DNA of 39,806 nt, from the NCBI GenBank assembly GCA_028870995.1, contig JAGWOI010000005.1, forward strand, positions 1 to 39,806, in the 5' to 3' direction. This document shows, in pieces, positions 1 to 39,806 of this stretch. The position numbers were made by a program, and so were the translations under genes. The notes beneath the pieces were generated by a model, which did no database searches, was not told where the DNA came from, and saw only the letters and a list, made by a program, of their open reading frames with translations. This stretch comes from Candidatus Omnitrophota bacterium. Lineage in GTDB: Bacteria; Omnitrophota; Gorgyraeia; Zapsychrales; Fredricksoniimonadaceae. Within the stretch, counting starts at the first letter, position 1; the number at the start of each line of letters is the position of its first letter.

Positions 1-3000
1 GCATCAACTGGTATGACCTAAATGTCTTGAGCCGCAACGGCATCAACTGGAATGATATTAACACGTTGAGCCGCAACGGCGTCAACTGGTATGACCTAAA
101 CGTTTTGAGCCGCAACGGCATCAACTGGAATGATATCAACAGATTGAGCCGTACCGGCATCAACTGGTATGACCTAAACGTTTTAACCCGTACCGGCATT
201 AACTGGAATGACTTGAGTGTCTTGGCCGGCACCGGCATCAATTGGAGTGACATCAATGCCTTAAGCCGTACCGGCATCAACTGGAATGACTTCGGGGTGT
301 TGAGCAAGAACGGCATTAATTGGTATGATTTGAATGTTTTAAGTAGGACCGGCATAAACTGGAACGATTTGGGCGTCATGGGCAAGACCGGTGTGAATTG
401 GCAGGATCTGACCGTCATGTCTACAGCGGCCACCAATTGGTCGGCCATCGCCTATTTGAGTCAGTCAGGCGTCAACTGGGGTGATTTCGCCTCCATTACC
501 CATGCCGGCATCAACTGGTTTGACTTAAGCCAGCTGACAGGCACCGGCATCGGCGGCAACATCAACTGGCAGGACTTCACGGTCCTGTCACAGGCCGGCG
601 TTAACTGGGATGATATCGCCGTCATGAGCGGCACCGGCGTCAACTGGAATAATTTCGGGGTGTTGAGCAAGGCCGGCATTAACTGGAATGATTTCGGAGT
701 CTTGAGCAAAACCGGGCTTAATTGGAGTGATATCAACGTGCTCAGCCGTACAGGCATCAATTGGAACAGCTTTGGCTTGATGAGCAATGTGGGGATCAAC
801 TGGAATGATATCAACGTGCTAAGCCGTACCGGCGTCAACTGGAATGACCTCGATATATTGACCACCACAGGCATCAACTGGAGCGACATCGGCAGCTTCT
901 TTAACACACTGTCCGAATCCGGCATTAACTGGAGTGACCTGGCGGTGATGACCAAGATAGGGATGAACTGGTCCGATTTGGCCGTGTTGACCAAGACCGG
1001 CGTCAATTGGGGTGACATGGGAGCTTTAAGCAGGACCGGTATTAATTGGAATGACTTTGACGTTCTAAGCAGGACCGGCATTAATTGGGGCGATATTGAT
1101 GTGATCAGCCGTACAGGGATCAACTGGAACGATTTCGGCGTGTTGAGCAAGACAGGTATCAATTGGAATGACTTCGGGGTGTTGAGCAGGACCGGCATTA
1201 ATTGGGGTGATATTGATGTTATCAGCCGTACCGGCATCAACTGGAATAATTTCGGCCTCATGAGCAATGTGGGGGTCAACTGGAACGACATCGGCGCCTG
1301 GAGCAAGGCCGGGATCAACTGGAACGATTTCCAGATGCTCTCCACTACTGGCATCAACTGGATGGATTTGGGTAGCTATATCAACACCTTATCTGAAGCG
1401 GGTATCAACTGGAGTGATTTCGCGGTCATGACCCGGACAGGCATCAATTGGAGCGACATGGCGGTCTTGACCAAGACAGGCCTCAATTGGAGCGACATCA
1501 ACACCATCAGCCGCACGGGCATCAACTGGAATGACTTCGGTGTGTTGAGCAAGACCGGTATTAATTGGAGCGACATCAACACCATCAGCCGCACGGGCAT
1601 CAATTGGAATGATTTCGGGCTCTTGAGCAAGACCGGCATCAATTGGAACGATTTTGGGGTCTTGAGTAATACCGGCATTAACTGGAGTGATATCAACACC
1701 ATCAGCCGCACGGGCATCAACTGGAATGACTTCCAGGTCCTCTCCAGGGAAGGCATCAACTGGGATGATCTCAACGCGTTAAGTCGTAATGGGATCAACT
1801 GGAATGACTTGAATGTACTGACCCGCAACGGCATCAACTGGAATGACTTGAACGTACTGACCCGCAACGGCATCAACTGGAATGACTTGAACGTGCTGAC
1901 CCGCAACGGCATCAACTGGTACGATTTGAACGTGCTGACCCGCAACGGCATCAACTGGTACGACATTTATACCTTAAGCCATACGGGTATCAATTGGAAT
2001 GATTTTGGTCTCTTGAGCAAAACCGGGATCAATTGGTACGATCTAAGCGTGCTGGGCAGCACCGGCATCAACTGGGGCGACATTGACCGTATCAGCCGCA
2101 CGGGTATTAATTGGGATGACTTCGGGGTCTTGGGCAAGACCGGTGTCAATTGGTCTGATATCAATGTTCTCAGCCGCACAGGCGTCAACTGGAATGACAT
2201 CAATACCTTAAGCCGCATCGGCGTTAATTGGAGCAACTTCAGTCTGATGAGCAATGTGGGCATCAATTGGAATGATGTTAAGACATGGAGCACGACCGGC
2301 ATCAATTGGAGCGATTTACAGATCCTGACTGCAGCCGGCATCAATTGGTCAGACTTGGGAAGCTACATCAATACCTTGTCGGAAGCGGGGATCAACTGGA
2401 GCGATCTGGCGGTCATGACCAAGGTGGGCATGAATTGGAGCGATCTGTCGGCTTTAAGCAAGACCGGTATCAATTGGAATAATTTCGGATTATTGAGCAA
2501 TACCGGTATCAACTGGAATGACTTTGGGGTTTTAAGCAAGACCGGCGTCAATTGGGGCGACATCGATGTGATCAGCCGCACAAACATCAACTGGAACAAC
2601 TTCAGCCTCATGAGTAATGTGGGCGTCAACTGGAACGACATCGCTGCCTGGAGCAAGGCCGGTATTAACTGGAACGACTTCCAGCTCCTGTCCACCACTG
2701 GCATCAACTGGATGGATTTGGGCAGCTATATCAATACCCTGTCCGAATCAGGCATCAACTGGAGCGATTTTGCGATGATGACCAGGACCGGCGTCAATTG
2801 GGAAGACCTCTCCGTCCTGTCCAAGACCGGGCTTAATTGGAATGACTTCCAGGTCCTGAGCAAGACCGGCATCAACTGGAATGATTTCGGGGTCTTGAGC
2901 AAGACGGGCGTTAACTGGAGCGACATCAACGCGATCAGCCGCACAGGCATCAACTGGAGCGATTTCGGGGCCTTAAGCCGCACGGGCATCAACTGGAATG

Positions 3001-5933
3001 ATTTTGGTCTCTTGAGCAAGACCGGCATCAACTGGGGTGATATCAACACCATCAGCCGTACGGGCATCAACTGGTCGGATATCGGTACCTTGAGCCGCAC
3101 GGGGATCAATTGGAACGATTTTGAGATCTTAAGCAGGGCCGGCGTTAACTGGTATGACCTCGATGTGCTCAGCCGCAACGGGATCAACTGGTATGATCTC
3201 AATGTATTGACGCGTACAGGCATCAACTGGGGTGACTTGGGGGGCATGACCGGCATCGGCATCAACTGGAGTGATTTGAATGCCTTAAGCCGCCAGGGCA
3301 TCAACTGGAATGATATGTACCTCATGGGCCGCATCGGCATCAATTGGAACGATATCAAGAGGTTAAGCACGACCGGTATCAATTGGGATGATATCAACGT
3401 CTTAAGCCGTACAGGTCTTAATTGGAATGACCTCAACGTCCTAAGCAGGACAGGGATCAACTGGAATGACTTCGGCGTGATGAGCAAGACCGGCGTCAAC
3501 TGGAATGACCTGGGGGTCTTAAGCGCCAGCGGCGTCAATTGGAACCAGCTTGAGGTCATCACCCAGACAGGCGTTAATTGGAATGATCTAAGACGGTTGA
3601 CCCGCGTGGGCATTAACTGGGAGCAGCTTTCGGTGATGAGCAATACGGGCATCAATTGGGAGAATTTCTCCGTATTGACGACCTCCGGCATCAACTGGGG
3701 CGATTTAAGCCAGCTGACAGGGGTCGGCGGGGGCGGCATTAATTGGGAAGCCTTTGGGCTGCTGTCCAGCTCGGGGATCAATTGGGAAAACATGGCGGTC
3801 ATGAGTCTGACCAATATCAATTGGTATGACTGGGGCGTCTTAAGTCAGACCGGCATCAACTGGAATGATTTCGGAGTTCTGGGCAAGTCCAATATCAATT
3901 GGAATGACATCCGGGTCATGAGCCAGAATGGCGTTAATTGGCAGAACTTTGGATTGATGTCCAATTCCGGTGTGAATTGGAACAATATCAGCGTGCTGTC
4001 AGCCTCAAACGTCAACTGGAGCGCATTCTCAACCCTCAGCAATTCCGGCGTCAACTGGTTTGACCTGGGCGTTTTAAGCAGTTCCGGCGTCAATTGGAAT
4101 GATTTGGGAAGATTGACAACAATCGGTGTTAATTGGAATGACCTGCAGGTCATGAGCAGCACAGGCATCAACTGGTCCGACTTCGGCGTATGGAGCAAGG
4201 CCGGTATCAACTGGAATGATTTCGGGGTCATGGGCAAGATCGGCATCAATTGGAGCGACATGGGGGTGCTGACCAAAACAGGCGTCAACTGGACGGATCT
4301 CTCCGTCTACACCAATTCCAACATCAATTGGAACGAGCTTGGTGCCTTGTCCAATGCCGGCATCAACTGGAACGCTCTGGCGGTGTTTACTGCAGCCAAT
4401 GTCAATTGGGACGGATTGGATCTGATCACCCAGGCCGGCGTTAATTGGAACGACTTCGGACTCCTAACCAACGCCGCTATTAACTGGAATGATCTGAACA
4501 CGTTAAGCCGCACGGGCATCAACTGGATGGATTTCAACGTGTTCAGCCGTTCCGGCATCAATTGGAATGACTTCGGGGTCCTTTCTAAGGCAGGCGTCAA
4601 TTGGGCCTCCCTCACCAGCCTTACCTATACGGGGATCAATTGGGACGATTTGAAGGTGATGACAAATTCCGGCGTCAACTGGACCGGGATCGGTTCGCTG
4701 TCCCAGGGCGGCGTCAACTGGGATTCGCTGGCGCTTTTGGCTGATGCCAACGTCAACTGGTTTGCCTTGACCAATATCGCCAATTCCGGCATCAACTGGC
4801 AGGGGATTTCAGCCCTGAGCGCGGCCACCGTCAACTGGAGCGATCTGGCGGTGCTGTCCACCACCGGCGTCAATTGGGAAGAGTTCAAGAAGATATCAGA
4901 AACGGGCATCAATTGGAGCGATTTGAATGCGCTGAGCCGTGCTCAGATCAATTGGGACAACATCAATGTGCTCTCCACCAGCAATATCAACTGGCAGGGC
5001 ATTGATGTGCTCTCCTATGCCAATGTGAACTGGTACGGCATTGGCCAATTGTCCACCTCCGGCATTAATTTCGAAAGCTTCAGCCAGATGTCCACCTCGG
5101 GCATCAACTGGATCGACATCGCCCGGCAAACCAGCGCCGGTATCAATTGGGCGGATGTGGCCTCAGAAAGCCATGGCGGCATCAACTGGGAGAGCCTGGC
5201 GGTGTCCAGCACCTCGGGTATCAACTGGGCCGGCATCAACACCCTGATGACCAACATGACGACGGTGCTCACCAATGTGGGCAGCCCCACGGACTCTGCC
5301 ACGTCCAGCACTTTATTCGGGAAACTTGCGAGCATTTCTGCGGCTGTGTCCAGCGTCTCTTCAAACAGTACTGTCACGACGATCAATAATACGGTCAACA
5401 CGGTCCTTTCCACCTTGCAGTCGGTGCAAAGCGCGATCGGCACCTCCAAGAGCACTTCCAGCTCCACCTTGTTCGGCCTGATCGGTACCTCCAGCAGCCA
5501 GTCGACCGACACCTTGTTCGGGGTGGCCAATAATGCCAGCAACAACGCCGCCGCGGCCATGACCTTTGCCCAGCAGATCATCTCGGACTTAGGCGTCAAC
5601 GGAGCCACGCCGTCGGCTTATCAGAAACTCAAGGATTTGGAGAACGAAATCCAGGATCTTCAGGCCTCGCTGACGAATTTGACCAAAGGCGTAAATAACG
5701 CGCCGGGATTGACGCAGGAAGCCATTGACCGGTTGACCAAGTTCGTCAATGCCCAAGCCCAGCAGGCCGGATTGGAAAAGACATTGGGCGTCAAGGGGCT
5801 GGGGGCCAAGGAAGCCCAAGATATGCAAAAGGTCAACGACAAGCTGGAAGAAATCGATGCCAAGATCGATGCCATACGCGAGGCCGTAGGCGGCCAGGAA
5901 GTGGTGGTCAAGAGCTACTATGAAAGCGAATAA
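1..5933 (+). CDS. Giant 13-residue-repeat protein, 3' part (5' end outside window)
   Basis: The frame is already open at base 3 (codons Ile-Asn-Trp), so the gene starts upstream; a TTG at 27 is only an internal codon. About 1,745 of the visible residues are a tandem 13-residue repeat with consensus TGINWNDFGVLSK, invariant mainly at Gly, Ile/Val, Asn and Trp. The phase is kept throughout except for a few units with 3-4 extra residues (for example GSYINTLSEAG). I see no cysteine. After about nt 5240 the repeats give way to a Ser/Thr-rich tail with three TLFG motifs (about nt 5310, 5466 and 5511), then a charged, coiled-coil-like C-terminus ending KSYYESE. There is no visible membrane anchor at the C-terminus. 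The last 14 nt overlap the next gene, so the two are probably translationally coupled. I do not recognise the family. A structural or surface role is inferred from size and context; the N-terminus, which would show a signal peptide, is not visible. Confidence 0.9.
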   Translation, partial: INWYDLNVLSRNGINWNDINTLSRNGVNWYDLNVLSRNGINWNDINRLSRTGINWYDLNVLTRTGINWNDLSVLAGTGINWSDINALSRTGINWNDFGVLSKNGINWYDLNVLSRTGINWNDLGVMGKTGVNWQDLTVMSTAATNWSAIAYLSQSGVNWGDFASITHAGINWFDLSQLTGTGIGGNINWQDFTVLSQAGVNWDDIAVMSGTGVNWNNFGVLSKAGINWNDFGVLSKTGLNWSDINVLSRTGINWNSFGLMSNVGINWNDINVLSRTGVNWNDLDILTTTGINWSDIGSFFNTLSESGINWSDLAVMTKIGMNWSDLAVLTKTGVNWGDMGALSRTGINWNDFDVLSRTGINWGDIDVISRTGINWNDFGVLSKTGINWNDFGVLSRTGINWGDIDVISRTGINWNNFGLMSNVGVNWNDIGAWSKAGINWNDFQMLSTTGINWMDLGSYINTLSEAGINWSDFAVMTRTGINWSDMAVLTKTGLNWSDINTISRTGINWNDFGVLSKTGINWSDINTISRTGINWNDFGLLSKTGINWNDFGVLSNTGINWSDINTISRTGINWNDFQVLSREGINWDDLNALSRNGINWNDLNVLTRNGINWNDLNVLTRNGINWNDLNVLTRNGINWYDLNVLTRNGINWYDIYTLSHTGINWNDFGLLSKTGINWYDLSVLGSTGINWGDIDRISRTGINWDDFGVLGKTGVNWSDINVLSRTGVNWNDINTLSRIGVNWSNFSLMSNVGINWNDVKTWSTTGINWSDLQILTAAGINWSDLGSYINTLSEAGINWSDLAVMTKVGMNWSDLSALSKTGINWNNFGLLSNTGINWNDFGVLSKTGVNWGDIDVISRTNINWNNFSLMSNVGVNWNDIAAWSKAGINWNDFQLLSTTGINWMDLGSYINTLSESGINWSDFAMMTRTGVNWEDLSVLSKTGLNWNDFQVLSKTGINWNDFGVLSKTGVNWSDINAISRTGINWSDFGALSRTGINWNDFGLLSKTGINWGDINTISRTGINWSDIGTLSRTGINWNDFEILSRAGVNWYDLDVLSRNGINWYDLNVLTRTGINWGDLGGMTGIGINWSDLNALSRQGINWNDMYLMGRIGINWNDIKRLSTTGINWDDINVLSRTGLNWNDLNVLSRTGINWNDFGVMSKTGVNWNDLGVLSASGVNWNQLEVITQTGVNWNDLRRLTRVGINWEQLSVMSNTGINWENFSVLTTSGINWGDLSQLTGVGGGGINWEAFGLLSSSGINWENMAVMSLTNINWYDWGVLSQTGINWNDFGVLGKSNINWNDIRVMSQNGVNWQNFGLMSNSGVNWNNISVLSASNVNWSAFSTLSNSGVNWFDLGVLSSSGVNWNDLGRLTTIGVNWNDLQVMSSTGINWSDFGVWSKAGINWNDFGVMGKIGINWSDMGVLTKTGVNWTDLSVYTNSNINWNELGALSNAGINWNALAVFTAANVNWDGLDLITQAGVNWNDFGLLTNAAINWNDLNTLSRTGINWMDFNVFSRSGINWNDFGVLSKAGVNWASLTSLTYTGINWDDLKVMTNSGVNWTGIGSLSQGGVNWDSLALLADANVNWFALTNIANSGINWQGISALSAATVNWSDLAVLSTTGVNWEEFKKISETGINWSDLNALSRAQINWDNINVLSTSNINWQGIDVLSYANVNWYGIGQLSTSGINFESFSQMSTSGINWIDIARQTSAGINWADVASESHGGINWESLAVSSTSGINWAGINTLMTNMTTVLTNVGSPTDSATSSTLFGKLASISAAVSSVSSNSTVTTINNTVNTVLSTLQSVQSAIGTSKSTSSSTLFGLIGTSSSQSTDTLFGVANNASNNAAAAMTFAQQIISDLGVNGATPSAYQKLKDLENEIQDLQASLTNLTKGVNNAPGLTQEAIDRLTKFVNAQAQQAGLEKTLGVKGLGAKEAQDMQKVNDKLEEIDAKIDAIREAVGGQEVVVKSYYESE
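756..2831 (+). repeat. Four copies of a higher-order module (about 82 residues)
   Basis: Approximate copies lie at 756-1001, 1236-1481, 2223-2468 and 2586-2831. Each has a unit ending SNVG, then two ordinary units, then a unit carrying a 4-residue insertion (GSFFNTLSESG or GSYINTLSE[AS]G), then SDxAVMT-type units. The insertion points lie at 891, 1371, 2358 and 2721. They are 160, 329 and 121 residues apart, which is 12, 25 and 9 units of 13 plus 4 residues each time. Confidence 0.8.
1818..1973 (+). repeat. Near-identical 39-bp tandem copies (recent expansion)
   Basis: Starting at the CTG codons at 1818, 1857, 1896 and 1935, consecutive units read ctgacccgcaacggcatcaa and onward with only a few base differences. 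They encode LTRNGINW[NY]DLNV. This homogeneity is far above that of the rest of the array. Confidence 0.85.
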
Positions 5934-7224
5934 CAGACCGGGCATAATATTAGCTTTATTTTTCTTTTTCCTGGCGGGAAGGGCTGCAAGCGGCCTTGCC
6001 GACATTGTCATCAATGTCGTGGCTGTCAATCCAACCAACACCCCCAAGACCTCCGCAATCAAATTTCCCTTGCCAGGTGAACTGACGGCGGAGGATATCC
6101 TGGATACCAACGGACTGCAGTTGGATTACAACGTTGATGATGCCGATTACGTTGTTTATGGCGACGTCACTCTTAAGCCCAAGGAATCAAAGACCTTCCG
6201 CATTCATGTCAAAGACAAATGGGTGATCACCACCAACCAGGTGCAGGACTTGAAGAACCAGATCGACCAGGGTTATCAGACCCTGGGGGAACCTTACAAT
6301 TCCGAAAATGCCAAGATCCTTAAAAGCCGCCTGGATTCAAAGATCGATTACATTGTCGGTCTCCAGGCCAGCAGCGCGGACAGCGTCGACAAACGCATCG
6401 ATGATTACCGCGCCTATGCCAATGAAATGAAGAGGATCGAGGATGATGCCCTGGACGTGGACTACTGGCGTTCCAACCCCAATGATGACCAGAGCCAAAA
6501 ATTGATCCATCTGGATATCGAAGCCAATAACCCCACCAAGAAAATCAAGCACGCCAAGATCAAGGAATATCTGCCGGTGGAAGTCAAGCCCGAGGACGTT
6601 GTGGAAGCCCAGGATTTTGAGGTGCGTTTTGACCAGGCCAAGCAGCAGGCCTTCCTTATTAAGGAAGAGGACATTGACCCGGGCGCTACAAAGAAATACT
6701 CCGTCGGCATCCTGGATATATGGAACATTGATCAGACAAAGATTGATTACCTCAAGTCCCGCGCCCAAAAAGCTTTTGATGTGTTAAAGGACACCAAATA
6801 TGAACCCAGCGCCAAGATCCTCATGGACAGGATTACCGCTGATTTAAGTTCCATCCAGGATTCGCAGGGCGTATCCCGGCCCATTCTCGAACATATCAGT
6901 GCGTACCGCGCCAATAAAACCACCTTTAACAGCGCCAGGACGGATGTGGAAACGCTGGAGAAGCTGGTGTCGGTGTTCCGTGAAGACCTGGAAAAGAGCA
7001 AGGTGGAGAACATCCTGCAGAAGATCCAGGGATTGAGGGGCGTTGCCGACGTTTCCAAGGTGATGTTCAACAAGAAATTCGAATCAGCGACGGCCTGGAG
7101 TTTTATCGGGTGGATATTGCTGGCGGTCGGCCTGGTGACGGTGTTGAGCCTTGGCGTGGCCATGCTGCGCGCCAAAGACAAGAAAATTGATGACGGTCCA
7201 CCCAAGCAGTCAGGAGGCTCATGA
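5920..7224 (+). CDS. Exported single-pass membrane protein with internal duplication
   Basis: 434 aa. The ATG at 5920 lies inside the end of the giant repeat gene (14-nt overlap). An N-terminal signal peptide (hydrophobic IILALFFFFLAG, cleavage probably near ASGLA) is followed by a large exported region. A C-terminal membrane helix (about residues 390-413, WSFIGWILLAVGLVTVLSLG) then leads into a short basic tail, so the bulk should be periplasmic or outside. The exported part looks like two copies of one module. Each has a beta-rich piece ending near FRIHVKDKW or YSVGILDIW, then a helical piece with matching AKILKSRLDSKI and AKILMDRITADL. I do not recognise the family. Position suggests that it anchors the repeat protein to the membrane next to the ATPase; this is inference. 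It overlaps the alpha-subunit gene by 4 nt. Confidence 0.85.
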   Translation: MKANNRPGIILALFFFFLAGRAASGLADIVINVVAVNPTNTPKTSAIKFPLPGELTAEDILDTNGLQLDYNVDDADYVVYGDVTLKPKESKTFRIHVKDKWVITTNQVQDLKNQIDQGYQTLGEPYNSENAKILKSRLDSKIDYIVGLQASSADSVDKRIDDYRAYANEMKRIEDDALDVDYWRSNPNDDQSQKLIHLDIEANNPTKKIKHAKIKEYLPVEVKPEDVVEAQDFEVRFDQAKQQAFLIKEEDIDPGATKKYSVGILDIWNIDQTKIDYLKSRAQKAFDVLKDTKYEPSAKILMDRITADLSSIQDSQGVSRPILEHISAYRANKTTFNSARTDVETLEKLVSVFREDLEKSKVENILQKIQGLRGVADVSKVMFNKKFESATAWSFIGWILLAVGLVTVLSLGVAMLRAKDKKIDDGPPKQSGGS

Positions 7225-8753
7225 GCGGTATTAAATTGCAATATACGGAAGTAGGTACTGTCAGGGCCCTGCGCGGATGCATCGTCTTCGTCCGCGGTTT
7301 CCGCAATTGCATCAACGGCCAGTTGATCAAATTCGGCTATGGCACGATCGGCATGATCGTGGGCTTCAATGAGGAGGAGGCCCAGGTCCTCATCATCAAG
7401 GAAACCGAGCGGATAAAGACGGGAGACAAGGCCACAGCTTCCATCGAACCTTTTGAAACACCCGTCGGCAGCAAATTCATAGGCCGTATCCTCAACCCCC
7501 TGGCCGAACCCCTGGACGGCCTCGGTCCCGTCGAGTGGGACCAGAAGATGACGATTTTTCCCGAATCTCCGCCGATCCTGGTGCGCCAGCCCCTCAAATT
7601 GACCCTGGAGACGGGCATCAAGGTATTGGATGCCATGATCCCCATTGGCCGCGGCCAGCGCGAACTTATCATGGGGGATAAAAGCACGGGCAAGACCACC
7701 TTTGTCACGGACACCATCATCAACCAAAAGAACACTGATGTCATCTGCATTTATTGCGCCATCGGCAAGCCGCGTTCGGCCCTGGCCAAGATCGTGCAAT
7801 TGTTCAAGGAGCATGACTGTTTTAAGTACAGCCTTATCGTCTCTTCCGGGGCCTCGGCCCCGCCGGGGCAGCAGTACCTGGCGCCGTACATGGCCTGTTC
7901 CGTGGCGGAATATTTCCTTCAACAGGGCAAGCATGTCTTCATCGGTTTCGATGATTTCACCAAGCATGCCTGGTGCTACCGCGAAATCTCCCTGCTGCTG
8001 GGTCGTCCTCCGGGACGCGACTCCTATCCGGGCGACATTTTTTATCTGCATTCCAAAATGATCGAACGCGCCTGTTATCTTGACCAAAAAAGAGGCGGTG
8101 GCTCCGTCACCTTCTTTCCCATCGTTGAGATCCTCGAGGGCGACTTGACGGCCTTCGTGCCGTCCAACCTGGTGTCCATGACTGACGGGCAGATTTATTT
8201 GAGCACCACCCTTTTCGGCGAAGGTCAGAAGCCCGCCCTGGACTTAGGCTTGTCGGTTTCGCGTGTGGGGTCCAAGGTGCAGTGGCCGGCGATCAAGAGC
8301 CTCTCGGGGCCGTTGCGTTTGGAATACCTGCAATACCGCGAATTGCTGCGTATTTCAAAGCTCAAGGCCACAGGGCATTCAGATGAAACTTTGGAAAAGC
8401 TTAAGCGGGGCGCCATCCTGACGGAGATCCTGCGCCAGGACAAGGACAGGCCGGTGCCGCAGGAGATCCAGGTCATCATCTTCTACGCCTTTAACAAGAA
8501 AATGATGAATGAGCTGACCATTCCCGAGGTGCGGCTATTCCAGGACGAGCTTTTGGGTTATGCGCTCAAGAATGCCCCGGACGTTTTGAAACTTGTGCGG
8601 GAGAAGCGCAAACTGGAGCCGGACGTGGAGAAGGCCATCACCGATTTCGTAAACCGCTATGTCCAGGATATCACTTCCAAACGCGCCAAGGTGGCGACGG
8701 ACAAGTTCGACGATTACGTGGATTCGGAGCCGGCGGTAGCGGCCAAGAAATGA
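7221..8753 (+). CDS. atpA: F-type ATPase alpha subunit
   Basis: 510 aa. Non-catalytic nucleotide-binding subunit of the F1 head. It shows a beta-barrel N-domain, a P-loop GDKSTGKT (about residues 152-159), the SSGASAPPGQQYLAPY segment and LSVSRVGSK, which carries the arginine finger used by the beta catalytic site. The P-loop Lys falls about 17 residues earlier than in the E. coli protein, because the N-terminal extension that normally docks on delta is missing. The ATG overlaps the upstream stop (ATGA). Sequence is clearly AtpA but divergent. It could belong to an alternate (N-ATPase-like) F-type enzyme rather than the main ATP synthase, because gene order and partners are unusual. Confidence 0.95.
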   Translation: MSGIKLQYTEVGTVRALRGCIVFVRGFRNCINGQLIKFGYGTIGMIVGFNEEEAQVLIIKETERIKTGDKATASIEPFETPVGSKFIGRILNPLAEPLDGLGPVEWDQKMTIFPESPPILVRQPLKLTLETGIKVLDAMIPIGRGQRELIMGDKSTGKTTFVTDTIINQKNTDVICIYCAIGKPRSALAKIVQLFKEHDCFKYSLIVSSGASAPPGQQYLAPYMACSVAEYFLQQGKHVFIGFDDFTKHAWCYREISLLLGRPPGRDSYPGDIFYLHSKMIERACYLDQKRGGGSVTFFPIVEILEGDLTAFVPSNLVSMTDGQIYLSTTLFGEGQKPALDLGLSVSRVGSKVQWPAIKSLSGPLRLEYLQYRELLRISKLKATGHSDETLEKLKRGAILTEILRQDKDRPVPQEIQVIIFYAFNKKMMNELTIPEVRLFQDELLGYALKNAPDVLKLVREKRKLEPDVEKAITDFVNRYVQDITSKRAKVATDKFDDYVDSEPAVAAKK

Positions 8754-8759
8754 TGTCTT

Positions 8760-9059
8760 ATGGTCAAATTCAAGGATACGTTCCGCTGCGTCATTTTGAG
8801 CCCTAAGAACCTGATTTTTCAAAGCAATGTCAAAAGCCTTTATATCATCGGGGACCGCAGCGAATACGAGCTTTTGGCCTATCATTATCCGTTGATAGGC
8901 CTGGTGCAGCGGGGTGATATCATCATCGATTGGAAGCAGCGGATACCAGTGGGTTCGGGGATTTTGCGTTTCTTTGCCAATGAATGCACCATCCTGGTGG
9001 AAGAAACGGAAAAAACTTTTAGCGCGGCCCAGCAGCCGCAGGCAGCCGGCAAGCATTAA
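8760..9059 (+). CDS. atpC: F-type ATPase epsilon subunit, short form
   Basis: 99 aa. It matches the N-terminal beta-sandwich of epsilon (FRCVILSPKNLIF, then VKSLYIIGDRSEYELLAYHYP, then LVQRGDIII). It ends after a short Gln/Ala tail and lacks the C-terminal helical hairpin that inhibits ATP hydrolysis in many bacteria. It should still join gamma to the c-ring. The start at 8760 is 6 nt after atpA. Because the inhibitory hairpin is absent, regulation by epsilon is not expected; this is inference from domain content. Confidence 0.85.
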   Translation: MVKFKDTFRCVILSPKNLIFQSNVKSLYIIGDRSEYELLAYHYPLIGLVQRGDIIIDWKQRIPVGSGILRFFANECTILVEETEKTFSAAQQPQAAGKH

Positions 9060-9071
9060 AGGGGACTTTAA

Positions 9072-9302
9072 ATGGTCGCAGAAACGTTTATTATTTTGAC
9101 GGTCATGTTCATTGCTGTCATGGGACCGTCCATCGTCATTGCGGTGCTGGGTTATGCCGTCATCAAGGCCCTGGGGCGCAACCCTTCGGCGGCATCCAAG
9201 ATCTTTGTGGGCATGGCCATCATGCTGGTCTTTGTGGAGGCCATTTCCATTGTGGCGATCTTGATCATCTTTCAGTTATTCTCAACCAAGGGCGGACATT
9301 AG
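9072..9302 (+). CDS. atpE: F-type ATPase c subunit (copy 1)
   Basis: 76 aa. Two-helix hairpin proteolipid with a polar loop ALGRNPSAASKI, the usual R-x-P type contact with gamma/epsilon. Helix 2 carries the ion-binding carboxylate in LVFVEAISIVAIL. The context VEAIS resembles the H+-type VDAIP of E. coli more than the Na+-type ESTG of Ilyobacter, so proton coupling is more likely; this is inference. Helix 1 lacks the usual run of GxGxG. A clear ribosome-binding sequence (aaaggggac) precedes the ATG. Confidence 0.85.
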   Translation: MVAETFIILTVMFIAVMGPSIVIAVLGYAVIKALGRNPSAASKIFVGMAIMLVFVEAISIVAILIIFQLFSTKGGH

Positions 9303-9313
9303 AGGTTAAAAGG

Positions 9314-9556
9314 ATGGGGTTTAGGCATTGGTTTCAGGGTTTGCAGATGATCGGCGGGTTCCTGGTGGTGGTGGCGCTGCCGTGTTTTTATGTGGGGCTA
9401 TGGGGATCCAAAATGATCAACGACCTGGGCAATCATCCTTCCAGGGCCTTCAAGATCCAGGCGTCGGCCGGCTGGAAGATCTTACTGGTCGAAATCATTT
9501 CATTTGTCATGTTGATCGGCTGGTTCGTATTTTTATATAATCTCCAAAACGAGTGA
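9314..9556 (+). CDS. Second c-like subunit (paralogue of the preceding gene)
   Basis: 80 aa. Two membrane helices joined by the polar loop NDLGNHPSRAFKI, and helix 2 with a central Glu in ILLVEIISFVMLIGW. From the loop Leu-Gly to the Glu there are 23 residues, exactly as in the first c subunit, and LG, P-S, KI, VE and IS align. The Arg of the loop is replaced by His. It has a longer, aromatic N-terminus (MGFRHWFQG). It is probably a second ring component or a c-like assembly or stator protein. It is not an AtpI/AtpQ-type protein by this alignment, though that remains an alternative. Confidence 0.7.
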   Translation: MGFRHWFQGLQMIGGFLVVVALPCFYVGLWGSKMINDLGNHPSRAFKIQASAGWKILLVEIISFVMLIGWFVFLYNLQNE

Positions 9557-9564
9557 GGTTTCTT

Positions 9565-10317
9565 ATGGGTTGGAATTTGATCATCCAATTTTTGATTTTG
9601 ACGGTGGTGGTTTCCGGCGGGGTCATCTTCGCCCTGTACATGGTCCTGATCAGGACCGTCGACGGGGCCAAGCAGCGCCTGGACCGCGATGCCGAAGCCG
9701 CGCGCCAGCGCGAAGCGGAATTGAACCAAAAGATCAAGGAAGCGGACGCCGAATTGCAAAAGCGCAACAAGGAACTGGACATCATGGAAAAGAAGATGCG
9801 CCAGGAGCTGGAAGAAAGGATCACCAAGCAAAAAGAGGAGATCATCGGCAAGGCCCGTTCTGAAGCCGAAGAGATCATCAACAAGGCCCAGAACACCCGC
9901 GACCAGATCCGCCGGGAAATCGAGAAGACCATGGAAATAAGGATCATCGATTATGCCGCCAAGATCACCTCGGAAATACTCGGCCCCAAGGTGAGGGAGG
10001 GCTTGGACAAGGAATTGATCAAGGAATTCATCGATAGCTTAGGCAAGCTGGACATGTCCCGGATCAACGCCGACATCACGGCTGCGGAGGTGGTCTCCGC
10101 CACCCCTATCCCGGAGACCTTATTGGCCGATATTGCCAAAGTCTTTAAAACCAAGCTTTCCCGCGATATCAAATTAAACCCAAAGGTGGACCCGTCGGTG
10201 GTGGGTGGTGTCATGATGATGTTCGAGAGCCTGCAATTGGACGGCAGCCTGCAGAACGGCATTAAAGAGGCCGCCAACGCCTTAAAGCAGCAGGTGGAGA
10301 AGCAGTATTCGGCTTAA
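9565..10317 (+). CDS. atpF: F-type ATPase b subunit fused to the delta C-terminal region
   Basis: 250 aa from the ATG at 9565, chosen because GAGG lies 6 nt upstream; a GTG at 9553 overlapping the previous stop is possible. There is one N-terminal membrane helix (about residues 4-27), a long charged coiled coil (about 30-135, rich in KxxE patterns) and a C-terminal delta-like segment. The last includes DIKLNPKVDPSVVGGVMMMF and LDGSLQNGIKEAANALK, matching the end of AtpH. The six-helix N-terminal domain of delta is not evident. It forms the peripheral stalk joining membrane and head. b/delta-type proteins of about 250 aa also occur in alternate F-type ATPases. Confidence 0.85.
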   Translation: MGWNLIIQFLILTVVVSGGVIFALYMVLIRTVDGAKQRLDRDAEAARQREAELNQKIKEADAELQKRNKELDIMEKKMRQELEERITKQKEEIIGKARSEAEEIINKAQNTRDQIRREIEKTMEIRIIDYAAKITSEILGPKVREGLDKELIKEFIDSLGKLDMSRINADITAAEVVSATPIPETLLADIAKVFKTKLSRDIKLNPKVDPSVVGGVMMMFESLQLDGSLQNGIKEAANALKQQVEKQYSA

Positions 10318-10323
10318 AAAGAT

Positions 10324-11178
10324 ATGAGTAAGGCCAGCAAAGTCAAGGTTGAGGTGGCGGAAGTCCGGGACCTCGTGGATTTGATCCAGGTGCTCAAAGA
10401 CGTGGCGGACATGAAATATCACGCCCTGGCGGCCCAAAAGATCAAATTTAACCGTTTCAACGAATCGTTCACCGAATTTTTCAGCCTGGTCGGTTTTTCG
10501 CAGGTGGCGCATCCCTTGGTCACCAACAGTCTCCCAAGCTCGGTCATTTTGGTGGTCTCCACCGAGCGGGGCTTTGTGGGTGATTTAAACACGCGGGTGG
10601 TTTCCCGCGCCATGGAGGAAAAGGAAAAGAATCCCAGTGCCCAGTTCGTGGTCGTCGGTAAGAAGGGTATCATGAAACTGGAAGGGCTAGGCCAGAAGAT
10701 CCTTAAATCCTGGGAAGACATCGAAGACCGCGGGTTTTATGAAGTGGCGGTGGAGATCAAGACCTATCTGGTCAAGGAAGTGATGGAAGAACGGGTGGGC
10801 AAGGTGACGATTGTTTATCCCTGGCCCAAGGATTATACGGTGACCAAGCCCCGGTCGGTCAAGTTGCTGCCGTGCGAGGACCTTCTGCCTAAGCAGACCC
10901 AGACCGTGGAAAAATTCCGAGAGGTCATTGAGGAGTCGGATCCCGTGGACATGATCGGTTACCTGGCCGACCTGTGGTTATCGGCCAAGATTTATGAAAT
11001 TTTCTTTGATACGAACCTGGCTGCAGCCTCGGCCCAGACCCAGCAGCTGGACAGCAGCTTGGGCAAGATGCGCAAAGAGCGCGACGTGGTCAAATTGAAG
11101 TACCGTAAAGCCAAGCGCGGGGACATCGACAAGAGTTTGCGCGAGGTCTTCTCCGCCAGGATGATGGTGACTAAATAG
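10324..11178 (+). CDS. atpG: F-type ATPase gamma subunit
   Basis: 284 aa. Central rotor shaft. An N-terminal helix (about residues 10-50, with DVADMKYHALAAQKI) and a C-terminal helix (about 215-280, with LAAASAQTQQLDSSLGKM and the DKSLREVFSA end) frame the globular domain (VILVVSTERGFVGDLNTRV, the Rossmann-like part with the usual GLCG replaced by GFVG). Divergent in detail, but the topology and length match AtpG. It is 6 nt after atpF and 12 nt before atpD. Confidence 0.9.
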   Translation: MSKASKVKVEVAEVRDLVDLIQVLKDVADMKYHALAAQKIKFNRFNESFTEFFSLVGFSQVAHPLVTNSLPSSVILVVSTERGFVGDLNTRVVSRAMEEKEKNPSAQFVVVGKKGIMKLEGLGQKILKSWEDIEDRGFYEVAVEIKTYLVKEVMEERVGKVTIVYPWPKDYTVTKPRSVKLLPCEDLLPKQTQTVEKFREVIEESDPVDMIGYLADLWLSAKIYEIFFDTNLAAASAQTQQLDSSLGKMRKERDVVKLKYRKAKRGDIDKSLREVFSARMMVTK

Positions 11179-11187
11179 GAGTCTTAA

Positions 11188-12630
<1,443 letters not shown>

Positions 12631-12646
12631 CCCATGGGGTGTTCCT

Positions 12647-14407
12647 ATGTACAAGCCAGTAGCCAACAAAATTCTCGTCGATGTCCTGGTCAAGTCCGGG
12701 CTTGTTAGCCCGGACGATGCCCAGGCCTACATCCAGAACGCCCGTCAGGAACACAAAAATCTCAACAGCTACCTGATCCGCCACGGGATCCTCACCGAAC
12801 GCGAGATCATCGAAGCCCTCTCCAGGGAACTCAACCTGCCGGTCGTTGATTTAAAGGCCAGGGAGGTCCCGCAGGCGGTGATCGACCGCGTGCCGGTGAA
12901 ATTCGCCTCCTTTTATAAGTTTATGCCGGTGGCCATCGAAGGCAATGAGTTGACCCTGGCTATTGCCTCGCCGCTGGATGTCCGCATGGAAGACGACATC
13001 CGGGTGTATTTGGGGCTGGAACCCAAGGAGGTGCTGGCCCTGCGCAGCGATATCGATGAGGCCCTGAAAAAATATTACGGTCTTGCTTCGGACACCATTG
13101 ACCGCATCCTTACCAAGGACCCCACCAAGCGCAGGAACGGCGGCGAAGAAGCCTGGGTCGAGGACATTGAGAAAAAAAGCGAAGACCCGTCAGTTGCCAA
13201 GCTGGTCAACCAGATCATCCTGGAGGCCTATCAGAAAAGGGCCACCGACATCCATATCGAGCCCTACCGCGACCGCATGCGCCTGCGCTACCGCATCGAC
13301 GGGGTGCTGATGGACGCCAACCTGCCTCCCGAAGCCAGGCATTTCATGCTGCCCATGATCTCGCGCATCAAGATCATGTCGAATTTGAGCATCACGGAAA
13401 GAAGGCTGCCGCAGGACGGATCGACGGTGGTGCGCACCAAGGACCAGGATCTGGACCTGCGCATTTCCACCATGCCGGCCCTGCGGGGCGAGAGCATGGT
13501 CATCCGTATTCTGCCCACCAAGGCCATGCGCACCAGGCTGGAGGACTTGGGGTTGAACCAATCCAACGCCCGCAAATTCAGGGAACTGATCGCAGCCTCC
13601 CACGGCATCATTTTTGTCACCGGACCGACGGGCAGCGGCAAGACGACGACCCTCTACGCCTGCCTGCACGAGATCAACAGCGCGGACCAGAAGATCATCA
13701 CCATCGAAGATCCCGTTGAATACGAAATGGACGGGGTCACCCAGATCCAGATCAATTCCAAATTGAATTTCAGTTTTGCCGACGGCTTGCGCAATATCCT
13801 GCGCCACGACCCGGACATCATCATGGTGGGCGAGGTGCGTGATTTGGAGACCGCGGAAATCGCCATCCGCACGGCCCTGACCGGCCATCTGGTCTTCTCG
13901 ACCCTGCACACCAATGACGCCGCCAGCAGCATCACCCGTTTGATCGACATGGGGGTGGAGCCATATCTCGTGGCTTCTTCCGTCGAAGCTTTCGTGGCCC
14001 AGCGCCTGGTGCGCCTGATCTGTCCCCAATGCAAGGAAGAGGACGCCAAGGTGCTCGATGCCGTCCTCCAGGAAATGGGCAGGTCGCTTAAAATGCCGCC
14101 GGAGTCCATCAAGGTCTATCGCGGCCGGGGCTGCGAGGTGTGCAACAATACGGGTTATTACGGCCGTACCGCGATCTATGAAATTTTGCATATGGATGAA
14201 ACCATCCGTTCGATGATGACCCATAAGCCCAGCATGGAGAAGATCAAGCGTATGGCCATGAAAAACGGCATGGCCACCTTAAGGCAAAACGGCTGGCAAT
14301 GCGTGGCCGCGGGCATCACGACGGTGGAAGAGGTTCTGTATGTCAGCTCCAAGGATGACTGGTCCGCTCCGGGGGAAATACCGGCGGCGGGTGTACTGAC
14401 GGTTTAA
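12647..14407 (+). CDS. gspE: Type II secretion/type IV pilus assembly ATPase
   Basis: 586 aa. Cytoplasmic hexameric ATPase that powers pseudopilus assembly. Two N-terminal MshEN-type parts (from about residue 5, with YLIRHGILTEREI and LPVVDLKAREVP) precede the ATPase core. Core motifs are Walker A GPTGSGKTTT (about residue 326), Walker B IIMVGEVRD (about 391), the His box HLVFSTLHTNDA and the zinc tetracysteine CPQC...CEVC (about residues 459 and 495). Full length for the family. Because gspG/I/J/K follow, the T2SS name is preferred to PilB. The start is the ATG at 12647. Confidence 0.95.
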   Translation: MYKPVANKILVDVLVKSGLVSPDDAQAYIQNARQEHKNLNSYLIRHGILTEREIIEALSRELNLPVVDLKAREVPQAVIDRVPVKFASFYKFMPVAIEGNELTLAIASPLDVRMEDDIRVYLGLEPKEVLALRSDIDEALKKYYGLASDTIDRILTKDPTKRRNGGEEAWVEDIEKKSEDPSVAKLVNQIILEAYQKRATDIHIEPYRDRMRLRYRIDGVLMDANLPPEARHFMLPMISRIKIMSNLSITERRLPQDGSTVVRTKDQDLDLRISTMPALRGESMVIRILPTKAMRTRLEDLGLNQSNARKFRELIAASHGIIFVTGPTGSGKTTTLYACLHEINSADQKIITIEDPVEYEMDGVTQIQINSKLNFSFADGLRNILRHDPDIIMVGEVRDLETAEIAIRTALTGHLVFSTLHTNDAASSITRLIDMGVEPYLVASSVEAFVAQRLVRLICPQCKEEDAKVLDAVLQEMGRSLKMPPESIKVYRGRGCEVCNNTGYYGRTAIYEILHMDETIRSMMTHKPSMEKIKRMAMKNGMATLRQNGWQCVAAGITTVEEVLYVSSKDDWSAPGEIPAAGVLTV

Positions 14408-14411
14408 AGAT

Positions 14412-15620
14412 ATGCCTTCCTATATTTACAAAGCCAAAAAAGATGCGGTCAATGCCATTACCGGTCAGATAAGCGCCCAAACCCAGGAAGACGCTTTGGA
14501 ATTCATCAACCAGCTGGGGCTTATCCCGGTGTCCATTGAAGAAAGCAACGCCCAGGGCGTCCTGTTCCGCAATATCCGCGAAGTCAGGATCAGGGGCCAG
14601 GAGTTGTATCTTTTCAGCAAGCAGCTGGCTAGCCTTCTTAAATCCGGCCTGACGCTGCTTAAGGCTTTGGAAATCCTGTCGCAGCAGTGCAAGAACGTAT
14701 ATTTTGCCAGGGTCATCAGCGAGATCGCCATCGGCGTCAAGAGCGGCCGCGCTTTTTCCGCCTGCCTCGCGGATTATCCGGCCATATTCATGCCCTTGTT
14801 CGTGGCCCAGGTGTCCGCGGGTGAGGAGATGGGCAAGCTGCGCCAGATGCTTAACAGTGTCGCAGATTTTCTCAAGGCCCAGGATGAATTTTCCACCAAG
14901 GTCCGCAATGCTTGTGTTTACCCGGCATTCATGCTGGTGGTGGGCGTATCGACGGTGATTTTCATCCTTAGTTTTGTCATGCCCAAACTGGCCGTGATCT
15001 TCATGCAGGCCGGACAAGCCTTGCCCTGGCCGACACGGGTGGTGATGGCGGTCAGTCATTTCTTTAAATTTTACGGCTTGTGGGCCTTGGCGGCCATGGC
15101 CCTTGGCATTGCCGCTTTCAACCGGTGGCGGAAAACGGCTTTGGGTTCCATTGCGGTGGGCCAGTTTCTGCTAAATATTCCGTATGTGAGGGATTTTGTC
15201 TTAAAGGTCGACCTGGCCCGCTTTACCAGGACCCTGTCGCTGCTTTTGGAAAGCGGATTGACCATCATCCGTTCCATTGAAATGGCAATCCCCACCATGC
15301 ACAACCCGCAGTTGAAAGCGGACCTGCGCATGAGCATCCAGGGCCTGACGGGGGGCGAGGGCTTGGGTCATGCTTTAAGCCGTTCCGGTTTAATACCGCC
15401 CCTCATGGTTCAGCTGGTTACCGTTGGCGAGGAGTCAGGCTCGCTGCAGGACGCCCTGAAGGACATCGCCGAGGGATATGAGTCCGAGATCAGCGAAACC
15501 ACCAAATTGATCACGACCGTCCTTGAGCCGGTCATGATCGTGGTGGTGGGCGGGGTGGTGGGCTTCATCGTCTTTGCCATGCTGCTGCCCATCTTCTCCA
15601 TGGATATCATGGCCCGCTAG
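14412..15620 (+). CDS. gspF: Type II secretion inner-membrane platform protein
   Basis: 402 aa. Polytopic platform protein contacting GspE. It shows the N-terminal YIYKAKKDAVNAITGQI segment and two repeated T2SSF domains, each with a QLASLLKSGLTLLKALEIL-like motif (first near residue 73, second near 275 as FTRTLSLLLESGLTIIRSIE). Membrane helices lie near residues 175-200, 220-240 and 372-398. Starts 4 nt after gspE. Confidence 0.95.
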   Translation: MPSYIYKAKKDAVNAITGQISAQTQEDALEFINQLGLIPVSIEESNAQGVLFRNIREVRIRGQELYLFSKQLASLLKSGLTLLKALEILSQQCKNVYFARVISEIAIGVKSGRAFSACLADYPAIFMPLFVAQVSAGEEMGKLRQMLNSVADFLKAQDEFSTKVRNACVYPAFMLVVGVSTVIFILSFVMPKLAVIFMQAGQALPWPTRVVMAVSHFFKFYGLWALAAMALGIAAFNRWRKTALGSIAVGQFLLNIPYVRDFVLKVDLARFTRTLSLLLESGLTIIRSIEMAIPTMHNPQLKADLRMSIQGLTGGEGLGHALSRSGLIPPLMVQLVTVGEESGSLQDALKDIAEGYESEISETTKLITTVLEPVMIVVVGGVVGFIVFAMLLPIFSMDIMAR

Positions 15621-16459
15621 TGAGACCGCTAGTTTTATCCGCCATATTATTTCTCACCGTACAGGCTAACGCGCCAGCCGATATCGACGCTTCGTTTGCG
15701 CCGCCCGGCTGGCAGCAGTTTCAGGGCGATCATTTTGTGGTGCTTTGCCCTCCCGGCGACACCCAGGATTTCGCCAACGATGTCCTCAATCACGCCGAGG
15801 ATTATTACCATGATATCGCCGACGATATCGGCTATTCCCGTTACCGCAATTTTTGGACGTGGAATGACCGTGTGAAGATCGTCCTTTTCCAGGACCAGGC
15901 AGCGTACGTCCGCTTGACCGGCAAGCCGGCCTGGTCCGGCGGGTTTGCCTCCGAGCACTCCAGGCTTTTTAAAACCAGGGTCATTGTCAGTTATAAGGGG
16001 CAGCCCAATTTCATCAACGTGATCCTGCCCCACGAGATCACGCACCTGATCTTGCATGATTTCATCGGCTTCGGCCGTCCCGTGCCCAGGTTTTTCGACG
16101 AGGGGGTGGCCCAGCTGGAACAAAAGGACGACAGCCTGCAGCATATGGATGTGATGGCCAGGATGATCCTGGAGGGCAAAATCATCCCTTTGTCTGATCT
16201 ACCTGATTTTGACCTGATGGCCCATCAAAACGATCCTCAGATCGTATCGATTTTTTATGTAGAAAGTCTTTACATTGTCGACTTTTTGGTTAAAACTTAT
16301 GGTAAAGATTCCTTCAAAGAATTGTGCCGTCATTTAAGGGACGGCGAGGATTTTCGGCAGGCCCTTAAAAGTTCCTATTATCCGACCCTTGATTCCATGC
16401 GCAGCCTGCAGGAAAAGTGGGTGGAGTACGCCAAACAGTATTTTTACGAGGATAAATAA
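15620..16459 (+). CDS. Exported HEXXH metallopeptidase (peptidase MA-like)
   Basis: 279 aa. The GTG start at 15620 overlaps the last base of gspF. A signal peptide (LVLSAILFLTVQANA) is followed by a gluzincin-type active site: LPHEITHLILHDF (zinc His-Glu-x-x-His) and, some 20 residues later, FFDEGVAQLEQ, whose Glu is the likely third ligand. The arrangement fits the peptidase MA/DUF-type families. It acts in the periplasm or outside. Its place between gspF and gspG is unusual and suggests that it processes a protein linked to this secretion machine, or is itself a substrate; that is inference. Confidence 0.8.
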   Translation: MRPLVLSAILFLTVQANAPADIDASFAPPGWQQFQGDHFVVLCPPGDTQDFANDVLNHAEDYYHDIADDIGYSRYRNFWTWNDRVKIVLFQDQAAYVRLTGKPAWSGGFASEHSRLFKTRVIVSYKGQPNFINVILPHEITHLILHDFIGFGRPVPRFFDEGVAQLEQKDDSLQHMDVMARMILEGKIIPLSDLPDFDLMAHQNDPQIVSIFYVESLYIVDFLVKTYGKDSFKELCRHLRDGEDFRQALKSSYYPTLDSMRSLQEKWVEYAKQYFYEDK

Positions 16460-16460
16460 T

Positions 16461-16865
16461 ATGAGAAAATTTTCGAGAGACGCCTTTACCCTGGTTGAAA
16501 TCATGCTGGTTGTGATCATCATCGGCGCTTTGGCTGCGATGATCATCCCGCGTCTCTCGGGCCGGGGGGAAGAGGCCAAGGTTAAGGTGGCCAAGACGGA
16601 CATCGACGCCAACATCGCCACCGCCTTAAAGCTCTATGAATTGGACAACGGTTCCTTCCCCACGACCGAACAGGGCCTGCAGGCCCTGCGCGTCAAGCCC
16701 ACCACCAACCCCATCCCCGAAAACTGGAATGGTCCTTATATCGAGAAAGACCCTCTCGATCCTTGGGGCCATCCTTACATTTACGCGTCTCCCGGCGTGC
16801 ACCGTCCCGATTATGACCTCTCCTCGAAAGGAAACAATGGGACTGAGATCAGCAACTGGCAATAA
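16461..16865 (+). CDS. gspG: Major pseudopilin
   Basis: 134 aa from the ATG at 16461; an upstream in-frame ATG at 16389 would add 24 residues and bury the leader. Type III signal MRKFSRDA/FTLVEIMLVVIIIGALAAMI with Glu at +5. Position -1 is Ala rather than the usual Gly. The C-terminal DPWGHPYIYASPG and the ISNW end match the T2SG calcium-binding fold. It forms the pseudopilus shaft. It sits 1 nt after the metallopeptidase stop. Confidence 0.93.
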   Translation: MRKFSRDAFTLVEIMLVVIIIGALAAMIIPRLSGRGEEAKVKVAKTDIDANIATALKLYELDNGSFPTTEQGLQALRVKPTTNPIPENWNGPYIEKDPLDPWGHPYIYASPGVHRPDYDLSSKGNNGTEISNWQ

Positions 16866-17244
16866 CCGCTCAGGCTTTACCTTCGTCGAAGTCATGGTGG
16901 CCCTGGTGGTTTTGTGCGGCGGGATCGTGCTCATCTACAAATCCTTTTTTTTATGCGCGGATTACCTGAATAATCTGACCTGCCGCCTTTACGCCTCAAG
17001 CCTCCTGGATGAAAAAATCGGCCGCATCACCCGGGCCTTTGCCGAATGGCCTGCCAAGGAGCTCAATTTCGGCAGCAACACCGTCACTTTGGACATCAAC
17101 CATAAGCCGGTCGTGTTTAATTACGATGTCAGCCTGGCGCCTTTAAGCGACGTCACAAGCGTCTGGGAGGCGGACGTTAAGCTCTCTTGGGTGGATGGGC
17201 CAAGGCACATGCAAATGCACCGCAGTGTGTACATGATGAGATGA
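16837..17244 (+). CDS. gspI: Minor pseudopilin, GspI-like
   Basis: 135 aa. The ATG at 16837, with AAAGGA just upstream, overlaps the end of gspG by 29 nt. Prepilin leader SG/FTFVEVMVALVVLCGGIVL, with Gly -1 and Glu +5, then a short globular domain. The GspI assignment rests on gene order G-I-J-K and small size; gspV/pilV-like naming is possible. Confidence 0.8.
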   Translation: MGLRSATGNNRSGFTFVEVMVALVVLCGGIVLIYKSFFLCADYLNNLTCRLYASSLLDEKIGRITRAFAEWPAKELNFGSNTVTLDINHKPVVFNYDVSLAPLSDVTSVWEADVKLSWVDGPRHMQMHRSVYMMR

Positions 17245-17840
17245 AAAAACACCGCCGCGGATTTACCTTAGTCGAAATACTCCTGGTGTCGGCCATGTTC
17301 GCCCTCATCAGCCTCGCCGTCTTTAATGCATTCTCCAACGGTTTTAAACTTTGGGCCCGCGGCCAGCATGTCATGCTCGAGGGAGACATCGCCATTTTCA
17401 TGGACCGCCTGGGTCAGGACCTGCGCCAGACCGTGACGATCAGCGGCATCCCTTTCAAAGGCAACAGCACCGACATAGCGTTCCCGGCCATCATCAGGGC
17501 CCCGGCTGACGCCAATTCTTCCCGTGCTGCTGAGGGGGTGGTGCGCCAGATTGGTGCGGTGCGCTACCGTTTCGATCCGGGCGAGAAAAAGATCTATCGT
17601 TACCAGGCGGTGTACGGCCAGGCCCTCAAGGGGGAGTGGTCCGATCCCGTCCAGGTGGCGGGCCTGATCGAAGACATTACGGTGCGCTATTATTTCAAGA
17701 CCGGCAAAGCCGTCGAGGTCAAGGAAATGACCGACCAGGGCCTTCCCATGGGCCTCATGGTCGATGTGGAATATCTGGTGGACGGCCAGCCCATGCACAT
17801 GCGGCGCTTCTTTGTCATTCCTGTCGGGGGAGGCCTATGA
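17241..17840 (+). CDS. gspJ: Minor pseudopilin, GspJ-like
   Basis: 199 aa. The ATG at 17241 overlaps the previous stop (ATGA). Leader KKHRRG/FTLVEILLVSAMFALISLAV. The globular part contains FMDRLGQDLRQTV and a segment around AVRYRFDPGEKKIYRYQAVY, typical of GspJ. Pseudopilus tip component expected to bind GspI and GspK. Confidence 0.85.
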   Translation: MKKHRRGFTLVEILLVSAMFALISLAVFNAFSNGFKLWARGQHVMLEGDIAIFMDRLGQDLRQTVTISGIPFKGNSTDIAFPAIIRAPADANSSRAAEGVVRQIGAVRYRFDPGEKKIYRYQAVYGQALKGEWSDPVQVAGLIEDITVRYYFKTGKAVEVKEMTDQGLPMGLMVDVEYLVDGQPMHMRRFFVIPVGGGL

Positions 17841-18835
17841 GGGGCCGGCGCGGGATGGTCCTTATTTTCGCCTTGTGGGTCCTGGGCATCCTGACCATCC
17901 TGGCGGTCAGTGTGGCGGCGGGGATCCGCCAGAAAATATTCCTGGTGGAGCGCCTTGACGAGATCAGCCGGATGGATTACCTCATGGAGTCCGCGGTCAA
18001 AAAGGCGGCCGGCTATATTCACGGCCAGATGGAGGTTTCCAGTTTTCAGTTCACGCCGGGGCTGAAGATGGACCTGCTCAATAATACCAATGAACTGTCC
18101 AACATCACCCTGGGGCACGATACGGCCGGCGTCGGTTATGTGTCTGGATCGTCGCTGCATTGGGGGGTTACGGATGAGGAAAGCAAGATCAACCTGAATA
18201 AAACCGATCCTCTGACCCTGGCCAATCTGCTGGAAAACGTCTTGTCCTTCAGCCAGGAAAACGCCCAGAAGCTGGCCGATGCGCTGTTGGACTGGCGGCA
18301 GTACGGCCAGGGCGAACTCAATGGTTTTTACAGCGAGGACTATTATTCCAACCTGGAACACCCTTACCCTAAGAAGAGCGCCGATTATGAGACCCTCGAT
18401 GAGATGCTCCTGGTCAAAGGCATGACCAGGTCGATCTACGAGAAGCTCATCAACTATGTGACCATTTACGGGACAGGCGCCGTGAACATCAATACGGCCC
18501 CGAAAGAAGTCCTCGAGGCTGTGGGGCTTCCGGAGACGGTCGTTGAGAAGATCCTGACCGTGCGCCGGGGCAAGGACGGCATCGAGGCCACCGGCGATGA
18601 TTACGTGTTCGCCAGGACTTTTGAGATTGCGGCCGACGTCAACGCGTTGGTGCCCCTGACGCTGGATGAGGCGCGCGCCATCGATGCGGTCAATAGGCGC
18701 GGGGTATTGACCACGATGTCTTATTATTACTCCATCCGGGCGACGGGCAAATTATCCAGCCGCACCACACTCAAGACGGTGCGGGCCGTTTATTCGTCCC
18801 AGGAGGACAAGATTATTTATTGGAACGAGGCTTAA
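17837..18835 (+). CDS. gspK: Minor pseudopilin, GspK
   Basis: 332 aa. The ATG at 17837 overlaps the gspJ stop by 4 nt. The leader is RRG/MVLIFALWVLGILTIL, with no Glu at +5, as is usual for GspK. The body has DEESKINLNKTD and VNINTAPKEVLEAVGL, a helix-hairpin-helix-like motif typical of the GspK alpha domain. Caps the pseudopilus tip with GspI and GspJ. Last gene before a 67-nt gap. Confidence 0.92.
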   Translation: MRGRRGMVLIFALWVLGILTILAVSVAAGIRQKIFLVERLDEISRMDYLMESAVKKAAGYIHGQMEVSSFQFTPGLKMDLLNNTNELSNITLGHDTAGVGYVSGSSLHWGVTDEESKINLNKTDPLTLANLLENVLSFSQENAQKLADALLDWRQYGQGELNGFYSEDYYSNLEHPYPKKSADYETLDEMLLVKGMTRSIYEKLINYVTIYGTGAVNINTAPKEVLEAVGLPETVVEKILTVRRGKDGIEATGDDYVFARTFEIAADVNALVPLTLDEARAIDAVNRRGVLTTMSYYYSIRATGKLSSRTTLKTVRAVYSSQEDKIIYWNEA

Positions 18836-18874
18836 AAAAAATTTTTTTCTGATAGTGTCGGAAAAAAAAGCAGC

Positions 18875-18880
18875 TATAAT
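18875..18880 (+). promoter_or_regulatory. Possible -10 box upstream of gspL
   Basis: A perfect TATAAT lies 23 nt before the gspL ATG, in the only sizeable gap of the T2SS operon. I see no good -35 at the right distance, so this is only a candidate internal promoter. Confidence 0.3.
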
Positions 18881-18902
18881 AAATTTACATCATGGGGTAT
18901 AA

Positions 18903-20324
18903 ATGTTCGCTAACAAAAAATATCTAGCGGTTTGCGTCAACGACGGCATCATCAAGCTTGCCCAGGCCGGCTCTTCCGGGGATGTGGAAAAAATCGCCCG
19001 GTGTTCTTTCGCGGCTAATGCCGGCAACGAGGAAGCGGCAGGTGCGCTCAAGGCGTTGCTGCTTTCTTTCAACCGCAAGCTGCCGGTCATCTGTGTCGTC
19101 CCGGCCAGCGCCGCCACGGCCAAGACCATCGAAGTGCCTTCCACCGACCCGGAAGAGATCAAATCCATCATCAATTTGCAGGCCAGCCGTTACACTCCTT
19201 ACTCCAGGGAAGAAGTCCTCATCAGCTACATCAATTTAGGGTTGAATCTTTCCAACAACACCCGCCTTTTGATCGTGATCGTTCACCGTGACCTTGTTAA
19301 GGAAAAGCTCGATATCCTGGAAAGGGCGGGGTTAGATGTCGAGAAAGTCATTTTTGCGCCGGAAGCCCAGGCGCGGTTTTATGCCCGGGCCTTGAACCTT
19401 AAAAAGGATGCCGCCTCCGTTGGGGTGGTTGATTTTTCTCTCAACTCATCCAGCTGCATCAGCGTGGCCAACAGCACCCTGTCATTCCTGCGCCATTTCC
19501 CCATCGGCATCAAGGCCGTCATGCAGGGCGGAGATACGGTGGCTAAAATGCAGGAAGAGCTCAAAAAATCCATGGATGCCTATGTCCAGGAAGAAGGCAA
19601 CGAGGCGCTGTCCACCTATATAGTGACCACACCCACGCTCAACAATGTCCTTCCCGGTCTAAAGGAATCGCTGGGTGTCGCCTTCCAGGTCAATGCGTTC
19701 TTGAATTTCATCAAGTGCGGCACGGATGTGCGTAAAAAGCTGCAGGGCGATTTTGCGGACGATTCGTTCCTCGATGTCATTGCCTCGGCCGCGACCGCTG
19801 GCAAATGTGAAATCAATTTAATGCCTGAGGAGATGATCTTAAAGAAGACCGTGGACCGCCAGAGCCAGGAGGTCAGCAAGGCAGGTGTGGCGGCGGTCAT
19901 CATCATGGTCCTCATCGGGATTATCCTCATGAGCAACATTTATTTCAAGGACACGTATCTGAACAAGAATTTAAAGCAGCAATTCGCCCCTCAAATAAGT
20001 GAAGTCCAGAAACTTCAGGGGCAGATGAACAAGACCAAGCTGGTGCGTGAGTATATCAAGGACCGCATGGTTTCCCTGGACATCATCCGCCAGTTGTACG
20101 CCATTACGCCGACCACGATTTACCTGCGCGACATTACGGCAGACGAGGACGGCACGGTCACCATCGACGGGGTCGCCGATTCGATGAGCCTGGTGTATTC
20201 CTACGTAAAGATGATCGACGACTCGACCTCCTTCAAGGAGGCCAAGCTTAAATCCGCTTCGACCAAGAAAGATAACGGCAAGGAAGTCGGAACTTTTGAA
20301 ATCGAATTTAAGGAGAAGTCGTGA
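18903..20324 (+). CDS. gspL: PilM-PilN fusion (GspL-type assembly protein)
   Basis: 473 aa. An N-terminal actin-like PilM domain (about 1-310, with VPSTDPEEIKSIINLQASRY and an SVGVVDFSLNSSSC phosphate-loop region) joins a membrane helix (about 325-345, AAVIIMVLIGIILMSNIYF). A PilN-like periplasmic domain follows (ITPTTIYLRDITADEDGTVT, then IDGVADSMSLVYSYV). This is the domain order of GspL. It links GspE in the cytoplasm with the periplasmic part of the machine. Followed with 4-nt overlap by the PilO/GspM gene. Confidence 0.88.
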   Translation: MFANKKYLAVCVNDGIIKLAQAGSSGDVEKIARCSFAANAGNEEAAGALKALLLSFNRKLPVICVVPASAATAKTIEVPSTDPEEIKSIINLQASRYTPYSREEVLISYINLGLNLSNNTRLLIVIVHRDLVKEKLDILERAGLDVEKVIFAPEAQARFYARALNLKKDAASVGVVDFSLNSSSCISVANSTLSFLRHFPIGIKAVMQGGDTVAKMQEELKKSMDAYVQEEGNEALSTYIVTTPTLNNVLPGLKESLGVAFQVNAFLNFIKCGTDVRKKLQGDFADDSFLDVIASAATAGKCEINLMPEEMILKKTVDRQSQEVSKAGVAAVIIMVLIGIILMSNIYFKDTYLNKNLKQQFAPQISEVQKLQGQMNKTKLVREYIKDRMVSLDIIRQLYAITPTTIYLRDITADEDGTVTIDGVADSMSLVYSYVKMIDDSTSFKEAKLKSASTKKDNGKEVGTFEIEFKEKS

Positions 20325-20932
20325 ACACCATCAATAAATTCATCGCGGGCTTGAACGATAACCAAAAGAAGCTGCTGGTTTTTACGGTGGTCATCGTGAT
20401 CGTGGCCCTTTTTGACCGCCTGCTGATCGGTCCCACCATGTCGCGCCTGTCTTCCATCGACGAGGACATTGCCAAACAGGAGGATGTGATCAAGCAGGAC
20501 CTGCGGTTTTTGGGATACAAGGACCGCATCAAACAAGAGACAAAAGAAATCGCCCCTTATTTGACCGCTGTCAAGCTGGGGGACAACGAAACCATCGCCG
20601 CGTTTCTTAATAAGATCCAGACCCTGGCCGGCGCCTCCAAGGTGAACCTGTCTAAAATCAATCCTTCGGCAGGCCAGCAGGAGGCCCAGTATTGGAAATA
20701 CCAGGCTGATCTGGAATGTACCGGCAATCTGTCTGACGTCATTACCTTTATGCATGCCATTAACTCCGACAAAGAGCTGATGAAGGTGGACAAGTTCAGT
20801 TTGACCGGCAAGAAAGATTCCGGCGATGTCAAGGCCTCCATGACCGTTGAAAGGATCGTGGTGCCCGGGGCGTCCATGCCTCCTGGATCCGATAAAACCA
20901 ATGCCACCGCGGCCGCTCCCGCAACTCCGTAA
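20321..20932 (+). CDS. gspM: PilO/GspM-like assembly protein
   Basis: 203 aa. The GTG start overlaps the gspL stop. A membrane helix (about residues 18-36, LLVFTVVIVIVALFDRLLIG) is followed by a short coiled coil and a ferredoxin-like periplasmic domain (KYQADLECTGNLSDVITFMH, then INSDKELMKVDKFSLTG), characteristic of PilO/GspM. The C-terminus is Ala/Pro-rich. It dimerises with the PilN part of GspL in known systems. Confidence 0.82.
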   Translation: MNTINKFIAGLNDNQKKLLVFTVVIVIVALFDRLLIGPTMSRLSSIDEDIAKQEDVIKQDLRFLGYKDRIKQETKEIAPYLTAVKLGDNETIAAFLNKIQTLAGASKVNLSKINPSAGQQEAQYWKYQADLECTGNLSDVITFMHAINSDKELMKVDKFSLTGKKDSGDVKASMTVERIVVPGASMPPGSDKTNATAAAPATP

Positions 20933-21695
20933 AAACTCCTTCACCCGTATTGTTTCCTGTTGTGCCTTCTTGTTGCTGCTCACGACGGGTGCCTGGGCGC
21001 AATTCGATGTCCTCAAAGGGCTGTATGAACGCGCGGTGACTGCCTACAACAACCGCCAATACCAGCAGTCCATGGACATTTACAAGCAGATCGTCAAGGC
21101 CGCTCCTGCCTTTGCCCCGGCGTATAACGGCATGGCCCTGGCCAACCAGCAGCTGGGAGGGGATGAGGATAAGACCATCGAATATTTGAAGATGGCGGTG
21201 AGTTTAGACCCCAAGATGAGCCAGGCCTACGATAATCTGGGAAAGATCTACTATGATCGCCAGGACATCGACCACGCCCAGGAGTATTTCGTCAAGGCCT
21301 TAAAGGCCGATCCTTCCCTGGTTGCCCCCAATGTCAGCCTGGCTTGGATCTATCTTTTGGTCAGGTCTAAACCGGAGCTGGCGCTTTGGTATTTTAAAAA
21401 GGCCTTACCTTACGACCGTGATCCCAAAATTTATTACGGCATGGGGCTGGCCTATTTCTCCAGCAATCAACGCGTTTCGGCCATGGATATGATCACCAAG
21501 CTGCACGAGATGGGCGAGGAGGACCTGGCCAGCCGCCTGGAGAATTCCATGCGCGAGAACGCCAGGGTCAATACATCTTCTGAGGCAGCCGCCGGTCCTT
21601 CATCCACCCCGGCAGGACTTGGGCCTCTTCCCAAAACCCCTGATCAGCCCACCGGTACGATGGTCCGCTTACGCGGCCGCCTTTCCGACTATTGA
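20901..21695 (+). CDS. Exported TPR protein
   Basis: 264 aa from the ATG at 20901, which overlaps pilO/gspM by 32 nt; a longer start at 20847 would hide the signal peptide. The signal IVSCCAFLLLLTTGAWA/Q is followed by four to five TPR units (for example YEQ-type helices in AVTAYNNRQYQQSMDIYKQI and AYDNLGKIYYDRQDIDHAQE). A Ser/Pro-rich C-terminus ends it. It resembles the TPR pilotins or assembly factors that accompany secretion and pilus operons. Its exact function cannot be read from sequence. Confidence 0.8.
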   Translation: MPPRPLPQLRKNSFTRIVSCCAFLLLLTTGAWAQFDVLKGLYERAVTAYNNRQYQQSMDIYKQIVKAAPAFAPAYNGMALANQQLGGDEDKTIEYLKMAVSLDPKMSQAYDNLGKIYYDRQDIDHAQEYFVKALKADPSLVAPNVSLAWIYLLVRSKPELALWYFKKALPYDRDPKIYYGMGLAYFSSNQRVSAMDMITKLHEMGEEDLASRLENSMRENARVNTSSEAAAGPSSTPAGLGPLPKTPDQPTGTMVRLRGRLSDY

Positions 21696-21724
21696 GTGGC
21701 TCTCCTTTTTCAACATTTTAGCAT

Positions 21725-21752
21725 TACGTAAAACTACGTAACCTCCTACGTA
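21725..21752. repeat. Three TACGTA palindromes
   Basis: TACGTA occurs at 21725-21730, 21735-21740 and 21747-21752, with starts 10 and 12 nt apart, about one DNA turn each. They lie just upstream of the candidate rrf2 promoter. Possible regulator-binding cluster; the protein is unknown. Confidence 0.4.
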
Positions 21753-21762
21753 CCTATCCGCA

Positions 21763-21791
21763 TTGAGCATCTGCCCGCCATCAGGTAAATT
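21763..21791 (+). promoter_or_regulatory. Candidate promoter of the rrf2 gene
   Basis: TTGAGC (21763-21768), a 17-nt spacer and TAAATT (21786-21791). Each box matches the sigma-70 consensus at four of six positions. The shared AATCGCATA motif lies right where transcription would begin. Confidence 0.4.
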
Positions 21792-21794
21792 AGA

Positions 21795-21803
21795 AATCGC
21801 ATA
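21795..21803. promoter_or_regulatory. Candidate operator, copy 1 (AATCGCATA)
   Basis: AATCGCATA followed by AGGAG. The same nonamer, followed by TGGGAG, occurs before the NO reductase gene. It overlaps the ribosome-binding region of the Rrf2 gene, so repressor bound here would silence its own gene. Confidence 0.45.
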
Positions 21804-21817
21804 AGGAGATGTGCTTT

Positions 21818-22216
21818 ATGATTTCTAAAACCAGCCTTTGGACTGTAAAAGCTTTATTGGCCTTGTCCCATCTACCGGCAGGGGAGGCGGAAGGGGTCAA
21901 CCATATCGCCCAAAAAATCAAGGCCCCGCGCAATTATTTAGGGAAGGTGCTGCAGCGGCTTGTCAAAGAGGGCATTGTGGCCTCCCGCAAAGGCTTGAAG
22001 GGCGGCTTTCGTTTATTAAGGACACCGGATACCATTAAATTATTTGATATCGTCAATGCCCTGGAAGATATTGACCATTGGGACGGCTGCTTAATGGGAA
22101 ATGGTTCTTGCTCAGCAACAGCGCCTTGCTGCGCGCATGACCGCTGGACCACTGTCCGTCGGGCATATCAGGATTTCCTGAAAAATACGACCATTGCCGA
22201 CCTGGACAGTGGCTAA
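21818..22216 (+). CDS. Rrf2-family regulator, NsrR-like
   Basis: 132 aa from the ATG at 21818, which has AAGGAG 9 nt upstream; an earlier ATG at 21809 directly abuts that site. Winged-helix DNA-binding domain (NHIAQKIKAPRNYLGKVLQRL is the recognition region, then GGFRLLR). A cysteine cluster CLMGNGSCSATAPCC fits an iron-sulfur cluster of the NsrR/IscR type. Next to a NO reductase, an NO-sensing role is likely, with the cluster destroyed by NO to relieve repression. This comes from family knowledge and context. Confidence 0.85.
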   Translation: MISKTSLWTVKALLALSHLPAGEAEGVNHIAQKIKAPRNYLGKVLQRLVKEGIVASRKGLKGGFRLLRTPDTIKLFDIVNALEDIDHWDGCLMGNGSCSATAPCCAHDRWTTVRRAYQDFLKNTTIADLDSG

Positions 22217-22231
22217 ATTTTTTTAACTACT

Positions 22232-22240
22232 AATCGCATA
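22232..22240. promoter_or_regulatory. Candidate operator, copy 2 (AATCGCATA)
   Basis: Second copy of the nonamer, 50 nt before the NO reductase start and in the same orientation as copy 1. The flanks are partly conserved (TAA upstream, GGAG or GGGAG downstream). Confidence 0.45.
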
Positions 22241-22289
22241 TGGGAGTGCTAATATTAAACAGGAATTATCTCTAAGCAAGGAGAGAGTC

Positions 22290-24509
22290 ATGGCAAGGTA
22301 TTGGTGGGCTTTCATTCTGGTGGTGGTTGTGTCCTTCGGTCTCCTGGGATGGCAGGGGGTGGAGATTTATCAGAACAAACCCCCTATCCCTCAAGAAGTG
22401 GTCACGACCGGTGGTAAGGTCTTGATGACCAAGGACGATATCCAGAACGGCCAGAATGTCTGGCAGTCCATCGGCGGTATGGAAGTTGGCACAGTCTGGG
22501 GCCATGGCGCTTATGTGGCGCCGGACTGGTCAGCCGATTGGCTGCACCGTGAGCTTGTATTTATCCTTAACGATTGGGCCAAGGCCCAAGACGGCACAGC
22601 TTTCAAAAACCTTTCTTCCGATAACAAAGCCGTTTTGCTAAGTCGCTTGAAAGCCTTGATCCGCACCAATACCTATGATCCTTCCAAGAACCGTGTCGTC
22701 ATCGACCCTGTCGAGGCCCGCGCCTTCGATGCCAATCTGACTTATTACAGCGACGTATTTTCCAAGGGACGCTCGGCCTACGCCATGCCTGCCGGGACCA
22801 TGAGCGATTCGGTCAAATTGCGCCAGCTTTCCGATTTCTTTTTCTGGACCGCCTGGGCCGCTTCCACCAATCGTCCCGGCAAAGATTATACCTACACCAT
22901 GAATTGGCCGCATGAAGATCTTATCGGCAACCGCCCCACCGGAGGGCTTATTGTCTGGACAGGGGTCAGCATTATCATGTTATTGGGAGGTATCGGGCTC
23001 ATGGTCTGGTTTTATGGCAGTCAAAAGGGCGAGGGAGAGCCCGAAGTGCCCCGCGAGGACCCCTTCATCCAAGCAGTGCTGACACCCAGCCAGAAGGTGG
23101 CCCTGCTTTATTTTGTCGTCGTTGGGCTCCTGTTCGTGTTGCAGATCGTTTGCGGCGTTATCACGGCGCATTATGGGGTGGAGGGTTCCGGATTCTATGG
23201 CATACCTCTGGATAAGTGGGTTCCTTATAGCGTGACCCGGACCTGGCATATTCAGTTGGGCTTGTTTTGGATCGCCACAGCCTGGCTGGCTGCGGGTTTA
23301 TTTATCGGTCCCATCATCGGAGGCAAGGAGCCTAAATTCCAAGGTGTGGGTGTTTTGGCTCTCTTGCTGGCGCTCGCCGCTGTTGTTTTCGGATCCATGG
23401 CCGGGGAGTGGATGAGCATTTTCCATAAATTCACAGGCAATGCCTGGTTTTATTGGGGTCATCAAGGTTACGAGTATGTCGATTTGGGGCGGGTCTGGCA
23501 ATGGGTGCTGTTCGCCGGGCTTATCTTGTGGTTTCTGCTCGTGGCTCGCGCCATCTGGCCGGCCTTGATAAAAGCTGATGAACAAAGGCCTTTGCTGCTC
23601 ATGTTCACGGTGTCGTTGGTGGCGATTGCCGGATTTTACGGCGCCGGGTTGATGTGGGGCCAGAAGACCTCGCTTCCCGTTATGGAATACTGGCGCTGGT
23701 GGGTCATCCACCTGTGGGTGGAGGGCTTCTTTGAGGTATTTGCCACCGTTGCCATTTCCTTCCTGTTCGTCCGCATGAACCTGGTCAAGCCCCTGCATGC
23801 AGCCAGGGCCGTGTTGTTTGCCTCCACGATATTTCTGTCGGGCGGGATCGTCGGGACCCTGCACCATTTGTATTTTTCAGGCGCCCCGGTGTCCGTCATG
23901 GCCTTTGGGGCCGTGTTCAGCGCGTTGGAGGTGGTACCGCTGGTGCTGGTCGGTTTCGAGGCCTGGGAGAATATTTACCGGGCCCGTACGCTGGGATGGC
24001 TGGGCCGGTATAAATGGCCCATCTATTTCTTTGTGGCGGTTTCTTTTTGGAACATGGCGGGTGCGGGGCTGTTCGGCTTCATGATCAATCCGCCCATTGC
24101 CTTGTATTACATGCAGGGGCTTAATACCACGCCGCTTCATGGCCATGCCGCACTCTTCGGGGTTTATGGCATGCTGGGCATAGGGCTCATGCTTTTTTGC
24201 TTGAGGATCTGCGATTCCGAATCCGATTGGGACGACAGGCTGATCAAGTGTGCATTCTGGTGTCTTAATATCGGGCTTTTCGCCATGTGTGTCTTGAGCC
24301 TCTTGCCTGTTGGACTGATGCAGACCTGGGCCAGCGTTGAGCACGGGTATTGGTATGCCCGAAGCAGCGAGTTTCTGCAGATGCCGGTGATCAATGGCTG
24401 GCGCTGGATGCGCGTTCCCGGCGACACCGTCTTTGCCCTGGGCGCCTTCGCCGCCATTGCCTTCATGTTCAAGGTGATGATTAATTTTGTAAAAAGCGAT
24501 AAGAAGTAG
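22290..24509 (+). CDS. norB: Quinol-dependent nitric oxide reductase
   Basis: 739 aa. Reduces 2 NO to N2O with quinol electrons; cytoplasmic membrane. The N-terminal part carries the fused cytochrome-c-like fold without haem (GGMEVGTVWGHGAYVAPDW), as in qNOR. Ligands seen: TWHIQLGLFW (haem b His), IHLWVEGFFE (His and Glu of FeB, spaced H-x3-E), LHHLYFSG (two FeB His), LEVVPLVL (Glu) and HGHAALFGVYG (two haem His). About 14 membrane helices. AAGGAG lies 6 nt before the ATG. Regulated probably by the adjacent Rrf2 protein. Likely role is NO detoxification, since no other denitrification genes are present here. Confidence 0.95.
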   Translation: MARYWWAFILVVVVSFGLLGWQGVEIYQNKPPIPQEVVTTGGKVLMTKDDIQNGQNVWQSIGGMEVGTVWGHGAYVAPDWSADWLHRELVFILNDWAKAQDGTAFKNLSSDNKAVLLSRLKALIRTNTYDPSKNRVVIDPVEARAFDANLTYYSDVFSKGRSAYAMPAGTMSDSVKLRQLSDFFFWTAWAASTNRPGKDYTYTMNWPHEDLIGNRPTGGLIVWTGVSIIMLLGGIGLMVWFYGSQKGEGEPEVPREDPFIQAVLTPSQKVALLYFVVVGLLFVLQIVCGVITAHYGVEGSGFYGIPLDKWVPYSVTRTWHIQLGLFWIATAWLAAGLFIGPIIGGKEPKFQGVGVLALLLALAAVVFGSMAGEWMSIFHKFTGNAWFYWGHQGYEYVDLGRVWQWVLFAGLILWFLLVARAIWPALIKADEQRPLLLMFTVSLVAIAGFYGAGLMWGQKTSLPVMEYWRWWVIHLWVEGFFEVFATVAISFLFVRMNLVKPLHAARAVLFASTIFLSGGIVGTLHHLYFSGAPVSVMAFGAVFSALEVVPLVLVGFEAWENIYRARTLGWLGRYKWPIYFFVAVSFWNMAGAGLFGFMINPPIALYYMQGLNTTPLHGHAALFGVYGMLGIGLMLFCLRICDSESDWDDRLIKCAFWCLNIGLFAMCVLSLLPVGLMQTWASVEHGYWYARSSEFLQMPVINGWRWMRVPGDTVFALGAFAAIAFMFKVMINFVKSDKK

Positions 24510-24537
24510 TAATCCGTATTCTCACTGCACTTGTCTT

Positions 24538-24593
24538 GAAAAACCGGGACACATTGATTCTTTTAAAGAAAGCCAATGTGTCCCAGTTTTTTT
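24538..24593 (+). terminator. Intrinsic terminator after norB
   Basis: The inverted repeat GGGACACATTG (24546-24556)/CAATGTGTCCC (24574-24584) is flanked by an A-run on the left and a T-run on the right. It could therefore work in both directions. It ends the rrf2-norB unit. Confidence 0.85.
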
Positions 24594-24595
24594 AA

Positions 24596-24623
24596 TTCAC
24601 TTTCAAAGGCCCTATGCTATGAT
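24596..24623 (+). promoter_or_regulatory. Candidate promoter of the GT-C gene
   Basis: TTCACT (24596-24601), 16-nt spacer, TATGAT (24618-24623), seven nt before the gene's ATG at 24630. It sits immediately after the terminator. A leaderless or very short leader would result, so the start may be slightly different. Confidence 0.4.
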
Positions 24624-24629
24624 AAATTT

Positions 24630-26030
24630 ATGCCTCGGAAAGTAGCAGTGGTCTGTATCATTATGACCATTATAGTGTTCAATGGTCTGCGTTTTTGGAA
24701 GTTGGACAGCGTTCCATGCGGTTATCACATCAATGAATTGGGTTCCGCTGTAACGCTTCAATGCCTCTCCCAGGAGGGCTGCGATGCCCAGTCGCGTCCC
24801 TGGCCGTTATTCGGCGCCATGACTTACGGACAGGACAAGCCTCCTACCTATATTTATCCCGGTCTCGTTTGGGCCAAACTGTTCGGATTTTCAGTCCCCA
24901 GCTTAAGGGCCTTCAGCGCTTTTGTCCTATTGATCGGTATGGCAGGCTTGTTTCTTCTTACTAAAAGATTTTGGGGCCTGTATCCGGCCCTTGCCGTTGT
25001 ATTGGCCGCGACGTGTTCGCCCTGGAGCTGGGTCGTCAACCGCCAGGCCTTGGAATCTTTTTTTGCGCCGGTCTTTGCCATTTGGGCGCTATATTTTTTC
25101 TTAAGGTCTGTGCGCTGGTGGGATTGGGCCCTGGCCGGATTATTCTTTGCAGGAGCGATGTACGCCTATCCGCCGGCCAGACTGCAAATACCTTTGATGA
25201 TCGGCATGTTAGGGTTTTATGATTGGCGCAGAAGGTCTGGCCCAAAGTCTTCCTGGTTTGCTCTCGGCCTTGTATTTGTTTTGTTGCTGCTGCCTATGGC
25301 CGTCATGTACCTGCATGGTTCATTGAACCGGCGCTTCGATGAGATAGGTATTTTCAACCAGGATTTTTTATACGTCTCCGGAGATAGTGAAACTTTTGCG
25401 GGACTTCTTGCTATTTTTGCGCATAATTATTGGCTGCATTTCAACCCCCATTTCCTCTTCTTGACCGGCGATGCTTCCTATCTTTATTCAACCAGGCATC
25501 TGGGTTTGTTAAGCTGGCTCGATTCAGGGGCACTGCTTATTTTCATCGTTTTCTTGATGCTGGCATTCTTTCGCCGTTCATGGAACGGGAATCCTGTGAT
25601 AAAATACCGGCGTTGGCTTTTATTCTTGGGCGTCAATTATTTGATCGGCATCGTTCCCTCGGCCCTGACCAACCAGGAACTGCCCAATGCCTTGCGCATG
25701 TGCGGCTCATGGCCGTTCATGATGCTGTTTACCGGGTTGATGTGGTTGGCCGCGGCCGAAGTTTTCAGGCCGTGCTGGCCGGCCATGGCCCTGTTGGGCC
25801 TATTGGCTGCGGCAGTATTGGCCTGGCAATATTTTTCGATCTATCCTCAAGCAAGCCAGGATGCCTTTGGTTGCCGGGCCAAGAAGATCGCGGAAGAAAT
25901 ACAGGCCCCCGAAGATTGGGTGAGATTTATCGCGGTCATGCACAAGCAGCAATATCATTGCCGGTATTTTGTATGGCAGCGCCTGGGGCTCAACTGTCGC
26001 CAGGCCAAGCAGGTCTGTGAAGGCCGGTAA
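24630..26030 (+). CDS. GT-C glycosyltransferase, PMT/ArnT-like membrane protein
   Basis: 466 aa from ATG 24630; an in-frame ATG at 24576 lies inside the terminator stem and is rejected. About ten to twelve membrane helices. The first periplasmic loop has GYHINELGSAVTLQCLSQEG and GQDKPPTYIYPGLVWAKLFG, typical of the PMT_2/dolichyl-phosphate-mannose family that uses polyprenyl-phosphate sugars. The soluble C-terminus is short with several cysteines. It would transfer sugars to a lipid, protein or glycan outside the membrane; acceptor unknown. Confidence 0.75.
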   Translation: MPRKVAVVCIIMTIIVFNGLRFWKLDSVPCGYHINELGSAVTLQCLSQEGCDAQSRPWPLFGAMTYGQDKPPTYIYPGLVWAKLFGFSVPSLRAFSAFVLLIGMAGLFLLTKRFWGLYPALAVVLAATCSPWSWVVNRQALESFFAPVFAIWALYFFLRSVRWWDWALAGLFFAGAMYAYPPARLQIPLMIGMLGFYDWRRRSGPKSSWFALGLVFVLLLLPMAVMYLHGSLNRRFDEIGIFNQDFLYVSGDSETFAGLLAIFAHNYWLHFNPHFLFLTGDASYLYSTRHLGLLSWLDSGALLIFIVFLMLAFFRRSWNGNPVIKYRRWLLFLGVNYLIGIVPSALTNQELPNALRMCGSWPFMMLFTGLMWLAAAEVFRPCWPAMALLGLLAAAVLAWQYFSIYPQASQDAFGCRAKKIAEEIQAPEDWVRFIAVMHKQQYHCRYFVWQRLGLNCRQAKQVCEGR

Positions 26031-26040
26031 GGATTGAAAG

Positions 26041-26613
26041 ATGGATAAAAACAGGGTAGAGGCTTTCAGCGACGGATTTTTTGCCATCATCATTACCGTC
26101 ATGGTGCTTGAAATGAAAGCCCCGCACGGGACCGATTTAAGAGCGCTTTTTCCTGTTTTTCCTGTTTTTTTAAGTTACATCCTGAGTTTTATGTATATTG
26201 CCATCTACTGGAATAATCACCATCACCTTTTCAAGGCCGTTTCCCATATCAATGGGGCGGTCCTTTGGGCCAATTCCATCCTGCTATTCTGGCTTTCCTT
26301 GATCCCATTCCTGAGCGCTTGGATGGGGGAAAATCATTTTTCCCAAGTCCCGGTTGTCTTATACGGTATCGATCTTTTGTTTGCGGCTGTAAGCTATAGT
26401 TTTTTAGTTAAGGCGCTTCTTGCGTTTCATGGGAAGAATTCCATCCTGGCCAAGGCCATCGGCAGCGATTCCAAGGGGAACATCTCCATTGTTCTTTATA
26501 TCCTGGCGCTCTTCCTTTCCTTTGTTCATCCATTAATAGCATGTTTGCTTTATGTAGGAGTGGGGTTTTTGTGGCTGGTCCCTGACCAAAGAATTGAGAA
26601 AGCGATCAAATAA
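26041..26613 (+). CDS. TMEM175-family (DUF1211) membrane protein
   Basis: 190 aa, six membrane helices. The first helix holds the signature REAFSDG-type sequence (here RVEAFSDGFFAIIITVMVL), followed by the conserved YWNNHH motif. Bacterial members of the family form potassium-permeable channels. Ten nt after the glycosyltransferase, so probably co-transcribed. Confidence 0.9.
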   Translation: MDKNRVEAFSDGFFAIIITVMVLEMKAPHGTDLRALFPVFPVFLSYILSFMYIAIYWNNHHHLFKAVSHINGAVLWANSILLFWLSLIPFLSAWMGENHFSQVPVVLYGIDLLFAAVSYSFLVKALLAFHGKNSILAKAIGSDSKGNISIVLYILALFLSFVHPLIACLLYVGVGFLWLVPDQRIEKAIK

Positions 26614-26648
26614 TTACGGTGAGTCAGGACGAATCATTTGCCAGTTGC

Positions 26649-26677
26649 TTGACAAAGACGTTTTTAGATAGTACTCT
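26649..26677 (+). promoter_or_regulatory. Candidate promoter in the 26614-26817 gap
   Basis: A perfect TTGACA (26649-26654), 17-nt spacer and TACTCT (26672-26677). Transcription would start about 26684, and a strong hairpin terminator follows about 60 nt later. Confidence 0.45.
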
Positions 26678-26683
26678 TGTAAC

Positions 26684-26747
26684 GTAAGCCGAAGGGCGAT
26701 GACGTCCTCTTCTTGAAACAATGATGTTTTTAGGAAGAGGACTTTTT
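26684..26747 (+). ncRNA. Possible short transcript (about 65 nt)
   Basis: Bounded by a candidate promoter and an intrinsic terminator, with no ORF. It can form a 5' hairpin (ACGT...GCC-GAAG-GGC...ACGT, 26682-26705). The 3' arm of that hairpin shares bases with the 5' arm of the terminator (26704 onward), so the two structures compete. I do not recognise a known RNA family. Confidence 0.3.
26704..26747 (+). terminator. Intrinsic terminator 1
   Basis: GTCCTCTTC (26704-26712) pairs with GAAGAGGAC (26734-26742), with an inner AAACA/TGTTT pairing, followed by TTTTT. Confidence 0.75.
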
Positions 26748-26770
26748 ATTTTTATAAGGGACAATGGAGT

Positions 26771-26810
26771 CCCCTTGAAAAGCAGCGCTGCTTATTCAAG
26801 GGGATTTTTT
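26771..26810 (+). terminator. Intrinsic terminator 2
   Basis: CCCCTTGAA (26771-26779) pairs with TTCAAGGGG, and the core AAGCAGCGCTGCTT is a perfect palindrome, followed by ATTTTTT. A strong hairpin in front of the PAS remnant. Confidence 0.75.
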
Positions 26811-26817
26811 ATTTGAT

Positions 26818-27023
26818 ATGGATAACAGTGATTACTTAAAAGACTTTTTTGATTTCGCGCCCATTGGTTTTCATATCTTCGGGCGGACCGCAGATTCATG
26901 GCCATCAACCAGGCGGAACTGTCCATGATCGGTTACAGCAGGAATGAGATCTTCGGCCGTTGCGGTTTTTACGCGAAGATGCTTCGGGAGGGCTTCATAA
27001 AACCAGGAGAAACGATCCGAGTC
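26818..27023 (+). pseudogene. PAS-domain remnant, frameshifted
   Basis: From ATG 26818 the frame reads DYLKDFFDFAPIGFHIFG, then hits a stop shortly after. The next frame continues the domain from about 26886 as DRRFMAINQAELSMIGYSRN and onward. Together they make the start of a PAS domain of a sensor protein (APIGFHIFG...DGR-like...INQAELxMIGYSRxEIFGR). One base appears lost near 26884. Nothing recognisable follows, and the reading frame runs into the end of the convergent STT3-like gene. Likely the remains of a lost sensor kinase or cyclase. Confidence 0.65.
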
Positions 27024-27032
27024 AGGCGGGAT

Positions 27033-29477
27033 CTAATAAAGGACTTCGAAAACCTTGATGCGCGTGCGGCCGGTGGCGTCCTTGGCTTTGACCACGGGTT
27101 TAAAGTACTTTAAGCCGGCCCCGTTGAAGTAGTAGAGCTTCATGAGCATGGAATTGGCCAGCGAGCGGTCCATCAGGCGGGCCACATACTGGCCGTCCTC
27201 CTGGTAGAGCAGGACTGAATAGTTCAAATCCCCATCGGGGTTGACATGCTCCTCAACCGTCCCGTCTTTCAGGTAAAAGACGCTGTACGGATGCCCCTGG
27301 CCGTATTGGGCGGACTTGATTTTGGCATCCATGGTGTTCATATCGATGACCAAATTCTCACGGAAGATCAATTGATCATTATCCTTGCCTAGAAGAGGCA
27401 GGGATTCGCTGTATTTGGGCATGCCGCCCTCGGTGTTCCAAAGAAAATTAATGAAATCCCTGGAGCCGCGCGGGGGGACCTTTTTTAACATTGAGGGATG
27501 GTCGTTGATCTCCTCCATCTTTTTGATGTTCCAGCGGCCGCTGAAGGCAATCATCGCGTTGTCCTGGACCAGTTCGGTGTAGACCAGCACATAGCTGTGC
27601 GGTTTTTTCCCGTGGGTCATGGATAAAAGTGTTTGGATTTGGTCCCGGTCGAGAATGCCCTTGAGGGTTTGGGCCGCCTGTTCTTTGTCTTGGGCGGCAA
27701 TAGCGGACAGCAGGGCGGCGGCATCTGACAACTTTAAACCGCATTTGACCAGGTATTGGGCCGCCCGGTTGTCGCTCGAATCCAGCATGCGCAGGATGCC
27801 GCGGGCCTGCGCTTCATCCTGGCTTAGGAACATTTTACCCATCCAGTAACCGGCAGCACTTTGGTCCAGGGAGGCCCCGTCGAAGACAACGGCCCGGTTG
27901 GCGATGCCTTTGATGAAGTGGCCCGGCGCCCACCAGGTGTTGATGATGCTGTCGGCAGGCGTATCGGTCTTGATCTTCGTCAGGGCTTCGTCCCAGGTCG
28001 AATTGAAAATGGGGGTCAGGACAGTGCGAATATCCTTGTTGGCATTAAACAGGGTCAAGGCAACCAAAATCCCGGCCAGGGGCAGGCCGACCGTCTTGAG
28101 CTTAATAAACCGGTTGACGGCAGCGGTCGCCAGGATGCTTAAAGGCAGGGTGGCAAAAAGAACAAAGCGTTCACCAAGCGTACTCAGGACCATGGTGGCC
28201 GCCAGGAAGACCGTGAGGATCAGGGTATCGATGGCCTTGGGCTGACGGAAATTTTTAAGGCTGATTCGCAGGCAATAGATCCAGCCGCCGAAGCCCAACA
28301 GCATAAAGACTGGTCCTCCGGCTGATTTGGTGATATCGGCCAGGCTTTCCTTTTTTAGTTCGCCGACGGTCATGAACTGGTCGGGCCAAAGGTCGATCCC
28401 CCGGTGGGTAAATTTCACCAGTTCCCCGAAGCCTTCCTTAAAAAGAATAAAGAAATCCTGGAAGGAAAAGCAGACACTGATGATAAAAAGGCAGCTTGCC
28501 GTCAACAGCCCCAGGAAAGCCAGGTTCTGACGGGCATGGGACCGATCTTGTTTTATGAAAAAGTTGTAAAAGGCGGCGGCCGCACCGCAAGCTGCCGCGA
28601 GCAGGAAGGAAAATCCCCAGCCTTGCCAAAACAGGCCGTAAACGGCAACGACCACCCCGGCCGCGATGGACCACAGGATCATGCTTTTTTTAGAACTTGG
28701 CCGCAAAGCCAGGAAAAGACAGCCTAATAATAACAGGATAAAAAGGATGCAGTAAGGGTCGGTGCGGTACCAACCCAGGGCGCCGCGTTTGAGGTTGATA
28801 GGGGCCATGATCAGCATCAATGCCCCCACGAAGGAAGACACCACGGAAAATTGCAGCACCCGGCCCACCCATAAAAAGGCGGCGATGACAAGGACATAGG
28901 TAAAAAGGGGCGTGTACGCCAGGGCTGACATCAAGGGAATATGCGGATCAAAGAGCCGCATCAATTTGTAAACGGCAAAGCCCCAGTAAGGGTGCAGGGT
29001 GAAGGGCTGCCAGGCGCCGTAAGGCGCGCACATCAGCGGATTGAAATATTTGCTTCCTTTAATAATATCGGCGATGCGGCCCTTGTCCACCAGGTTCTGG
29101 GTCAAATTATAAAAATCATAACCGTCTGATTCCAGCAGGTAGATCTTTTGGCGCTCATGGGACTGCCGGCTTAGACCGATGGTCACCTTATCAATGGCTT
29201 CCATGACCCGTTGATTCTGCGTATGCAGGGTTTCGTTGAGCTTTTCTTCGGCCAGACGGTTGGCGATTGCCGGAGGCATGGCCGGCTCCTGGGTGAGGAT
29301 CTGCGACAGATAGGTTTGCTTGATTTTGTAAAGGACGAGCAGGGTGGCCTGGTCGCGGGTATTGTCCCACAGGTGCACCCGCAGGGGATAAAGGCGCACG
29401 TAGCAGCTGACCACGGCCAGGATAAGCCATGCCACGACCCATGGCCAGAGTTTGAATTTCTTAGTACTCATCGTCAT
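27033..29477 (-). CDS. STT3/PglB/AglB-like oligosaccharyltransferase
   Basis: 814 aa. Polytopic N-terminal half (about 13 helices) and a soluble C-terminal half. Motifs match the STT3 family: a first-loop acidic motif in DGYDFYNLTQNLVDKG (about residue 118), TVGE (about 369-372) as the TIxE/SVSE-type loop motif, and WWAPGHFIKGIANRAVVFDG (about 515) in place of the canonical WWDYG segment. Such enzymes move lipid-linked glycans onto Asn of exported proteins. The Asp of WWDYG is Ala here, so acceptor recognition may differ. The start is the MTM at 29477 or the ATG two codons later; no Shine-Dalgarno is seen. The upstream protease gene lies 11 nt away. Confidence 0.82.
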   Translation of the reverse strand: MTMSTKKFKLWPWVVAWLILAVVSCYVRLYPLRVHLWDNTRDQATLLVLYKIKQTYLSQILTQEPAMPPAIANRLAEEKLNETLHTQNQRVMEAIDKVTIGLSRQSHERQKIYLLESDGYDFYNLTQNLVDKGRIADIIKGSKYFNPLMCAPYGAWQPFTLHPYWGFAVYKLMRLFDPHIPLMSALAYTPLFTYVLVIAAFLWVGRVLQFSVVSSFVGALMLIMAPINLKRGALGWYRTDPYCILFILLLLGCLFLALRPSSKKSMILWSIAAGVVVAVYGLFWQGWGFSFLLAAACGAAAAFYNFFIKQDRSHARQNLAFLGLLTASCLFIISVCFSFQDFFILFKEGFGELVKFTHRGIDLWPDQFMTVGELKKESLADITKSAGGPVFMLLGFGGWIYCLRISLKNFRQPKAIDTLILTVFLAATMVLSTLGERFVLFATLPLSILATAAVNRFIKLKTVGLPLAGILVALTLFNANKDIRTVLTPIFNSTWDEALTKIKTDTPADSIINTWWAPGHFIKGIANRAVVFDGASLDQSAAGYWMGKMFLSQDEAQARGILRMLDSSDNRAAQYLVKCGLKLSDAAALLSAIAAQDKEQAAQTLKGILDRDQIQTLLSMTHGKKPHSYVLVYTELVQDNAMIAFSGRWNIKKMEEINDHPSMLKKVPPRGSRDFINFLWNTEGGMPKYSESLPLLGKDNDQLIFRENLVIDMNTMDAKIKSAQYGQGHPYSVFYLKDGTVEEHVNPDGDLNYSVLLYQEDGQYVARLMDRSLANSMLMKLYYFNGAGLKYFKPVVKAKDATGRTRIKVFEVLY

Positions 29478-29488
29478 GTGTAGGAGGA

Positions 29489-30184
29489 TTATGGCACATT
29501 TCTGCGATATTGCAAATATTGCTGGTGGATTTTGTTGGAGGCAATGGCTATACTGGAGTTTGGCTGGGATTCCCTCTTGGCCATGACCATGCCCAGCAGC
29601 CGCCCCTGCCTGTCAAGGATGGGTCCACCGCTGTCGCCGTGATTGAGATCAAGGTCCAGTTCCAGGAAATCATTGGTCAAGGTCGTGCGGTCCCGGAGAA
29701 TGCCTTTGATATGTCCGGACATGATGGACCGGTTGTCATAATCCGAATTGCCGACAGCCAGGATGTCCTGGCCGACACCCACCAGCGAAGAGTCCGCCCA
29801 GGCGACACTGGGCAGGGGGTGCGGGGGATGGATACGCAGGAAACTGAAATCATAGGCGCCATTGGCATAAAGCACCTTGGCCGACAGCTTCGTGCCGTTG
29901 GGCAGGATGACAAAAATAAAAGGGGCATCGATGATCGTGTGGGTATTGGTCACGATGATCCCAGAAGGGTCGATGACCAGGCCGGCGGCCTTACGGTAAT
30001 AGGTGGCCAGGTGGGGCGGGTTGGTGTGCGTCACCCTGGTCAGCTGTGTTTGCACGGTCACGATGGATTTTTCCGTCTGATGGATACGGTCAATGAGATT
30101 GCCCCCGGCCCAGGCACAGGGGGCTGCCAGGAGCAGCATTAAGGTGATCGAGATGTTATTTAATATTCTTGACGGTTTTGGCAT
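29489..30184 (-). CDS. Exported trypsin-like serine protease, HtrA type without PDZ
   Basis: 231 aa. Signal peptide (ITLMLLLAAPCAWA/G), then a chymotrypsin fold with all three catalytic residues visible: His in VTNTHTII, Asp in AYDFSFLRI and Ser in NHGDSGGPIL. There is no PDZ domain, unlike DegP/DegS. It acts in the periplasm or envelope. Probably co-transcribed with the downstream oligosaccharyltransferase, 11 nt away. Divergent from the GNAT gene, with only 29 nt between starts. Confidence 0.85.
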   Translation of the reverse strand: MPKPSRILNNISITLMLLLAAPCAWAGGNLIDRIHQTEKSIVTVQTQLTRVTHTNPPHLATYYRKAAGLVIDPSGIIVTNTHTIIDAPFIFVILPNGTKLSAKVLYANGAYDFSFLRIHPPHPLPSVAWADSSLVGVGQDILAVGNSDYDNRSIMSGHIKGILRDRTTLTNDFLELDLDLNHGDSGGPILDRQGRLLGMVMAKRESQPNSSIAIASNKIHQQYLQYRRNVP

Positions 30185-30213
30185 AACCGTTTAGTATTTT
30201 CTCATAAATTTTT

Positions 30214-30876
30214 ATGAATAAAATAAATATTAGGGCTTATAATCCCGGGGATCGCACGGCCTTACGGAACCTTTGTTGCGATGTGGCGGACCGGGGCGGC
30301 CCCATCGAGAATTTTTTCCCCGACCGTGAAGTGGCCGCGGACTTATTGACCCGATATTACACGGATTACGAGCCGGAATCGACCTTTGTGGCCACCCGTG
30401 AGAACCGCCTGGTGGGCTATGTCAACGGCTGCACGGACAACCGGCGATACGGTTTGGTGATGTTCTGGCTTTTAGGGCCGGCGGTGCTGGCCAAGGCATT
30501 TAAACGCGGGCTTTTTTTCCGGCCGGAAATCCACCAGCTGCTCGGCACGGTATTGAAAAATTGGCGCCGGATCTTTGTCTGGCGAAAAAGGTCCTTCCAC
30601 AGCCACCAGGGGCATTTGCATATCGGGATCGCTGCCGAAGCCCGCGGCCAGCAGGTGGGGAGGCAGCTGGTTGACATACTGGCAGCCCACGCCGAAGGCA
30701 AGGGCATCACGGAACTAGCGGCCTCCGTGCATGAAGCCAATACGGCGGCTAGGCATTTTTTCCAAAAATTGGGGTTTACGGTTGCCGAATCTTATCCGAT
30801 GGTGGCCATCCGTGACGGCAGGGAGGAGCATTACCGCTCGTTATTGTATGTCAAATCGATCAAGACATCTCATTAA
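30214..30876 (+). CDS. GNAT-family N-acetyltransferase
   Basis: 220 aa. The acetyl-CoA-binding motif A is HIGIAAEARGQQVGRQLVDI (about residues 136-155), and the C-terminal NTAARHFFQKLGFTVAE is typical of GNATs. Substrate unknown. A basic insert (KNWRRIFVWRKRSFHSH) precedes motif A. The next gene starts within its last 29 nt. Confidence 0.85.
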   Translation: MNKINIRAYNPGDRTALRNLCCDVADRGGPIENFFPDREVAADLLTRYYTDYEPESTFVATRENRLVGYVNGCTDNRRYGLVMFWLLGPAVLAKAFKRGLFFRPEIHQLLGTVLKNWRRIFVWRKRSFHSHQGHLHIGIAAEARGQQVGRQLVDILAAHAEGKGITELAASVHEANTAARHFFQKLGFTVAESYPMVAIRDGREEHYRSLLYVKSIKTSH

Positions 30877-32260
30877 GGCCCTTACCGCCATTTTGCTGGT
30901 TTTAAGGGTCAGCGTCGGGTGGACAGACCCTCTGACCAAGCTCACCTTGTCGCCCACGGACCGGATTCTGGTCCTGGCGCCCCATCCTGACGATGAAGTT
31001 CTGGGAACGGCCGGCGTGATCCAGCAGGCCGTGGCCATGAAGCTTCCTGTCAAGATCGTCTTTCTGACCAACGGCGATGCCAATGAATGGTCATTCCTGC
31101 TCTACCGCAGGCATCCGGTGGTTTTTCCCCGCGCTATGGAAGCAATGGGATTGGTTCGGCATGATGAAGCCGTCAATGCCGACAGGATATTAGGGGTCGA
31201 TCGCAAGGACTTGGTCTTTTTGGGTTACCCTGATTTCGGCACGCTCAATATGTGGTATTATCACTGGGGCAAGCGTCCCCCGTTTCGGAGTTTGACGACC
31301 CACGCGGCAGCTGTACCTTACAAGATCGCCTATGATTACGGCGCGCCTTACAAAGGAGAATCCGTCCTTCAAGACCTTAGGACCATTTTAAAGGATTTCA
31401 AGCCCACCAAGATTTTTGTCTCTCATCCGGCGGACCATAACGGGGACCATCTGGCATTCTATCTTTATTTACGGGTGGCCATGTGGGAAGAGGGGATGGA
31501 TGACAGTATTCCCGTCTATACTTACCTCGTTCATTATTTGGGTTGGCCCAAACCCAAAGGATTCCATCCCGAGAAGGACCTGGTTCCTCCGGAAGCCTTG
31601 AAAGACAATGAGCATTGGTTGCAATACCATTTGAGCGTGGCGCAGTTCGAAAACAAGGAAAAGGCCCTGCAGGCGCACAAGAGCCAGTACTTTTCCAGCC
31701 CGCGCTACCTTATGTCTTTTATAAAATTCAACGAACTTTTTGCCGAAATTTCACCGCTGCGGATCGGCGCGAATGAGGACATGCCCATCATGTCCCGGCA
31801 GAATAAATTAACAACAGGCATCGAATTACCGGAAGAATTGAATGACCGCGAGCGCCTGGCCTTCATCGGCATCGACTGGAAATCCCTGCGCCTGGAATCC
31901 GGTAAATTGATCGTCACCATCGGCCTTAGCAAGCCCCTGGCTGAGGATGTGGAGGCGTCGATCTACTTTTTCGGTTACAATAAGGACGTCCCTTTTGGCC
32001 AGATGCCCAAGATCAATGTGCACTTGGGGGTTTTAAGTTACAGCGTCTATGATCAGAACCGGCGGTTGAACCAGCAGGTGGTACAGGTGGCCAGAAATGC
32101 CAGGGAGGTGACCATCACGGTGCCTTTGAAATTGCTGGGAGATCCGCAAAAGATTTTGACCAGCGCCAGAACGGCCTTGGGCAATTTGCCCCTGGATAAT
32201 TCTTCCTGGGTGATGCTGGAGCTCCAAAGCCAAGCTGCTCCACAAGGAGGTGCGTCATGA
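30848..32260 (+). CDS. Exported PIG-L family deacetylase
   Basis: 470 aa from ATG 30848, chosen because it gives a signal-like N-terminus (HLIKALTAILLVLRVSVG); an earlier start at 30731 is the wrong frame context inside the GNAT gene. Zinc-binding motifs: APHPDDEVLG (about residue 40) and SHPADHNGDH (about 195). These enzymes remove N-acetyl groups from sugars such as GlcNAc. A C-terminal extension of about 150 residues looks like a separate beta-rich domain. With the neighbouring glycan genes, an envelope sugar substrate is likely; this is inference. Confidence 0.85.
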   Translation: MSNRSRHLIKALTAILLVLRVSVGWTDPLTKLTLSPTDRILVLAPHPDDEVLGTAGVIQQAVAMKLPVKIVFLTNGDANEWSFLLYRRHPVVFPRAMEAMGLVRHDEAVNADRILGVDRKDLVFLGYPDFGTLNMWYYHWGKRPPFRSLTTHAAAVPYKIAYDYGAPYKGESVLQDLRTILKDFKPTKIFVSHPADHNGDHLAFYLYLRVAMWEEGMDDSIPVYTYLVHYLGWPKPKGFHPEKDLVPPEALKDNEHWLQYHLSVAQFENKEKALQAHKSQYFSSPRYLMSFIKFNELFAEISPLRIGANEDMPIMSRQNKLTTGIELPEELNDRERLAFIGIDWKSLRLESGKLIVTIGLSKPLAEDVEASIYFFGYNKDVPFGQMPKINVHLGVLSYSVYDQNRRLNQQVVQVARNAREVTITVPLKLLGDPQKILTSARTALGNLPLDNSSWVMLELQSQAAPQGGAS

Positions 32261-32844
32261 AATTACTGTATACGAAAACTTCTCCCTACGCCCGCAAGGC
32301 AAGGGTCATTGCCCTGGAAAAGAACATCCCCTTGGAATTGGTGGATGAGGACCTGCAGAAAAAATCCCAGCGGCTGCTGGATGCCAACCCATTGGGAAAG
32401 GTCCCAACGCTGGTCCTGGATGACGGAACCACGGTCTTCGACAGCCCGGTGATCTGCCAGTACCTGGACGGTCTCAATGGCCAGGTCATCATGATCCCCC
32501 GGGATATACCGGGGCGCTTTGAAGTGTTGAAATGGGAGGCCTTTGCCGACGACTTGACGGCCTCGGCGATCAACCTTTACAGGGAAAAAGTCCGCCATCC
32601 CCAGGATTTTAACAAGGAATTTATTGCCGCCGGGGAAGCCGGCATCGGCCGGGCCTACACCTATATAGAAAATAATCTTCACCGGCTTCAGATTTTTAAT
32701 CTGGCGCCTGTGGCCGTGGCTTCCGCCATCGGCTATATCCATCTGCGCCTGCCTCATTTGAAGGTGCAGGGTGATGTGCAGCAATGGTTCGAAGTGATTT
32801 CCAAACGGCCCAGCATGGCGCAAACGATCCCGGCGGTCCAGTGA
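32257..32844 (+). CDS. Glutathione S-transferase-like protein
   Basis: 195 aa. Thioredoxin-fold N-domain with TKTSPYARKARVIALEKNIP, the cis-Pro motif KVPTLVLDDG and DSPVICQYLDGL, then an all-helical C-domain. The active-site residue would be Ser/Tyr in SPYARK. Overlaps the PIG-L gene by ATGA and the Nudix gene by one base. Confidence 0.88.
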   Translation: MKLLYTKTSPYARKARVIALEKNIPLELVDEDLQKKSQRLLDANPLGKVPTLVLDDGTTVFDSPVICQYLDGLNGQVIMIPRDIPGRFEVLKWEAFADDLTASAINLYREKVRHPQDFNKEFIAAGEAGIGRAYTYIENNLHRLQIFNLAPVAVASAIGYIHLRLPHLKVQGDVQQWFEVISKRPSMAQTIPAVQ

Positions 32845-33335
32845 TGAGCCCTCTCAAATTTAATTTCCGGTACAACCAGCCCGTCAAGCTTCCTAACGGG
32901 CGCGTCACGCGCATTAATTTGATCAACCATCCGGGCGCAGTCATCATCGCGCCATTTTTAAACAAGAAGACGGTAGTCATGATGCGCCAGTTCAGACCGG
33001 TGCTTAAAAAATATATCTATGAACTACCCGCCGGCACCATCGATCCTGGAGAACGGCCTGTCCGCTGCGCCCGGCGTGAATTGTTGGAAGAGACCGGCCT
33101 TAAAGCGGGGCTGCTGGCCAAGCTGGGCGCCATCTATCCGGTGCCTGGTTATTCGACGGAAGTCATCCATATTTTTAAGGCCGAGCAACTGACCATGACC
33201 CAAGCCCAGCCTGAAGATTATGAGGTCATCGACATCATGCCCATGAGCAGGTCCGAGGTGCGCGCACTCCTCAAAAAGGGCAAGCTCATGGATGCCAAGA
33301 GCATTTGCGCTCTGGTTTTGTGCGGATGGTTATAA
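32844..33335 (+). CDS. Nudix hydrolase, ADP-ribose pyrophosphatase-like
   Basis: 163 aa from ATG 32844, which overlaps the previous stop. The Nudix box is complete: GTIDPGERPVRCARRELLEE followed by TGL. The Pro and Gly-Tyr after it (PVPGYSTEVIHIFKAEQL) are as in NudF/AdpP. It probably hydrolyses ADP-ribose or related nucleotide sugars. Confidence 0.88.
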   Translation: MSPLKFNFRYNQPVKLPNGRVTRINLINHPGAVIIAPFLNKKTVVMMRQFRPVLKKYIYELPAGTIDPGERPVRCARRELLEETGLKAGLLAKLGAIYPVPGYSTEVIHIFKAEQLTMTQAQPEDYEVIDIMPMSRSEVRALLKKGKLMDAKSICALVLCGWL

Positions 33336-34558
33336 AATTCTCCCATTTTTTTAAGCAATATGCTTCATCGCTGACTCTCCTGGGCGGCATTTTGTCCGGC
33401 TGCATCCTGGGCCTAGTTTTTAAGGAAAAAGCCGCAATCTTCAAGCCCCTGGGCGACATTTTTCTCAATCTGCTTTTTACTATCGTCGTACCGCTGGTAT
33501 TTTTTTCCATAGCTTCGGCCGTGGCTTCCATGAATAATTTGCGGCGTCTGGGGTCGATCGTCCTGTGGATGATGGTGGTCTTCACCGTCACAGGCATCAT
33601 CGCCTCCGTCCTGATGTTGATCGCGGTACAGATTTATCCGCCCGCCCAGGGCATCAGCGTCACCTTGCCCAGTCATGTCCATTTCCAGCAACTCAATGCA
33701 GCCGACCAGATGGTCAAGGCCTTCACGGTCTCGGATTTTGCCGATCTGTTTTCCAAGAAGAACATGTTGGCCCTCATCATTTTCGCCTTGCTGATCGGTT
33801 TAAGTGCCTGCACGCTGGGAGAGAAGGCTAGGGCTTTCACTTCATTCCTGATGTCCGGCAACGAAGTCATGATGAAGGCCATTGCCTACATCATGTGGTA
33901 CGCGCCCATTGGATTAGGGGCTTATTTTGCTTATCTCATCGGTGTGCTTGGGCCCCAGCTGTTGGGCACCTATGTGCGCGCTATGATCCTTTATTATCCG
34001 GTTTCCATGGCTTATTTTTTTATCGGTTTTTCCTTTTATGTTTTCTTGGCTTCGGGCATCAGGGGATTACGGGTTTTCTGGCCTAACATCATGCCGGCAG
34101 CGGTGACGGCCCTCGCCACGGCAAGCAGCATGGCCACCATTCCCGTCAATCTGGAGGCTGCCGAACGCGCCGGTGTGCCGCAGGATATCCGGGAGATGGT
34201 CATCCCTATCGGCTCGACCATCCACATGGACGGTTCCTGCCTTTCCGCGGTGCTTAAGACCGCAGTGCTTTTCGGGTTGTTCCATATGAATTTTGCTTCG
34301 CCCTGGGCCATGGTCACGGCAGTGGGGGTGGCACTGTTAAGCGGTACGGTGATGAGCGGCATCCCCGGCGGCGGCTTCCTGGGAGAGCTTATGATCGTCA
34401 CGCTATACGGCTTCCCTGTTGTTGCCATGCCCATTATTTCCATGATCGGCACACTTGTCGATCCTCCGGCCACCATGGTTAATGCCATCGGAGACAATGT
34501 CAGCAGCATGCTGGTGGCCCGTATCCTGGGCGGTAAAGATTGGATGACCCTGCCATGA
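33326..34558 (+). CDS. Dicarboxylate/amino acid:cation symporter (DAACS family)
   Basis: 410 aa from ATG 33326 (10-nt overlap with the Nudix gene). Family hallmarks: TASSMATIPVNLEAAERAGV (HP1), GSTIHMDGSCL (the NMDG site), SGIPGGGFLGE (HP2) and DPPATMVNAIGDNVSSM (TM8). The Arg that binds the substrate side-chain carboxylate in GltPh (the R-T of the RTxxNVxGD motif) is Ala here. This argues against glutamate/aspartate as substrate and for a neutral amino acid or another acid. Trimeric elevator transporter in the cytoplasmic membrane. Confidence 0.92.
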   Translation: MVIKFSHFFKQYASSLTLLGGILSGCILGLVFKEKAAIFKPLGDIFLNLLFTIVVPLVFFSIASAVASMNNLRRLGSIVLWMMVVFTVTGIIASVLMLIAVQIYPPAQGISVTLPSHVHFQQLNAADQMVKAFTVSDFADLFSKKNMLALIIFALLIGLSACTLGEKARAFTSFLMSGNEVMMKAIAYIMWYAPIGLGAYFAYLIGVLGPQLLGTYVRAMILYYPVSMAYFFIGFSFYVFLASGIRGLRVFWPNIMPAAVTALATASSMATIPVNLEAAERAGVPQDIREMVIPIGSTIHMDGSCLSAVLKTAVLFGLFHMNFASPWAMVTAVGVALLSGTVMSGIPGGGFLGELMIVTLYGFPVVAMPIISMIGTLVDPPATMVNAIGDNVSSMLVARILGGKDWMTLP

Positions 34559-35967
34559 AGATTGCCATTATCGGGGCCGGACCGGCCGGCCTTACCGCTG
34601 CTTATGAGTTGACCAAGGCAGGCAAACAAGTCGAGGTCTTTGAGGCAGGAAATCTGCCCGGCGGCATGGCCAAGACCATCCGTTTATGGAACCAGCATGT
34701 CGATACCGGCCCTCATCGTTTTTTCAGTAAGGACAAAAGGGTCAATGAGCTGTGGCTGGAGGTGGTGGGCCGGGATTACCGCATCGTCGAGCGCCTGACA
34801 CGGATTTTTTACCAGCAGAAATTTTATTTTTATCCGTTAAATCCTTTAAATGTCTTAAGAAACATGGGATGGGGGCAAGCCGCCGTCTGTGTCGGGGATT
34901 ACCTCAAAGAAATGGCCGTGCCCACCCGGCTTGACGGCAGTTTTGAGACATGGGTGACGCGGCGTTTCGGCCGCCGTCTGTATGAAATCTTTTTTAAGCC
35001 TTACAGCGAAAAGCTCTGGGGGCTTCCTTGCAGCGAACTTGATGATGATTTTGCCGCTCAAAGGATCAAAAAGCTGTCTTTGTTCGAGGCCTTGAAAAAT
35101 GCCATCGTCAAAGACAGAAGGCACCGGACGCTTGCCGACCAATTCGCCTACCCCAATAAAGGCACAGGCATGGTGTACCAGCGCATGGCGGACTATGTGA
35201 CAGGACACGGAGGGGCCATTGTTTATAAAACGCCCGTGGAAAAAGTCATGTTTGATGAGGGCAAGGGATGGGCGGTGGATGCTGTGGGCGGCCGGTCTTT
35301 CGGGGGTTACACCCATCTGATTTCCACCATGCCGTTGTCTTTGCTCATCAAGTGTCTGAATCATGTGCCTTCAGCCGTCAGCCAGGCCGCCGCGTCGCTG
35401 CGTTTTAGGAATACAATCCTGATCTATTTGAACGTGGACAGCGATGATCTTTTTCCCGACCAGTGGATTTATGTTCAGTCCCCGGAATATAAGACCGGGC
35501 GGCTGACCAATTTCAGGAATTGGGTGCCTGATATTTACGGCGATGAGAAAAGCACCATCTTGCTTGCCGAGTTTTGGTGTAATGACGGCGAGGCCCTCTG
35601 GCAGGAATCGCCGGAGAATCTGATCGCTCTAGCTGCTGCCGAGTTAAAACAAATGGGTTTCGGCAATGCCAGGATCCTGGATGGTCATGTAGAAAGGATT
35701 CCTCGCTGTTATCCCATTTATTACAAAGGATATAAAAATGACCTAAAAGTCATCCAAGAATACCTGGATACGATCCCAGGCTTAAGCGTCATCGGACGCT
35801 ACGGCGCGTTTAAATACAATAATCAGGACCACAGCATTCTTATGGGGATTGAGGCGGCTGCCAATATTTTGAGGTCGGAGAAGAAAGACCTTTGGGCCAT
35901 CAATACTGATTTTGAAGAGTACCAGGAGTCGTTCATCATCACCAGGCAGGGACTGGTCAGGGAATAA
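34555..35967 (+). CDS. FAD-dependent oxidoreductase (amine-oxidase/COG1232-like)
   Basis: 470 aa from ATG 34555, which overlaps the symporter stop. N-terminal FAD-binding motif IAIIGAGPAGLTAAYELTKA, then VFEAGNLPGGMAKTI. The middle has DTGPHRFFSKDKRVNELW and FYPLNPLNVLRNMG, seen in a subgroup that occurs with glycosyltransferases and resembles UDP-galactopyranose mutase and protoporphyrinogen oxidase. C-terminal motif GRYGAFKYNNQDHSI, then LMGIEAAANIL. Together with the following GT2 gene it suggests polysaccharide or lipid-linked sugar synthesis; the exact reaction is unknown. Confidence 0.8.
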   Translation: MKIAIIGAGPAGLTAAYELTKAGKQVEVFEAGNLPGGMAKTIRLWNQHVDTGPHRFFSKDKRVNELWLEVVGRDYRIVERLTRIFYQQKFYFYPLNPLNVLRNMGWGQAAVCVGDYLKEMAVPTRLDGSFETWVTRRFGRRLYEIFFKPYSEKLWGLPCSELDDDFAAQRIKKLSLFEALKNAIVKDRRHRTLADQFAYPNKGTGMVYQRMADYVTGHGGAIVYKTPVEKVMFDEGKGWAVDAVGGRSFGGYTHLISTMPLSLLIKCLNHVPSAVSQAAASLRFRNTILIYLNVDSDDLFPDQWIYVQSPEYKTGRLTNFRNWVPDIYGDEKSTILLAEFWCNDGEALWQESPENLIALAAAELKQMGFGNARILDGHVERIPRCYPIYYKGYKNDLKVIQEYLDTIPGLSVIGRYGAFKYNNQDHSILMGIEAAANILRSEKKDLWAINTDFEEYQESFIITRQGLVRE

Positions 35968-35971
35968 TATA

Positions 35972-36724
35972 ATGAAATCCGTCATCAAGGAATTCCATTC
36001 CCGCCGCAGCCTGTATTGCCTAATCATTGGTGTTCTTAATGAAGGCGGCCGGTTCACGCGACAACTGAAACAACTGGCAAACCTCTCGTATGGGGTAGAT
36101 ATCATTATTGCCGACGGGGGGAGCACTGACGGAGCCACGGATCCGGAACGGTTGGCCGGCCTGGTCCAGTCCTTGGTGAAGGACGAAAGCGGTCGAGGGT
36201 TAAGCGCTCAATACCAGTCAGCCATAAGTTACGCGCTGTCCAAGGGCTACGAAGGCTTGATCCTGGTGGATGGCAACGGCAAGGACGGGATGGAGGCCAT
36301 CCCCCGGTTCATCGCAGAATTATACCGGGGGATAGATCTGGTCCAAGGTTCCCGTTTTTTACCGGGAGGTTCTTGTCGTCATACACCTTTGTTGCGGTTG
36401 GCAGGCATAAGGATGGTCTTTTCGCCCTTGATGAGTTTGGCCAGTGGTTTTGCTTATACAGATGCGATCAACGGATTTAAAGGGGTCAGCCGCCGGTTAT
36501 TGCTTCATCAGGATTTTAAGCCTTTGCGCCGGACGTTAAGCCGGGGCTACCGGCTGCAGTATTATATCAATTACCGTGCTCCGCGTTTAGGACGGGTGAT
36601 GGAAATCCCGGTGGCGAGGGAGTATCCTGCCGGCGCGAAAAAGATCACTAAAATCCGCGGGCTGCGGTCCCATGGAAGCATCCTTTTGGAATTATGCCGT
36701 GTTTGCCTGGGGTTTTATAATTAA
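35972..36724 (+). CDS. Family 2 glycosyltransferase
   Basis: 250 aa from ATG 35972. GT-A fold: LIIGVLNEGGRFTRQLKQL, IIIADGGSTDGATDP and ILVDGNGKDGMEAIPRFI (metal/nucleotide-sugar site DGNGKD). The region after it (VQGSRFLPGG) is as in polyprenyl-phosphate sugar transferases (DPM/GtrB-like), but C-terminal membrane helices are absent. Confidence 0.88.
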   Translation: MKSVIKEFHSRRSLYCLIIGVLNEGGRFTRQLKQLANLSYGVDIIIADGGSTDGATDPERLAGLVQSLVKDESGRGLSAQYQSAISYALSKGYEGLILVDGNGKDGMEAIPRFIAELYRGIDLVQGSRFLPGGSCRHTPLLRLAGIRMVFSPLMSLASGFAYTDAINGFKGVSRRLLLHQDFKPLRRTLSRGYRLQYYINYRAPRLGRVMEIPVAREYPAGAKKITKIRGLRSHGSILLELCRVCLGFYN

Positions 36725-36758
36725 TCATCATAAAGACCGTTGGAATTATCGCTTGATA

Positions 36759-37376
36759 ATGTGGGTCTTTTGTTTGCTGGCACAGGGATGCTGCGCCGCT
36801 GTTCCCCCTGCGTTGTTGAAGCTGGATCCTTCAGTACGGCAGGCCGTGGTGGTGCACCCGGTGGCGAAATGCCGGGCCCAACTGGGCGCGTGGCAAAAAC
36901 AGGCGCGTTGGAGGCGCATCTATTTCGTTTCCGCGGTGATCGGCAGAAACGGTCTGGCCCTGCCGGGGAAGAAAAGAGAAGGCGATGGTAAAACGCCGTC
37001 GGGCATTTATCCGCTGGGGCCGGCTTTTGGATACGCGCCCGCAATAGCTACAGGGCTCGACTACAAAGAAGCAGGGGATCTTGATTTTTGGGTGGATGAT
37101 CCGCACTCCATGCAATATAATCAATGGGTAAGCGGCATACCTTACGCCAAATCATTCGAACGCCTGAAGCGTTCTGATGATCTTTATCAGTATGCGGTTG
37201 TCATTGGGTATAATACAGATCCCATCATCCCCGGTGCAGGGAGTGCTATTTTTTTACATGTGTGGCGGCGTTATGACAGCCCAACGGCGGGGTGTGTTGC
37301 GGTCAATCAAAAGAACATGCGCCGAATCCTGCACTGGCTTAACCGGCGCGATCAACCAGTCATCATCCTGGAGTAA
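36759..37376 (+). CDS. Exported L,D-transpeptidase (YkuD-type)
   Basis: 205 aa from the ATG at 36759, giving a short signal (MWVFCLLAQGCCAA). The upstream in-frame start at 36672 would overlap the GT2 gene. Active-site pattern FLHVWRRYDSPTAGCVAVN matches the YkuD HxxxxxSxGC motif, with the catalytic Cys. Earlier KREGDGKTPSGIYPLGPAFG is also typical. It forms 3-3 cross-links in peptidoglycan or attaches proteins to it. LAQGC could be a poor lipobox. Confidence 0.85.
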   Translation: MWVFCLLAQGCCAAVPPALLKLDPSVRQAVVVHPVAKCRAQLGAWQKQARWRRIYFVSAVIGRNGLALPGKKREGDGKTPSGIYPLGPAFGYAPAIATGLDYKEAGDLDFWVDDPHSMQYNQWVSGIPYAKSFERLKRSDDLYQYAVVIGYNTDPIIPGAGSAIFLHVWRRYDSPTAGCVAVNQKNMRRILHWLNRRDQPVIILE

Positions 37377-37381
37377 AACGA

Positions 37382-37657
37382 ATGCCTGATAATCAAACCA
37401 TCAATGCTATCTTAAGCTCATACGGAATCTCCGGCCTCGCGGGCGGCGGGGGCTTCAGCCTGTGGAACCTTTTGTGGGGCACGGTGTTCGGGATCATCGG
37501 CTGGATGGCCTTCCTGCGCGGCCGCCGTGAAGCAAATTGGCGGGCCATGGTGATCGGCATTGCGCTGATGGTTTACACTTTCTTTGTGGGCAACACCTGG
37601 CTGGTCTTTATCATCGGGACAGCCTTGACCGCCGCCCTATATTTTTGGAGGGAATAG
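37382..37657 (+). CDS. Small membrane protein of unknown function
   Basis: 91 aa. Probably three membrane-spanning segments (LWNLLWGTVFGIIGWMAFL, MVIGIALMVYTFFVGNTW, LVFIIGTALTAALYFW) with a Gly-rich N-terminus. No known function. 5 nt after the transpeptidase and 2 nt before elbB. Confidence 0.65.
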   Translation: MPDNQTINAILSSYGISGLAGGGGFSLWNLLWGTVFGIIGWMAFLRGRREANWRAMVIGIALMVYTFFVGNTWLVFIIGTALTAALYFWRE

Positions 37658-37659
37658 CC

Positions 37660-38319
37660 ATGAGTTCAAAAATTTTGCGTTTCGCCGTCATCCTTGCCGG
37701 GTGCGGCAACAAGGACGGCGCTGAAATCCATGAATCGGTCCTGACGCTTTTGGCCATTGACCGCCAGGGGCATCAATACCAGTGTTTCGCGCCCGACGTG
37801 CCGCAGGCCCGTGTCCTTAATTTCCTGACCAATGAGGAAATGAAGGACAAGCGCAATGTGCTTCTTGAGGCGGCCCGCATCGCCCGCAGCAAAATAAAAC
37901 CTTTATCCGAGTTTAACCAGAAAGATTTCGACATCCTGGTCATGCCTGGCGGCAATGGGGTGGCGTATAATCTTTGCACCTTTGCTGTCGATGGTGATAC
38001 AATGAAAATTCTACCGCAGGTGGCTATGTCCCTGCGGTCCATGCATGAGGCGGGCAAGCCTATCGGCGCCCTTTGTATAGCGCCGGTCATTATTGCCAAA
38101 CTTTTTCCCAAGGCTAAGGTAACCTTCGGGAAGGATGAAAAGATCAATGCCATGTTCCGCAAATCGGGGACAACCGCGGTGAATACGGATGAGCGTGGCA
38201 TCGTTGTCGATGAGGCGCATAAAATCGTCACCACTCCTTGTTACATGCTGGATGCGCGCGTCAGCGCCCTTGCTGAGGGTATCGATAAACTCGTTGGTAA
38301 ACTGGTTGAAATGGTGTAA
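37660..38319 (+). CDS. elbB: ElbB-like DJ-1/PfpI family glyoxalase
   Basis: 219 aa from ATG 37660 with GGAGGG about 8 nt upstream. GNKDGAEIHESVLTLLAID, then GHQYQCFAPDVPQ, are hallmarks of ElbB. The nucleophilic Cys is in GALCIAPVI, with the Glu pocket near the start. ElbB proteins show glyoxalase activity in E. coli, although the physiological role is unclear. Confidence 0.9.
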   Translation: MSSKILRFAVILAGCGNKDGAEIHESVLTLLAIDRQGHQYQCFAPDVPQARVLNFLTNEEMKDKRNVLLEAARIARSKIKPLSEFNQKDFDILVMPGGNGVAYNLCTFAVDGDTMKILPQVAMSLRSMHEAGKPIGALCIAPVIIAKLFPKAKVTFGKDEKINAMFRKSGTTAVNTDERGIVVDEAHKIVTTPCYMLDARVSALAEGIDKLVGKLVEMV

Positions 38320-38325
38320 AAATTT

Positions 38326-39006
38326 ATGCGTATCCTGGTCATTGAAGATGAAGTCAAAATAGCTCAATTCATCAAACGGGGTTTAAAGGAAGAAGGTTAT
38401 GCCGTTGATGTGGCCGTTGACGGCGAGGAAGGCCATTTTATGCTAAGCTCCAATGATTATGACGCCATCATCCTTGATTTGATGCTGCCCAAAATCGACG
38501 GGCTTACCCTTTGCCGGCGATTGCGCCAGGAGGGCGACCAGGTGCCCATCATCATGCTGACCGCCAAGGACACGGTCAAGGACAAGGTCAAGGGGCTGGA
38601 CATGGGCGCTGACGATTATTTGCCAAAACCTTTCGCCTTCGAGGAGTTGCTCGCCAGAGTGCGCGTTTTGTTGCGTAAAAAAGACAGCCGGGTGCAGACC
38701 CAGTTGAGGGTGGATGACCTTTGCCTGGACTTGTTGACCCACAAGGTCACCAGGTCTGAAAAGGACATTGACCTGACCGTCAAAGAATTTGCCCTGCTGG
38801 AGTACCTGATGCGTAACGCCGGCAATATCGTCACCCGCACCATGATTTCCGAGCATGTTTGGGACATCAATTTCGACACCTTTACCAACGTCATTGATGT
38901 TTACATCAATTACTTACGTAATAAAGTCGACAGCGGTTTTGACAATAAAATGATCCATACCGTACGCGGTAAAGGGTATCTGCTTAAAAAGACCGCGGCC
39001 CCCTAA
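38326..39006 (+). CDS. OmpR-family response regulator
   Basis: 226 aa. Receiver domain with acidic pocket EDE (residues 7-9), phosphoacceptor Asp51 in LDLMLP, Thr in MLTAKD and Lys in PKPFAF. Winged-helix output domain after a short linker (DLTVKEFALLEYLM, TFTNVIDVYINYLRNKVD, HTVRGKGYLL). Resembles CusR/CopR-type regulators. The cognate kinase gene starts 6 nt downstream. Confidence 0.95.
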   Translation: MRILVIEDEVKIAQFIKRGLKEEGYAVDVAVDGEEGHFMLSSNDYDAIILDLMLPKIDGLTLCRRLRQEGDQVPIIMLTAKDTVKDKVKGLDMGADDYLPKPFAFEELLARVRVLLRKKDSRVQTQLRVDDLCLDLLTHKVTRSEKDIDLTVKEFALLEYLMRNAGNIVTRTMISEHVWDINFDTFTNVIDVYINYLRNKVDSGFDNKMIHTVRGKGYLLKKTAAP

Positions 39007-39012
39007 AAGACA

Positions 39013-39806
39013 ATGCCCCTGCATTCCATCCGCTTTAAGATCGTCTTGTGGCACATGCTGATCCTGTCCCTGGCCCTGCTTATCTTCGGGATGGTGCTTT
39101 ACCATAATTTTTACCTAAAGATCGCCAGTGACACGGACGATATCCTGCGCTCCCGTGCCAAGGGTTTCGAGCAGTCCATCAATACATTCTGGGAAGCGGA
39201 AAGCATGGCCATTGCCCAGGGCAATAAAAGGGTGCATTTTACCAAGGAGGACAACATCAATTTCATCCGCCTGGCCAGGCGCTGGGTGGAGGAGAAAATC
39301 AACGACCCTGAATTGATCAATACCACCATCCGCATCTTTGATGCCCACGGCAATCCCATTGCTTCCACCAGAAATATTCCCGTAGAGCATCTGAATATGC
39401 GCATTTTTAATGAAGTCAAGAAAGGCGCCGACTATTACGGAAACGCCTATCTCGTGGTTGATGACAAGCCTGTCTCTTTCAGAATGGTCACCACCCCTGT
39501 CATGGAGAACAAGAGACTGGCCTATATCGTTCAGGTGGCCAGCCCTTTGTCCCAGTTCCATAATGCACTGCGCAATTTGCGTTTTTCCCTGCTTTTCCTG
39601 CTGCCGCTGACCATCATCCTGACGGGGTTGAGCGGTGTTTTTCTTGTCCAGATGACCTTGAAACCGGTGGACCAGATGATAGAGACCATCCATCAGATTA
39701 CTGCCGAAAATTTGAAAATGCGCCTTAAGATCCCCGGCACACGGGACGAAATCGAGTCGCTGGCCAGGACCTTCAATCAGATGATCGCCCGCCTTGATGA
39801 GGCTTT
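39013..39806 (+). CDS. Sensor histidine kinase, 5' part (cut by window end)
   Basis: The frame is open from ATG 39013 to the end of the window (about 264 residues). First membrane helix near residues 10-32 (VLWHMLILSLALLIFGMVLY), a periplasmic sensor domain of about 145 residues, a second helix (LLFLLPLTIILTGLSGVFLV) and a HAMP domain with the DEIESLARTFNQMIARLDE signature. The kinase core is outside the window. The helix/sensor/HAMP order and RR partner resemble CusS-type kinases; the signal cannot be told. Confidence 0.88.
   Translation, partial: MPLHSIRFKIVLWHMLILSLALLIFGMVLYHNFYLKIASDTDDILRSRAKGFEQSINTFWEAESMAIAQGNKRVHFTKEDNINFIRLARRWVEEKINDPELINTTIRIFDAHGNPIASTRNIPVEHLNMRIFNEVKKGADYYGNAYLVVDDKPVSFRMVTTPVMENKRLAYIVQVASPLSQFHNALRNLRFSLLFLLPLTIILTGLSGVFLVQMTLKPVDQMIETIHQITAENLKMRLKIPGTRDEIESLARTFNQMIARLDEA

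Follow-up and report, generated by a model that had tools for sequence, protein, structure and literature searches.

A 13-residue repeat protein of Omnitrophota as the proposed shaft of a giant secreted fibre encoded with a second F-type ATPase

We propose, with a probability of roughly 55%, that a long array of 13-residue units encoded at the edge of an Omnitrophota contig forms the shaft of a giant secreted alpha-helical fibre, anchored and coupled to an F-type ATPase as a leg or tether. The window, i.e. the whole stretch of DNA analysed (39,806 nucleotides), covers the opening 39.8 kb of contig C19 in an Omnitrophota assembly of 2.34 Mb and 59 contigs. In the following sections, we describe the repeat and its probable fold, the operon to which the giant gene belongs, and the distribution of both within the phylum.

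The repeat array and the extent of the giant gene

The window begins inside a frame on the forward strand (3..5933, 1976 aa) that is open from the contig edge. Its repeat array, the 3' part of a giant gene, covers positions 3..5219 (+) and comprises 133 unit starts, counted after seven false N-N-F splits were dropped, with the consensus I/V-N-W-x-D-h-x-V-L-S/T-x-T/A-G. Units of exactly 13 residues predominate (119), accompanied by five of 17 and one of 16 residues; seven more 13-mers were cut by the search pattern. The remaining segment (5220..5933, +) comprises the last unit and, merging from it, an amphipathic C-terminal tail of coiled-coil-like character, which is conserved in relatives.

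The array is truncated by the start of contig C19, and its 5' part lies on contig C17, the sole other repeat-bearing place in the genome. Contig C17 ends (position 110887 of 110887) within a 4,019-aa frame carrying 278 units, which opens with a signal-peptide-like start, as in relatives, followed by an Ig-like head. Since C17 holds the genome's only N-terminus and C19 its only C-terminus, we take them as the two ends of one gene broken in assembly. Only a 28-base repeat is common to the two contig ends, which leaves the exact junction unreadable by overlap; in relatives, too, contigs nearly always begin or stop within the array. Together, the two parts give a giant gene of at least about 6,000 aa and at least 411 units. 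The figure of about 130 units given by the first-pass annotation, which was made from the letters of the window, therefore describes the window well but not the total. In one relative (G016), an unbroken frame of 10,972 aa carries about 795 units.

Long open frames (1,190–1,681 aa) also run antisense to the array in two related loci (L064:6774-11819 and L078:10378-13950) and are evidently a by-product of the codon pattern. Several database matches were rejected. Pfam matches to Ntox33, Lysostaphin_N, Pox_A31 and Raf1_HTH are summation artefacts in which no single stretch passes, as are the CbiE and small PHROG matches. Weak PDB profile matches to flagellin (E=0.0014) and the LDL receptor (E=0.027) probably reflect composition or W-T/D-like spacing, while a match in Mesomycoplasma hyorhinis (21% identity), located beside variable lipoproteins, resembles low complexity.

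Residue pattern and helix-capping features of the unit

Sequence comparison of the 119 exact 13-mers revealed Asn at position 2 in every unit (119/119), Trp at position 3 in 118/119 and Asp at position 5 in 97/119. Position 1 is Ile or Val in 112/119, position 6 is L, F, I, M, V or W in 119/119, and position 13 is Gly in 106 units and Asn in nine. A similar profile is seen in 5,214 units across the phylum (N2 98%, W3 98%, D5 83%, position 13 Gly 80% plus Asn 9%). Each unit had been read at first pass as carrying a capping box, a hydrophobic staple and a Schellman pattern. We scored the full capping set, namely hydrophobic residues at N' and N4 (the staple), an N-cap residue with a polar N3, Gly or Asn at C', and hydrophobic residues at C3 and C''. 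The complete set is present in 109 of the 126 scored window units in one register and in none in each of the other twelve, and across the phylum in 84% of 5,088 units, which bears out the reading. Its placement of Asp5 as N3 of the capping box holds less firmly: Asp is the usual residue there, but the substitutes N, S and G outnumber E and are as turn-like or N-cap-like as they are N3-like.

At the DNA level the 119 units are all different, whereas they encode 108 distinct protein units, and Asn2 is specified by both codons (AAC 68, AAT 51); the conservation thus acts at the protein and not at the DNA level. The near-invariance of Asn2 exceeds the needs of N-capping, for which S, T or D would do, and probably points to a further role for the Asn and Trp residues. 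The G034 family is more permissive: of its 66 W-anchored units, 12 carry Ser in place of Asn2 and 13 carry L, V, F, Q, R or Y. Its locus L074 (G034:C4), in which Asn2 is often Ser, has extra domains that interrupt the array and lies in a genome without a nearest-group ATPase alpha subunit.

The motif N-W-S/T, formally an N-glycosylation sequon, occurs in about 39% of units phylum-wide and in 22% of those in the window, which also contains a gene for an STT3-type oligosaccharyltransferase (27033-29477, -). Glycosylation of Asn2, if present, would compete with the N-cap reading. In the array (3-5219) and in relatives (e.g. L032 and L027), unit types tend to alternate with a period of two (26 residues), and positions 7, 8 and 11 show increased likeness in charge to the same position two units on (lag 2). 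This alternation could reflect up-down pairing of helices or a history of 78-base duplication.

Evidence for one helix per unit

Each 13-residue unit very probably forms one short capped helix, a conclusion supported, indirectly, by covariation, charge pairs, hydrophobic period and unit-length changes, all independent of structure prediction, and by predicted secondary structure. Direct-coupling analysis of 4,936 three-unit windows found the strongest pairs at positions 7-11 (i+4) and 5-8 (i+3). Within the unit, mutual information and direct-coupling scores are highest at separations of 3 and 4, drop at 5 and rise a second time at 6-7. When positions 4-11 were permuted through all 40,320 orders, p was 0.0002 for helical and 0.36 for strand spacing. 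The helix covariation score is positive in 8/8 lineage groups, of which only some are significant alone. Charges follow the same spacing: opposite charges at positions 7/11 are in excess (756 observed, 442 expected), and like charges are avoided at 5/8 (60 versus 278 expected) and at 8/11 (46 versus 196). Between neighbouring units, like charges at position 11 occur about as often as expected (1523 versus 1521), contrary to stacked strands, which should avoid them.

The mean hydrophobicity period is 115 degrees in the 13-mers, 105–110 degrees in the 17-mers and 100 degrees in the last unit, which runs into the tail; on the Kyte-Doolittle scale, helix and strand cannot be told apart from the 13-mers alone. 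Unit length changes most commonly by +4, roughly a helical turn, and hydrophobic residues are retained at positions 3, 6, 10 and 13 in most 17-residue variants. Composition counts against a helix: I, V, T, G and N, all of low helix propensity, are abundant in the unit.

Overall fold

Structure prediction, which the first-pass annotation had suggested as a check, gave a divided answer. Supplied with 75 aligned rows of 16 units, AlphaFold2 (AF2) placed one helix in each of the 16 units, mostly over positions 3-11, at very low confidence (pLDDT 40, pTM 0.18). Run without alignment on one near-perfect 12-unit stretch, it returned a beta-solenoid at pLDDT 76.5 and pTM 0.65, although its five single-sequence models disagree (pLDDT 76, 61, 59, 37 and 31). 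A confident beta-solenoid was the outcome that the first-pass annotation had named as refuting its own reading, and in single-sequence mode such a model did appear. We regard it as a likely artefact, because AF2 is reported to predict a beta-solenoid for over 40% of random perfect repeats, in most cases with pLDDT 70 or more (PMC11795689), the five models are discordant, covariation points the other way and no solved fold matches the model at E<=0.001.

A real beta-solenoid would make each unit one small coil, with strands at positions 1-3 and 6-10 and with ladders of Asn and Trp along the fibre. The near-invariance of Asn2 and Trp3 does resemble such ladders, many residues are beta-branched and the substitutes N, S and G at position 5 are turn-like; these features, like the single-sequence model, speak for such a fold. 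Strand-like periodicity and lateral stacking were nevertheless not found, given the spacing of the covarying positions and the unavoided like charges at position 11, and the insertions in the 17-mers stay in helical phase. The single-sequence AF2 model dissents; we consider this fold improbable. Slightly better placed, though still unlikely, is a chain of capped helices without a fixed superhelix, strung like beads into a flexible, extensible tether. The low tertiary confidence of AF2, the many small polar residues and the concentration of the strongest couplings within the unit, with weak inter-unit couplings except at the same position, would all suit such a chain; runs of 272 and 303 units without any change in length, together with the near-invariant Trp, imply instead a fixed geometry. 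On balance, a helix per unit is probable and a regular rod is plausible. The one-helix-per-repeat solenoid put forward at first pass is thus supported for the helix, whereas the solenoid is not established at a pTM of 0.18. With an advance of 5 to 10 angstroms per helix, our estimate from known helical repeats, 411 units would span about 200–400 nm.

The operon of the giant gene

The gene that follows the array overlaps the stop of the giant gene by 14 bases (5920..7224, +). According to its sequence features, it encodes a 434-aa anchor protein with a signal peptide, two similar domains and a C-terminal transmembrane helix; no relatives of this protein were found in Pfam, NCBIfam or PDB. Next comes a set of F-type ATPase genes on the same strand: a second, non-respiratory copy of the alpha subunit (7221..8753, +), a small subunit that is epsilon-like by position and size (8760..9059, +), subunit c (PF00137; 9072..9302, +), a second c-like subunit (9314..9556, +), a fused b-delta stator subunit (9553..10317, +), gamma (10324..11178, +) and beta (11191..12630, +). 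In keeping with the second c-like assignment, the c76 query also matches the c80 counterpart in L026. Subunit a is absent from the operon, and the genome's only copy lies on contig C2 with another alpha/beta set. The alpha subunits on C19 and C2 are 40% identical, which marks the C19 set as distinct from the respiratory one. The C19 alpha matches the MMOB1660 model at 390 bits, under its cut-off of 600 bits.

Directly downstream of the ATPase genes lie type 4 pilus/type II secretion-like genes, which encode a GspE/PilB assembly ATPase (12647..14407, +), a GspF/PilC platform protein (14412..15620, +), pseudopilins, among them a GspG-like major one (16389..16865, +, from the listed ORF start, the true start possibly lying further in), and a fused PilM/PilN-like protein (18903..20324, +). 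This run also contains a peptidase MA-type gene (15620-16459). Elsewhere, the window encodes a nitric oxide reductase, NorB with a cytochrome c-like domain (22290-24509).

Distribution in Omnitrophota

The order of giant, anchor and ATPase genes is kept in every first-set relative whose contig reaches that far and in more distant relatives, and across relatives the synteny extends from the giant gene through anchor and ATPase to GspE/F. We surveyed 237 Omnitrophota genomes, taking as nearest-group alpha subunits those scoring 555 or more, a threshold picked after seeing the list. The repeat is present in 38 genomes and the nearest-group alpha in 36; both occur in 34 (34/38 and 34/36; Fisher p about 3e-34, ignoring relatedness). 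By our count from the tables, repeats and alpha share a contig in 25 of the 38. Four repeat-bearing genomes (G034, G042, G055 and G074) lack the nearest-group alpha.

The anchor domain is more widely distributed and was found in 99 genomes. Two-domain anchors lie directly upstream of an alpha gene in 43/43 cases, 35 of them in repeat-bearing genomes. At 33 further places the domain is part of a larger ORF of up to 12,861 aa, in 32/33 cases directly upstream of an alpha gene, and none of these places is in a repeat-bearing genome; one such anchor-fused giant matches Ig-like Kre9/KNH domains. The occurrence of the anchor domain in different giant chains at one position suggests that giant proteins of unrelated kinds, in some lineages fused to the anchor, partner the same anchor and ATPase. 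Nothing speaks more strongly than this shared placement for a single machine of giant, anchor and ATPase. A variant arrangement is seen at L081 (G013:C14:8500-16679), where a second ATPase locus combines two tandem alpha genes with an anchor gene and, upstream, a short match that is tail-like and lacks repeats.

Proposed function

The repeat with its helix-like covariation, the signal-peptide-like start, the conserved gene cluster and the fusion of anchor to giant in other lineages are observed; in the model that we propose, we infer the tertiary structure of the rod, the binding of tail to anchor, the contact between anchor and ATPase, and the movement. A helix at about residues 3-11 of each unit, capped by Asn2 and Asp5 in front and by Gly13 behind, would pack head to tail against its neighbours, with no linker between them, to form a long alpha-helical rod of regular build, ending in the Ig-like head at the N-terminus and the coiled-coil-like tail at the C-terminus. 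The tail would most likely bind the product of the next gene, the putative single-pass membrane anchor, which may couple the fibre both to the downstream F-type ATPase (alpha, epsilon-like, two c-like, b-delta, gamma and beta, without subunit a) and to the products of the pilus/type II secretion-like genes. The resulting leg or tether could span hundreds of nanometres to another surface and be moved or reset by ATP hydrolysis. A bolder formulation, which we hold only tentatively, is that a rotary F-type ATPase lacking subunit a drives or tensions a giant helical fibre made of an undescribed 13-residue one-helix repeat, and that the type of fibre is interchangeable across lineages, being either the rod or other giants that are fused to the same anchor and, in the single case identified, Ig-like.

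The giant protein may instead be only a passive surface adhesin or coat, its adjacency to the ATPase reflecting co-regulation within a host-interaction island. Giant ORFs of Omnitrophota have been proposed as adhesins or coats (PMC10066038), and the N-terminal head has an Ig-like look that would fit such a role. We judge it rather unlikely, as the overlapping genes, the strict gene order across classes, the mutual co-occurrence and the fusion of the anchor domain to further giants in that same place all point to a physical complex. With the leg or tether as the preferred reading, two poorly understood traits of Omnitrophota, giant ORFs and 'symbiotic' ATPases, become linked through one operon, a shared anchor domain and interchangeable giant fibres, and a giant ORF without an assigned role becomes a testable partner of a motor-like ATPase. 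The 13-residue repeat also offers a structural test case, in which two modes of AlphaFold2 give opposite folds.

Comparison with known systems

The closest precedent lies in the phylum itself. Seymour et al. (2023) treat the Omnitrophota ATPase beside pili as one host-interaction trait and giant ORFs as another, and claim for the phylum that the alpha subunit clusters in a tree with Mycoplasma type 2/3 (PMC10066038). The window appears to hold one of these 'symbiotic' type 2/3 F-type ATPase/type 4a pilus loci, with its second ATPase beside pilus-type genes; in the passages located by term, that paper speaks neither of a repeat unit or an anchor domain nor of an operon that would join giant ORF and ATPase (PMC10066038).

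In the gliding machinery of Mycoplasma mobile, an F1-like ATPase (MMOB1660/1670) is thought to work with the giant proteins Gli349, Gli521 and Gli123 (PMC8406192). The likeness, an F1-like ATPase paired with giant extracellular leg and crank proteins, is one of logic, and the Omnitrophota locus differs in having pilus genes and c-like subunits. Among the matches to Pfam and NCBIfam family models, none names Gli349, Gli521 or Gli123. A related F1-like X0 ATPase of Mycoplasma acts with the MIB-MIP surface proteins by a mechanism that is not known (PMC12994834). It likewise joins an atypical F-type ATPase with cell-surface proteins, but MIB and MIP bind and cleave antibody, of which there is no sign here.

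For the repeat itself, our literature search on the motif and on one-helix-per-repeat solenoids found nothing relevant. The phage tape-measure TMP repeat (PF05017) likewise combines a W-x-x-hydrophobic type of motif and short repeats with a very long protein chain. The motif is similar, but neither PF05017 nor any other Pfam repeat family matches the 13-residue unit, relatives of the repeat were found neither in phages nor in viral contigs, and the giant protein is evidently secreted. Alpha-solenoids such as TPR, PPR, HEAT and ARM have units of about 34–43 residues with two or three helices. If the rod model is right, the Omnitrophota array shares with them tandem helical units and an elongated protein, but would build it from units of 13 residues with one helix each.
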